From Turritopsis dohrnii (taxonomy: Eukaryota; Cnidaria; Hydrozoa; Anthoathecata; Oceaniidae): a stretch of 64,000 nucleotides of DNA. Shown here in pieces: positions 1-64,000 of the stretch (positions are counted from its first letter, which is position 1; every line of letters starts with the position of its first letter). Where the stretch lies: positions 1,736,001 through 1,800,000 of the forward strand of contig BQMF02000010.1 in NCBI GenBank assembly GCA_027922465.2, read 5' to 3'. Made by a program: the position numbers and the translations under genes. The notes under the pieces are model-generated. The model worked only from the letters and a program-made list of their open reading frames with translations. It searched no databases and was not told the DNA's origin.

Positions 1-870
1 GGTTAGAATGTTTTGTAAAACATTTTAGAAGGGGCGTTTTAAAGAGTGTGGGCGCTAATTATTATAGAAAATATGGTATAGAAAACAACATGATGTTATG
101 AAATAATTTTGCGTTTTTGAAAATTTAGCGCCAATAAAATTTGGAAAAACATGGTCATGTCTTTCTCAAAAAGTGACGGGCGCAATGATGAGTATGTTAA
201 GTTCCGCCATACAACTATGCTAAAGTGTTTAACAGGTTTTCCAAATTCACACTTTCCAATGAACAAACTAAAACTAATATCCACAGTGGATGGAGAACAA
301 TGATCTACATGATCCAACGGTCGTCTTGACTACTGCTGTCTATCAACGTGCACACGGTAGTGTTCATAGTGTTTTACTGTTACTGCCGCTGGCCAAACTT
401 ATGGCGACACAGAAACAACGACAGTATTGTTTCCCTTATGGTTTTGACGCGTCTTCACATAGAATGACGGCTACAAATAATATACAAGTACATAATTAAC
501 TAAAGTGAAATAACACAAGAAATATACAAGAACTAAACCAATAAATGTAGACATAAACCAAGCAAAAGATTATATACAAAATCACAATCATAAACACTTA
601 CTAAAACACTGTGGGCGAACACATAAACACTTGCACAGGCAGCTTACTGTAACATTGGTGGAGCTGACGAGCCTGAACAGTTTCCAAAATTCAACTAATA
701 CTGGCTAAGAACGCCGTCCTAAACACAAATACATAAGGAAATTAGAAATGAAATTAACAAAATGTATTATATACATATTTCTATGGTTTTCTTGTCACTC
801 TTCCACGGATGATTCATTAACAAACAGTTTGTTTTTTTTATGGGGGCTAGATTCTAACCAATGGAACTTC
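1..870. other. No recognisable gene
   Basis: AT-rich sequence with only short open frames that lack codon-usage or splice support. I see no domain, repeat or RNA gene. The first 30 bases contain a short AATGTTTT/AAAACATT palindrome that may be the edge of a repeat entering from the left. Confidence 0.4.
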
Positions 871-1068
871 AGAAGTTTTATATCAAATACGAGCTCTGAC
901 TAATAGGATTTCACAATTTTTATATCGAATGCAAGCTCTGACCAATAGGATTTCACAATTTTTATATCGAATGCAAGCTCTGACCAATAGGATTTCACAA
1001 TTTTTATATCGAATGCAAGCTCTGACCAATAGGATATCGCAATTTTTATATCGAATAGAAGCTCGGTT
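871..1068. repeat. 42-bp minisatellite, about 4 units
   Basis: A 42-bp unit beginning AATAGGATTTCACAATTT is repeated head to tail with few differences; the first and last units are diverged (GATTTC becomes GATATC in the last). Because 42 is a multiple of three, both strands show artificial open frames with a 14-residue repeat, which I do not regard as coding. Confidence 0.9.
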
Positions 1069-1105
1069 TCGTGTGTTCTATGTTGTTTTAAGCAAGATGT
1101 TATGT

Positions 1106-1176
1106 TCAACGTTTTCAATCTCGTTTTCAATCTCGCTTTCAATCTCGTTTTCAACCTCGTTTTCAACCTCGTTTCA
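1106..1176. repeat. 12-bp tandem repeat (TTTCAATCTCGT-like)
   Basis: Six tandem copies of a 12-bp motif TTTCAAYCTCGT, with a C/T transition separating the first and last units. It lies 40 bp after the 42-bp minisatellite, so two independent satellite-like arrays sit side by side. Confidence 0.85.
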
Positions 1177-1179
1177 GAT

Positions 1180-1790
1180 ACAAAGATTACAAAGAACTTA
1201 TCATGCAGCGAATGAAAGATTTGGAGACGAATAATCGAGAACCAAAGGATTAGCTCGCCTACCTTGTAACTACTTCGACAGTTTCTGAAAGTGAAGTAAA
1301 GGTAATGAAGGTAATCGATGAGTTCGATATACATAAAAGGTGATTTCATGTCAACGTGTTCATGAAGCCAGCATGTTGGCCTTGCTTAAAATAATTACCA
1401 AAGTTTAGAACGAGATAGGTAGAAGATACGATCATCACCGCGTATTTGGCTAATCAAGGTATTGGGTATGTATGCGTCCTGGTATGTAAAAGACACTTGT
1501 AACAAAGGAATACATTCACAAAGTTGCAAATGAAGTTTTTGGAAATTTCCTGGTCTGTAAATTATACATGATCTCGTGATTTGAAAATAGCAACAGCATT
1601 GGATCAAATTTGTCACGTGATCAATGCACAGTAAAAGCAGCCAATCAAAACGGTTTAATAAAACCAGGACCAGGAAATTTCCTGACGACAAACTCATTCA
1701 TGTCACCCACGGTCAGTTGTTTATTTTTGTTTTCCAAAAACGAGAGTGTTTTCATTTTTATAAAGTTATGAATATGGAAGTATCCTGTGA
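1180..1790. other. No recognisable gene
   Basis: Short overlapping open frames on both strands without a recognisable domain or convincing splice sites. Nothing supportable seen. Confidence 0.4.
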
Positions 1791-1906
1791 GGCAAATTTG
1801 TTGAAAAATCACTACGAAGGAGGGCATTTCTATAAAAATATACGCATATTTTGATAATTCTCCTCGTCGCAGTGGGTTTTTTTTACTAGTTTGCCCACTG
1901 AGATAT
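1791..1906 (+). mobile_element. Small foldback MITE-like element, copy 1
   Basis: About 115 bp whose two halves are imperfect inverted complements. One end reads GGCAAATTTGTTGAAAAATC, the other ends TTTGCCCACTG. The same palindromic unit occurs near 3,012, 4,351 and 22,312, so it is a dispersed non-autonomous family. No coding capacity. The superfamily is unclear because I could not define a target-site duplication. Confidence 0.65.
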
Positions 1907-2285
1907 CATTCATGAATAAATATAATTATATTATATATTTCTTATGATGTTTCAAAGAGAATATATTTCTTTAGCTTTTAGTAGTTCGTAGCGGACTTAC
2001 GTTTCTGTTCGAAATTTTATCAATCGGAAAGCCGGAGTTTTCATTCTTCGCCTTCCATTCAAACTATGTGCGATGTTTTGGTCATTCCCACATCATCCTT
2101 ATATATATTTTTTTGTAACTGACAGATGGTTTATTTTGGTGTGGTTTTAAATATTTTTATATTTATACATGACATCTGGTCAGTATATATATTTCATTTA
2201 TAAAGATGTGAGAAATTTTCTGACAAATCGTTCTAGTCTCTTTCCTTGCTACTCAATGGAAAAATAAGTTTAGCCAGAGGAGTAT

Positions 2286-2450
2286 CAGTGGCGGATCTAC
2301 AGGTATGTCCTAATTTGTGTAGGAGAGTGTTAGCAATCCAACCGTAAGAGAAAAGCGTTCAAATAATCCCATTGGTAATATAAATTGAATTCACAAATTA
2401 TGTTAATGCTCTCCTACACAAATTTCGACATACCTCTAGATCCGCCACTG
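2286..2450. mobile_element. hAT-like MITE, copy 1
   Basis: A 165-bp near-palindrome beginning CAGTGGCGGATCTA and ending TAGATCCGCCACTG. CAGNGGCGGAT-type termini are known from hAT-superfamily transposons. Related copies lie at 9,800, 44,784 and 50,934. The centre carries the family-specific ATTATCAATGGGATTATTTG or its complement. I could not confirm an 8-bp target duplication at this copy. Confidence 0.75.
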
Positions 2451-3010
2451 CAGTATATTTCGAACCATTTCAATCAAAAGACACTTCGTTGTATTGACAT
2501 TTTGACTATCTTCTCCTCAGTATTACCCTCATTGGTTGCAAGGTGTGTCTACTCTCATCGGTTGCCAGGCGTATCAACCCTCATCGGTTGCTAGGTGTGT
2601 CTATCGGTTGTCAGGCCGAGTTGTTGATTTTTATAATATTGATTAGTTTATTTTGATTTTCCTACTGTTAGATATAGTTTCAATAAAATATTTTACTTAA
2701 AATTTCATATAATATTTATTTTCTGACCCAATGGTTTTTTACCGGGTTGTTTCTTGTCCACCGAGTTCATGAAAAGAATACCGGTATCATTTCTTTTGGC
2801 CACCTTTTTTCATTCGCATTTTAAAAATAAGTTTCAGAAGCTCTCTATTGCAATTCTTTAAGTTTTAAGGCCTATTTTCTGACAGAAAAATTGTATCAAA
2901 GTTAGATTAGCAGGATATCATTCACCACCACAGTTTAGTTTTTATTTCCCCATTATTCCTTTAGGTTCCTTTTGCACACCATTCTTTAGAAGGATGCTTT
3001 TTAACTTTAA
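2451..3010. other. No recognisable gene; short local repeats
   Basis: Around 2,525-2,610 the phrase CATCGGTTGC(C/T)AGG recurs three to four times at about 30-bp spacing, a small degenerate tandem repeat. Otherwise nothing recognised. Confidence 0.5.
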
Positions 3011-3011
3011 C

Positions 3012-3125
3012 CCAGTGGTCAAATTTGTTGAAAAATCGCTGTGAAGGAGTGTGATCCTACAGAAACATACACATTATTTCGATGAAAATGTTCTTCATCC
3101 CAGTGACTTTTTGACGAATTATAAT
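3012..3125 (+). mobile_element. Small foldback MITE-like element, copy 2
   Basis: Second copy of the foldback family of 1,791: CCAGTGGTCAAATTTGTTG at one end, AGTGACTTTTTGACGAATTA at the other. A 141-codon open frame beginning at 3,051 runs through this repeat and is therefore not trusted as a gene. Confidence 0.65.
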
Positions 3126-3574
3126 GAATATCTCATCCAAACAATGAAGAATACATCAGCAAAGCCTTTTGTGACCGCCTACTCAGATAGGTGTTGGCAA
3201 AAACAGAGGATAGAGGGAGTGCTATATGAAAAACTCCTACAGGTTTCTAGTCCAAAGAAATCTCACATGTCTCTGAGATGGAGGGGAATATGCCTCTTTC
3301 GAGCTCTATTTTGCAAAGGTAGTCGTTTCTTTGCAGAAGTAATCTTATTTCATAATCCTTTGAGCTCAATAAGTGCAGTACGTTTGTCGGAAGACGGAGC
3401 TACATGTGAACAACATCATACGAATGGCCTTTCAGTGTCATTTATTCAAAAATTCATTGTTTTTGCCTTCGCTTAATGAATTTGGGATGATCTTGTTACC
3501 TCCATCTCCAGTTTAAATATTAGTGTCAGCGATTTTTCTCAAATTTATAACCGGGTTTGCCGCCGTCCGCACCT

Positions 3575-3700
3575 GTCTGCTTTTTAGTAAGTAAGTAAAT
3601 TTGGAGTTTTTAGTCCTTGGCTCAAAATGCTCTGCTTTTGAAGCGCGTTGGAGTTCAGTATCGAGAAACGACATGACTGGAGTTTTAAAAATGCCTGCAA
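3575..3700 (-). mobile_element. Decayed tRNA-SINE fragment
   Basis: Reverse complement of the 3' part of the SINE at 43,551: the phrases CCAGTCATGTCGT, GCGCTTNAAAAGCAG, CCAAGGACTAAAAACTCC and the (TTAC)n tail occur in the same order. There is an internal deletion and the tRNA-like head is eroded. It shows that the SINE family is dispersed in this genome. Confidence 0.75.
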
Positions 3701-4350
3701 CATAATGAAACCTATTTTTCGTGGACGTGAAAATACTTGAAAATCGTAAGAAGATTTGCATATTTACTCTAGAAAAATGGATGGAACATGATTACTGATT
3801 TTTACTGATTACTGATTGTGAAACATTTTAATTGGACGCCATACTTACAATATCTTTGTCGTTATACGATTAATAAACGATTCTTAAAAAAATACCTTTC
3901 ATTTTATTACTTAAAACCATGTTGATTGTTTTGCAGTTCTATGAGAAAAGAAAGAATATTTGCAAACAAAAATGAAGTTACTCAGTAGCATATTGACCAA
4001 TATTTCTAGTAAATGTTTTGTTTTTGTTTTGTTTTCAAATCTGTTGTTGCAAATTTGTTGTTACAAGAATGTATTTTATGAAAAGTAGGAAAATATAAAC
4101 AGACACTAATGTAAGAACCTTTATGTTTTTTTGCTGTTTGATTTTTTTTTTTTTTTCGTGATTATATTGTTAGATGCTACTGTCTGGATAATAGAGCAAT
4201 TATTTACAAAGCAACACACGGATAAACAAGACCAACATTTCAACAAGGGTAAAATGATTATTTTTTTATTGGAGATATGACTCCATTATCCTTCCAAAGA
4301 AATTATGCCTATGCTAAGTCATGTTGATATCGTCTGTTGCAACACTTACC

Positions 4351-4448
4351 AAGCGGGCAAAATCGTCCAAAAGTCACTGCAATGAAGAGCATTTTTACTG
4401 AAATGCACTCCTTCAGAGTGACTTTTCAACAAACTTGCCCACTCGGTA
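4351..4448. mobile_element. Small foldback MITE-like element, copy 3
   Basis: Best-preserved palindrome of the family: GGGCAAAATCG..AAAGTCACT at the left and AGTGACTTTTCAACAA..TTGCCC at the right, able to fold on itself. It sits just upstream of the last exon of the WSB-like gene, probably in its intron. Confidence 0.7.
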
Positions 4449-4598
4449 CATACTTATTTTGGTATGCAAACACAGCTTAATATCGTTGTTGTTTAGGTGT
4501 GGAGAAGTACAAGCCATGGAAATTATTCAAAAGGCGGCAACGAAAGGACTTGCCTAAACTAGTTGTTTGTGGCTCAATGAGAATCAAGTTGGATTCCT

Positions 4599-5720
4599 AT
4601 GATATCTATTTACCAAGAACACCGGTCAAATGTCAAATGCAAAACGTTTGTTAACAAGAACGGCAAAAGAACTAAGCTACATACATCAGGACTATATTAC
4701 GATGGGTATTGGGCGGAGGGCGTGGAATATGAACCCCGAACGCCCTTTGACGTAATTGGGTGTTTACAATGCTGTTCAGATACTCACAATCCAATCTCAT
4801 TGTCTTTCTTCAGAACTGAGAATGGGGAGAATGAACGACGCCCGTTTGTTTTGGAGGGTGGTGAATTTAAAGATGAATTGCTAGTTGAATTCCGCATTGG
4901 CCATGATAGAGTATTGGCGATAACAACTACCGACGAATATGGTTGGGATTACGTCGTGACGTTGTGGAACTTACTGGATAATCTTAATTTGAAATTGGCA
5001 TGGTCAAACACGCTAAATGAAATGCTCAATAGACCTAAGGAATCTTACTTGGGATGGGTGTATCGGTCTGAATTCTCACCGTGCGAAAAATACTTAGGGA
5101 TTGGTTTTTTCAGAGGTGTTTTAATCCTACTCGACTGCGTCAATGAGAAAATACACAGCGTACTCGATCTGCATCGTGCAATTGATAATCAAAAATTTAA
5201 CATACACGCGTCAATCGATTGCACATTTTGCTTCGATCCAAACTCAAGGTTTTCAGGGATTGTTATTGGCCGATCAAAATACTTTTGTCGTGTGACTGAT
5301 CCACTCTACTACGACTCATGCTTCAGAAGAGATTCAAGATTACCCCTTACTTGTCTGCCTGAGTATGTAGGTCAAATAAACGAGCTTGGCTACTCTAAAA
5401 ACGGATATTTATTTTGCGTGTGCTCCTCGTCTGGTCATGTTCTTGCATACTCTACACGAAACTACCAGGAGATCGTTTACGAGTTGCCACCGCCTGATAT
5501 ATTTCAGTGGCATGTGGAAGCTTGTTCTTCATCATTTTCGTCATCTTCAGAAGAGTTAGCAGTTGCCTATAGCAACAACTACTTGTGCGTCTGGCAGTTG
5601 CCAAGAATTTTAAATTTACAAGAAATTTGTCGTTTGAAGATAAGAACGATTGTGACGCAAGATGACATTGATAACCTATCCATCCCGAATTCCTTGAAAG
5701 AATACTTGAAGTTTAGATGA
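4599..5720 (+). CDS. WD40-repeat protein with C-terminal SOCS box (WSB1/2-like)
   Basis: Predicted substrate receptor of a Cullin-RING (ECS) ubiquitin ligase: WD40 blades bind the target and the SOCS box recruits Elongin B/C and Cullin 5. The 373-residue frame has degenerate WD blades (VTLWNLLD near 122, LILLDCVNE near 175, LCVWQLPRILNL near 332). It ends in a SOCS box: CRLKIRTI, then LSIPNSLKEYLKFR at the C-terminus, closely matching the WSB1/WSB2 layout (W-x-x-PR, CR, IP, KE-x-L). The exon probably begins at 4,497 after TTGTTGTTTAG, and its upstream reading frame (MRIKLDSYDIYLPRTPVK) is homologous to copy 2 at 11,587. Compared with copy 2 this copy has a net 98-bp deletion near 4,630 that throws the upstream frame out, so only the ATG at 4,599 gives a product. 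It is either N-terminally truncated or a young pseudogene. Confidence 0.8.
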   Translation: MISIYQEHRSNVKCKTFVNKNGKRTKLHTSGLYYDGYWAEGVEYEPRTPFDVIGCLQCCSDTHNPISLSFFRTENGENERRPFVLEGGEFKDELLVEFRIGHDRVLAITTTDEYGWDYVVTLWNLLDNLNLKLAWSNTLNEMLNRPKESYLGWVYRSEFSPCEKYLGIGFFRGVLILLDCVNEKIHSVLDLHRAIDNQKFNIHASIDCTFCFDPNSRFSGIVIGRSKYFCRVTDPLYYDSCFRRDSRLPLTCLPEYVGQINELGYSKNGYLFCVCSSSGHVLAYSTRNYQEIVYELPPPDIFQWHVEACSSSFSSSSEELAVAYSNNYLCVWQLPRILNLQEICRLKIRTIVTQDDIDNLSIPNSLKEYLKFR

Positions 5721-5741
5721 AAGGACAACGTTTCCTTTCAT

Positions 5742-7550
5742 ACGTCTCATAGCTAACAGACGGGTATCGTTACCATGAATCATGGTCATGCCAAAGTGTG
5801 ATCCATACACGCAGGTTTCTTAGTGCTCAGTTTGATCATTTTCCAATTTTGAATGAATCATTTGTATAATTTGACAAAAAATAAGAAATGTAAGCTGACT
5901 TGAAGTCTGTATAGTAGTAGCTGGTTGTGTTACAAATTTGATATGTTAAATTTGCAAACTAGATGATAGACAGTCTTAAATACTTAACCCTTTTAGAAAC
6001 TTATCCTTGAAAAACTGGGAGTTTCTTGCAGATTATGGCAGTTTAGCTTTAACATCCACCAATCCCAGGTTTACTGTGGGAATACTCACATTTATCTTTA
6101 GCAACACTACTAAGCAGTGATGGATTTCACTTCTAGGGATAGCTGCAGATTTACACCTTGTTACACAATCATTGTGTCCCCTTATTATTTTGTAACTCGG
6201 GCTTTCCGGGTTTCATTTTTTCACAGTGCAGAGGGCTCTCTGAATTGCAGTGAAGTATATAAATGGCTCAATTACTAATGTAAATTTTTATAACTTTGTA
6301 TTTGTATATACAATGTGAGTGATTTTCACTATGCAAGAGAAAATATTCATAATACACCAGTTGAATCCAAGATTTTATCTGCATTAGATAATATTTAGTC
6401 TCTATGGAAAGCTGATCAACAGCCAAAATCTCAATTAAAGGTAATCTTAAACCTTTAAGCATTCTCCTATGCTCACTAGCAGGTGCAGATTTTTCAAATG
6501 AAATTATCATTAATTCATTGCATTCCAGGCCGTTATACTGTTTTTTATCCAACAATAGAAAATCTTCTTCATGGTAATATAGATGTAATATTAGGTGAAT
6601 TATTATTATTATTAGTGAAATATATTTGGCATTTCCACATTACATGGCTATTCGTCCAAAATTTTAAAATATATATACATTATTAAAACATTGTTACAAA
6701 TATCGAATATCGTTGCATTAGATAATACCCACTTCATACAACTGCAAACAAAATTACAAAATTATTGATTACAGTTTATACTCAACCACTGTCATTCCAT
6801 CATTAGAAGTCTGTTGGACCATGTATATTATAAAATAATCCTTTTTGTATGATACAAAATATTGACGTAATTGTGACAGATATTTTCTTTAATGATCTTG
6901 ATGCTATCCAATTTAATGTTTACCAAAATTTCATCTAGGTTCTTTTTATAATTAATTTATACAGTTTTATGTATACATAATGTATTATTATTTTTCTTAC
7001 TGAATTATTTCAGGCTTACTGTGAAGCAACAAATGGTGAATAAAATTACCAATATGATCCAGAAACTTCTCAGTCAGAATAGGATAGGATAAATATAATG
7101 TTGCTAAAGGTAAAAGGTTTGAAAATTGCATGTGAGAGAAATATGCAGTGAGCTTTAACCAATATAAGTATTTGGATGTTCTTTATAGCTCGTAAATGTG
7201 CTGATGATGAAGATGACGCTTTAATTTAAATCACCAATCAGCAGCAATATGAATATTAGCAATATTTGTAATCGCTGCAAACAGCCCACACCATCTTGTA
7301 ACCAGAGTTTTTTTCAAGTGCACCAGCTGAATGAATCTAAATTATCTTGAAAAGTCTTTTTCACCAAAACTAAAGGGGAAAGTAACAGTGTCATTGTGTG
7401 AACACCTGGTATATTCTTTGGATCTTTAAAACCTTGGAAAATTATACGCTTATGCAAATATCGGCCAACAGTTCTTGCTCCTGTTGATACATTTCTTCCA
7501 TTGAGCAGCACACTTGTCGCTGAGTTCGCAACTGCAGGCTGATTTATTTC
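5742..7550. other. 3' flank of the WSB-like gene; no further gene seen
   Basis: 5,861-6,175 is duplicated at 14,225-14,545 downstream of WSB copy 2. The rest (6,180-7,550) is AT-rich with short frames only. A 103-codon minus frame at 7,314-7,625 has no recognisable domain and I do not call it. Confidence 0.5.
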
Positions 7551-7740
7551 ATTTAAAATAAATATTACACTGAAAGTTGAAGACATTGAAAAGTAAACAA
7601 ATGGAATCATCATAATAGAAAGCACAAATTACTTCACTTTGTGAATGAATTGACCCAAACTGTGCTTACATAGTGATACAAACTGAAAGTTTAAACATAA
7701 TGCACAAGATATTGGCGAACGATATGTGTCTAATAAAACT

Positions 7741-9289
7741 AAATAAAACGCAGATATAACACCAACTCATAAAAAGAATTCGAGGACAGATAAAGAAAAC
7801 TATAGACCTATGAGTATCTTATCAAATATCTCCAAAATCTACGAAAGGTGTATGTACAATCAGATATACGCATTCTTCGAATCAAAATTTTCTAAATATC
7901 AATTCGGCTTCCGAAAAGGGCATAGTCCCCAGCAGTGTCTTTTATATATGATAGAAAAATTAAAAGAAAGTATTGACAAAGGAGGGACGTTCGGAGCTCT
8001 CCTTACTGACTTATCCAAGGCGTTTGACTGTATACCCCACGATTTACTACTAGCAAAATTACATGCATACGGATTTGATATAAATTCGTTATTATTCTTA
8101 AAATCGTACTTAACAAATAGAAAGCAAAGGGTAAGGATAAATAATAAGTACAGCTCGTGGACAAATATCAGATATGGGGTACCGCAAGGTTCAATTTTAG
8201 GTCCCTTGCTCTTCAATATTTTCATATGTGACCTGTTCCTTTTTCTACCAAACATAGACATCGCGAATTATGCTGATGACACTACCCCGTTTTCCACAGG
8301 TAGAAATGTGAACGAAGTTGTAAATCATCTAGAAGAAGCCGCTAAATTAATATTTGATTGGTTCGATAATAACGGAATGAAGGCCAATCCAGAGAAATCA
8401 CATTTTTCACAAACGACGACGCTAAAATCGGTCTAAAAGTGTACAACAAAACTATAGACAGTTCTAAATTGGAAAGACTGCTTGGCATAACTATCGACAA
8501 TAAACTCTCTTTTGAGGAACATATCAACCAACTCTGTAACAAAGCTAGTCAAAAAGTAAGTGCTTTAGCTAGATTATCAAATATAATGTCTTTTCAACAG
8601 CGAAAACTCCTTATTAATGCATTTGTCACCTCACAGTTCTCTTACTGCCCTCTTGTTTGGATGTTCCATAATCGAAAATTGAATAACAGAATTAATCACA
8701 TACATGAACGGGCATTAAGAATTATCTATCAGGATTATCAGTCATCTTTTGATGACCTGCTGTCAACAAACAATAGTGTGACAGCCCATCATAAGAACTT
8801 ACGCACTCTTGTAACAGAGTTGTACAAAGTAAAAACAGGTATTAGCCCGGAACTAATATGTGAACTCTTTAAATTTACTGAGCGTATTTACAACCTAAGA
8901 AATGAAAAGCTAGAATCACGAAATATCCATACAGTAAAATATGGAACTGAAACACTCGCCAATGCTGGAGCTAAGTTGTGGAACTCCCTCCCAAAAACCT
9001 CCAAGACAATCGAGGAATTCAAAAGCAAAATAAAAAATTGGATTCCAACTAATTGTCCCTGCAGAATATGTAAAACTTACGTTAAAGATCTCGGATTTAT
9101 ATAAACTTGTGAATTTGGTATTTTTATAGGGTTTTTTTTTTATGGGGTATTTATTCATTGTACTTTTTAATATCTTGTTTTATTATTATTATTATTATTA
9201 TTACTTTTATCAGTTGACTTTAATTAGTATATTTTGTACTATCTTACTATGTCAACGTTAAATAAATTGAATACAATACAATACAATAC
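7741..9289 (+). mobile_element. 5'-truncated non-LTR retrotransposon (Jockey/CR1-like LINE)
   Basis: About 1.55 kb carrying reverse-transcriptase sequence and ending in an (ATACA)n-type tail (9,267-9,289). The paralogous unit at 50,429 reads AATAAAACT then GTTTTTTGGC without any insertion. Here those flanks are separated by the LINE, and AAACT occurs on both sides (7,736-7,740 and 9,290-9,294), a probable target-site duplication. The element lacks ORF1, the endonuclease and the first RT blocks, as usual for incomplete target-primed reverse transcription. Confidence 0.9.
7747..9104 (+). pseudogene. LINE reverse transcriptase, truncated and frameshifted
   Basis: RT domain of a LINE ORF2: ENYRPMSIL at the left, LSKAFDCIPHDLL (catalytic Asp), YGVPQGSILGPLLF, and the ANYADDT catalytic box near 8,270. 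After EKSHF (near 8,400) the frame is lost by a single-base indel in the run CACATTTTTC. Translation resumes at 8,439 with RT thumb and connection sequence (LERLLGITIDNKLSFEEHI, ending near 9,104 with a Cys-containing tail NCPCRICKT). N-terminal endonuclease absent. Not functional. Confidence 0.9.
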
Positions 9290-9799
9290 AAACTGTTTTT
9301 CTGGCTCCGAAATGTTATAGTGAATTGAAAAGTGGTTGAGACTAAGTTTAATAATAATTTAAAGAAGGGAGTAATATGAAGAATTCTAGACTGTATCAAA
9401 TTATTAGTCACTGTACAATGCTAAGTGAAGTTATCACTGTGTGGGACTGATTCGTGTTAAATTCACATTGGAAAAGATGACATTGTTCAAAGCAATCAAG
9501 ATTTATTTCCTCTGCAAACCACTCGATAGAGTCACAATGGTTTGGGATTTTCATCACTTATAGCGTCAGGAAAACATACTTTGGATAATGATTAGAATCC
9601 AAGCAATCACACATACAATGAGATCACTAAAGCCTTGTGAAAATCTGTAGTGTAGTATGTGCTAGGACACAATGCATCATGTTTAAAAAGAACATTGTAA
9701 TACAGACCCTAACGACGTTTTGTTGCGTCATTTGTCTTTTATGTGTACATTTATGTTATTTATAAGCACCATGAAAAGATTCAAGTGGTGATGTACAGA

Positions 9800-9949
9800 C
9801 AGCGGCGGATGTAGTGGGTAGTCACAAAAAAGAAGTACATTAACATAATTTTTGAATTCGATTTATATTATCAATGGGATTATTTGAGCATTTTTTTGTG
9901 CTTGAATTGGTAACACTCTCCTACTCAAGTTAAAACATACCTGCTACTG
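9800..9949. mobile_element. hAT-like MITE, copy 2 (diverged)
   Basis: Begins CAGCGGCGGATG, contains ATTATCAATGGGATTATTTG and CTAACACTCTCCTAC-like sequence, and ends CTGCTACTG. It is the same MITE as at 50,934 in the paralogous unit, so it was inserted before the unit was duplicated. Confidence 0.7.
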
Positions 9950-10963
9950 AAAGTTTTAGTAAAAATAGATTTTCATATGGTACGTTATGTTGATTTAAGT
10001 TATTTATAATATACCTTTTATCTCTTTGTAATCCTGTTAACTGTCGTAGGATTAAAATCTTTAAAATGCCCAAGTTTCTCCTGCTCCAACTAATCCGAAT
10101 TGTGAACAACTTTGTGTAATGTTTATTTAAATATGTTACCAAATTCACAATTTTGACAAATTTTGGAAGGCTTGCACAAAGAACATTTGGAAAGTCCTGA
10201 TGTTAACTTTAGCAGTCACTTTTGCAGATTTGATCATTAATAGACAAGGTCTTCAGTTTTTAAACAACTTTGACATATTTTAAATCATTTGGTTGTAAGA
10301 TTTAATAGTGTTGCGGTTGGGAAAGTCTTCAATCCATACAGCTTCTTTTTTCAAATGATTTTGGTTCACTTCTATCAAATATCATTTTATTTTCCATATG
10401 AACCATAAGTCATATTATCGGAATTGCGATAGACCTGTACTTACGTATGCAACAAGAAAAGAATGGATAAAGTCATTCAGATATCTTGAAAATTGGCCTA
10501 AAGTAATTTCCTCTAGGCCTGATGCGGAAATTGTTCAAGACACGAGGCTTCTAGTTTATGAACGAAAACCAAACTCGACATATTATTTTATAGTCCTGAT
10601 CAAAATCTCCTGGAGCATCATAAATATGAGCTATAAGTCATTTATAACAATTTTATAGGAGTTTAGTTGGGAAAATGACAATGTCTAGAAGTGATAAATA
10701 TTCAATCTCTTATCATCAAAATACACATAATTAATAATATATACAGATACGCAGATATTACTTAGTAACAATACACCTTTCAGGAAACACTGTTTAAACA
10801 TCGTGTTTTGGTCTAGTCAGTAAAATAAACTCGTTTTTATGTCGTAATCTCTCTTAATCTTCATTGAGAAAGAGTTTATGATAGAAGATATATTGTAAAT
10901 CAAAATTACCCAATCATTTTTAAAAAACTACATAGGAACCAGATTGCATATACTAGATTTTTT

Positions 10964-11350
10964 CTAGAAAAGTCTGGCAGTTGGCGTTCCACAGACTTTA
11001 AGAGAACCTCTGTATGTCAATAGGCACGACATATATTTCACCCAGTAACGTCGGCTATTTAGTCGTATCTTATTGATGCATCGTCGGAACTTTCTATTTG
11101 TTGATCGGACACATAAGTCGTAGGACGTGATGGTTCTTTTGGAATTGTCGGAATCGTACTGTGAAGGGTTTAGCTCCAGACTCTTTTCGATATCTTCTGT
11201 TGTACAGCTGGCGCAATTGCTTTGGATTTTTGTTTCTGCGCTTTTTGTTTCTTCTTTTGTGTACTTATCATTGTGTGACGTCATAATATCATCAGCTTTC
11301 AAAACTGAAATTGTCGCCACTATACAAAACCACATCACTATTTGTTTCAT
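10964..11350 (-). CDS. Small secreted cysteine-containing protein, copy A
   Basis: A 128-residue protein starting MKQIVMWFCIVATISVLKA, a clear signal peptide with cleavage expected before or after the A-DD step; no other membrane segment. The mature part is acidic then basic and has six cysteines (CASC pair, then one each in DLCVR, RRCIN, MSCLL and KVCG). I do not recognise the family. An upstream in-frame TTG extends the frame but ATG at 11,350 is the natural start. A paralogue of exactly the same length is at 17,874-18,260 and differs most in the last ten residues. It is divergently arranged to WSB copy 2. Single exon as far as visible. Confidence 0.75.
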   Translation of the reverse strand: MKQIVMWFCIVATISVLKADDIMTSHNDKYTKEETKSAETKIQSNCASCTTEDIEKSLELNPSQYDSDNSKRTITSYDLCVRSTNRKFRRCINKIRLNSRRYWVKYMSCLLTYRGSLKVCGTPTARLF

Positions 11351-11586
11351 TTCAAATTTTTTCCACAAAGAAACGATAAAGACTAGCAATTTTTCTCAAT
11401 TCACAAAGTTGCAAATGTTTCTTTTTATTTTCGACTCGTTTTAAATAGCATCCGTTTCCAAGTGATTACAACATTTATACCAGTTATTTTGGGTCATCTT
11501 CCATCCTCTCAGCGTCTCAATATTTGTGAATATCGGCAATAATAAATACTCTGATACAAACCTGAAAATAGTAAAATGAACTTACG

Positions 11587-13045
11587 TGTTTGTGGCTCAA
11601 TGAGAATCTAGTTGGATTCCTATTACATCTATTTACTAAGAACACCGGTCAAATGTTCCTTCATACCGGACGATGCTTCGATAATCGTCTGCAGCACAAC
11701 GAGCTCTTCCAACCTATCAACCTTCCAAATTATCAAGAAACGTCCAGAACTTCAACGGTGCAAAACGTTTGTAAACAAGAACGGCAAGAAAACTAAGTTA
11801 CGTTTGTCAGGACTATTTTACGATGGGTATTGGGCGGAGGGCGGGGACTCTTACTTGGGATGGGTGTATCGGTCTGAATTCTCACCGTGCGAAAAATACT
11901 TAGGGATTGGTTTTTTCAGAGGTGATTTAATCCTACTGGACTGCGTCAATGAGAAAGTACACAGCGTACTCGATCTGCATCGTGCAATTGATAATCAAAA
12001 ATTTAACATACACGCGTCAATCGATTGCACATTTTGCTTCGATCCAAACACAAGGTTTTCAGGGATTGTTATTGGCCGATCAAAATACTTTTGTCGTGTG
12101 ACTGATCCACTCTACTACGACTCATGCTTCAGAAGAGATTCAAGATTACCCCTTACTTGTCTGCCTGAATATGTAGGTCAAATAAACGAGCTTGGTTACT
12201 CTAAAATCGGATATTTATTTTGAGTGTGCTCCTTGTCTGGTCATATTCTTGTATACCGTATTTCCACTTTTTAGTGCCCCCTTTTTTAGCGTTCGACTCT
12301 AATTTCATAAGCACCCCCTCTAATAAACGCCCGGGCGCTTATTAGAGTTACAATAATACGTTCAAAACCCTAAACAAGCGCCCAGCCGCTTATTTTGTTG
12401 TTCATGTGAATCGTCTTTCCTTTCTTAAACCTTTCCATCTCTTGCAAAAAAAGTAAAAGGTTTCTCCGATGAAGGGTGTCCACTGGTCTTTGTATACATG
12501 ATGTCGATTAAGAAGATAGCGTAGACATGTAGATATGAACTATACTTGATATTACTTATGTTTACTGTACATAGTTTTTCAGACTGATAAAGTTGAATGA
12601 TAAAAGTGCAAATAAGTCTTTATTTTTAACACCTCTCACAATTTTATGTAAGAGTTTTTTGAAATAATTTTGTAAGCGCCTCCCTCTTTTAGGCGCCCTT
12701 CCAATTCTCGAAACACTTTAATAAGCATCCGGGCGTTTAATAGAGGAATTACGGTAGCTACTCTACACGAAACTACCAGGAGATCGTTTACGAGTTGCCA
12801 CGTCTTGATATTTTTCTGTGTCATGTCAAAGCTTGTTGTTCATCATTTCCGTAATCTTCAGAAGAGTTAGCAGTTGCCTATAGCAACAACTACTTGTGAG
12901 TCTGGCAGTTGCCAAGAATTTTAAATTTGCAAGAAATTTGTCGTTTGAAGATAAGAACAATAGTGACACGTGATAACATACGTAGCCTAAACATCCCAAA
13001 TTCCTTGAAAAAATACTTGAAGTCTACATTGCGTCTACAATCTTG
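11587..13045 (+). pseudogene. WSB-like WD40/SOCS gene, broken copy 2
   Basis: Nearly identical in stretches to the gene at 4,599 but disabled. Visible lesions: AAG changed to TAG just before 11,612; a deletion of several hundred bases after GYWAEG (near 11,840) joining to SYLGWVYR; a TGC to TGA nonsense codon after GYLF (12,221-12,223); a 0.5-kb MITE at 12,256-12,755; further small changes in the last exon part (12,757-13,045). It retains about 100 bp near 11,654 (VKCSFIPDDASIIVC region) that copy 1 has lost, which looks like ancestral WD-type coding sequence. Its 3' flank carries the Helitron pair at 13,055. Confidence 0.9.
12256..12755. mobile_element. MITE with CCGTATTTCC termini
   Basis: Terminal inverted repeats: left CCGTATTTCCACTTTTTAGT, right end ...GAGGAATTACGG. 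Both subterminal regions are rich in GCGCCC/GGGCGC hexamers in mirror arrangement (CGCCCGGGCGCTTATTAGAG). Flanked by TA on both sides. The intact paralogue at 5,446 shows uninterrupted coding sequence at this point, so the insertion is certain. TIRs of CCGTA type with TA targets are compatible with a non-autonomous DNA transposon; superfamily not assigned. Confidence 0.85.
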
Positions 13046-13054
13046 AATGAATCA

Positions 13055-13732
13055 TCTTTATATTAATAGCCGATTCTCTGTTTGTTTGTTTGTTTGTTTG
13101 TTTGTTTGTGCGTTTGTTTGTTTGTAAGTCACGCAAAATGGTAGATTGAGTTGTGAGAGTGATTATTTTATTTTATTTTGTGCGACATCAGTGTGAAACC
13201 ATTGTATTGAGACCCTAATCGAATGAGACGTTTAGGGAAAATTATCTCGGTAACCAATAGGGATAACTGACGTTTTTTGGGGTCCGCGATGCAGGCGATA
13301 GAGTGACGAAAAATTTGGGTCTAATTTTTTTGGGGGACGGGTCTATGACGTCATCAAAATTTTGATCGACGATATCTCCGAAACGGTTGATCGTAGGAAA
13401 ACGATCCCATACATTTTTTTGATCAGTTTTTCGAGCTCTACAACATGGGCACACTTATTATTGCTAAATTCTTAATTTTATTTTTGGTGTTCTCAAATTT
13501 AGGCCAAGTTTTTTTGGGGGACGGGTCTATGACGTCATCAAAAGTTTTGATCAACAATATTTCCATAACAGTTGGTCGTAACAAAACGATCCCATACATT
13601 TTTTTGACCAGTTTTCCGAGCTCTACAACATGGGCACACTTATTATTGCCAAATCCCTAATTTTATTTTTCGTGAACCAAACGCAGGCTGAAGGTGGACA
13701 TGGGCGGCGTGCGACGCCGCCTTGGCGGCTAG
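13055..13732 (+). mobile_element. Non-autonomous Helitron, tandem unit 1
   Basis: Starts TCTTTATATTAATAGCCG immediately after host A. Ends with a GC-rich hairpin (GGCGGCG TGCGA CGCCGCC) followed by TTGGCGG and CTAG, the classic Helitron 3' end. Contains a (TTTG)n microsatellite at 13,081 and an internal partial duplication (a 190-bp block at 13,310 and 13,505). The paralogous locus at 5,860/5,861 is empty, reading GAATGAATCA|TTTGTATAAT. Confidence 0.9.
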
Positions 13733-14224
13733 TTTATATATTAATAGCCGATTCTCCGTTTGTTTGTTTGTTTGTAAGTCACGCAAAATGGCAGATGTGA
13801 ACTGCGAAAGAAATCGGGGAGTCAGCAATGTAAGATCACACATAAATTATTTCTCTTCTTGTACGCGACGTCAGTGTGAAACCATTGCATTGAGAACCTA
13901 ATCGAATGCGACGTTTAGGGAAAATTATCTCGATAATCAATAGGGATAACTGACGTTTTTTGGGGTCCGCGATACAGGCGATGGGGTGACGAAAAATTTG
14001 GTTCTAATTTTATTTGGGACGGGTCTATGACGTCATCAAAGTTTTTGATCGACAATATCTCTGTAACGGTTGGTCGTAGCAAAACGATCCCATACATTTT
14101 TTTGATCAGTTTTTCGAGCTCTACAACATGGACACACCTATCATTGCCAATTCCTTAATTTTATTCTTCGTGAACACAACGCATGCTGAACATGGGCGGC
14201 GAGCGACGCCGCCTTGGCGGCTAG
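13733..14224 (+). mobile_element. Non-autonomous Helitron, tandem unit 2
   Basis: Follows unit 1 without a spacer: CTAG|TTTATATATTAATAGCCG. The expected TC is TT here. It ends with the same hairpin and GGCGGCTAG, then host TTTGTATAAT. The pair therefore occupies one A|T target as a head-to-tail dimer. The internal core (ATAGGGATAACTGACG, TCTATGACGTCATCAAA) is shared with the array at 31-33 kb. Confidence 0.9.
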
Positions 14225-14835
14225 TTTGTATAATTTGACAAAAAATAAGAAATGTAAGCTGACTTGAAGTCTGTATAGTAGTAGCTGGTTGTGTTACAAA
14301 TTTGATATGTTAAATTTGCAAACTAGATGATAGACAGTCTTAAATACTTCACCCTTTTAGAAACTTATCCTTGAAAAAACTGGGATTTTTTTGCGAATAG
14401 TGTCAGTATAGCTTTAACATCCACCAATCCCTGGTTTACTGTGGAATTACTCACATTTATCCTTAGCAACAGTAATAAGCAGTGATCAAGATGGATTTCA
14501 CTTCTAGGGATGGCTGCAGATTTACGCCTTATTACAAAATCATTCTATGACAAAAATTTTTAGTCTCATTTTATCACAAGGTATTTGGGAATGCCATTTA
14601 ATACTGAGTCTCTCCTAATATTCTGGTTCATGTTCATGTCCAATCTTCCATTCTTAACCTTATTTATGATTGAAAACCAAACTTAATTTACATATCATTT
14701 TCTAGTTACTTATCAAAATTTCCTGGAGCGTCATAAATATCACCTACACTGTTGATCTTTGATTTTCAAGTTTGTGTACTATGAAAGAGATTGTGGTTTG
14801 TTTGCTTTAAGACTTTTATAAAAATTTTATAGGAG

Positions 14836-14919
14836 TCAGATGACATAAATAACCTACCCATCTCGAAATCGTTGAAGGAATGTTTGAAGTTTATATGGAA
14901 GGGCAATGCTTCCTTTCAT
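14836..14919 (+). pseudogene. WSB-like 3' end fragment, copy 3
   Basis: Encodes a SOCS-box tail DDINNLPISKSLKECLKF, homologous to the last residues of the gene at 4,599. Here the stop after KF is changed to a sense codon, and the sequence is cut by a transposon at TCCTTTCAT. The preceding sequence (14,700-14,836) matches flanks of the secreted-protein gene instead, so this is a rearrangement junction. Confidence 0.8.
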
Positions 14920-17330
14920 CAACCTCGAACCCAAGGTCTTTTGCCTTTTCGATATACGGATAGCGGCAAAGAAGACCCTGGCGAACGCTAGTCACGTGAC
15001 ATGAAAATTACACAAAATCTGTGTAATTTTTATAAAAGGTGGCCCGGAGAAATTTTGTCTCGTGCATTCAGTTTTTATATAGTCACATTACAACCAATAT
15101 AAAGACCAAATATAGTTCGTCGAGTTCACTCGAGCTCGTTTCTGGAAAACTTTAAAGTTGTTTACAAATGTTTCCAAGACTTCAACAGCATTCTGGAAAG
15201 ACGGCGTTTCTGATTTGATAAAGATTTTATTTCTTATGAAGGTTATTACATTTGAAAAACTTGAATGATAAAAGGAAGATTGCAAAATTTGTGTGGATTG
15301 TGGTTGTGTGGACTATAACTTTGTAACTAGCCGTGGTTTATTTTGAACACACACAGAAACCATGTATAGAGTGAACAGAAGTGAAAAATGAACAAAAAAT
15401 AAAAACTTGAGTGTATTGAGGTTCAATCTTCCACAAACGAAAATATAGATAACCAATAAAGGCACACAAAACGTAAAAACAAACTATACAAAGTATACTA
15501 TATAAAGTAAAAATTAGATTACATTTTCATTCTATGTATGTGCACATGCTTGTATTAGTTTTTGATTCCATTTCTGGATTGCAACACTTTGTTTAGACCC
15601 ACATATTGAACAATTTTGCTTCATTGTGATTTATATTCATCAACTGAAGCCACCAAATTCTAACTAGCATGTAGCTTTAGCTAAAAATGCCCCCGCGCTC
15701 AAGCATTCCAATTTCTACACACAGCAAGCTATACATTGCAAGCCTATACAACGGAAACAAAAGCAATCAAAACTTTGTTACTTTTTGTTATCTCTTAGGC
15801 CTATGTCACACTGATGCTAAATATATCTTTCAAAAAGTGTAAATAAGGCTTAACAAATAATATCAGAAAGTATTTGCTACAAACAAAAGAAATGTGTGAA
15901 CTGAAACCATGGATACGTATTTTATAATCAAAGATTTATTAAAGAAATTCTGTAAGAACCAAAAGAAAAAAAAACTTTTTCAAAAAAAAAATTAAAGCGA
16001 AAAATCGATTAGAAATCCGCGTTTCAAACTTTGAAACAAAACAAAAAACAGCCAAAGTTTACATAAAAAAAAGAAAGAAAAAAAACATAAAAATGTTTTA
16101 TTGATTATGATCTTTGGAGGACAGAAAGAAGGAAAATCACAAAGAACGACAATTTGTGTAGGCTTTCTTGCATACACAGAAATCCAATTAAGATCTGTTG
16201 TTGTTTTAGAGAAACAACAACAATCTGGTGTTGTTTTAGAGAAGTAAACGACTAGGATTTTGAAGCACAGCTTGAAATCTGAAATTTTGCCAACAATACG
16301 TTTTATTTTTGTATATGTTTTAGCTCTAAATCTTTCATTCAATAAATTTTATTCAATGCACTGATTTTTGGCGAATCTGGCCTTAAAAAGATTTTAATTG
16401 GATTTCTGTGTATGCAAGAAAGCCTACAAATTGTTGTTCTTTGTGTTTTGAAACGCAGATTTCTAATGAATTTTTCGCTTTAATTTTTTTTTCGAAAAAG
16501 TTTTTTTTCTTTCTTTTGGTTCTTACAGAATTTCTTTAACAAATCTTAATCTTATTTTGACTATAAAATACGTATCCATGGTTTCAGTTTACAGATTTCT
16601 TTTGTTTGTAGCAAATACTTTCTGATATTATTTGTTAAGCCTTATTTACACTTTTTGAAAGGTATATTTAGCATCAGTGTGACATAGGCCTAAGAGATAA
16701 CAAAAAGTAACAAAGTTTTGATTGCTTTTGTTTCCGTTGTATAGGCTTGCAATGTATAGCTTGCTGTGTGTAGAAATTGGAATGCTTGAGCGCGGGGGCA
16801 TTTTTAGCTAAAGCTACATGCTAGTTTTAATTAGTCGTGTCATAAAAAAGATTCATGTTTTCCTCCCAGAACTGATTTAAAATGCTCATCCTCATATCTC
16901 AAAATATGCTGTTAAATTTTTGCACGTGTGCGAGCAAACAATTAAAGTTCTTAGAAACTATATTCTTCTAAAAAATTCTGCCATAATTCAAGACTATTCT
17001 GTTGCTTTATCAGTCAAAAAAGCATGAAAATTTATTTTGTTCACTTGTTTATTATTTTAAGAACTTTCTGTTGTTAACGTATCTCATTGTAAATACATAA
17101 TGCTGCCATACCAGTGCTTTGTGAATTGAAATGATAGCTAAAATAATGTTATTTTGAATAATTAAATTTTTAGACTCCAATTCTTATCTTCCTCAGCAAC
17201 TCTGATGATTTCTTCTTTTTGCTCGAACATCTTTTAGTCAATAGAATTCGTTAATTCAGTAGCGTTTGCCAGGTACTTGTTTGCCGCTATCCGTATATCG
17301 AAAAGGCAAGAGACCCTGAGTTGGAGGTTG
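14920..17330. mobile_element. 2.4-kb TIR element with 9-bp target duplication (MULE-like)
   Basis: Terminal inverted repeats of about 70 bp: CAACCTCGAACCCAAGG at the left, CCTGAGTTGGAGGTTG at the right, sharing TTTTCGATATACGGATAGCG further in. Both sides carry the direct repeat TCCTTTCAT (14,911-14,919 and 17,331-17,339). That sequence occurs once at the empty paralogous site 5,733-5,741. Long TIRs with a 9-bp duplication are typical of Mutator-like elements. No transposase is visible, so it is non-autonomous; it contains the foldback element at 15,664. Confidence 0.85.
15664..16824. mobile_element. 1.16-kb foldback element
   Basis: Two arms of about 450 bp in near-perfect inversion: begins CTAGCATGTAGCTTTAGC, ends GCTAAAGCTACATGCTAG. 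Shared phrases such as ACCATGGATACGTATTTTAT and GCCCCCGCGCTCAAGC are mirrored. The centre (about 16,080-16,400) is unique and the open frame there is only a by-product. Decayed copies of the arm lie at 19,055, 19,755 and 20,580. It is nested in the MULE-like element. Confidence 0.85.
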
Positions 17331-17873
17331 TCCTTTCATGCGTCGCATATACGTTGCATGATATTTTAACAACTTTTATTGTTAATCTTTTTTCCTTTTT
17401 TTTTTCATAATATCAGTTATACAGTTGATCTGTCATTTTCAAGTTTGTGTACTTTGAAAAGGAGCGTGGTTAGTTTGCTTTAAGACATTTATAACAATTT
17501 TATTGGAGTTTTAATTGGGAAAGTGAGAATGTTTGGAAGTGATATCAATCTCTTATCATCAAAATACACATAATTACTAATATATACAGGTACGCAGATA
17601 TTACTTAGTAACAATACACCTTTCCGGAAGTTCTGTTTAAACATCATGTTTTGACCTAGTTGGTAAAATAAACTTGTTTTTATGTCTTAATCTCTCTTAA
17701 TCATCATTCAGAGAATTTATGACGAAGGCAACCATCGCATGGTAAAATTAAACAATAAAAAGTTTAATTTTTAAACTACATAAAAACGAAGGTGGTGGTA
17801 CTAACTAGATTGCCAGACAGGGTTTAAACAGAATTCAAAAAAGGTTTATTATTTAAATATTGACGAGTGGTAT

Positions 17874-18260
17874 TTAACCTCGATATTTGGATGGCGCTCC
17901 ACAAGCTTTAAGAGAACCCCTATATGTCAATAGGCACGACATAAATTTCACCCAGTAATGTCGGCTATTTAGTCGTATCTTATTGATGCATCGTCGGAAA
18001 ACCTTTTTTGTTGATCGAACACATAAGTAATAAGACCTGATGGTTCTTTTGGAATTGTCGGAATCGTACTCTGAAGGGTTTAGTTCCAGACTCTTTTCGA
18101 CATCTTCTGTTGTACAGCTGACGCAATTGCTTTGGATATTTGTTTCTGCGCTTTTTTTTTCTTCTTCTGTGTACTTATCATTGTGTGACGTCATAATATC
18201 ATCAGCTTTCAAAACTGAAATTGTCGCCACCATACAAAACCACATCACTATTTGCTTCAT
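17874..18260 (-). CDS. Small secreted cysteine-containing protein, copy B
   Basis: Paralogue of the protein at 10,964-11,350, again 128 residues, starting MKQIVMWFCMVATISVLKA (signal peptide). The same six mature cysteines are kept (CVSC, YLCVR, RRCIN, MSCLL, KACG). Differences are scattered substitutions plus a different C-terminus after the last cysteine. An AATAAA polyadenylation signal lies about 25 bp past the stop (reverse of TTTATT near 17,846). The flanks 17,480-18,530 duplicate 10,620-11,580, so the gene was copied with its surroundings. Both copies are open, arguing for maintained function. Confidence 0.75.
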   Translation of the reverse strand: MKQIVMWFCMVATISVLKADDIMTSHNDKYTEEEKKSAETNIQSNCVSCTTEDVEKSLELNPSEYDSDNSKRTIRSYYLCVRSTKKVFRRCINKIRLNSRHYWVKFMSCLLTYRGSLKACGAPSKYRG

Positions 18261-18539
18261 TTCAAATTTATTCCACAAAGAAACGAAAATTTGAATGTTC
18301 GTGTAAGATTTGATAAAGACTAGCAACTTTTCTCAATTCACGAAGTTACAAATGTCTCCTTTTATTTTCAACTCGTTTTAAGAAGAATTCGTTGCCAAGT
18401 GATTTTAACGTTTATACCAGTTATTTATGGACACTATCTTCCTTCCTTTTAACATCTCAATATTTGTGAATATCGACAGTTATAAATACTCTTATAATAT
18501 ACTTGAAATAGCGAAGTGAAACAAGTTAATTACGACCAC

Positions 18540-18741
18540 CACGACTCCTAGCCTCCAGCTTTTTGACGTACATCCGTTGTATCGAAAAGCCTGGGCCCAA
18601 AGTTTTATGATGCTTTATTTCAAAATATTTTTTGTTAGGATGGGGAAGGAAAATGTTTCACATTTTTCATAATTGACAATATCTCTTCGCTACTCTTGTG
18701 TTAAAATTTCTGATGGTAGTTAAGCGAACAGAAGTGTTCCA
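18540..18741. other. Nothing recognised
   Basis: Unique AT-rich sequence between the secreted-protein gene flank and the 14-bp tandem array. Confidence 0.4.
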
Positions 18742-18862
18742 GACTGATCACTACGGACTGATCACTACAGTCTGATCACTACGGACTGATCACTACGGAC
18801 TGATCACTACAGTCTGATCACTACGGACTGATCACTACGGTCTGAACACTACGGTCGGTACG
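18742..18862. repeat. 14-bp tandem repeat CTGATCACTACGGA
   Basis: About eight head-to-tail copies of a 14-bp unit, alternating CTACGGA and CTACAGT variants, decaying at the right into CTGAACACTACGG. Each unit contains the palindrome TGATCA. Confidence 0.9.
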
Positions 18863-19054
18863 GTTGCGGTTGTGATGAGACTATTAAGCATAAGTACCAA
18901 GTAGTTCTCACTATGATGAATGACCCCGCAATAGACTCAGAATAAGCAGACCCATATTTTGACTAGATTTACAGTATATAACGAATAGTTTAATGGGGAG
19001 TGTGACTTAGTGTAGTGGCGGTAGTTCAAAACTCACTTGAAATATGCAAACCAA

Positions 19055-19855
19055 ATAGATCTAAACTTCAACAGCTGAAAATTCTCACAAAACTTTTTGT
19101 TACCTTTTGGTTATCTCTTAGGCCTAAGTCACATGGATGTTAATATATCTTTTTAAACGTGTAAATAAGACTTAACAAGTATTATCAGATAGTACGTTTT
19201 CAAAATAAAATTAAAGCAAAAAATCCATTAGAAATCTGTTTCAAACTTTGATTTAGAACAAAAAAATAGCCGAAAATGTTTACATAAAAGAAAACACGAA
19301 AAAAAATAAAAAACGTTTCATTGATCGTTATTACAATATGTTTGGAAAAGCACGAAGAACAACAATTTGTAATATGGCTTTCTTGCTTACACAGAAATCC
19401 AATTACTCGTCTTCTAAAATAAAGATCCGCCAAAAGTCAGTGCATTGAATAAAATTTATTGAATCAAATATAGAGCTAAATGATTTTTTGAAATATATTT
19501 GGTTGTTATTTTAGCTGTTTTATGCTAAAACCTTCCTAATTCAATTTTTAAAAATTTTTATTGACGAGTCTTTAGAATATGCTCACACAACACGTGAAGC
19601 GTTTTCCAACAGCATTCGTTTATGTTTTGTGAAAGTTGTAGAAGTAACCTCGTAGAACGTTTTGAGAAGTTTACGTTCCTGTTTATCCAAATATTACCAT
19701 GAGAACATTTCCAGGGTATGTAGTATCCAGCTTACTGGTGAATACATCTTACCAACTAGCATGTAGCTTTAGCTAAAAATGCCCCCGCGCTCAAGGATTC
19801 GAATTTGTACACACAGCAAGCTAAACATTAACTACGGAAACGAAAACCAATTTTT
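19055..19855. mobile_element. Decayed copy of the foldback element
   Basis: 19,055-19,440 matches the inner arm of the element at 15,664 (TCTCTTAGGCCTAAGTCACA, AAAATCCATTAGAAATCTG). 19,755-19,855 matches its terminus (CTAGCATGTAGCTTTAGC, GCCCCCGCGCTCAAG). The intervening sequence is unrelated, so the copy is rearranged. Confidence 0.7.
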
Positions 19856-19859
19856 GTCC

Positions 19860-20575
19860 GAAAAAAAATGTTTAATTTGATTTGGGACTTGATAAGTGGC
19901 ATACTTATATGCTTAAATATTTCGACAAAGCCAGTCTTTTAGGGAACCTCAAAGTTGCTCGTTTTAGAACTGTGTTGCATTATGATCAAAGTCATAACAC
20001 TTGTAACTTTTAGTGCATCGAAACAGGCATAAAATAACCCCCTTCATTTACAGAGTTGACATGATGGCATCAATTGAACTTCAGGACAAACAGGATAATT
20101 GAAAAACTATTTAATCGGCCAACGGTCATTTAAAGAACAAGTACTGTTTTATGACGTCATTTCTATTGTTTTGAAGAATACAAGTATGAGGGGAATCAAA
20201 ACGTTCAGATGAATGTTTTTGTAAAACTTTTCACAGTAACAAATATACACATATATAATTTAAACTTTTGATAACATTGTATAAACACAATAAAAACAAG
20301 AAGAATTGTGAGCATGATCATTTCGAAATGGGAGATCAGATTTGAAAACTCCTTGACGGATGGTCTTCACGGTTTTTCACTTACATTGGAATTGAGTTAA
20401 ACTTTCTTTAGGATAACTTTTCCAATTAAAAGAACAATTAATTATTCATATGAAACAATGGTAAAAAAGTTTTACAATACAACAAATATTTTAATGAGTA
20501 GTGTAACCATGTGACATAGTGTAGCGGTAACAGTATTTCAAAGCCAACTTGGAATATGCTAGATCTAAACTTAAA
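19860..20575. other. No recognisable gene
   Basis: AT-rich unique sequence; no open frame of note, no repeat recognised. Confidence 0.4.
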
Positions 20576-20579
20576 CAGA

Positions 20580-20890
20580 CGAAAATTTGCACAAAACTTT
20601 GTTACCTTTTGTTATCTCTTAGGCCTAAGTCACACTGATGCTAATATACCTTTTAAAAAGTGTAAATAAGGCTTAGCAAGTAATATCAGAAAGTATTTGC
20701 TACAAACAAAAGAAATGTGTGAACTGAAACCATGGATACGTATTTCATAATCAACATAAGATTTGTTTAAGAAATTATGTAACTCTTTTGACTCAAAAGA
20801 AGAAAAAAACCCTTTTTTTTAAAGAAAATTTAAAGCAAAAAGTCCATTAGAAATCTGCGTTTCAAACTTTGATTCAAAATAAAAACAAGA
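20580..20890. mobile_element. Foldback-element arm fragment
   Basis: Matches the left arm of 15,664: GCCTAAGTCACACTGATGCT, ACCATGGATACGTATTTCAT, ending AAATCTGCGTTTCAAACTTT. It stops just before ACAAGAGGCCCATAGGCCTT (20,884), the possible start of another dispersed repeat. Confidence 0.7.
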
Positions 20891-21186
20891 GGCCCATAGG
20901 CCTTAAGATCAGCGTGAACTGTATGCTAAGTCTAAAGATTGTAATCAATTTACAAAAGAAATGGTTAGCTTTCCAAAATACAGTTTGATTAGTACCGTAT
21001 TCGGTTGATGAACATGCTAATCGAAAATGTAAATCCATTCGCCCGAAGCAAAAACATATTAAAAACGTCTCGTGATAAAAAGGACCCCTCTAATGTTTTC
21101 ACAAAGGGGTATATCGTCGAATGGATAATAACAGAAGAAGCCTGACATTGCATACAGATTATTACCTCTAAAGCTTGCCGCATTCT

Positions 21187-21690
21187 GGACCAACATGTTG
21201 GCCAACATTTTTAGCGTATTTTTTTCTTCGCCAACATGTTGGCGCCTATCGCAAAAAGATGTTCAGCCTGCGTTGTGTCACTTCCCAAAGAGTTCATGAA
21301 CAAACAAACAGAAATATGCACAGAACCTTTTACCCAGACATACAAAACCATGAATAACATTACAAAAATGATACCTTCCAACTTTTTCTTTTGTTCAAAA
21401 GTTACTACTGGACTGCAACCATTAATGAATTTTTGAAATGATATATAGTCTGTTCTTCCCAAAACTATCAACGTCATGATTAAAACCATGAGTTTCATTT
21501 TTTTATGCTTTTTTATTATTGCCTAAAAGATTAATATTTCAATTGTAATACGGAAAACCTAATTATGCAATAACAATATTAAAATAAAAAACAAAACAAA
21601 AAGATGTTCAGCCCGCGTTGTGTCACTTCCCAAAGAGTTCATGAACAAACAAACAAACAGAGAGTCGGCTATTAATATATTGATAGATAG
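21187..21690 (-). mobile_element. Helitron-derived fragment with duplicated ends
   Basis: On the minus strand a Helitron-type 5' end (TCAATATATTAATAGCCGAC near 21,683) like that at 13,055 is followed by repeat sequence. A block with GTTCAGCCYGCGTTGTGTCA and GAGTTCATGAACAAACAAAC occurs twice, at 21,258 and 21,603. The far side has repeated CAACATGTTGG palindromes (21,190-21,246). I cannot place a CTAG 3' end, so boundaries are approximate. Confidence 0.5.
21211..21498 (-). pseudogene. Captured secreted-peptide exon fragment (copy 1)
   Basis: The minus frame starts MKLMVLIMTLIVLGRTDYIS, a signal-peptide-like N-terminus, and stays open through FQKFINGCSPVVTFEQKKKLEG before running into repeat sequence. 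A homologous piece starting MKLMVLIMMLMVLGRTDYL lies at 33,193 inside another Helitron but is frameshifted. The same coding fragment in two Helitron contexts suggests capture of a host exon. Function unknown. Confidence 0.45.
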
Positions 21691-22311
21691 CAACCCGGGT
21701 AAAAATGTTCTAATAATTTTAATCAATGTGAGCATTATCTTATATATATATATTACTTATTGTAATACAAAAGTACAATGAAATATGTTCATCAGAAAGG
21801 TGTATTAAATAACGTTTTGATGAAGCATTAACCATTTTCTACGACATTTAAACAGCCATTTCATACATCATCAAACTGCAAAATAAGTTGGTGAGGTAAC
21901 GATAACGATATTATTTCGAACTTCACATAGACGAAAAGTTTGATAGAATTAGTCACTAAATATCATGAGCAATGGATACGGACGTTGCTGCCAATCTGTA
22001 AATGTAATCAAAAAATTAGTTGTGAGTGGCAACAAAATAAGCTTGAATGATTGGTTTGAATCTGACTCACCATTGTTTCCCTTCACATCTAAACTAACTG
22101 TAAACATCTGAATATCTTGATAATGGCTAAATCTATAATCATCTACTACATACAGAGAACAAATAATTCATGTTAAGGCAGCCTTAAAACTAATTAGAAA
22201 CTAAGCTGACAAAACCAAGCAATTACAATCTTTATTTACAATGGCAAAAGCCCTATCATTTAAAAGAAAGAAGAAATACATATGGGATGGCACTCCATTA
22301 ATCAGATCTGT

Positions 22312-22425
22312 AACTCATTGTGCAAAATCGTCAAAAAATCACTGTGACGGAGAGCATTGTTAGTGAAATTATGTGTAGATTTCTATAGAAATGCACTCCT
22401 TCGCAGATATTTTTTACTAAATGTG
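22312..22425 (+). mobile_element. Small foldback MITE-like element, copy 4
   Basis: Same family as 1,791 and 4,351: TTGTGCAAAATCGTCAAAAA and AATCACTGTGACGGAGAGCA at the left, AGAAATGCACTCCTTCGCAG at the right. Confidence 0.65.
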
Positions 22426-22712
22426 CTGACTAAAATTTCAGTTCGACACTAATTCAACACTAATTGATAGAGTGAGAGATATACTTAAACTCAAATCTTA
22501 GGTTAGTAAATTGACAGTGTGAAAGCTGGAATGTTAGCATACTGTGATGAAAGAGGTAAGCAAAAGAAATTGGAACAAATAACTTTATATTCTAATTAAA
22601 ACTAAATTATCTAAACTAAAATACCCTCATCAGTTTTCTATCCATTTTAGTGAGTCTATGTAAAGAAATTCAAATGAAAATTTCGTAATGCTTACTTAAA
22701 GGTCTAAGTAAC

Positions 22713-24085
22713 TCACTTAAATGAATAGAAAACTGATGGGGCAAAAGCATTAAAATTGTACTGATTGACAACAGTTGGCATAGTAGTTGCAGTTGGCGTA
22801 GTAGTTGCAGTTGGCGTAGTAGTCACAGTTTTCTTTTTCGTTCCATACCATTTGAATTTGGGGTGATCCCAACCCCCGAATCTCTTCCACGCCTGAACAG
22901 CTGCATTAGACCGGGGGCCGGGATGTGTCTTTCGGTATTCCCGAAAGTCTTTGTACAAATCTACAATATATAGTTGAAATAATTTTTATTAGTGAAGAAA
23001 CAAATAGGCTGATATCATAATTGATAAAATACTATATCAGGGAAACTTACATTTCCTTTTGTTTGCCAGAACAGCATCTAAAAAAATTGCAAAATGTACC
23101 TAAGACACAATTCTTCACCCATGTTACGTTAACATTACAATTGTAAAAAATATTACCATTAGGTTTGGCAGATGATGGTAGTTCAGCTAAAAGAAATATA
23201 TAAGTAGATTGTAAAAGTCATAACATATAGAAAGAAACCATTAATGTGTATTGACTCTTACTATCAGCTGTTGGTAAAGCATTATCTAAATAAAGAAGGT
23301 ACAAAAAGTAGCTGTCATACAAAAGAAAGATAAAAGAAATTGAAACTACAAAGTTATGTCAATTAAAACCCTTACCCTTTGCCACATTCGGCACGTTATT
23401 GGTATTTAATGAAGGAAATCACGAAGTTATAATTACAGAATGTCTAAATATACATCATAGACAAAGGAGTATAAGTAAGTAGATTAAGAAAATCATAACA
23501 CATAGAAAGGAAATGTTAATGTTTATTGACTCTTACTATCATCTGTTGGTAAAGCATAATCTAAATAAAGAAGGTCCAGGAAGTAGCATACATTCAAAAA
23601 TTTCATACACCGTAACTCAAACAGCCTGATTCAGCAGATGAAAAAACCGAGAGAAAATGAATTGATAACTCCAATAAGAATTCTTACTATTTTCGATATC
23701 TTCACTGACATTTGTTTAAAGGAAAAGAACATGTTATAATGGCAGCATGTAAATCCAAAATATATAAGATGAGATATATTAAGCAGATAAAAAAATGCTA
23801 TTAAGAAAGAATTTTTACCTTTACCAAGTAGTTCTTTTTCTCGCTCTGAAATGAAATCAATTTGCTTCGAGTATTTTGACTACTTTCACAGAAAATAATA
23901 TAATATATTACAGCCAAAACAGTATAAATGAAAAAACTGGATTTATTTAAAAAATTTTTACCTGCGCTAATAAATTTGTCTTCTGACTCTGAAATGAAAT
24001 CAATTTGATTAGTATTTTAATGACTCTTACAGAAAGTTTAAAAAATTAATGTTTTACCTTTGCACACATCCATAGGAGTCCCCAT
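22713..24085 (-). CDS. Micro-exon gene: at least ten exons, nearly all 12-30 nt and phase 1
   Basis: Predicted spliced gene of unknown function. Exons read on the minus strand (plus coordinates): 24,058-24,085 with ATG and GTAAAAC donor; 23,962-23,988 (27 nt); 23,819-23,845 (27); 23,688-23,699 (12, weak acceptor); 23,537-23,560 (24); 23,376-23,405 (30, acceptor ends AA not AG); 23,262-23,285 (24); 23,157-23,186 (30); 23,051-23,077 (27); terminal 22,713-22,960. Every internal exon is a multiple of three and every junction is phase 1, so any can be skipped without a frameshift. Micro-exon peptides include SEDKFISA, REKELLGK, NYALPTDD, DNALPTAD and ELPSSAKPN. The last exon encodes a compact basic segment (KDFREYRKTHPGPRSN, then AWKRFGGWDHPKFKWYG), a TTTPTA repeat and a stop. 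Two neighbouring exons and their introns (23,262 and 23,537) are near-duplicates, showing growth by exon duplication. No signal peptide is seen at this ATG; an upstream exon is possible. A further 15-nt candidate exon lies at 23,611-23,625. Confidence 0.7.
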
Positions 24086-24512
24086 TACTTCTTATTATAC
24101 TAATTAACTAAATGAAAAAAAACAAAAGTTACAATCATATAGAGATAATATGTAGCATGCCCTGACTTTTAGTTCATGAAGTGTCCACAAAGTTCACTTT
24201 ATGCACAATTCATGGTAACGGAGTACACGGCGAGAACGTAAGTCAATGGGACTTGTACTCCACCAAAACCTACAGGTTGTTCATTAGGTACAAAGCTGCC
24301 AAACTACAGTGCTACAACAACTGTCAGCAGTGACTACAGCAATGGTTTACAGTATACTAATGAGCCACAACATGTCTCAACAGTGGCGTAACTTACAGAA
24401 GACGCCAAAACAACTGTCAACAGCAGCCACCACTGTAAGTGTTTACGCTATCTTATTATATAACAGAATAAGCCACAACAACAAACTCAAATGTTAAGGT
24501 GAATCACGACAT
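24086..24512. other. Helitron 3' flank / micro-exon gene 5' flank
   Basis: Unassigned sequence between the helicase stop and the micro-exon gene. The 3' hairpin and CTAG of the Helitron should lie here, but I found no convincing candidate. Short frames at 24,309-24,497 are not supported. Confidence 0.4.
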
Positions 24513-26107
24513 TCACAGCAACACTTGTGGAAAGACAACATTTTGAGTATACATCTTTCCATTAATATAACTTTGCTTACCCATACCGGCAACTTTGATT
24601 TTAACATTACCAAAGGCTTTCGCCCTTGAACAGGCGACATACAACTGTCCATGTGAAAAACACGGTCTCTGCAAAAACAAACCAATTTTTTCAAACGTTT
24701 GACCTTAACATTTGTTAATAGTAAAAGAGTACGCCAGCCGAATAGGAAGTTGCCTGCGCTTCAATACAGATGGCATACCTGTGTCGGATGGTGACAATTG
24801 TACTCTAGGTATAAAAATCAGTTCCCCAACTGCTGACCCTGTCAAAACTTCAGCCTTAATAAAGTTATGCGACAACTCACGAACAATCAAGCGGGTGCCA
24901 TTACAGAGACCTTTCCTGATGTTCAGATTCCTCAAAAGCATAATAATAGCCCCAACTTTAAGTTTCAAACAATGTGGAGGCATACCGGATGGTGTAATAC
25001 AATTCAGAAAATCAACCGGATAGTTTTGCTGCTCCTTTTCATCGTCACACGTTACTTCATCAGCACTGTAATAGCAAACTGCATCTCCAGGCAGTCTGTC
25101 CAACACCTCATTATTAATGATCAATGATTGATCATTTGTCGTAGTCAGAATGGCTGTGGTGGCATATTCGTGAGGCTCCAGTCCATCATACATCACAGAT
25201 ATAATCAAAGTTTCTTTAGGAACAACACAACAATCAGGAATTTCGATGGAACCTTTAGCTGGTTCGGTTTGTTTCGTTGGAAGTTCACCATTGCCAAGTT
25301 GCAACAGCCAAGTACAGAATTCTTGCTCTTCCGGTCTAGCTCTCATATTTTCAGTGAGAGAGTATTTTGCCACTAATGCCCATAACACAGAACTGGTCAA
25401 GCAAACTTCAATAACATTGGTTGGCTTTCCCTTTTTCACAACCGGCAAACACTGACAAAAATCTCCACCCCATAAGAGAACCTTGCCACCAAAAAGTGCA
25501 TCACTGCCACAAACATCCTTGAGTAATCTGTTCACAGCATGGAAAACGTGGGTAGAAACCATAGTTGCTTCATCGATCAGAAACAGGTCGACACTTCGAA
25601 GGTATTCCGCATGTTTCGAAGCTGGTGTTATATTACATACGCTATTTTCTAAAACAGGAACAGGCAAACGAAATAATGAATGCAATGTACAACCACCAGA
25701 CAGCAAGGTGGCTGCAATACCTGTATATGCAGCAGTAGCAACTTTCCATTCTCTGGCTCTGCATGCTACAATAACATAATTGTATGTAAAAGTCTTACCT
25801 GTGCCAGCCGGTCCGTCTAGGTAAAACAACGTTTCAAGTTGTGCTAAACCATTACGCACATTTGAAACTGCAAACAAAATCGCATCTGCCACAACTAACT
25901 GCTGTTCGTTAAGCAAAGGCCTTACCGGTTCTGCCCTGTTGATGTAAATATTTACATCAACTTCTTTCTGAGCATCCTGTTGAACCAATTCAGGAAGATT
26001 AAACTGTGTTAAAATCATACCAAATTGTCTCAGGACATTACCAATGTAACCCAAAACCCTTTGCTCAGCTTGAGCAACAGCCAATGTCCGAAGGTAGTCT
26101 TTCTTGA
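24513..26107 (-). pseudogene. Helitron Pif1-like helicase domain, nonsense in motif VI
   Basis: SF1B (Pif1 family) DNA helicase that unwinds the element during rolling-circle transposition. Walker A GPAGTGKT, Walker B LIDEATM, GGDFCQCLPV and LTENMRA are present. The main frame (26,084-24,708) stops at TAA 24,705-24,707, where the conserved motif needs Gln (INKC-stop-GQT). The same frame then continues with FEKIGLFLQRPCFSHGQLYVACSRAK to a natural TGA at 24,513-24,515. Another nonsense codon (TGG to TGA after NPLEL, near 26,115) separates it from the Rep part. Hence inactive as sequenced. Confidence 0.9.
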
Positions 26108-29100
26108 ATGTATTTCACAATTCAAGAGGATTAGAAGGCTCGCAGTGAGTCAAGATAGTAACAAACAGTTGTCTAACGTTTGAACGTTGAAGGCTTTTCC
26201 AATGTATTGTGCCATTCTGCGTCATCTTGCAGAAGATGTCTGGCAATACATGCTTCTCGGAATGTGTCGTAAACAACTCCATTGAAAGTACGCAAATCCT
26301 CGAAAGACGTAGCACCTGCAACATGCAACAACAAAACTCGTAGAAAAAAACGTTCTCCTTCTGAAGGTCGAGCATTGTATAACCGAGCGACTATTGGTTT
26401 TAATGTCTTTTTTCTTTTTTTCCATTTTTTCTCCTTATCATGAAAAACATAATGATACGGAATATCTGAGTAAAGATACCGCCGGACAACCACGGACAGT
26501 ATGGAACTACCCATTGATTATCTAAGTCCACATTTCTTACCCTCACAGTACGGCCATTGTTACGTCTGGGATAGAGTGGATACCCATTTGCATTCATTTT
26601 GGTTGTTTCACAAAATCGCTTTGGAAAATCCTTGGTGCAGTTTCCATCATCTCCCATACAAACTGCATTAGGGTTAGCATTCCCACAGGGGCCATGAATC
26701 ATACATGACTTGATGATATTATGAAGTTCTGGTTCTTGTTCAGGATCCGGTATTTCAGTAGAAATTAAGCTGTCAATGTCATCAGCATGACGTAGTTTGT
26801 CCTTTTGTGCTAAATGGATAAGAATATGAGCATGAGGCAAAGAACGTTTCTGAAATTGAATAACATAAAAAGGAGAAATGGCTTTTCCCAAAACACCATT
26901 TTTATTTATATCCTCCAAAAGAGCTTTTAATTTCAAATTGAAAACACGTGTAATCAAGTCCGGACGATAATGTGCAGGCTCATTATCTAAGTTTTTGTGA
27001 TCTCCCTCCATTTGGGATTGCATGTAAATGTGCAAAACAAATCCGGCTTGCACATTTTAGTAACCATAGCCATAGCATCTTGATAATTCTGTTGCATGGC
27101 CCTAGAACCACCCTTATAGGAAACGGAAGAATCACCGGTCTGCCTGCATGAAGGCCACGATTTTCTGCAACATTTTCAAAATAATCAATGAGCCCTTGAT
27201 ATTGCTCAACACGGAAATTGCCCTGGTTTTGACGAACATAATTAAGACGGTCAGATTCAACTTTGCAGTAACAATCTACAGCATATTGTTGAAGTAATCT
27301 TTTACGTTTTAATACGGGACTAAAAGCTTCTCTAAAAGCAAACCTATAAGTATAATATTGCAGCATGGTCGTACGACGTTGCTGGCCTGCTGCATATTCT
27401 GCTACATGAGGAATGTCGGAACTCCAACCGAAATCTCCTCTTGGAAAAAATACAGGATACACCATTGGATCGACATTAGGTGAATGAACAGTCAAATACG
27501 AAAAACTGGCGGACCACAACCTTGTGGAACAACCAATTTTGCATCCATCAAAGCAAAACCAACCAAACTATTGAACTTTCGAATGTCTTCTTGAAAGTTC
27601 TTTGCTTGATTAGAATCACCTACTAAAAATTCTTTAGGATCACTAGGATAATAAATGTTATCTAAATGAACTTCACCATTGTGACAGCACTTGAAATTTG
27701 TCTCGTCACCAAACATCTTAGCACCTAAATGTACAACCACCAGACAGCAAGGTGGCTGCAATACCTGTATATGCAGCAGTAGCAACTTTCCATTCTCTGG
27801 CTCTGCATGCTACAATAACATAATTGTATGTAAAAGTCTTACCTGTGCCAGCCGGTCCGTCTAGGTAAAACAACGTTTCAAGTTGTGCTAAACCATTACG
27901 CACATTTGAAACTGCAAACAAAATCGCATCTGCCACAACTAACTGCTGTTCGTTAAGCAAAGGCCTTACCGGTTCTGCCCTGTTGATGTAAATATTTACA
28001 TCAACTTCTTTCTGAGCATCCTGTTGAACCAATTCAGGAAGATTAAACTGTGTTAAAATCATACCAAATTGTCTCAGGACATTACCAATGTAACCCAAAA
28101 CCCTTTGCTCAGCTTGAGCAACAGCCAATGTCCGAAGGTAGTCTTTCTTGAATGTATTTCACAATTCAAGAGGATTAGAAGGCTCGCAGTGAGTCAAGAT
28201 AGTAACAAACAGTTGTCTAACGTTTGAACGTTGAAGGCTTTTCCAATGTATTGTGCCATTCTGCGTCATCTTGCAGAAGATGTCTGGCAATACATGCTTC
28301 TCGGAATGTGTCGTAAACAACTCCATTGAAAGTACGCAAATCCTCGAAAGACGTAGCACCTGCAACATGCAACAACAAAACTCGTAGAAAAAAACGTTCT
28401 CCTTCTGAAGGTCGAGCATTGTATAACCGAGCGACTATTGGTTTTAATGTCTTTTTTCTTTTTTTCCATTTTTTCTCCTTATCATGAAAAACATAATGAT
28501 ACGGAATATCTGAGTAAAGATACCGCCGGACAACCACGGACAGTATGGAACTACCCATTGATTATCTAAGTCCACATTTCTTACCCTCACAGTACGGCCA
28601 TTGTTACGTCTGGGATAGAGTGGATACCCATTTGCATTCATTTTGGTTGTTTCACAAAATCGCTTTGGAAAATCCTTGGTGCAGTTTCCATCATCTCCCA
28701 TACAAACTGCATTAGGGTTAGCATTCCCACAGGGGCCATGAATCATACATGACTTGATGATATTATGAAGTTCTGGTTCTTGTTCAGGATCCGGTATTTC
28801 AGTAGAAATTAAGCTGTCAATGTCATCAGCATGACGTAGTTTGTCCTTTTGTGCTAAATGGATAAGAATATGAGCATGAGGCAAAGAACGTTTCTGAAAT
28901 TGAATAACATAAAAAGGAGAAATGGCTTTTCCCAAAACACCATTTTTATTTATATCCTCCAAAAGAGCTTTTAATTTCAAATTGAAAACACGTGTAATCA
29001 AGTCCGGACGATAATGTGCAGGCTCATTATCTAAGTTTTTGTGATCTCCCTCCATTTGGGATTGCATGTAAATGTGCAAAACAAATCCGGCTTGCACATT

Positions 29101-29771
29101 TTAGTAACCATAGCCATAGCATCTTGATAATTCTGTTGCATGGCCCTAGAACCACCCTTATAGGAAACGGAAGAATCACCGGTCTGCCTGCATGAAGGCC
29201 ACGATTTTCTGCAACATTTTCAAAATAATCAATGAGCCCTTGATATTGCTCAACACGGAAATTGCCCTGGTTTTGACGAACATAATTAAGACGGTCAGAT
29301 TCAACTTTGCAGTAACAATCTACAGCATATTGTTGAAGTAATCTTTTACGTTTTAATACGGGACTAAAAGCTTCTCTAAAAGCAAACCTATAAGTATAAT
29401 ATTGCAGCATGGTCGTACGACGTTGCTGGCCTGCTGCATATTCTGCTACATGAGGAATGTCGGAACTCCAACCGAAATCTCCTCTTGGAAAAAATACAGG
29501 ATACACCATTGGATCGACATTAGGTGAATGAACAGTCAAATACGAAAAACTGGCGGACCACAACCTTGTGGAACAACCAATTTTGCATCCATCAAAGCAA
29601 AACCAACCAAACTATTGAACTTTCGAATGTCTTCTTGAAAGTTCTTTGCTTGATTAGAATCACCTACTAAAAATTCTTTAGGATCACTAGGATAATAAAT
29701 GTTATCTAAATGAACTTCACCATTGTGACAGCACTTGAAATTTGTCTCGTCACCAAACATCTTAGCACCTA
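25684..29771 (-). repeat. 2,044-bp tandem duplication inside the Helitron
   Basis: 25,684-27,727 and 27,728-29,771 are identical wherever I compared them, including every frameshift. The junction joins the helicase (after LLSGGCT) to the middle of the Rep N-terminus (LGAKMFGDET) through an AA/AAT microhomology. It is either a very recent unequal exchange or an assembly duplication; the shared lesions show it happened after the Helitron had decayed. Confidence 0.9.
26115..27727 (-). pseudogene. Helitron Rep region, duplicate copy (truncated)
   Basis: Copy in the left repeat unit: it lacks the first part of the N-terminal domain because the duplication begins within it (LGAKMFGDET). Contains HSPNVDPMVYPVFFPRGDFG, a Helitron-like N domain, and the HUH-type box FQKRSLPHAHILIHL (27,053-26,400 frame). 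Then comes YSDIPYHYVF followed by EGERFFLRVLLLHVAGATSF. The reading frame switches several times between these blocks through small indels, exactly as in the right copy. Confidence 0.85.
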
Positions 29772-30171
29772 AAAACTGACAGACCTTGTCCATGGCGCCA
29801 AGGTAATGTGGCTCAGGCATTTGGTCTTGTCGAGCAGCACGATTTTCATTTCGTCGAACAGCCCGCCAAGCCCTCATACGTTGTGCATTCTCATTTCGCC
29901 TGACTAATCCTTCAACTGGCTCTTCATCTTGACGATATTCAACACGCCTTTGAGCATCATTGATTCTGAGTCTCTCATTTTGAGATAATGGATGGATATT
30001 ATTTGTCTGAAGCTGTTTGCGCCTTGCTTCAGCAACATCCTCATTTGCATGCCTACGCTGAATAACAGAGCGCATTTGTTGCTGATCAGGTGGCTGCAAA
30101 ACAAACTGACCATTCCTAAAATCTGCTTGGAAGCCAGGAATAATATTAGTGCCTCTTATATTAAACATCAC
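27728..30171 (-). pseudogene. Helitron Rep region with N-terminus, plus partial helicase
   Basis: Full N-terminal copy starting at ATG 30,171 (MMFNIRGTNIIPGF). There is an Arg/Glu/Asn-rich region with RRNENAQRMRAWRAVRRNEN, then LGAKMFGDETNFKCC, HSPNVDPMVYPVFFPRGD, the Rep HUH motif LPHAHILIHL and the ATSFEDLRT region. It ends in the first helicase motifs up to GPAGTGKT at the duplication junction. Frames alternate at about 29,545, 29,160, 29,040, 28,480 and 28,230. The HUH histidines are preserved. Non-functional. Confidence 0.85.
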
Positions 30172-30484
30172 AACAGCACAGAATCACTAACAATAATAGA
30201 TAGAAGAAAGAAATATATATTCCCCCAGTGAACCTGGAGGTAGCGAAACCAAACCTTTCTTTCTACAACCTAACAGACACTGAAGGAGAAATAATACCAA
30301 ACAGATAGCTAAGCAACCTACGAGAAAGCGAAAAATTGACTTGTGACACGTAACGGAATTACAGTTGTACATGTAAGTTTTTAAGTGACAAACCTTTCCT
30401 TCTACTTTCTGTCTTTCTACTATGTCTCTCTACTCTACAGCAAGGAGCAAATGAACCCGAATAAATGCAAATATAAAAGTTCTT

Positions 30485-30512
30485 AGATAGGTAGGCAGGT
30501 AGGTAGGTAGTC
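30485..30512. repeat. (TAGG)n microsatellite
   Basis: About six units of GTAGG/TAGG in the Helitron 5' region. Confidence 0.8.
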
Positions 30513-30993
30513 TATTCGGTTAGGTTGGAAAAACCTTCGTGGAGTTTGCCATCTTTAAAATATTAAACAAACACAGTTATTACCTCGTTACGTAATTCTT
30601 TCGCTTTCGAAACTTTCAAACTTTGGTAAACTTGATTAACTGTCAAACTTGATTGATAACTATAGATATTGATTTATAGACAATTGAATTGTTTATACGT
30701 ATTGGCTATTATTTCTGAAGCGTAACCACAATGAATAAAAAAACTTAATTTGTTTACTTTTCCAGCGAACGTCTTCGTTATAGTTTTTCCAATTTCGGCA
30801 ACCAATCAAAACGGCAAAACGGTGATCACGTGTCAAAACAAATGATGAAAATTAGGCATTTTGAGGGTTTCTTCACTGGTCGAACTGCCGCTATATGACC
30901 ACGATTAAGAAGATTTTGACCATTAAAAAAACAAAAACAAAACACTGTCTAAATTAAAAGTGGGATGCACGATTGCGGATTAGTATAAGTAGA

Positions 30994-31558
30994 CTAGTAA
31001 CTCGCGTAAAAGTATTTTACGGCTTTAATTTCAAAAAGAATGTGCTAGAATCCCGCATTCCCGTGTGCGAACCACGTGACGAAAATTTCAAGTTGAGAAT
31101 CGGGAATGGAAAATGTACCCATGTTGTAGAGCTCGAAAAACTGATCAAAAAAACGTATGGGATTGTTTCGCTGCGACCAACCGCTGCAGAGATATTGTCG
31201 ATCAAAGATTTTGATGACGTCATAGCCGCAGTACCAAATAAAATTTAGGCCCAAATGTTGTGTCATCCTATCACCCGCATCGCGGACCCTAATAAACGTC
31301 AGTTATCCCTATTGGTTCTTGAGATATTTCTCCAAAAACGTCGCGTTCGATTGGGGATGCAATGTAATGATCCCCCGTCATCATAAAACATCTGACCTCA
31401 AATGCCACGTGCTATTATACTAACCGTGAATGTGTCTTGCGTGGTCGAACTGCCGCTATATGACCACGATTAAGAAGATTTTGACCATTAAAAAAACAAA
31501 AACACAACACTCACTAAGTTAAATGTGTTACACACGCACGCGGATTAGTATATATAGA
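30994..31558 (-). mobile_element. Non-autonomous Helitron, array unit 2 (565 bp)
   Basis: Minus strand: starts TCTATATATACTAATCCGCG at 31,558 and ends with hairpin CGTAAAA-TAC-TTTTACG, an 11-nt spacer and CTAG at 30,994-30,997. Core sequence includes ATAGGGATAACTGACG and TATGACGTCATC (complement). Head-to-tail with its neighbours. Confidence 0.85.
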
Positions 31559-32222
31559 CTAGTAACTGGCGTAAAAGTTTTTTGCGGCTTTAATTTCGAA
31601 AAGGAAGTGTAGTAATCCCGCGTTCCGGTGTATGTACCCCGTGATTAAAATTAAATCGCGGAATTGTGAATGGAAAATATCTCGCGTAAAAGTTTTTTAC
31701 GGATTTGCAAGAATCCTGCGTTCCTGTGTGAGAGCCCCGTGACGAAAATTTCATTTACGGAATTGGGACTTGAAAGTGTACTGATGTTGTAGAGCTTGAA
31801 AAACCGAGCAAAATAATGTATGGGATCGTTTCGCTACGACCAACCGTTGCGGAGATATGGTCGTTCAAAAGTTTTGATGACGTCATAGCCGCAGTACCAA
31901 ATTAAATTTAGGCCCAAATGTTGCGTCACCCCATCACCCGTACCGTGGACCCTATAAAACGTCAGTTATCCCTATTGGTTCTCGAGATATTTCCCCAAAA
32001 ACGTCGCGTTCGATTGGGGATGCAATGCAATTGCTCCCCCGTGATGCGACAAAAAAATAACTGACGTCATGCCGCGTGCTAATATACTAATCGTCAATTA
32101 TCAATGGTCTAATGAAAAAATGACCACGATTAAGCAGATTTTGACCGTAAATTTAAAAAAAAACACAACACTCTCTAAAATAAAAGTGGTATGCACAACG
32201 CGGATTAGTATATATAGATAGA
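31559..32222 (-). mobile_element. Non-autonomous Helitron, array unit 3 (664 bp)
   Basis: 5' end TCTATCTATATATACTAATC at 32,222. 3' hairpin CGCAAAAAACTTTTACG then CCAGTTACTAG at 31,559. Contains a partial internal duplication of the CGTAAAAG block (31,570 and 31,685). Confidence 0.85.
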
Positions 32223-32786
32223 CTAGTATCCCAGGTAAAAACTTTTTACCGAACTTAACTTCGAAAAGGATGGGTCAAAATCGCCTTTCCCGTGAGCGAT
32301 CCCCGTGATGAAAATTTCAATTTAGGAATTGGAAAAGGAAAATGTAACCATGTTGTAGCGCTTGAAAAACTGATCAAAAAAATGTATGGGATCGTTTCGC
32401 TACGACCCACCGTTAGAGAGATATCGCTGATCAAATATTTCGATGACGTCATATCCGCAGTACCAAATAAAGTTTAGGCCCAAATGATGCGTCACCCCAT
32501 CACCCATATCGCTGACCCCCAAAAACGTCAGTTATCCCTATTGGTTCTTGAGATATTTCCCCAAAAATGTCGCGTTCGATTAGGAATGCAATGCAATGAT
32601 TCCCCGCGATTATAAAAAACTGACGTCAAATGATGCCACGTGCTTTTGGAATGATCGTGAAAAAAGTGTCTCTCGCCTCTACGCGGTTTTACGCGCACCT
32701 AAGAGGACGATGGCGGTAAAATTTAGTTAAATATATCACTCTCTAAAATAAAAGTGTGACACACAACGCGAATTAGTATAATAAGA
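32223..32786 (-). mobile_element. Non-autonomous Helitron, array unit 4 (564 bp)
   Basis: 5' end TCTTATTATACTAATTCGCG at 32,786. 3' hairpin GGTAAAAA-GTTTTTACC followed by TGGGATACTAG at 32,223. It has the same core as the other units, with stem sequence differing but base-pairing kept. Confidence 0.85.
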
Positions 32787-34582
32787 CTAGCCGCCAGGGT
32801 GGCGTCGCTCGCCACTCATGTTCAGCTTGCATTGTGTCCCAGAATTTAACTTGTGTAAAAGATTTTTTGATTTTTTAATTCATTTCTAACATTCAGAAGA
32901 TTTAAAACAAAAACAAACAGCAATGCGTCTCAAAATATACATTTATACGCAGAGGAGAAGTAACTTTAATGTAAAAAATGGCAATATATAACACAGAACT
33001 GTTTACCCAGACATACAAAACCAAACATTGAATAACATTACAAAAACGTGAATTCAAAACAAATTGATACCTTCCAACTTTTGCTTTTGTTCCAAAGTTA
33101 CTACTGGACTGCAATCATTAATGAATTTTGAAATGATAAATAGTCTGTTCTTCCCAAAACCATCAACATCATGATTAAAACCATGAGTTTCATTTCTTTA
33201 TGCTTTTTGTATTATTCCCTAACAGAATAATATTTCAATTGTAATACCGAAAATAAAAAAAAACAAAAAGGAACAAAAAACAAAAAGGAAATTCAAGTAC
33301 GCATTTATTCTAAAAACAATAACTGAAAACACAAATTTACCCAGGAAATTATTAGTGCCAAACTTATACACCCAGGCATAGTACGTAAACAATCATATAC
33401 CATAACACAAAATAATGCATAAATTTGATAAAATGTAGACTGAAAAAAAGTCCATCCAATAATGCTTCTTTTTTGTAGGACATTATTCATAATTTAACCA
33501 TATGCTTCATTTCTTTAATGGTTATATGCACTTTTTCTTTTCTGATGTAATAAAAGGAAATATTTCAGTTGAAGAACAGCTAAAATAATCACATTCATAG
33601 CAACCATATTGAAGCAAACAAAAACAAAAGTTGGCTGGAACACAGCCAAATAGACAAAGTATCAAGCATCTTAAATTGTATAGAAAATCTAATAAAAGGC
33701 AGACATGGTTAGGTGAAATGAGCCAGCATCAGACGTTCCCCCATTTCCACAGCCATGACAACCATTTTTAATTGATTTGTAAATAAATAAATTACAGCGC
33801 GCGTTACCAAAACAAATTTCGTTCGTTCCGCGTTTCTTTTCATCCAGCATCCAGTTTTCATCCAGTGTAGATACATACTAAATGATAGAATAACTCATTA
33901 TTCATAATTCAAAACTCAATTAATTAATCTTTCAAAACTAAATTAAAATGAAAACCATTCGTTACTGTGTAAAGGAACATCATTTTTTTCTGCATTTCTT
34001 CACTGCACTTTCCTCTGTATAGTCATAACTAAAACGTAAACAAACATTTAAATACATACACATTGGTTACCTGTTATTTTATTAATCTAAAACAAAGTAA
34101 ATAAAACGTTGAAACATGTGCTGGATGTATACTCGTTATTTGTTATTCGATTTCCACATAAAAACCATTTCAGTATGATTTTATATAATACATACATAAT
34201 AAACATAATTCATTTACTTACGTTCTTTTATTAATCTAAAAAAGAAAAACAAAAAAAGAAAAGCAAAAAGTTAAGCAATAAACGTTTTATAATAATACCT
34301 TCGTAAAGACCTGTTCGTTCGTCAAACGATTAATGAAAATGGATGTCATCTCAACGAACATCGTCGCTATAGTTTGTCCGATTTCGGCAACCAATAAAAA
34401 CGGCGAAACGGTGATCACGTGTCAAAACAAATGATCATTGGATTGCAGTGAAAGAGTTTCTTCAATGGTCGAACTGCTGCTATATGACCATGATTAAGAA
34501 GATTTTGACCATTAAAAAAACAAAAACACAACACTCTCTAAAATAAAAGTGGTATGCACACACGCGGATTAGTATAAGTAGA
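32787..34582 (-). mobile_element. Non-autonomous Helitron, array unit 5 (1.8 kb, with captured sequence)
   Basis: 5' end TCTACTTATACTAATCCGCG at 34,582, preceded on the minus strand by host A. The 3' end has hairpin GTGGCG-AGC-(GA)CGCCAC then CTGGCGGCTAG at 32,787. The first 250 bp resemble the 5' region of the Rep/helicase Helitron. The interior differs and includes a secreted-peptide fragment at about 32,900-33,193 and no Rep or helicase. Confidence 0.8.
32900..33193 (-). pseudogene. Captured secreted-peptide exon fragment (copy 2)
   Basis: Minus strand from ATG 33,191-33,193: MKLMVLIMMLMVLGRTDYL, then a one-base loss relative to 21,498 shifts the frame to an early stop. Carried inside the Helitron ending at 34,582, supporting exon capture. 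Confidence 0.5.
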
Positions 34583-34651
34583 TATGTTAAATTAATGCCT
34601 TTTATGTTGTTTTCATAGTTAGTTTATCCTCCTTCACTTCATCCTCAAAAT

Positions 34652-37554
34652 CATGACTTCCAAAGATAAATTTGAAGCTTACACGTGAAAATTTACCCAA
34701 CCAGGGAAAACGTCAACAAGTGGTATAATAAGTAGAGAATTTGGAAAGAAAATCATAAGTTATCTTAAGCAAAAGACTGCCATTACTGATACTGGTCCTG
34801 AAGCTCGCCAATTCAAGTTTTTTGTTAAGGAAAAAAGTTTCGATTAATTGACTTCAAAGAAATAAACTTAAAAGATATTCTTATAGCACCAGGGCCATCT
34901 GTAAGTTAATAAATTTTCCAAAAGACTGTATTACTAAAGACCCAGAATTTTTTTAAATAATCGAAAATGTACTTTAGAAATTTACAACTGCAACCTCTAT
35001 CCCTGATGGCTACTTACGTGTTGCTTATGCTGATGAATTTTATGACATTATTACAGATGTTTTTGCTATTGCTTGTTTGCAACAATTTAATTCATTCTGG
35101 AATTCGTAAAACACATGAGAAGGTATATTTACACCATGCTAGTCGTTTGCAACATAATTTTATTTTTTTAAAAGATATATAATCTATGATTTCAACAGAC
35201 TTTTACTGACTTTTAAGTATGTATATACAGTGACATACTGTCATGAAAAAACAAATTATTGCCATCTTATTATTGATGAGACATGTTGTTCAGGTGATGT
35301 CTTTATATTGGGGCATTCCAAGATCTGCTGATGAACAATATATAAAGCTTCGTGAAACATGTCACCTTAAACAACATCAGAAAACCCTTCCACCCATCAA
35401 GCCAGTCATTTCTAAAGGATTTATGAATAGGTAACAGGTAATCTAACATATTAAGATCTATATTTTATTGATAATATGGTTATTATATCAGCTATAAGTA
35501 AGCATCATATATTCAGGTTGATCTCATTGATATGCAACATTTACCAGATGGAAATTTTAAATTCATACTCCATGCATTTGATCATTGGACTAGATACAAC
35601 TTTTTATATCCGCTTGAAAGAAAAGAGTCGAAACTAGTTGTGGGTTGCTTAGAAAATTTATTTTCAATGTTTGGCACAACAAAAATATTCCATACGGATA
35701 ATGGTAGAGAATTCGTCAATAAGGCTATGGAAACCTTGGTAAGTGATTGGTCAGGCGAAATTCAGATGGTTGAAGGTCGTCCAAGACATCCACAGAGTCA
35801 AGGCATGATAGAGCAAGCACATAATAATGTTGAAAGTAAAATATCTGCGATGATTTCAAAAAATAATGATAAGATTGAGTGGAGTCGATGGCTACCAAAA
35901 ATCTGTTGTAAGTAAATTATTTTTGCAGAGTTTCTGAGTAATTGATTTGAAAATAATTATAAGAATTGACATTAAAATACATAACGTAAATACATTAAAA
36001 GTTGTGATCAATTATATCAATTATCATTAACATATTTTATGTTGAAAGTTACCTGAAGGTATTGGGAGCAGCATTATCTGGAACGACCTCAATGTAGAAT
36101 CGGTTTTTTTTAATTCAGATGCAATTAACACTCAAAAACACAGTCCAACAGGATTTACGCCATATGAACTTGTATTTGGTCGGCCACCTTCCACAACAAT
36201 CATTCCACTTGCGTCGGGGCAAAAGATGATCCTTCCTGAAGATGTTGATGGTGAAAATGACGACGATGTAGATTCTTTTTCATTACCACCCGATGAACAA
36301 GGAAATTACGTGAAACAAAAGCCCTGTAAGATTAGTAAATTAACGATGACAAGAGTTTACGAAACAGAAACAATAAATTAATACAACTTACGAAGACAAC
36401 AGACAATGACTTATTCTTGACACTTCACCGCTTAACAATCTATTGTTGAAACGTGTAAAAGAAATATTTGAAACGTTACTGGGAATTTTAATAGTAAATA
36501 GTTTAGTGAATCATTTAGGTTGAATCGATCATTAAATCAAGATTTCAGATCAAAAAAGAAAACGAAATAATGGTAAGAAATATAAGTCGTATCAATTTCA
36601 TAATCGCAACCGTACAATCTTAGCAAATTTGATAGGCGTAAACGAAATGATGACGTAAATCGTTAGAGCTATTCTGTGCTTTAAGAAGAGTCCATTGATT
36701 CTGATATTGTGCAACACAGCAAAAGATCGAAATCTAACAAAAATGGTTTGTATATCGACAAGTAACTGGTACTGACAATTTCATCTTTCTGACATGTGTC
36801 TGATATAGTTGGTGATTTTCTTTGTGTAGATTCTCTTCCTGAATCATCAAATAATTTAGAAGACTCTGATGGTAATTTATTGCATAGATTTTTTCAAATA
36901 AAACTACTCCAGACATCAATAACCTCTATATCTTTAAATTCTGATCTTTCTTCCACCATTTTTCATGGCAATTATCAAAAAGCTGCAGCTAGAAAAATTA
37001 AATCATCAAGAGCAAAAATGATCAAGAGATTTCAAAAGAAACACAGTACAAGGACCTTTTTATTTAGCGTTGGTGATAATGTGTCATTAAGAGTACCTTT
37101 GAAAGATCGTCAATACACAGATCCCCCACGTATTCCCTGTGTCATAGTTAAGATCTCTGGTGACAAAATTAAATCATACTGATTGCTAACTTGTCGCGGG
37201 GTTCTCAGTACTTCTTATAGGTCAGGTGCTTTAGAGCTGTAAAAAGGTTCATTCGATATTGATATTGATAAAGTTGGAGACAAGTTCATCAGTTTGCGTG
37301 AAGCTAATCGCTTAGAAAACTATAAGAACGCCATTTTTGTAAAAGCAAAGTGCACATGCAAGAGTGGTTGCTCAACGTTCTCGTGCTCTTGCAAACGACA
37401 GGGCTTGAGATGCTGTACACTCTGCCATCCGAGTAAACGTTCCTGGTCTAATAGGGAAAGCATAAATTCGGCTCAATGTACGCTGTCTTTTAACATTGTA
37501 GATATCCAAGCAGCTATAACAGCGACAACGAAGACAACAACTTCATTTAAATGA
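34652..37554 (+). pseudogene. KRBA2/Ginger-like integrase-type transposase with CXC tail
   Basis: Spliced, broken DDE integrase gene. N-terminal piece 34,652-34,905 (REFGKKIISYLKQKT); H2C2-like zinc region 34,955-35,180 (IHSGIRKTHEKV) and 35,240-35,430 (CHLKQHQKTLPP); catalytic core exon about 35,518-35,910 with D in HAFDHWTRY, D in FHTDNGREF and E in MIEQAHNNVE; exon 36,120-36,326 (HSPTGFTPYELVFGRPP). The last exon to 37,554 has VGDNVSLRVPLKDR (KRBA2-like, GPY/F-type region) and a Cys-rich tail (CTCKSGCSTFSCSC, CHPSKRS). Lesions: indels near 34,850 and 35,090, in-frame TGA 37,180 and TAA 37,240. Introns look canonical (GT-AG). No LTRs or gag seen, which favours a DNA transposon of the Ginger type over a retroelement. 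Confidence 0.8.
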
Positions 37555-37749
37555 AAAGCTTCAGTCCGATGTCGGATCAATTCATTTTAATTCATAGTCG
37601 TTCACATCTCATGTTGTTGTCTTTGTTGTCCAGTTGCGCAACCTTCCCATTTTTATCATCGTGATGTTAGTGTCATAAATATGATGTTACTGTAGGTGAT
37701 GATCAGTTTGTTGTTGACTTATCTTTACCGAGTTTTAGAGAAAAGCTGA

Positions 37750-38830
37750 ATGAAAAAGGCCGTACTATACAAATTTGCAAATACATGCCGAATCGACAGT
37801 TGGTTTACTCTCCTTAAGGTGGTGTTCACGACATTGCCTTCTTTTGTGTGTCAATTTGGACGAGTTTGTTTCAACCATGCTAGCGTCAAAGTGTTTCGAT
37901 TGATTGTTGATGATAGTTATAATCGTGCAAGAGTGTGTGTAGCTGAAGGTGAACAACTTGCAGTAGAAGATGGTGTGATCGATTTTTTCCGAGATGAATT
38001 TTCTTTCATCAAGCGCTATCTCATCTCTAATTTGAGACATACCATCACATCTGTTTGTGATAGCCAAACTTGTCCAAAGCCTCGCGACTTGCTTGACCGA
38101 GAAGGTGTAATTCACGTCAGCATGGAGAAAAACACCAAATGGGTTTCACCAAGCATATTTGAGAAGGAATTTGAAAGTTGGGCAAATTCATCCAGCCATT
38201 CAACATGTGGTATCAACCTGGATAAACCCACTGACGATCCAAAAGATACGTTCTGGGACAAAAATATAACTAACGGGTATGTGAATATTCTTTAACGATG
38301 TTTTTAATTCTTTTTCGTTTGTTATTTACTTCTTGGTTCATTTTAAGAACTTGGAAACCTTGCTGCAACGGACTAAGGAAATTCAGTGATCGAACTTTCA
38401 AGAATATTCCAGTCCCTTTACCCATAAATGTTGGTGTTGTCGCAGCAAAACGCAAATTTGACATTAATTCCTTTCCTGTAGTAATGAACATTAAATACAA
38501 CGAAGAAATCCAACGGTATCATTTCAAGATAAATATTTCGAATGTGTCAAACACAGGGCAAAAAAAATATTACTCTAATTTCTTCGTAGATACCGTCTGA
38601 TCGGGGTGACACTTTGGAAGCAAAGTCATTATACTTGCATGATATTGTATGACGGTATTTGGTACCTCTACGACGGATTGGCCACACCAACGTTGCGTAA
38701 ATGCAGTAATTTTGATCCACTTTACAAACCCTCTTATTGTTTATATGGTATATACATTATCATTCAGAACTTTCGTAGAACATGTTATAAGAGTACACGT
38801 TTTATCGTTTTCAGTCATTCCTACTTTTCC
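37750..38830 (+). CDS. USP-like (C19) cysteine peptidase gene, left copy
   Basis: Predicted ubiquitin-specific-protease-like enzyme. Exons: 37,750-38,276, 38,348-38,515, 38,590-38,747, and probably 38,815-38,830 with the stop; introns of 71, 74 and 67 bp have GT-AG ends and join in frame. Cys box KFANTCRIDSWFTLL (N-T-C-x-x-D/N-S). His box QSHYTCMILYDGIWYLYDG, matching the HYT...WY.xD pattern of the USP family, with the catalytic Cys, His and Asp all present. The His box only appears after splicing 38,515 to 38,590. The same exon sizes (168 and 158 nt) occur in the right-arm copy. It lies 195 bp after the integrase CXC tail on the same strand; this linkage is also in the right arm. The 5' end may lie further upstream. 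Confidence 0.7.
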
Positions 38831-39091
38831 ATAGTGATCGACGCTGAAAATACAGAATTTCAAGAAAACACAGGTTCTGCAAACATAGAATCAAGTACTT
38901 CACTTTGTTGTTTAACAATATTCATTCCATAACTGTTCTAGTTGCATTTTCACTTCAGTCATAATTTTTGCAGGAACCTTTCCAAATTCAATCAACTCGG
39001 ATGTCACGGAAACCGCCGAAATGCTAGAATCGGGTATCATGCTCTAAAATCCTAGAATACTTCAGTTTCTATGTTGACAGCTTTTGTACAG

Positions 39092-39551
39092 GTTCTGTTC
39101 ATTTTAGGAGGCATAGGTGAAGCAGCCACCAAACAGCAGCCGACAATTCGAAGTAAGTGTAACAACGCATTATTTCTACAGATCTATGGAAGTTGTGTGT
39201 CTTTCTCTCCTTATGCGTCCATGCTTTTACACGGGGATGCTCAAACAATCTCATTATATCATCATCTCTTTATTACTCATTTATATTCACCTTCATTATT
39301 TTTTCATAATCAAGATTGTTCAAATAAAAATAATTATGAAGAAGGAGAAATGACTGATGAAGTCTCAAGCACTGACATTCAACCAGAAGGTGTTTATAAA
39401 GTATCCCTAGTGCCTGCACTAGTGTCACCAGTGGCTTCGGTTAAATATAATTCTGTTTGCGTTTCAATTGTTTTTAAAGAAGCCGAATTATTAATAGCAG
39501 CCAAAGCTTTAACAGATTTGTTTGGAATATATAACTTGAAAGATCACGAAG
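39092..39551 (+). CDS. Candidate linking exons between USP and PHD parts, left copy
   Basis: Three likely exons with good splice sites: 39,092-39,152 (TTGTACAG acceptor, GTAAGT donor), 39,315-39,389 (NNYEEGEMTDEVSSTDI, acidic) and 39,480-39,551 (ELLIAAKALTDLFGIYN, 72 nt). Counterparts occur in the right arm, the last at 58,805-58,876, also 72 nt. They suggest the USP and PHD parts may be one long gene, but the connections are inferred and phases were not all reconciled. Confidence 0.4.
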
Positions 39552-39865
39552 GTATCACAAACTTTGTCTGGTATTTTCATCATCTTCGCGCTTCAAAAAA
39601 GAAGTGTACAATTCATTGCATACCTTAATGTTACGTTGTGCACCATTAGACCGTGACAAAGTTCATTAAATATTATTGTTTAGAAAGTCCACTCGCCAAA
39701 GACGATGGTCAATTGAGTTGTAAACCATCACTTGAGTGTATGTCTGGACAGAACGGAGGTTAAACGTATCAAAATGATAATGAAACCTTTATGGTCATTC
39801 ATTGTTTTACACTAACATTCCTATTAAACATTGATAAGATTAAAGCACCATTCGTTTTTCTCTAG

Positions 39866-40774
39866 CGCTGTGCTCCTTCAAGTCAATGACCTATGAACAG
39901 AAGGAAAGAATGATCATCTCGATATTTGCAAAGCAAGAGCATGTGGAAAGGGTGGTGGATTTTGGAATGGACTTGGAGGAACACGTGTTGCAGAAGAATC
40001 TACCTGATTCAGCTATGGACGGTCTACTTGATGAAACGATCCTTGAAAAATACTGCAATCCCCAATGTTTGGAAAATATCCACCAAAAAATAAATTCAAA
40101 AAAAAGAAAAGAAAATTGGCAATGTGGAACTTGCAGAAAACATCTGTCAGGCCGTAGTATTATCTGCGACAGATGCTTAAATTGGAGTCATTTCAGATGC
40201 TCCAAACTGGATAAAAAGCCAAAGGGTGACTGGTTTTGTAAATGGTGTGTTCAGAACGAACCAATAGGTATTCTGTATTATTTTTATTAATATTTATTTT
40301 ATTTTAATTATTTTAAGTTAAAATAACAATTATCATTTCAGAGCGGTAAAGACTTCAGAATCTTGCTAAAAAAGGTAAGACACGAAAATCGCTATATAAG
40401 TTAAAATTTTGAAGCTATTGAGACTTTTTTTAATTATATCCTTGCAGCCAAAGACGAAGCGGAAAAAGAGGAGCGTTTGGCATTGTGCCCAAGTTTCCTT
40501 TCAAATTCTTTTTAAGGAGGGTACAATAAACGAATTATTAGAAGAATCAAAAAACCCGGAAAAAAATCTTTTTCTTCAAATTCAACGTTCCGAAAGCAAG
40601 CATCTTTGGGAAATTAACGAAATTCTCGAGGAATCATATCCGGAATTTTTCAAGGAGTATTACGAAAACAGTGATTTCGATCCTGGAACTGTTACTCTTT
40701 TCCTGCGTCAACACTTTCCTGAACTTGATAACATTTCGCAGGAGTCAGGAAACAAAATTCCATATAGTAACTAA
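39866..40774 (+). pseudogene. PHD-finger protein gene, left copy, broken
   Basis: Exons 39,866-40,267, 40,342-40,374 (33 nt) and 40,448-40,774. The first encodes a PHD-type zinc finger: CGTCRKHLSGRSIICDRC, then HFRC and WFCKWC (Cys4-His-Cys3), a histone-tail or chromatin reader fold. Compared with the right-arm copy, the 33-nt exon carries TAA (CGG TAA instead of CAG CAA) near 40,347. The last exon has one extra T in TTCTTTTTAAGG, creating a stop. Both lesions are absent from 57,582-58,490. The end of the frame (EESYPEFFKEYYENSDF) is otherwise conserved. Confidence 0.8.
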
Positions 40775-40799
40775 GTTAATATCTATTTTTAAGAGAATT

Positions 40800-41640
40800 C
40801 ACACGTAAACGTGAAATAGAGAGCTAGACACACTCAACCAATACACAACATTATTCTCGTCATCAAACCTTGATTTGACAGGCGTTTACAACCTGGATCG
40901 GTGTTCAACTTGCAAACGCCAATACGTTGTGCTAAACTCAGTGACATAAAGAAATATTTATATTTCGTATTAGTCCTTTATTCCAAATAAGAGCGTTCTC
41001 GTCATCAAAAGTGGCTTTTCGCTTTGACTGAAGAGATTAGCACCTTGAATCCTCAGGCGTTTGCAGCCTCGATGAGTGTCCAACTTGCAAACGCCATGTA
41101 TTTTTTTCAGCAACGCTTTTTGTGAAATGTTCACACTGAATATAAGTGTGTAGTTGATTTCTTACATTTGAACTTGTCATTCTTTAACTAGGGCGCTATG
41201 TTTTTATATGTTTGAAAGCCATAGAATAAATTGGTTAGTTCTGCGTTGGTAATCGGGACGACCGGCTTTTCAACGCTTTGACCCGTTTATGAACGGGACG
41301 GTGAAGCGTTGATAAGTTGGACAGCGTTGATAATCTGGTCAGAACAGATCTACTATTCGTTGTTTTATCCTACTAATTGAAGACAGCTGAAAAGTACAAG
41401 TACAAGAAGCCCAGAAATTCTTCACTGTGAAGATAACTATTCTTACATTCACATGAATTACTTTTAGAGAATTCGAAAACACATATAGATCTTGTCACAA
41501 ATAATATGTTCGTGTAATTGTAAAAAGGATTTTAATGTAGGTTCGATTTCGGGATGAAGACCAACAAGGAATACATTTCTTATTGCACAAACTGAATATT
41601 TTCTCCTTGAACAATGACATAAACGCTCAATAAATTATTT
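40800..41640. other. Repeat-arm intergenic sequence
   Basis: Contains two related motifs: TTTGCAACCTCGATGAGTG / CAACCTGGATCGGTG followed by CAACTTGCAAACGCCA (40,870-41,100), a diverged direct repeat of about 170 bp. There is also an inverted pair GGTAATCGGGACGACCGGCT / CGTTGATAATCTGG around 41,250-41,335. No gene. Confidence 0.5.
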
Positions 41641-41686
41641 GTATTGGATTTATGACAAAAATTCTGAGTTTCATTCAAATTTACAA

Positions 41687-42175
41687 CTATTGGCTAACAA
41701 AAGGGACTACTTTGTTCACCCAATCTTTCCGTATCCAACCTTTGTCACCGTCATCGAATTTTACAAAAAACTCACTTAGTCTTTCATCTGTGACTACTCC
41801 GCCGAATGCATGTGGTTTAGTACTCGTATAGTACGATATAACTCGATCACCCACATTTGGTTTCACTCCCAGAAGAAATACCTCACTACGAGCAAACACA
41901 TTAATATCCCCATCATGGGCCACTACAAACAACGTATTATCACTTAAAACGTATACGTCACATTCAAAGAAACGGCCACCAGGAACTATCTCATCCCATT
42001 TCACGAAATATTTGTAGTCTCCGAACCGTGAAGCACTAAGTACTACCTATGACGAAAAAAGGTAGAACATAATTACGAAAATATAATTCAAGTTACAACA
42101 AATGTTTCACAATAAATATCATGTTATTTAAATCCTTACCTGAAGCACAACAGCAAGTATGATTACAATCTTCAT
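41687..42175 (-). CDS. Secreted small protein with Tudor/SH3-like features, left copy
   Basis: Two exons: 42,140-42,175 (MKIVIILAVVLQ, signal-peptide core) and 41,687-42,046, joined in phase 0 by a 93-bp GT-AG intron; 131 residues. The mature protein is a single small domain: YKYFVKWDEIVPGGRFFEC, HDGDINVFARSEVFLLG, VGDRVISYYTSTKPHAFGG, FFVKFDDGDKGWIRKDWVNK. The GDRV..Y..G and V.FDDGD.GW pattern recalls Tudor or SH3-like barrels (inference only). Two cysteines at most. TATATAAG lies about 50 bp upstream of the ATG. An open paralogue is in the right arm and a decayed one at 43,150. Confidence 0.7.
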
Positions 42176-42224
42176 CTTGTTTACTATCAAAGACATATGA
42201 TGAATGTGATAGAACATTTAACTT

Positions 42225-42232
42225 CTTATATA
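42225..42232 (-). promoter_or_regulatory. TATA box of the left secreted gene
   Basis: TATATAAG on the minus strand, 50-57 bp upstream of ATG 42,175. The identical motif sits at the same distance in the right-arm copy (53,290). Confidence 0.6.
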
Positions 42233-42469
42233 CCATTGTGATTTTCCTATTACCATTGTTCTCTCTTGAATCATTTTCCGCAATGTTTTCATTTTCCTTT
42301 CTCCGTCATCAAAATGTCACCATTTCATCGCTGCGTGGGATAATGACCAAATGTAATTTATGGTCATGACCTATAAATATATTATTAACGAAGCTTATTT
42401 TTTACAAAAGTCCATGAATATTAGCTCGTCTTATGAGATAGAAGAAAAACGTTAGGACCTTTATTTTGG

Positions 42470-42880
42470 ATCACTTGGCTTCAATATTGTCTGTTTCATT
42501 GCCATTTTGTTTTATATCTGTTTTATTATATTCCATTTTCTGTTACATTTCATGATTTTACGATTTCATATTTTCGTGTGAGCAATCAATGAAAATGGGA
42601 AAAATGCGTTACGTTTTGCTGATTTCCAATATTAGGTAATCATTCTTATTCTGTAATAATTATAAATTCTAATTTACTGTTAATTAAATTACGTTTTTAA
42701 TTAAAGAATAATGATTTGTGGTTGGAATTTATGATTGGCGGACTTCCGCGGAGACAGAACTTTCGTCAATTATGAAAAGTGTTATTTTCAATTTTCCTTT
42801 TTACTTTCTGCTTTAACATGCGTCACTGCGTATGCAGTTTAATTGCTTAGGAAGGGCACCATTGAAATTAAAAATGTAGG
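42470..42880 (+). repeat. Repeat block also at 47,860-48,095 and inverted at 52,650-53,060
   Basis: Shares ATATTGTCTGTTTCATTGCC, GACGGAACTTTCGTCAATTATG and CATGCGTCACTGCGTA with the spacer block 47,860-48,095 (same direction). It pairs with the right arm in inversion. The spacer therefore contains an extra partial copy of arm sequence. Confidence 0.75.
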
Positions 42881-43149
42881 TACAAAATGTAAAGGATAGG
42901 CAATGAGAGGTGAAAAATCATTCAATCAAGGATAATGCTTCAATAAGGGATAAATCAAATAAGAAGGTAAATGCCAAAGATAAAGATCACAAACGTCGTA
43001 GTTGGTTCGTTATAGGAAAGAACACTTAGGTACTAAGACCATTTCTGTTGAAATCCGAAATTTCTTTCGCTGAATTTGATATTCAAATTAACATTTATTA
43101 TCGTTGTTAACGTTAACCTTACTCTTCCATAAACAGTGCTTTGTACTTC

Positions 43150-43345
43150 TACGTTCAGAGACTACAGACATTTCCCAAATTGCAACGAGGTGCCCTATTC
43201 TTTGAGTGTGACGCGTTCATCTTAGTTCGCGGATCAGTTTGCCGTAGGATCAAAGAAGTAGCACATGATGAAGGATTCTGGTGATGTTTCACTGTTTTGG
43301 ATATTTCCCCGAGTAAAAACCATTCTAGTAATTTTAACGTAAGTT
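43150..43345 (+). pseudogene. Decayed paralogue of the secreted Tudor/SH3-like gene (left arm)
   Basis: Reads TTTGAGTGTGACGCG and GTAGCACATGATGAAG, equivalent to FFECDV and VAHDG/E in the intact genes, but with frame breaks (an extra base in GATGAAGGATTC). The counterpart in the right arm is 52,190-52,390, which stays open for 66 codons. Confidence 0.65.
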
Positions 43346-43550
43346 GATGGACGGCCGTAAGCTTTTATCGCGACAGTTACTTTAGAACGAGCACTTGACT
43401 AGAACGTTTTGACGATTTTAGTTGAATCCAAAAGATCTGGTTGACAAAGTAATATTTTTTGTAAGTTAAGTGTCATGTAGCATTTAAATAGCTAATAATG
43501 TCAGAAATAATAGTCAGTCTATTGCACTTTTGTTTCGCTTCTTTCATATT

Positions 43551-43857
43551 TGTGCAGCGATGGTGTAGTGGTTGGTACCTTTGAGTGCGACCGCTGCGAC
43601 CCGTGTTCGAGTCCAGTCATGTCGTATCTCAATTCACCTCTCCGATGCGCTTTAAAAGCAGCGTGTCAGACCATTAGGAGCCATCGACTGACTGCACACT
43701 GGCCTTCGGGCAAGTTAGAGCAATGCTATACGTATCTCTGGCGGTAAGTCAACTAACAGTTGCAAGTCGGCGGGCGGAAGAACCAACCATTACGGATGGA
43801 AGCCCAAGGACTAAAAACTCCCGTTACTTACTTACTTTTACTTACTTACTTACTTAC
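43551..43857 (+). mobile_element. tRNA-derived SINE (about 307 bp)
   Basis: The tRNA-like head has a pol III A box (TGGTGTAGTGG at about 43,561) and B box (GTTCGAGTCC at about 43,607), followed by an unrelated body and a (CTTA)n tail at 43,826-43,857. The right arm of the inverted repeat (near 51,985) reads through the site without it, so the insertion postdates the inverted duplication. Flanking ATT occurs on both sides. A decayed relative lies at 3,575-3,700. Confidence 0.9.
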
Positions 43858-43869
43858 TATTACGGTAGC

Positions 43870-44340
43870 AGCGAAAGCGAATACCGTATTAAAACACACT
43901 TGGATTCCTACTACTACGGCCGAAATGGCAGTTCCCACTACTAACGCAATGTAAGTTCTAATCAAGAAACGCAGCCTTTTGAATTTTCGAAGGCTTTAAA
44001 TTTCAAATATTTAACATACATTTCTTTGATGTTTCATCAGGTAATTCATGAAGGAATGTGTGTTAATAAAATAGATCTACATAACAATTAGGACTTTCAG
44101 TTACTAATGCTACTGAAAGTACTTTGATATTTGAACTTAGATATGGGTGTATATGCCAAAGAAAGACTTCTTATGGACGAAAACGAAAACAATGAGCTTC
44201 AATATTCTCTTTTATTCCTAAAAATGGCAGTCAGCTACAAAGTACAAGTTCAGAAGCCAAGAAATTTGTCACTGTGGTTTTCACTGAAGATTACATTCAC
44301 AAGAATGGTAGAATTCTAAAACAAAATAAAAAGTAGAAGC
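43870..44340 (+). repeat. Repeat unit (also 51,490-52,000 and 54,370-56,620 on the other strand)
   Basis: Contains ATTACGGTAGCAGCGAAAGC, TCGAAGGCTTTAAATTTCAA and an open frame MDENENNELQYSLLFLKMAV that recurs in all three copies. The frame is short and ends variably; I treat it as repeat, not gene. Confidence 0.7.
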
Positions 44341-44783
44341 CTTATGGCTTGAACAATTTCCGCATCAGGCCCAGAGGAAATTGCTTTAACCAAATTTTCA
44401 AGATATCTGAAGGACTATCCATTTTTTTCTTGTTGCTTATGTGAGAACAGGTCTATCACCATCTTCAAATATGACTTATGTTTCACATGGAGAATAAAAT
44501 GATCTTAATAGAAGTGAACCAAAATCAGTTCAAAAATGAATTTGTATGGATTGAAGACTTTCACAATTGTATTGACCTCAACACTTTAACATCTATTACA
44601 ACAAAATGATTTAAAATAGGTCAAACTTGCTTAAAATCTGAAAACCTGGTCTATCTAAACTTGGGCACTTCAAAGATTTTAATATATGACAAATAACAGG
44701 ATTACAAGAAGATAAAAATTATATTGCTTATAACTTAAATCAGTATCACATGCAATAAGAAAATCTATTTCTACTAAACCTGT

Positions 44784-44947
44784 CAGTGGCAGATCCAGAG
44801 GTAAGTCGCAACTTGTGTAGGAGAGTGTTAGCAATTCAAAAAATAAAAGAAAAATGTTCAAATAATCCCATTGATAATATAAATTGAATTCCCAATATGT
44901 TAATGCGCTTCTCCACAAGTTGCGACTACCCTCTAGATCCACTACTG
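44784..44947. mobile_element. hAT-like MITE, copy 3
   Basis: CAGTGGCAGATCCAGAGG at the left, CTCTAGATCCACTACTG at the right, near-palindromic. The inverted counterpart is at 50,934-51,097. Confidence 0.8.
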
Positions 44948-45749
44948 TATGCATATTACCACTTGAGTCTTTTCATGGTACTTATAAGTAACACAAATGT
45001 GCAGGAAAAAACAAATGACACAATTAAAACTTTGCTAGGATCTGTATTGCAATGTTCTTTTTAAACATGATATTATTCTAGAACATATTACACTCCAAAT
45101 TTACACAAGGTCTTAGTGATCACATTGTATGTATATAATATATATATTGGGTGGATTCTAATTATCATCCAAAGTTTATTTCATGACATTATATATATCC
45201 CAAACTAAATCATTGTGCCTCCATCGAGTGGTTTGCAGTGGAAAAAATCTTAATTATTTTGAATGATGTCATCTTTTCCAATGTGAATTTAACACTAATC
45301 AGTCTCAGACAGTGATAACTTGACCGAGCTACGTACAGTGACTAATAATTTGATAAAGTCTGGAATTCCACAAACTTTTTCAAAACATAAACGAAATCGG
45401 TTGGAAAACTTTTCACGTGCTCGGTGTGCATATTTTACTGACTTGATAATAAAAATTTTAAAGATTGAATTGGAAAGTTTTTAACATAACACGGCTAAAA
45501 TAACTTCTAAAAATATTTAAAAAGTATAAAAAAGTTAATATTTTTATGAATTAATATTGATAGAGGCCTTTTGTATTACATTTAGCATAGGGTTTTCGGT
45601 CTGTCATTAATTATTCTGAATAAACAAACAATCCGAAATCCGAACGGACTTTCCGAAAACGGCAGTTGTGCAGTGAATTTGAATAACTTCATCCATATTC
45701 ACCATATGTTACTGATTTTTTTTGCGTGTCTTTTCATATGTTCTTTGCA

Positions 45750-45965
45750 ATAGACCTTTCCCGAGTTTATTTTTTATCACACTCCGCCTCGTTTTCAATT
45801 GCGTTACTATGACAATCGAATCTCTTGTGCTCAATCATTAACACTAGCACAATTATTACACTTATTGCGCATTACTGAAATGAGTCCCGTGACATTTCGT
45901 TACCATATTAACCATTGCGAAAACGAGACGGAGCTTGATAAAAAATAAACTCGGGAAATGTCTAT
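45750..45965. mobile_element. 216-bp foldback element
   Basis: Inverted arms of about 55 bp: ATAGACCTTTCCCGAGTTTA at the left and TAAACTCGGGAAATGTCTAT at the right, with CTCCGYCTCGTTTTC further in. It lies just inside the left boundary of the spacer and truncates the MADF-like reading frame. Confidence 0.8.
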
Positions 45966-46082
45966 GGGAACAGAAAAGCGACGAACTTTTCGGGAGCCGA
46001 AACACTAAAAGTAAAGTTGGAGGATGATGAAGATGATGATGAACAAAATCGAAAACTGACATTCGCCTGTCTCGTGAAACTA

Positions 46083-46302
46083 CTATGCCTGAATATGGAT
46101 GACGCAAGGCGCAGACAGCTTTTTGCACTTTTGTATGTGATTTTGCAAAGACGACGAGAAAGGAGATCGAAGCGAAATTCCAGGCGTTTTTGATAAGGTC
46201 TTTTCCCTTGTGGCCAGCATCAGCCTTGTCATTGATACAAGGATACTTTTGAACCTCGATTGAGAGGTGTTCATCGTCGAGAATAATGCATTTTTTTGGC
46301 AT
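46083..46302 (-). pseudogene. MADF-domain-like gene fragment
   Basis: From ATG 46,302: short lead then LSIEVQKYPCINDKADAGH, GKDLIKNAWNFASISF and KVQKAVCALRHPYSG. The spacing resembles an MADF domain (EV.KYP.L.D, K..AW..IA, K...LR..Y), a DNA-binding domain often found in small invertebrate transcription-factor-like and transposon-derived genes. The frame then runs into the 45,750 foldback element, so the C-terminus is not native. Probable remnant; could also be a first exon. Confidence 0.45.
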
Positions 46303-46309
46303 CGTAGCT

Positions 46310-46700
46310 AAATTTCACACAATTGGAAAACAACGCACACAATGCACTGAAATGTTAAAATGTAGTTCCTTACTTTTGAAGTCGAAACTGAAAAAAATTG
46401 CTAGAAATGGCTAAAATACTAAAATAAAATACTAAAAACTTCAGAAACTAAAGATTCTTTTATCTTGCTATGCGGTGCTTCTTTGATATTAGATTTCTGA
46501 TCACAAGATCACAAAAAATAAGTTCGTCGCTTTTCATGAAGAAGGAAAGTTTTTGATATTCATGAAAAGCGACGAACTTATAAAAATACGTTCTTTGCCG
46601 AAGAAGCGACGAAGTTATTCAATTTCACTGCACGGATAAGTTCTAAGAAAAAAGCGACGAACGCATTTTGCTTCAGTGGAAGCTAGGCTTAAGGGAAGAC
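46310..46700. repeat. Cluster of AAGCGACGAA motifs with a perfect hairpin
   Basis: AAGCGACGAAC or its complement occurs at about 45,974, 46,521, 46,566, 46,605 and 46,654. 46,518-46,540 and 46,559-46,581 are perfect 23-nt inverted arms (TTCGTCGCTTTTCATGAA core) around an 18-nt loop. No gene seen. Confidence 0.75.
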
Positions 46701-47310
46701 ATTTTCGCAGGAATTTAATTTCACGGATTGGAAAAATTATTAATTTTCGCGAGAATTTGGAACTTGTTTCGGTTGATTAGTTGAAAAGATGTGCTTCGAT
46801 ATTCACTATAGTAACTTTTTCGGATAGTGATTCTCTCGTCGTTTGTGATAACATATGAGAGGAAACAAAATAAGGTTGATTGAAGTTGAATTTATCTCAC
46901 GTGTACGGTTCTGTATCGCAGAGAATAAGTAAAGCCTTTCCTCTAATATATCCCTCCATCTTCTATTCAAGGAACTGTCGGAAAGGTCGCATGTACAGAA
47001 CAACAAGCCATCAATTTTTCATTATTTTCGTTCATTGATAACGAAAAGGCAAACTATATCTTCGTTTACGTATCTTTTTTTATAAGAAACTAATGACAGG
47101 TCCTAGTATTGACAGTTTCTAAATTCTTTTCCGATTTTAGTACTGAAAGTTTCTTAATTTGTTTCTTAAATTTGAACTAGATACTTTTAACGGAACTTAG
47201 AAGGAAGAACCTGAGTTGAACTTCACAGGAATGGGGAGCTGCGACAGTTGATATGAGTAAAGATGACATTGAAACAAGTTAAGCAAAAGTATGTTTATAA
47301 TCAATTGAAT
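46700..47310. other. No recognisable gene
   Basis: Spacer sequence; only short unsupported frames. Confidence 0.4.
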
Positions 47311-47317
47311 CAATTTC

Positions 47318-47720
47318 TTATTGTATTGTATTATATTGTATTTGAATATTTTAAAAGGATATTTACATTTGAGACAAAATCTGCTATCAATATGTGTCCT
47401 TTATCATATGGTTACAATTGAATATACAAGATAATAAAATAAATAAAAAACAAGACAATATAGATACAAATAAAATCAAACAAGCATAAAATTAAAAGTA
47501 AACACATAATCTTCAGTAAATAGATATTTACTTGAAGTACTGTTGTACCTTTTTCTTAAAGTTTATAAAAAATACGTGTAATTCCTTCCTTCAATCCAGC
47601 AATTAAAATTTAACAACAGCCTTTGAAAATAATTATACACTACCTACCCCAACTACAATCAAAAGTAACCTAGTTCTAAACATTATGAGCTATATAACTC
47701 TCATTGTAGCAGTTATAATT
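47318..47720 (-). mobile_element. Possible LINE 3'-end remnant
   Basis: TTATTGTATTGTATTATATT is the complement of the (ATACA)n-type tail found on the LINE at 9,267-9,289. The sequence to its right could be 3'-UTR of a related LINE on the minus strand. No RT sequence remains. Confidence 0.35.
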
Positions 47721-47859
47721 CCTATACAAGAATGATGCCAGCCATAAACGTCATCTCTCTGAAAATCTCTTTGTATGCTAATAGTACCTGTGTCCTACTT
47801 TGGGATATGTTAGTGTTTCTTTCGGACTTGGAAAAAAGTGGTGTTCTCCTTTATTTCAC

Positions 47860-48095
47860 TTGGCTTGAATATTGTCTGTTTCATTGCCATTTTGTTTCAT
47901 ACTAATTTACAGTTAATTAAGTTACGTTTTTAATTGATCGAAATTTATGTTTGGTGCATTTCCGCAGAGACGGAACTTTCGTCAATTATGAAAAGTGTTA
48001 TTTTCAATTTTCCTCTTTACCTTCTCCTTTCACATGCGTCACTGCGTACTCAGTTTAATTTTTTAAAAAGGGCACCATTGAAATTAACTGCACTA
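47860..48095 (+). repeat. Partial extra copy of arm sequence in the spacer
   Basis: Same orientation as 42,470-42,880, with an internal deletion after TTTCATACTAATTTACAG. Confidence 0.75.
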
Positions 48096-48099
48096 TCTT

Positions 48100-49680
48100 A
48101 GGGCTGGCTTGGTGACTTAAAATTTACTGACCGATACAATTATCAGATTTTTTAATTTCAGGCAAGTCAAAAATTTTAGAAAATTTACTGGCATGCACAC
48201 TGCCGCCTTGATGACAGAAGCGTTCACTCTGTTGTAGAAACTCAATTGCTTTTTGTTTATAGGACATTCTAAAACCTTCTTGGTATTTGAAAGGACATAA
48301 CTTTCAAAAGGAAAAGCTCAGGTCAATTTGTTTATTTTGTAGTTTCTTTTCCTGTGTGTGCTCTGCCCTATTATCTATTTTATTGAGACTAAAAAAACTT
48401 TAGATGTCGTTAAAATTCCAATTTACCTCTAATCCCTTTAGGATTCTGTCAATACAGGCTTGAAAAATCTCTGAAACAATGAAGATAAAACTACTTCATG
48501 TCACGGTTTCTTTCTTTACCTCGGAAAGGAGAATTGATTAACATTTTTGAAATATTTTCAAGATGAATTTAAATTGCAATTATCCTCTATTGACTCATTT
48601 TCCTCAATTGAATGATTTATGCCTGTCATAACCTTTCCTTATCATTTTGTTCATGTATCGTTAATTTTAATTTATCGTTAATTCAACCGCTCAATAAAGA
48701 AACAATAAAAAATAGCACATTTCATAATATTGACGAATGTTCCACCTCTGCAGTAACACACCAATCACAAATTGTAAGTCATAGTAGCACATAAAAAATG
48801 TATTTTTATTAACAATGAATTTGGTTGTACAATTGTTATGGAAGTTGTTGGTGAAAGCGAAAGGACAAATAATTCCTGTTCTGACTGAGAAAAACAATCA
48901 AACTGTTAGCAAGTTAAATATCCACGAGTTCCTTTTGATGATTGGTCTCACAACAACTTATAGAATGTATAAGTTTCAAGGCTTTCGCTGATATTTTCGC
49001 TGACGCACCTGATGATAATGCACTCGGCACTTGAAATTACCATAAACATTAGTATTACTAAATTACCTTGCATTATGATAGACCTGATAGTGACTCACAA
49101 TTTCGATGCAAAATAAGGAAATGTAACGTCTAAAATACATGTTACAGTGCAAATGAAACATGTCAGGATGATGATATGAATGCTAAGTAACAGTATAGTT
49201 GACCAGTTTAGTTCGGACACATTATTGCCTTCGTTCAGACACATTAACGTTTTAAAATCAAAGGTGGGATTCATTAAAAGTGCGCTATCAATTTATCGAA
49301 GAAATAACTCGAAATATCCGGAACCAATTACTGGAAGTAAAATTTAAGGCCTTTTTCTAATTTCCATTCATTGTTTCCCCACGAAAAATATGAAATTATT
49401 AAATGATGAATGAGAACGCAGTTTCTATGATATAACTGATCATACGTATCGTTGAGCGTTTTTGTCATTTTTCGAAAAGAAATATTCAGTTTGCACAATA
49501 AGAGCTTTGTTAGTCCTCTTCCCGAATTCATATCTATATATAAGAGCTGTTTATATTAACATGAACATAATAATTGGACACAACATACCGATAAATCCCC
49601 TTATTCAATTTCCGCGCTTTTAAGAGTAGGAAATTGTTTGGTTTGCACATTCTATCTATCTGTCTATGTAACAGTGTTTT
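48100..49680. other. No recognisable gene
   Basis: Spacer sequence. 49,430-49,560 matches 54,233-54,350 (AATAAGAGCTTTGTTAGTCC, TATAAGAGCTGTTTA) in the same direction, another fragment exchanged between spacer and right arm. Otherwise nothing seen. Confidence 0.45.
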
Positions 49681-50933
49681 GCCGTTTTCGAAAAGTCCGT
49701 TCGGATTTCGGATTGTTTGTTTATTCAGAATAATTAATGACAGACCGAAAACCCTATGCTAAATGTAATACAAAAAGGCCTCTATCAATATTAATTCATA
49801 AAAATAGTAACTTTTTTATACTTTTTAAATATTTTTAGAAGTTATTTTAGCCGTGTTATGTTGAAAACTTTCCAATTCAATCTTTAAAATTTTTATTATC
49901 AAGTCAGTAAAATATGCACACCGAGGACGTGAAAAGTTTTCCAACCGATTTCGTTTATGTTTTGAGGAAGTTGTGGAAGTAACTTCGTAGAAGCTTTGAA
50001 GAAGAATTTTAATACTTCTTTCCTGTCTTTATCTACTATTGCAATCGAAGTATTATCATGAGAACATTACTTATGGAAAAAATATTGATGTTAAGCTGAC
50101 TCTGGGAAAGATTCTTGAAAAAGAAGATGAAGGCTTGATAATAAACAAAAACGTGCTGTGAAAAACCTTCAGTATCACAGCAGAAATGTATGAAGTATCA
50201 GCATTACTGGTGAATAGGTTCATCCATAAATGCATGAAGCATTCTCCTTCATTTAATAAATCTTACACTGAAGTTGAAGATATTGAAAAAAAAGTAAACA
50301 AATGAAATTGTCATAAAGTACAAATTACTTCCCTTGTTAATGTGTTGACTTAAACTGCCTACATACCCTGACACATACTAAATAAACATCATGCCCAAGA
50401 TATTGGCAAACGATATTTCTAATAAAACTGTTTTTTGGCTTCGAAACGTCATAGTGAATTGAAAAGTGGTTGACATTAAGTTGAATAAATTAAAGAAATT
50501 TGTAATTTGTGGAATTCCAGACTTTATCAAATTATTAGTCACTGTACGTAGCTCGGTCATGTTATCACTGTCTGAGACTGATTAGTGTTAAATTCACATT
50601 GGAACAGATGACATCATTCAAAATAATCAAGATTTTTTATCACTGCAAACCACTCGATGGAGGCACAATGATTTAGTTTGGGATAAATACAATGTCATGA
50701 AACAATTTTCGGATGATGATTCGAATCCACCCAACATATATATTATATACATACAATGTGATCACTAAGACCTTGTGTAAATTTGGAGTGTAATATGTTC
50801 TAGAATAATATCATGTTTAAAAAGAACATTGCAATACAGATCCTAGCAAAGTTTTAATTGTGTCATTTGTTTTTTCCTGCACATTTGTGTTACTTATAAG
50901 TACCATGAAAAGACTCAAGTGGTAATATGCATA

Positions 50934-51097
50934 CAGTAGTGGATCTAGAGGGTAGTCGCAACTTGTGGAGAAGCGCATTAACATATTGGGAATTCAATTT
51001 ATATTATCAATGGGATTATTTGAACATTTTTCTTTTATTTTTTGAATTGCTAACACTCTCCTACACAAGTTGCGACTTACCTCTGGATCTGCCACTG
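50934..51097. mobile_element. hAT-like MITE, copy 4
   Basis: Complement of the MITE at 44,784. Starts CAGTAGTGGATCTAGAGG, ends CTCTGGATCTGCCACTG. Confidence 0.8.
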
Positions 51098-52189
51098 ACA
51101 GGTTTAGTAGAAATAGATTTTCTTATTGCATGTGATACTGATTTAAGTTATAAGCAATATAATTTTTATCTTCTTGTAATATATCTGTCATATATTAAAA
51201 TCTTTGAAGTGCCCAAGTTTAGATAGACCAGGTTTTCAGATTTTAAGCAAGTTTGACCTATTTTAAATCATTTTGTTGTAATAGATGTTAAAGTGTTGAG
51301 GTCAATACAATTGTGAAAGTCTTCAATCCATACAAATTCATTTTTGAACTGATTTTGGTTCACTTCTATTAAGATCATTTTATTCTCCATGTGAACCATA
51401 AGCAACAAGAAAAAAATGGATAGTCCTTCAGATATCTTGAAAATTTGGTTAAAGCAATTTCCTCTAGGCCTGATGCGGAAATTGTTCAAGCCATAAGGCT
51501 TCTACTTTTTATTTTGTTTAAGAATTCTACATTTCCTGTGAATGTAATCTTCAGTAAAAACCACAGTGACAAATTTCTTGGCTTCTGAACTTGTACTTTG
51601 TAGCTGACTGCCATTTTTAGGAATAAAAGAGAATATTGAAGCTCATTGTTTTCGTTTTCGTCCATAAGAAGTCTTTCTTTAGGATATACATCCATATCTA
51701 AGTTCAAATATCAAAGTACTTTCAGTAGCATTAGTAACTGAAAGTCCTAATTGTTATGTAGATCTATTTTATTAACACACATTCCTTCATGAATTACGTG
51801 ATGAAACATCAAAGAAATGTATGTTAAATATTTGAAATTTAAAGCCTTCGAAAATTCAAAAGGCTGCGTTTCTTGATTAGAACTTACATAGCGTTAGTAG
51901 TGGGAACTGCCTTTTCGGCCGTAGTAGTAGTAGGAGTCCAAGTGTGTTTTAATACGGTATTCGCTTTCGCTGCTACCGTAATATGAAAGAAACGAAACAA
52001 AAGTGCAATAGACTGACTATTATTTCTAACATTATTAGCTAATTGGATGCTACATGACACTTAACTTACAATAAATATTACTTTGTCAACCAGATCTTCT
52101 GGATTCAACTAAAATCATCAAAACGTTCCAGTCAAGTGCTCGTTCTAGTGTAACTTTCGCGATAATTCCTTACGGCCGTCCATCAACTT

Positions 52190-52390
52190 ATATTAAAACT
52201 ACTAGAATTTCTTTTACTCGGGGAAATATCCAAAACAGTGAAACATCACCAGTATCTTCATCATGTGCTACTTCTTTGATCCTACGGCGAACTGATCCGC
52301 GAACTAAGATGAACACGTCACACTCAAAGAATAGGGCACCTCGTTGCATTTTGGGAAATGTCTGTAGTCTCTGAACGTAGAAGTACAAAG
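52190..52390 (-). pseudogene. Decayed paralogue of the secreted Tudor/SH3-like gene (right arm)
   Basis: The minus frame contains GALFFECDVFILVRGSVRR and VAHDEDTGDVSLF, alignable to GGRFFECNAYLVSKGSV and VAAHDGDTGLF of the gene at 53,347. The second half of the domain (GDRV...FDDGDKGW) is missing. Confidence 0.65.
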
Positions 52391-53289
52391 CACTGTTTAC
52401 GGAAATGTAAGGTTAACGTTAACAATGATAGTAAATGTTAATTTGAATATCAAATTCAGCGAAAGAAATTTCGGATTTCAACAGAAATGGTCTTAGTACC
52501 TAAGTGTTTTTTCCTATAACAAAGCAACTACGACGTTTGAGATCTTCATCTTTTGCACTTTCCTTCTTATTTGATTTATCTCCTATTGAAGCATTATCCT
52601 TGATTGAATGATTTTTCACCTCTCATTGCCTATCCTTTACATTTTGCATCTGCATTTTTAATTTCAATGGTGCCATTCCTAAGCAATTAAACTGCGTACG
52701 CAGTGACGCATGTGAAAGGAGAAGGTAAAAAGGAAAATTGAAAATAACTTTTTTCATAATTGACGAATGTTCTGTCTCCGTGGAAATGCACCAATCATAA
52801 ATTCCAACCACAAATCATAATTCTTTAATTAAAAACGTAACTTAATTAACAGTAAATTAGAATTTATAATTGTTACGGAATAAGAATGATTACCTATTAT
52901 TGGAAATCAGCAAACCGTAACGCATTTTTCCCATTTCCATTGATTGCTCACACGAAAATATGAAATCGTAAAATTATGAAATGTAACAGAAAATGGAAAT
53001 TAATAAAGCAGGTATGAAACAAAATGGCAATGAAACAGACAATATTCAAGCCAAGTGATCCAAAATAAAAGTCCTAACGCTTTTCTTCTGTCTCATCAGA
53101 CGAGCTAATATTCATGGACTTTTGTAAACAATAAGCTTCGTTATTATATAGGTCATGACCAAAAATTTCATTTGGTCATTATCCCACGCAGCGATGAAAT
53201 GGTGGCAGTTTGATGGCGGAGGAAGGAAATTGAAAACATTGCGGAAAATGATTCAAGAGAGAACAATGATAATAGGAAAATCACAATGG

Positions 53290-53297
53290 TATATAAG
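53290..53297 (+). promoter_or_regulatory. TATA box of the right secreted gene
   Basis: TATATAAG 50-57 bp upstream of ATG 53,347, conserved with the left copy. Confidence 0.65.
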
Positions 53298-53346
53298 AAG
53301 TTAAATGTTCTATCGCATTCATCATTTGTCTTTGATAGTAAACAAG

Positions 53347-53853
53347 ATGAAGATTGTAATCATACTTGCTGTTGTGATTCAGGTAAGGATTTAAATAACA
53401 TGATATTTATTGTGAAACATTTGTTGTAACTTAAATTATATTTTCGTAATTATGTCCCACTTTTTTTCGTCATAGGTAGTACTTAGTGGTTCACGGTTCG
53501 GAAACTACAAATATTTCGTGAAATGGGATGAGGTTGTTGCTGGCGGCCGTTTCTTTGAATGTAACGCGTACCTTGTAAGTAAAGGATCGGTGGACAGTAA
53601 TTTGATAGTAGCGGCCCATGATGGGGACACTGGTTTGTTTGCTCGTAGTGAGGTATTTCTTCTGGGAGTGGAACCAATCGTGGGTGATCGAGTTATAGCG
53701 TACTATACGAGTACTAAACCACATGCACACGGTGGAGTAGTCACAGATCAAACACAAAGTGAGTTTTTTGTAAAATTCGATGACGGTGACAAAGGTTGGA
53801 TACAGAAAGACTGGGTGAACAAAGTAGTCCCTTTACTAGTAAGTAATTTTTGA
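53347..53853 (+). CDS. Secreted small protein with Tudor/SH3-like features, right copy
   Basis: Exons 53,347-53,382 (MKIVIILAVVIQ) and 53,476-53,853, a 93-bp intron with GTAAGG donor and TTTCGTCATAG acceptor, phase 0; 137 residues. The signal peptide spans the intron (continuing VVLSGSRF). The mature domain matches the left copy with a six-residue longer loop (LVSKGSVDSN) and a different C-terminus (VVPLLVSNF). The original 3' end (KDWVNRVASFVSQ) is now 2.8 kb away at 56,673, separated by a duplicated unit and a mariner element. So this gene acquired a new stop. Function unknown. Confidence 0.75.
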
Positions 53854-54031
53854 TTTAACTCTTCGTCTGAACTGTCACGTTTTTTACGTTCCTGGCGTTC
53901 TTCATTAAATATGCGAGTAGATTGCTCTTCAAGAATCTACAGTATGGTTTTCTCGGTCACCATGTTGAAATTTAAAAAAAGGAATTTTTTTTTTGCCAAG
54001 TAAGCAAGTTTCTTGAAATATACGCATGCCT

Positions 54032-54225
54032 CAGCACGGTTCGACTCACCATTTGGTTTCAGACAGTCGAGCCAAGCCGTGCCGAGGCGTGCGGCACGGC
54101 CAGGTCAGCTGTGCGGCACGGCTCGGTTCGGCACGGCTGAATATTGGTTTAATAAGCTGTGCCGAGCCCAACTCAGAAAAAATTTGGCGAGTTCGGCTCG
54201 GCACGGCACAGCTTATGAAATGAGT
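54032..54225. repeat. GC-rich foldback island
   Basis: In a 30-35% GC background this stretch is packed with GCCGTGCCGAGCC and its complement (GGCTCGGCACGGCT) in mirror order around a short AT centre. It is able to form a long hairpin. Probably a small foldback transposon or satellite-like element. It is absent from the left arm. Confidence 0.7.
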
Positions 54226-54545
54226 CTAATATATTCAGTTTGCGCAATAAGAGCTTTGTTTGTTTGTTTGTTTGTTAGTCCTTTTCCCAAATTCATATCT
54301 ATATTTAAGAGCTGTTTACATGAACATAATTATTTGAAACGACATACCGATGAATCCCCTTATTTTTATTTTGTTTTAGGATTCTACCATTCCTGTGAAT
54401 GTAATCTTCAGTGAAAACCTCAGTGGCAAATTTCTTGGCTTCTGAACTTGTACTTTGTAGCTGACTGTCATTTTTAGCAATAAAAGAGAATATTGAAGCT
54501 CATTGTTTTCATTTTCTTCCATATGAAATCTTCCTTTGGGATATA

Positions 54546-56305
54546 CCGGGTGTTTCAGAAAGAAGTTACGCTCTTTGGGCTGATATTTTGAGAAAACCAG
54601 TAAAGATATTTCAAACAAATTTTTTTAATCGTTTAGAGGAAAAGCTAACTTAAATGTTGGTGTATCATACTTTACTTTTCATGCACTAGATCAAAAGTTA
54701 TGCTCGTTTAGGGAAAAAAGTAATTTCTACAAAATCACAAAAAATAGACAAAAAAGGCTGACAAAAGTTATTTTGAACTTTAAGAAATTTCTTTTGATAA
54801 TATTTAAAGATGTCATAAAAAATAATAGTTTTTTTAGCAATAAAAACCAATTCCCAAAGGCATTTTTAAGCAAAAAATATTCATGATAGAAAATTGGATT
54901 TTTTTTTTCTGCTAAAATAAAAGGGCTTTGTGGATGTATTTATATTTTATACTCACAAACATGCCTCGTCTAACAGTGGACCAACGAATCTGGGTTTGTA
55001 TCGAATATGCAAGAGTTGACAATGCAACTGAAATTCAGCGTCACTGGCCAAACCATTGGCCAAATGATCCACCTCCAAGTAGAGTTACCATCACAAAAAC
55101 ATTTCGAAAATTTGAGCAAGAAGGCACGTGCCACAATCTATGTAAGGGACGTTCAGGTAGAACTACGAACAGCAAGATCCCCGCAAAATATTGATGCAGT
55201 AAGAAATTCACTTCAGCAAAATGGAATTCGATCTTGCCGTCGAAATGGTTTAAATCTCTCTGCATCTTCGTTTAATAGAATTGTAAAAGAAATAAAATAC
55301 CACCCTTATGTATTGGTTAAAAGACAAAAATTAAAACCCCAAGATCCAGCCCAAAGACTTGCGTTTTGTAACTGGTTTATTCGTATGAACAATGCAATCT
55401 TTTTAGAAAATTTAATCATTTCTGATGAAGCCATCTTCAGTATGAATTCTGATGTTAATTCAAGAAATGTCATACATTATTCACAGCTTGGTGATGGTCA
55501 CCCAAATGATCATTACATCGAATTCGAGCAAGGTGCTGACCAAGTTATGGTTTGGATGGGTGTAACTGGTCGTGGAGAAGTGCTCGGTCCCCATTTTGTT
55601 CAAGGAAGATTGGATACTCGGGAATATCTAAGGATAATTAGATATCACGTTGTACAAGGAGATATGAGGCGTCTTCAAATCAACAGAAGCAAACTCTTGG
55701 TGGATTCAAGATGGGGCCCCGGCACATACCAGCAATGCTTCATTAAGGTATCTCCGCGGTCAGTTCCCCGGTAAAGTTGTTAGTACTCGTGGGGATATCA
55801 CATGGCCCCCACGCTCTCCAGATCTCACAGTTTGTGACTTTTTTTTGTGGGGTTATCTAAAACAGAAGATTTGGACACAACCTCAAAATCAACTTCCACA
55901 AAATCTGAGACAACTGAAAAATGCAATACAACAAGCTGCTGTTAATTTAGATCCAGTCATGATACGCCAAGCCTTTCAAGGAATGGTACATAGGATAAAT
56001 AAGTGTATACAAAGTAATGGAAATACATTTTCTAATGAATAAAGTAATATACGAGTTATAATTTATCCATTTGTTTGACAATTCTTTTGTTAGCCTTTTT
56101 TGTCTATTTTTTGTGATTTTGTAGAAATTACTTTTTTCCCTAAACGAGCATAACTTTTGATCTAGTGCATGAAAAGTAAAGTATGATACACCAACATTTA
56201 AGTTAGCTTTTCCTCTAAACGATTAAAAAAATTTTTTTGAAATATCTTTACTGGTTTTCTCAAAATATCAGCCCAAAGAGCGTAACTTCTTTCTGAAACA
56301 CCCGG
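54546..56305 (+). mobile_element. Tc1/mariner-superfamily transposon, 1,760 bp
   Basis: Terminal inverted repeats of about 225 bp start CCGGGTGTTTCAGAAAGAAG and end with the exact complement. Flanked by TA (54,544-54,545; 56,306-56,307). The parallel copy of the host repeat at 51,686 (GGATATACATCCATATC) is the empty site with a single TA. Encodes a broken transposase. The close TIR match and few lesions suggest recent activity. Confidence 0.95.
54961..56041 (+). pseudogene. Mariner-like transposase, DD41D spacing, two frameshifts
   Basis: DDE/D transposase of the IS630/Tc1/mariner group. N-terminal helix-turn-helix region MPRLTVDQRIWVCIEYARV; first Asp in IISDEAIFSM; second in WIQDGAPAHT; third in RSPDLTVCDFFLWGYL. 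With mariner convention, 41 residues lie between the second and third Asp. Frame 1 (54,961-55,192) shifts near 55,120, and frame 2 shifts near 55,700 just before WIQDGAPAHT. The C-terminal frame ends at TAA by 56,042. Catalytic residues are all kept, so only indels inactivate it. Confidence 0.9.
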
Positions 56306-56672
56306 TACACCCATATCTATGTTTAAATATCAAAGTACTTTCAGTAGCATTAGTAACTGAAAGTCCTAATTGTTATGTAGATCTATTTGATTAACACACA
56401 TTCCTTCATGAATTACGTGATAAAACATGAAAGAAATGTATTTTAAATATTTGAAATTTAAAGCCTTCGAAAATTCAAAAGGCTGCTTTTCGTGTTTAGA
56501 ATTTACATTGCGTTAGTAGTGGGAACTGCCATTTCGGCCGTAGTAGTAGGAGTCCAAGTGTGTTTTAATACGGTATTCGCTTTCGCTGCTACCGTAATAT
56601 GAAAGAAACGAAACAAAAGTGCAATAGACTGACTATTACTTCTGACATTATTAGCTATTTAAATGCTACATG

Positions 56673-56714
56673 AAAGACTGGGTGAACAGAGTAGCCTCTT
56701 TTGTTAGCCAATAG
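56673..56714 (+). pseudogene. Orphan 3' end of the secreted Tudor/SH3-like gene
   Basis: KDWVNRVASFVSQ-stop, homologous to the last 13 codons of the left copy (41,687-41,730). The downstream flank TAGTTGTAAATTTGAATGAA is identical in both. It marks where a duplicated block was inserted into the right-arm gene. Confidence 0.8.
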
Positions 56715-57581
56715 TTGTAAATTTGAATGAAACTCAGAATTTTTGTCATAAATCAATACAAATAATTTATTGAGCGTTTATGTCATTGTTCAAGGACAAA
56801 ATATTCAGTTTGCGCAATAAGAAATTTATTCCAAGTTGGTTTTCATCGCGAAATCAAACCAACATTAAAATCCTTTTTACACTTACACGAACATATTATT
56901 TGTGACAAGATCTATTTGTGTTTTCAAATTCTCTCATAGTAATTCATGAGAATGTAAGAATAGTTATCTTCACAGTGAAGAATTTCTTGACTTCTTGTAC
57001 TTGTACTTTTCAGCTGTCTTCAATTAGTAGGATAAAACAACGAATAGTAGATCTGTTCTGACCAGATTATCAACGCTGTCCAACTTATCAACCCTTCACC
57101 GTCCCGTTTATAATCGGGTCAAAGCGTTGAAAAGCCGGTCGTCCCGATTACCAACGCAGAACTAACCAATTTATTCTGTGGCTAAGAAGTCCAAACGTAA
57201 GAAGTCAACTACACACTTATTGTGAACATTTCACAAAAAGCGTTGCTGAAAAAAATACATGGCGTTTGCAAGTTGGACACTCATCGAGGCTGCAAACGCC
57301 TGAGGATTCAAGATGCTAATCTTTTCAGTCAAAGCGAAAAGCCTCCTTTGATGACGAGAACACTCTTAGTTGGAATAAAGGACTAATACAAAATATAGAT
57401 ATTTGTTAATGTCACTGAGTTTTGCACAACGTATTGGCGTTTGCAAGTTGGACACCGATCCAGGTTGTAAACGCCTGTCAAATCAAGGTTTGATGACGAG
57501 AATAATGTTGTGTATTGGTTGAGTGTGTCTAGCTCTCTATTTCACGTTTACGTGTAAATTCTCTTAAAAATTGATATTAAC

Positions 57582-58490
57582 TTAGTTACTATATGGAATT
57601 TTGTTTCCTGACTCCTGCGAAATGTCATCAAGTTCAGGAAAGTGTTGACGCAGAAAAAGAGTAACAGTTCCAGGATCTAAATCACTGTTTTCGTAATACT
57701 CCTTGAAAAATTCCGGATATGATTCCTCGAGAATTTCGTTAATTTCCCAAAGATGCTTGCTTTCGGAACGTTGAATTTGAAGAAAAAGATTTTTTTCCGG
57801 GTTTTTTGATTCTTCTAATAATTCGTTTATTGTACCCTCCTTCAAAGAATTTGAAAGGAAACTTGGGCACAATGCCGAACGCTCCTCTTTTTCCGTTTCG
57901 TCTTTGGCTGCAAGGATATAATTAAAAAAAGTCTCAATAGCTTCAAAATGTTAACTTATATAGCGATTTTCGTGTCTTACCTTTTTTAGCAAGATTCTGA
58001 AGGCTTTGCTGCTCTGAAATGATAATTGTTATTTTAACTTAAAATAAATTAAAATAAAGTAAATATTAATAAAAATAATACAGAATACCTATTGGTTCGT
58101 TCTGAATACACCATTTACAAAACCAGTCACCCTTTGGCTTTTTATCCAGTTTGGAGCATCTGAAATGACTCCAATTTAAGCATCTGTCGCAGATAATACT
58201 ACAGCCTGACAAATGCATCCTGCAAGTTCCACATTGCCAATTTTCTTTTCTTTTTTTTGAATTTATTTTTTGGTGGATATTTTCCAAACATTGGGGATTG
58301 CAGTATTTTTCAAGGATCGTTTCATCAAGTAGACCGTCCATAGCTGAATTAGGTAGATTCTTCTTCAACATGTGTTCCTCCAGGTCCATTCCAAAATCCA
58401 CCACCCTTTCCAAATCCTCTTTCTTTGCAAACATCGAGATGATCATTCTTTCCTTCTGTTCATTGGTCATTGACTTGAAGGAGCACAGCG
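57582..58490 (-). CDS. PHD-finger protein gene, right copy, open
   Basis: Exons 58,089-58,490, 57,981-58,013 (33 nt) and 57,582-57,907, all GT-AG and consistent in phase (…PIG|E..; ..KK|A..). The PHD-type zinc finger CGTCRMHLSGCSIICDRC-HFRC-WFCKWC is followed by the linker QQSLQNLAKK. The tail has EETEKEER-like charged sequence, EGTINELLEESKNPEKN, ESYPEFFKEYYENSDLD and a stop after NKIPYSN. The stops that disable the left copy are sense codons here (CAG CAA; TTTGAAG). The exon at 58,490 is preceded by a TTTTTCTCTAG acceptor, so upstream exons exist. Likely chromatin-reader function; part of the integrase-USP-PHD unit. Confidence 0.75.
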
Positions 58491-58804
58491 CTAGAGAAAA
58501 ACGAATGGTGCTTTAATCTTATCAATGTTTGATAGGAATGTTAAAGTAAAGCAATGATTGATAATAAAGGTTTCATTATCATTTTGATACGTTTAACCTC
58601 CGTTCTGTCCAGACATACACTCAAGTGATGGTTTACAACTCAATTCACCATCGTCTTTGGCGAGTGGACTTTCTAAACAATAATATTTAATGATTTTCGT
58701 CACGATCTAATGGTGCACAACGTAACATTAAGGTATACAATGACTTGAACACCCCTTTTTTGAAGCGCGAATATGACGAAAATACCAGACAAAGTTTGTG
58801 ATAC

Positions 58805-58876
58805 CTTCGTGATCCATCAAGTTAGATACTCCCGACAAATCTGTTAAAGCTTTGGTTGCTTTTAATAATTCGACTT
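58805..58876 (-). CDS. Candidate linking exon, right copy (72 nt)
   Basis: AG acceptor after AATTGTTTTTAAAG and GTATCAC donor. Encodes VELLKATKALTDLSGVSN, matching the left exon 39,480-39,551 in length and sequence. Partial gene model. Confidence 0.45.
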
Positions 58877-58908
58877 CTTTAAAAACAATTGAAACGCAAA
58901 CAGAATTA

Positions 58909-60346
58909 TAAACAAGATGCCCTACCGGGCAGAAGTATTCCTGCAGATGACTGGAAGACTTTCTGGAGGCTTTTCAGAAAGAAATGAATGTTAGTTCACG
59001 CTTTCAAAAGATATGCATAATGCAGAATGATGTTGCGGTATTTTACATTTTACCTTTTAACAACGATAACAATTAAACTTTGTTGTCTCATATAAAACAG
59101 ACTTGCTTCAATTTAGAGATTTTTTAAAAAAGATTTTAATTCAAAGTTGTATTCCCAAAAGAATCTTCAAAAAGTAATTAAGTAATAAAAAGTTTGTCGC
59201 GTCAAGAAAAGTCTGTGCTTAAGAAGAAATAACTTCGAATTCATTTAATTACATTCCCGAGAGCATCATAAAAGTTAAGAGACTTTGAAAGATTTTGCCG
59301 GAGATCAAGCTTAAAAAGGAACACCGTCAGTTTAAAAATCCATTAGAGAACACTCTTCCGTGGACGCTTCAAAATACTCCTTTTAAAACTATACAGTATG
59401 AAAATCTTTATGTTGTTTGTACCTGAACTTCATAATAAAAACTTTTACTTGGCCTTGCGAAATAATAAAAATATCTGTGTTTCCTTTTTATCGTCAGCTT
59501 GATAGTATACAAACTTTAGAATCAGATATTTTATCATATATTTTAAATTCGACTAGTCAATTAGAAAAGTGGTCATCAAATGATAAATAAAATAGGTAGA
59601 AGTTGATGAGGAAGATGAGCTGTGCTTCAAGATTCCAGAGCTTTATAAAAACAAGATAGCTTACCTAGGAACATGAAATAGAAAATTGTATTATATTTAG
59701 AAAAAGACTAATAGAAACCTTACGCATTTTTTTAAATCGATGTAAGCATACCGTTTTTGTAGTCGTTCATATCTGATTTGAAGCATCAAAAACTGCTTAT
59801 TTATCACGAATAACTACTAAGAGTATTAGTTTCACGTAGATTATCAGTTTGGATCATAAATGTTCTTGATTCTTTTAAGTTTGAGAGCGGTATAACCTCT
59901 TCTATATCCATATATTCAACCAAGAAATTTTCTCAGATCTACGCGTGCTTCTTCGCTTCCATTTTTAAAACAACTACGGAAAACGTAAGAACGTTGCATA
60001 AGACTCACGTGAAAAACATTTCTACCTTGGCATCTGCGATTTAGCCATATGTCAACTATTCCTTTCAGTAGAGCTTATATTATACACCTTTAGAGTCTTT
60101 TCAAGCAAAGTACTTGCACACAATGAATGTAGTGTGAGTTAAGATATTTAAAGCATAAAAAAAATGTAAGTTTGGAACTTAGAGGATTTGACTGACTATT
60201 TCCCATCGACAAAAATCGGTCTAGGTTTGGACAGTGAAAAAAAAAAACAAAAAAAACACAAACGGTTTCAAAGTATTCCTTGCTTACGCAGGAATACAAA
60301 AAACACGAACGGTTTCAAAGTATTCCTTGCTTACGCAGGAATACAA
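58909..60346. mobile_element. About 1.44-kb insertion in the right arm
   Basis: The left arm reads continuously here (GGCTTCGGTTAAATATAATT at 39,435). The right arm has 1.44 kb between these flanks, accounting for the arm-length offset. No coding sequence recognised. A 45-bp direct repeat (ACGGTTTCAAAGTATTCCTT…CAGGAATACA) lies at its right end and AGAAGTATTCCTGCAGATGA at its left, so it may be a TIR element, type unknown. Confidence 0.6.
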
Positions 60347-61048
60347 TAACCGAAGCCACTGGTGACACTAGTGCAGGCACTAGAGATACTTTATAAACAC
60401 CTTCTGGCTGAATGTCAGTGCTTGAGACTTCATCAGTCATTTCTCCTTCTTCATAATTATTTCCATTTGAACAATCTTAATTATAAAAAAATAAAGAAGG
60501 TGAATATAAATGAGTAACAACGAGATGATGATATAATGAGATAATGATTGTTTGAGCATCCCCGTGCGAAAGCATGGACGTATAAGGAGAGAAAGACACA
60601 CAACTTCCATAGATCTGTAGAAATAAAGCGTTGTTACACTTACTTCGAATTGTCGGCTGCTGTTTGGTGGTTGCTTCACCTATGCCTTCTAAAATGAACA
60701 GAACCTGTAAAAAAGCTGTCAACATAGAAACTGAAGTATTCTAGGATTTTAGAGCATGATACCCGATTCTAGCATTTCGGTGGTTTCCGTGACATCCGAA
60801 ATGATTGAATTTGGGAAGGTTTCTGCAAAAAATATGACTGAAGTGAAAATGCAACTAGAACAGTTATGGAATGAATATTGTTAAACAACAAAGTGAAGTA
60901 CTTGATTCCATGTTTGCAGAACCTGTGTTTCCTTGAAATTCCGTATTTTCAGCGTCGATCACTATGGAAAAGTAGGAATGACTGAAAACGATAAAACGTG
61001 TACTCTTATAACATGTTCTATGAAAGTTCTGAATGATAATGTATCTAC

Positions 61049-62046
61049 CATATAAACAATAAGAGGGTTTGTAAAGTGGATCAAAATTACTGCATTTATG
61101 CAACGTTGGTGTGGCCAATCCGTCGTAGAGGTACCAAATACCGTCATACAATATCATGCAAGTATAATGACTTTGCTTCCAAAGTGTCACCCCGATCAGA
61201 CGGTATCTACGAAGAGATTAGAGTATTATTTTTTTTGCCCTGTGTTTGACACATTCGAAATTATTATCTTGAAATGATACCGTTGGATTTCTTCGTTGTA
61301 TTTAATGTTCATTACTACAGGAAATGAATTAATTTCAAATTTGCGTTTTGCTGCGACAACATCAACAGTTATGGGTAAAAGGACCAGAATTTTCTTGAAA
61401 GTTCGATCACTGGATTTCCTTAGTCCGTTGCAGCAAGGTTTCCAAGTTCTTAAAATGAACCAAGAAGTAAATAACAAACGAAAAAGAATTAAAAACATCG
61501 TAAAAGAATATTCACATACCCGTTACTTATATTTTCGTCCCTGAACATATACTTTGGATCGTCAGTGGGTTTATCCAGGTTGATACCACATGTTGAATGG
61601 CTGGATGAATTTGCCCAACTTTCGAATTCCTTCTCAAATATGTTTGGTGAAACCCATTTGGTGTTTTTCTCCATGCTGACGTGAATTATACCTTCTCGGT
61701 CAAGCAAGTCGCGAGGCTTTGGACAAGTTTGGCTATCACAAACAGATGTGATGGTATGTCTCAAATTAGAGATGAGATAGCGCTTGATGAAAGAAAATTC
61801 ATCTCGGAAAAAATCGATCACACCATCTTCTACTGCAAGTTGTTCACCTTCAGCTACGCACATTCTTGCACGATTATAACTATCATCAACAATCAATCGA
61901 AACACTTTGTCGCTAGCATGGTTGAAACAAACTCGTCCAAATTGACACACAAAAGAAGGCAATGTCGTGAACACCACCTTAAGGAGAGTAAACCAACTGT
62001 CGATTCGGCATGTATTTGCAAATTTGTATAGTACGGCCTTTTTCAT
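61049..62046 (-). CDS. USP-like (C19) cysteine peptidase gene, right copy
   Basis: Exons 61,520-62,046, 61,281-61,448 and 61,049-61,206, same sizes and splice sites as the left copy (168 and 158 nt exons). Cys box FANTCRIDSWFTLL; His box QSHYTCMILYDGIWYLYDG; all catalytic residues present. Differences from the left copy are scattered substitutions (for example SDKVFRL, ATPTLHKC). A short terminal exon with VIPTFP-stop is likely near 60,965. The upstream CXC remnant (62,246-62,432) keeps the same order as in the left arm. Confidence 0.7.
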
Positions 62047-62245
62047 TCAGCTTTTCTCTAAAACTCGGTAAAGATAAGTCAACAACAGACTGATCATCAC
62101 CTACAGTAACATCATATTTATGACACTAACATCACGATGATAAAAATGGGAAGGTTGCGCAACTGGACAATAAAGACAACAACATGAGATGTGAACGACT
62201 ATGAATTAAAATGAATTGATCCGACATCGGACTGAAGCTTTTCAT

Positions 62246-62432
62246 TTAAATGAAGTTGTTGTCTTCGTTGTCGCTGTTATAGCTGCTTGGATATCTACAA
62301 TGTTAAAAGACAGCGTACATTAAGCCGGATTTATGCTTTCCCTATTGGAACAGGAACGTTTACTCGGATGGCAATGTTTAGAGCATCTCAAGCACTGTCT
62401 TTTGCAAGAGCACGAGAACGTTGAGCAACGTT
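62246..62432 (-). pseudogene. Integrase CXC tail remnant at the arm edge
   Basis: Minus strand: CSTFSCSCKRQCLRCSKHC then CHPSKRSCSNRES and a stop. It retains the Cys in RSCSNR that the left copy changed to Trp. The rest of the integrase is absent, so only the last exon's end was duplicated. Confidence 0.8.
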
Positions 62433-62600
62433 CATAAAAACGTTTAAACGTTTTTGCCAAAATTCAAAAACGTTTCAATAATTCGAAAGGGAAAACGTTT
62501 AAAGGTTTTATAAAATGTTTTATGCAATAACATTAAAAACGTTTAAACGTTTAAACGTTTTATCATTGAAAACGTTTTAATATCTCAATATCTGTGACTG
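62433..62600. repeat. AAACGTTT palindrome cluster
   Basis: At least eight occurrences of AAACGTTT or TTTAAACGTTTAAACG-type runs, replacing integrase sequence at the arm boundary. Self-complementary motif, satellite- or MITE-like. Confidence 0.8.
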
Positions 62601-62679
62601 TCCACGGGAAAAAACTAACAATGATTTATAGATTATAATCTATATTTACCTATATTATAGATTACATTTTATCTATAAC

Positions 62680-62995
62680 CCAGCCGGCAAAAAGACGTTT
62701 TAAAAACGTCTTAAAGACGTCTTGGAAGACGTCTTAAATCCGTCTAAAACTGATCGGATTTGTCCGTTTAGAAAACGTTTTTTCAAGACGTCTTTAAGAC
62801 GTCTTCCAAGACGTTATTAAGACGTTTTTAAATCGCATTTTAGACGTTTAAAACTTCTTTAAGACGTTTAGAAAACGTCTTTCCAAGACGTCCTTAAGAC
62901 GTTGTAAAAAGACGTTTTCTAAACGGACAAATCCGACTGGTTTAAGACGGATTTAAGACGTCTTTTTCTAACATTTTAAAGACGTCTTCATTTTA
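62680..62995. repeat. AAGACGTCTT palindrome array
   Basis: Dense repetition of the palindrome AAGACGTCTT and AAGACGTTTT variants, more than a dozen within 310 bp. A mirrored pair of GGATTTGTCCGTTTAG / CTAAACGGACAAATCC (62,755 and 62,920) shows the whole block is one large inverted repeat. Confidence 0.85.
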
Positions 62996-63106
62996 TCTGG
63001 TAAAAACGCTTTCAAAACCACTTTAAGATGTGTTTTCAGGTGCGTTTCTCCTTGGGTAACAGAAGACTCATAATTAGTTTTTCAATGTCTTTATGTTTCA
63101 GTAATA

Positions 63107-63151
63107 ATGAATGAATGAATGAATGAATGAATGAATGAATGAATGAATGAA
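63107..63151. repeat. (AATG)n microsatellite
   Basis: About eleven tandem AATG units. Confidence 0.9.
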
Positions 63152-63159
63152 TAAAAAAA

Positions 63160-64000
63160 TCAATAAGAAAACTAATGATAAAATCTTCTTATTCAAATAA
63201 ATATTTACATGTAGTTTATAAATTAATTGGGGAACAAATAACTCATAACACTGCCAAAGTTTAAAGCTGGTCATTATTAAAAAATATTCCGTAAAACATA
63301 AGTATAGTCTTTCATAAATTATAAAGGTATAAAAACGACTCTTGAAAAAGGGTTAGCTAAATCGAAGTAATTTTCAAATTTTAGAAATTGTCATGGGTTG
63401 GAACTGTTTCTTGTTTGATTTTACTGCAACTAAAACTCAGAATGACAGAAACTCTTTGAAAACCAACCAAAAAGACATGCAAATAACAATGGTGCTTTTC
63501 AATTAGCAGGAGCAGCTGTTGTTGTCATGTTTTTCTTCAGTGAAACAAGATCAGTTTTTAGTTTATCGCATGATTTTGTGTATTTCCTCTTCCTCAGCTT
63601 TTTTGACAGTAATCTAAAATTCAAAAACCCTATTTAATGAGAGGTGTTACAACAATCACAAAAATGAAAACATCTAGAGTAAACAGGACACATACCAGTA
63701 ACTGCTTGATATAATATTTTCTTCTCACTTTTTTTTGTTATCATGTTGAGGGAACAATAAGCAACTTGGGTGGAAAATAATCTAAATAAAGAATGAGAAA
63801 CACTTTTAGCAAAACAGAACAAACAGAATGCAGAAAGGATACACACAATAAAGTAATGTGTGCAACAAGCATAGATAAGCATGAAAATTAAATTAAAGAA
63901 GTTAATTGCCATTTCAGTATTAAATTAACAGCGTACTGGAAATCTGATTTATATACTTGGATTAGCTGAAACCTGAAAAACAGGCAAAACATTCATGTCT
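63160..64000 (-). other. Possible exons of an unidentified minus-strand gene
   Basis: Two stretches have plausible splice signals: 63,696-63,780 (TTTATTTAG acceptor, GTATGT donor, reading LFSTQVAYCSLNMITKKSE) and 63,499-63,613 (ATTTTAG acceptor). Their phases do not join into one long frame, so I do not call a gene. Nothing else recognised to the end. Confidence 0.3.

Follow-up and report, generated by a model that had tools for sequence, protein, structure and literature searches.

The chain of small exons at positions 22713-24085 (minus strand) of the window, the 64,000-nucleotide stretch of Turritopsis dohrnii DNA analysed here, is best explained as an accessory gene of an autonomous hydrozoan Helitron family, and this reading, which takes in the splicing and the role that we infer for the gene, is very probably correct. 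That the Helitron encodes a micro-exon gene which has been kept under selection is, as a claim of its own, put forward with high confidence. The gene is evidently the second (accessory) gene of the family, lying inside the element ends, on the same strand as the RepHel gene and downstream of it. The copy in the window has lost two splice acceptors and its helicase is broken, and it is to all appearances a decayed, dead copy.

Between 24085 and 22713 on the minus strand, an open frame of 148 amino acids can be read through an ATG exon, then seven internal micro-exons and lastly a terminal exon. Every internal junction of this chain has GT and AG, the AG of a 12-nt exon scoring very poorly (-5.7), and the introns are 69-251 nt long. 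The 5' untranslated part of exon 1 (24086-24107) follows a TTTAG 3' splice site, which is the same acceptor in relatives, and has in-frame stops before the ATG; the coding part (24058-24085, 28 nt) encodes MGTPMDVCK, ends in a phase-1 donor and is supported by the chain and by 54 genome matches. Micro-exons 2 (23962-23988, 27 nt), 5 (23537-23560, 24 nt), 7 (23157-23186, 30 nt, 33 nt in some relatives) and 8 (23051-23077, 27 nt) are supported by the chain and by relatives. For micro-exon 3 (23819-23845, 27 nt), a tandem relative of exon 2, and micro-exon 6 (23262-23285, 24 nt), a tandem duplicate of exon 5, repeats add to this support, exons 2 and 3 and exons 5 and 6 being tandem duplicates with their flanks included. 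The terminal exon (22713-22960), which rests on the chain, the selection test and relatives, encodes a conserved basic domain, a hypervariable K/T/P linker and a conserved C-end, and carries the stop codon.

With strict generic splice matrices, six phase-1 micro-exons and the terminal exon were detected in the chain region, whereas among 2000 dinucleotide shuffles one exon was found in 7 and none in 1993. The other 147 of 148 half-overlapping 1.7-kb tiles (both strands) scored 0 or 1 in the same search. When the terminal exon was not required, one tile overlapping the chain scored 4 and all others at most 2. Looser thresholds gave 7 exons in the chain region against a shuffle maximum of 3, or 8 against 5 without the terminal exon. 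Since the chain searches, in the window as well as in the relatives, admitted only exon lengths divisible by three, that property rests on ungapped matches and on a diverged copy, C686, which is described below. A 15-nt exon at 23625-23611 that appeared in the loose chain search was dropped because relatives have the 24-nt exon 4 instead.

In relatives the gene starts at a conserved TTTAG 3' splice site followed by ATGGGAACTCCCATGG, and the distance from the helicase stop to this start is about 440-540 nt in the four copies examined and 427 nt in the window. The order that follows is 27, 27 and 24 nt, then one to three exons of a 24-nt type, one or two of a 30-nt type, one of 30 or 33 nt, one of 27 nt and the terminal exon, the repeat number of the 24-nt and 30-nt types varying between copies. 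In the family, the gene begins with a single ATG exon and ends with the terminal exon, and between them lie symmetric phase-1 micro-exons of 21-36 nt, mostly 7-10 in number. A chain reaching back to exon 1 was found for 20 of the 24 terminal exons searched, some with exons missing, and the terminal exon is broken in 5 of these 20 copies. By ungapped matches the internal exons are 24-33 nt long, and in these relatives acceptor AG and donor GT are present, respectively, in 21/21 and 21/21 for exon 2, 20/21 and 21/21 for exon 3, 21/21 and 19/21 for exon 4, 34/34 and 34/34 for the exon-5 type, 30/30 and 29/30 for exon X, 18/18 and 17/18 for exon 7, and 24/24 and 24/24 for exon 8. The start-to-start distance between exons 2 and 3 differs by non-multiples of three among copies (e.g., 132, 137, 141, 143, 146 and 151).

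The relatives also correct two exons of the window copy. Micro-exon 4 is 24 nt long by descent (23688-23711), relatives having ATGGCAGTGAAAATATCGAATATA between ACAG and GT, or close variants of it, and its acceptor, CAG in all 21 relatives, reads CAA in the window copy. The 12-nt exon of the original prediction is the 3' half of this micro-exon, and its length must be revised. Micro-exon X (23376-23405), 30 nt by descent, has AG in 30 of 30 matched relatives and AA in the window, and the exon lacking AG that had been proposed there is thus real by descent. With exons 4 and X corrected, the small exons by descent are the nine consecutive ones that had been claimed, exon 1 and eight internal exons, and the claim of a symmetric phase-1 chain with lengths in multiples of three is borne out by the ungapped relatives and by C686. 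The original prediction had also held chance to be unlikely, which agrees with the six micro-exons and terminal exon against at most one in the 2000 shuffles. The comparisons taken together confirm, at the level of predicted gene structure, that the micro-exon chain is real. Provided that exon X is left out and exon 4 begins at its 12-nt acceptor, the frame of the window copy stays open.

An inverted repeat (22625-22741, minus strand) with 31-nt arms at 22741-22711 and 22655-22625, found by repeat search and folding, overlaps the stop codon. Searched with at most four substitutions per arm, it is present and folded in all 23 loci examined, in a single copy each, at -37.0 to -59.4 kcal/mol, and a T to A change in one arm of the C686 repeat is matched by an A to T change in the other. 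It is not the usual 3' terminal hairpin because in the window it lies about 0.9 kb from the 3' end of the element. Membership of a miRNA family was rejected for this hairpin, the matches being weak and far under gathering scores.

The Helitron copy that contains the chain spans 21697-30993 (minus strand), with the 5' end TCTACTTATACTAATCCGC at 30993 and a degenerate 3' end near 21697, an approximate position inferred from comparison with C193. In longer composites covering ten places, homology begins at a single base, A followed by TCTACTTATACTAATCCGC or close variants, in C199, C193, C306, C107, C80 and C484, with TC at 30993 in the window, and this 5' end is common to 7 of 11 composites, namely C199 and six others that align with it. 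Both canonical ends, A/TC...CTAG/T, and a 3' hairpin can be read in C107 and C193, where insertion was between A and T; the 3' end is CTAT in C306 and degenerate in the window. The 5' end in the window directly follows the CTAG of another Helitron. At 34582-30993 (minus strand) there is a head-to-tail row of short Helitrons in which CTAG is followed, directly or nearly so, by the TC of the next.

Upstream of the chain lies a remnant Rep/PIF1 helicase (24513-30183, minus strand), identified by Pfam (PIF1, 3.5e-51), ORFs and relatives. It is frame-broken, with a premature stop near 24705, and has two deletions of about 498 and 364 nt relative to L009 and L013. Its interior contains a perfect 2046-bp tandem duplication (25684-27729 and 27728-29773), which is either very recent or an assembly artefact. 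In C306 the helicase exon has an open frame of 1183 amino acids (L023:2941-6490, minus strand) with Helitron_like_N (PF14214, 9.3e-58) and PIF1 (PF05970, 2.4e-53), and thus the Rep domain and the PIF1 helicase that mark an autonomous Helitron are found in one protein (L023). Among the nine composites that were scanned, the helicase frame is open in C306 and C235 and is accompanied there by a first open stretch of 312-313 amino acids. These two keep the micro-exon gene open too, at 171 (L023) and 168 (L031) amino acids.

The genome searched comprises 435.9 Mb in 891 contigs. A nucleotide search with the terminal exon gave 40 scored places at 79-100% identity, of 150 candidates, and a protein search with the C686 terminal exon gave 151 matches of 681 candidates, with 45-100% identity among the 150 matches listed. 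Of these 150, 119 are stop-free inside, as are 115 of 144 places after fragments were merged. Whole-genome pattern counts were 135 for the helicase C-terminus, 61 on 50 contigs for the terminal C-end, and the 54 of exon 1 given above (at most three mismatches); reversed-pattern controls for all three gave 0. Of 20 fetched regions, 15 contain a same-strand Rep/PIF1 helicase upstream of the gene, and in one of them, L010, 1.8 kb of other DNA separates the two. The five regions without a collinear helicase are L015, where a Rep part is in opposite orientation, L020 and L021, which are parts of one tandem array without a helicase body, L022 and L024. The array of L020 and L021 (C28:168000-187000) has units of about 3.4 kb with apparently open micro-exon genes, and two of its unit junctions are without TC/CTAG.

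Viewed from the helicase, a terminal match lies within 6 kb downstream on the same strand for 81 of the 100 helicase C-termini listed (of 135), at a median of 2.0 kb, or for 83 of the 100 when two terminal C-end pattern places are added, as against 2 with a same-strand match upstream and 0 with one on the opposite strand in the control among the same 100. Between 17 and 19 of the 100 are without a terminal match among the matches listed, and 3 of the 100 are C-terminal fragments in a tandem array. A stringent terminal pattern had paired only 30 of the 100 and was superseded after the diverged copies were found. Of the best 40 of 655 candidate helicase segments, which share 95% identity or more with the window's own and include it, 39 have a terminal match downstream. 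These and the other pairings indicate that the micro-exon gene is a regular part of the Helitron family.

For the selection test, four near-identical tandem copies were removed from 25, leaving 21. In the parts tested, which are the conserved terminal-exon parts and exon 8, chosen by us for their gap-free alignment and not including the hypervariable K/T/P linker (mean identity 0.62), substitutions shared by at least two copies were 25 synonymous to 5 nonsynonymous and singletons 5 to 23 (Fisher p=9e-7). On 41.7 synonymous and 144.3 nonsynonymous sites, pN/pS was 0.11. As a yardstick, the helicase in 16 sequences gave 29:11 for shared and 33:74 for single substitutions (synonymous:nonsynonymous). 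The conserved parts of the terminal exon are thus, to judge from these counts, under purifying selection. Such a pattern is expected where purifying selection acts on the lineages that multiply, each single copy decaying afterwards. With exon 8 set aside, exons 2-7 gave 6:8 shared and 5:26 single substitutions (synonymous:nonsynonymous) on 35.4:126.6 sites, with pN/pS of 0.29-1.24 per exon, highest in the 24-nt exon type. Micro-exons 2-7 are apparently weakly constrained and yet their phase is kept, also in the strongly diverged subfamily. Among close copies exon similarity alone is no proof of coding because the introns are equally similar. The synonymous divergence of the terminal exon exceeds that of both the flanking introns and the helicase, and therefore the modules do not have one simple common history.

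The helicase of the diverged copy C686 matches the window's at 96% identity over 581 bases, whereas the micro-exon gene of this copy aligns at only about 64-77%. The spacer between helicase and gene is homologous in C686. As read by us, the gene has an ATG exon of 37 nt, phase-1 exons of 27, 30, 24, 30, 24, 36 and 27 nt, and a terminal exon with an open frame. The first of the 24-nt exons, whose acceptor is weak, was placed by eye on the strength of homology, and the automatic chain differed, having a 45-nt exon in that place and a 12-nt piece of the terminal exon. The terminal exon aligns at 46% amino-acid identity (E=5e-18), and the peptides of the chain differ. Over 37 codons of the terminal domain, eight comparisons gave pS of 0.43-0.61 and pN of 0.21-0.24. 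Compared with the terminal exon of C686, those of the 39 close helicases have 48-100% protein identity, 20 of them below 60%, 13 at 60-89% and 6 at 90% or more. Near-identical helicases are thus paired with strongly different accessory genes, a contrast that could stem from recombination or cassette exchange, from rapid evolution of the gene, or from the two together.

Three other explanations have to be weighed. Short exons are easily fitted and a chain search favours them by design, both of which would suit a chance alignment of GT and AG sites in non-coding DNA, but the shuffles and the other tiles speak against it, as do the splice sites kept in nearly all matched relatives, the synonymous bias, and the same type of chain in the diverged subfamily C686. 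Judged by these comparative data, chance alignment is refuted and its probability is close to nil. The chain could also be a host gene like the micro-exon genes (MEGs) of schistosomes beside which a Helitron had inserted by accident, as its architecture and the helicase ORF just upstream in the window might suggest. The same arrangement, however, recurs at many unlinked places, and moreover the organism is a hydrozoan, no signal peptide is seen by inspection and two acceptors are lost in the window copy. The repeated collinear copies refute, as we read them, a host gene that merely neighbours a Helitron, to which we likewise give hardly any credence.

A host family of micro-exon genes that was captured by Helitrons and is merely copied along as a passenger is an explanation of another kind. 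Helitrons take gene pieces by 3' read-through, as described in PMC4778049 and PMC6431247, the terminal exon is more diverged than the helicase, as repeated captures from an old family would give, and 5 of the 20 fetched regions are without a collinear helicase. On the other hand, the link to the helicase is old, spacer and gene being homologous in C686 despite its strongly diverged micro-exon gene, and 39 of the 40 close helicases (the best 40 of 655) carry the gene. In addition, shared substitutions are mainly synonymous and singletons look neutral, so that selection appears to have acted along the multiplying lineages. Capture as a passenger is therefore improbable, and an accessory gene belonging to the Helitron is the reading that we prefer.

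As an accessory gene of the Helitron, it would be transcribed in the direction of the element, and at its conserved 3' splice site exon 1 would be joined to either a spliced leader or a 5' exon that was not seen. Splicing of the micro-exons would yield a protein of about 160-180 amino acids (129-144 in three copies without some exons). Since the internal exons start at codon position 2 and their lengths are divisible by three, any of them can be skipped without a frameshift. The N-terminal half of the protein would be acidic and loosely constrained, made of exchangeable blocks of 8-10 residues and variable according to which exons are included; the common job, probably binding of nucleic acid or of RepHel, would fall to the conserved basic domain at the end. 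Such an accessory protein may help the element to move or to persist, for example against host silencing. We propose this specific functional role only tentatively. A further idea, which goes beyond it and is in our judgement rather unlikely, is that this Helitron clade has evolved its own hypervariable, splice-diversified, effector-like factor that is exchanged as a cassette between near-identical helicases, its variants meeting a partner in the host that changes fast, for instance the silencing machinery.

The product of the terminal exon is basic and the whole 148-amino-acid product has one cysteine. By inspection a signal peptide is not evident, the start MGTPMDVC not being hydrophobic and in-frame stops preceding the ATG, and the original prediction was right on both this point and the basic terminal domain. 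It had not recognised that domain, and neither did database searches. With the window product, the best Pfam match was DUF3439 at E=0.79 (three family proteins gave nothing up to E=10), the two chains matched in the PDB had E=0.29 and are not significant, and a search of 5.77 billion proteins gave one match that is not significant (E=5.2). A structure prediction for the terminal exon alone had a mean pLDDT of 60 and was not used. Aphid bicycle proteins are secreted and have paired CYC motifs; inspection of the 148-amino-acid product, with its one cysteine and no signal peptide, revealed neither feature.

A signal-peptide exon (MKLMVLIM..LGRTDY..) with a phase-1 donor does occur in the window at 33192-33070 and 21497-21375 (minus strand), in two copies that are 93% alike. 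It is intact at 21497 and in L022 (about 2239-2433), where it precedes exons X, 7 and 8 and the terminal exon in phase. The possibility that the exon at 33192 is the true first exon, cut off by the Helitron, was rejected: it belongs to a separate Helitron of about 1.8 kb, for which a first look at the genome gave 1990 candidates, and a common frameshift is present in the copy at 33192 and in those of C199, C235 and C484. Elsewhere in the window, 37367-45664 and 62429-49680 form a large inverted repeat of 92-98% identical pieces, about 8-12 kb per arm, which holds PHD-finger and other ORFs, has an integrase ORF nearby at 35502, and may be a palindromic transposon of large size or a joined haplotype. 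Two copies of an intronless ORF (10964-11395 and 17874-18332, minus strand; 86% at the amino-acid level) have an apparent signal peptide and several cysteines, and the first of them had no Pfam match. On the plus strand, at 4581-5720 and 11612-12223, an intronless WD40/SOCS-box ORF (SOCS_box, E=3e-8) and a second ORF share 412 bp at 97% and are perhaps retrocopies. Outside the window, mitochondrial COX1 (C880:5673-7012; TGA = tryptophan) is in two frames that overlap by four bases, which is an assembly error or a real frameshift. This COX1 has 94% identity to its counterpart in the siphonophore Stephalia dilata and 91% to that in Hydra vulgaris, the three best among the 120 matches listed (of 8000) reaching 95-96%, which places the host among the hydrozoans.

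To our knowledge, micro-exon chains were previously known from host genes only, and our literature search, which most subscription journals lay outside, found no report of a micro-exon gene in a Helitron. A transposon that keeps a micro-exon chain under selection would place this gene design in mobile DNA and would suggest a route for the spread of such genes. The Helitron copies would also be a natural variant series in which the recognition of exons of 24-30 nt can be studied. With helicases at least 95% identical and accessory genes at 48-100%, the idea of an arms race or of cassette exchange is testable in other hydrozoan sequences. For a recent expansion of Helitrons, PMC12239608 refers to the Hydractinia transposon study of Kon et al. 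2025.

The likeness to schistosome MEGs that had been pointed out holds for the layout, and what does not hold is a host gene, as the chain is a Helitron module in many dispersed copies. MEGs of Schistosoma, according to PMC10526429, are host genes that encode a signal peptide and whose introns range from 100 to nearly 5000 bp; in common with the gene described here they have a chain of micro-exons, most with lengths divisible by three, basic residues towards the C-terminal end and high variability. Here, in contrast, no signal peptide is seen by inspection, the introns are 69-251 nt and the gene is inside a transposon. At the sequence level, the analysis consists of a search of the window protein against 5.77 billion proteins as a whole, where the best match had E=5.2. 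In S. mansoni, duplication of MEGs has been associated with transposons (PMC8293314). The bicycle genes of aphids, as presented in PMC9168663, resemble the gene in layout, with many small internal exons nearly all starting at codon position 2, but they are host genes for putative effectors and lie outside transposons.

Among Helitrons, which are rolling-circle elements, accessory domains or ORFs are described in PMC6431247 and PMC5148889, namely RPA, OTU protease and AP endonuclease, and the present family is like those elements in its RepHel, its TC and CTAG ends, its 3' hairpin and its additional coding region. In Helraiser the 3' terminal hairpin is the transposition terminator (PMC4778049). 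FoHeli3 of Fusarium has an extra ORF without known domains that lies upstream in opposite orientation (PMC5148889), whereas the micro-exon gene lies downstream of the helicase on the same strand. Unlike the accessory ORFs of known Helitrons, the gene described here is divided into about ten small exons, is without a Pfam family, and is far more diverse than the close helicases with which it is paired.
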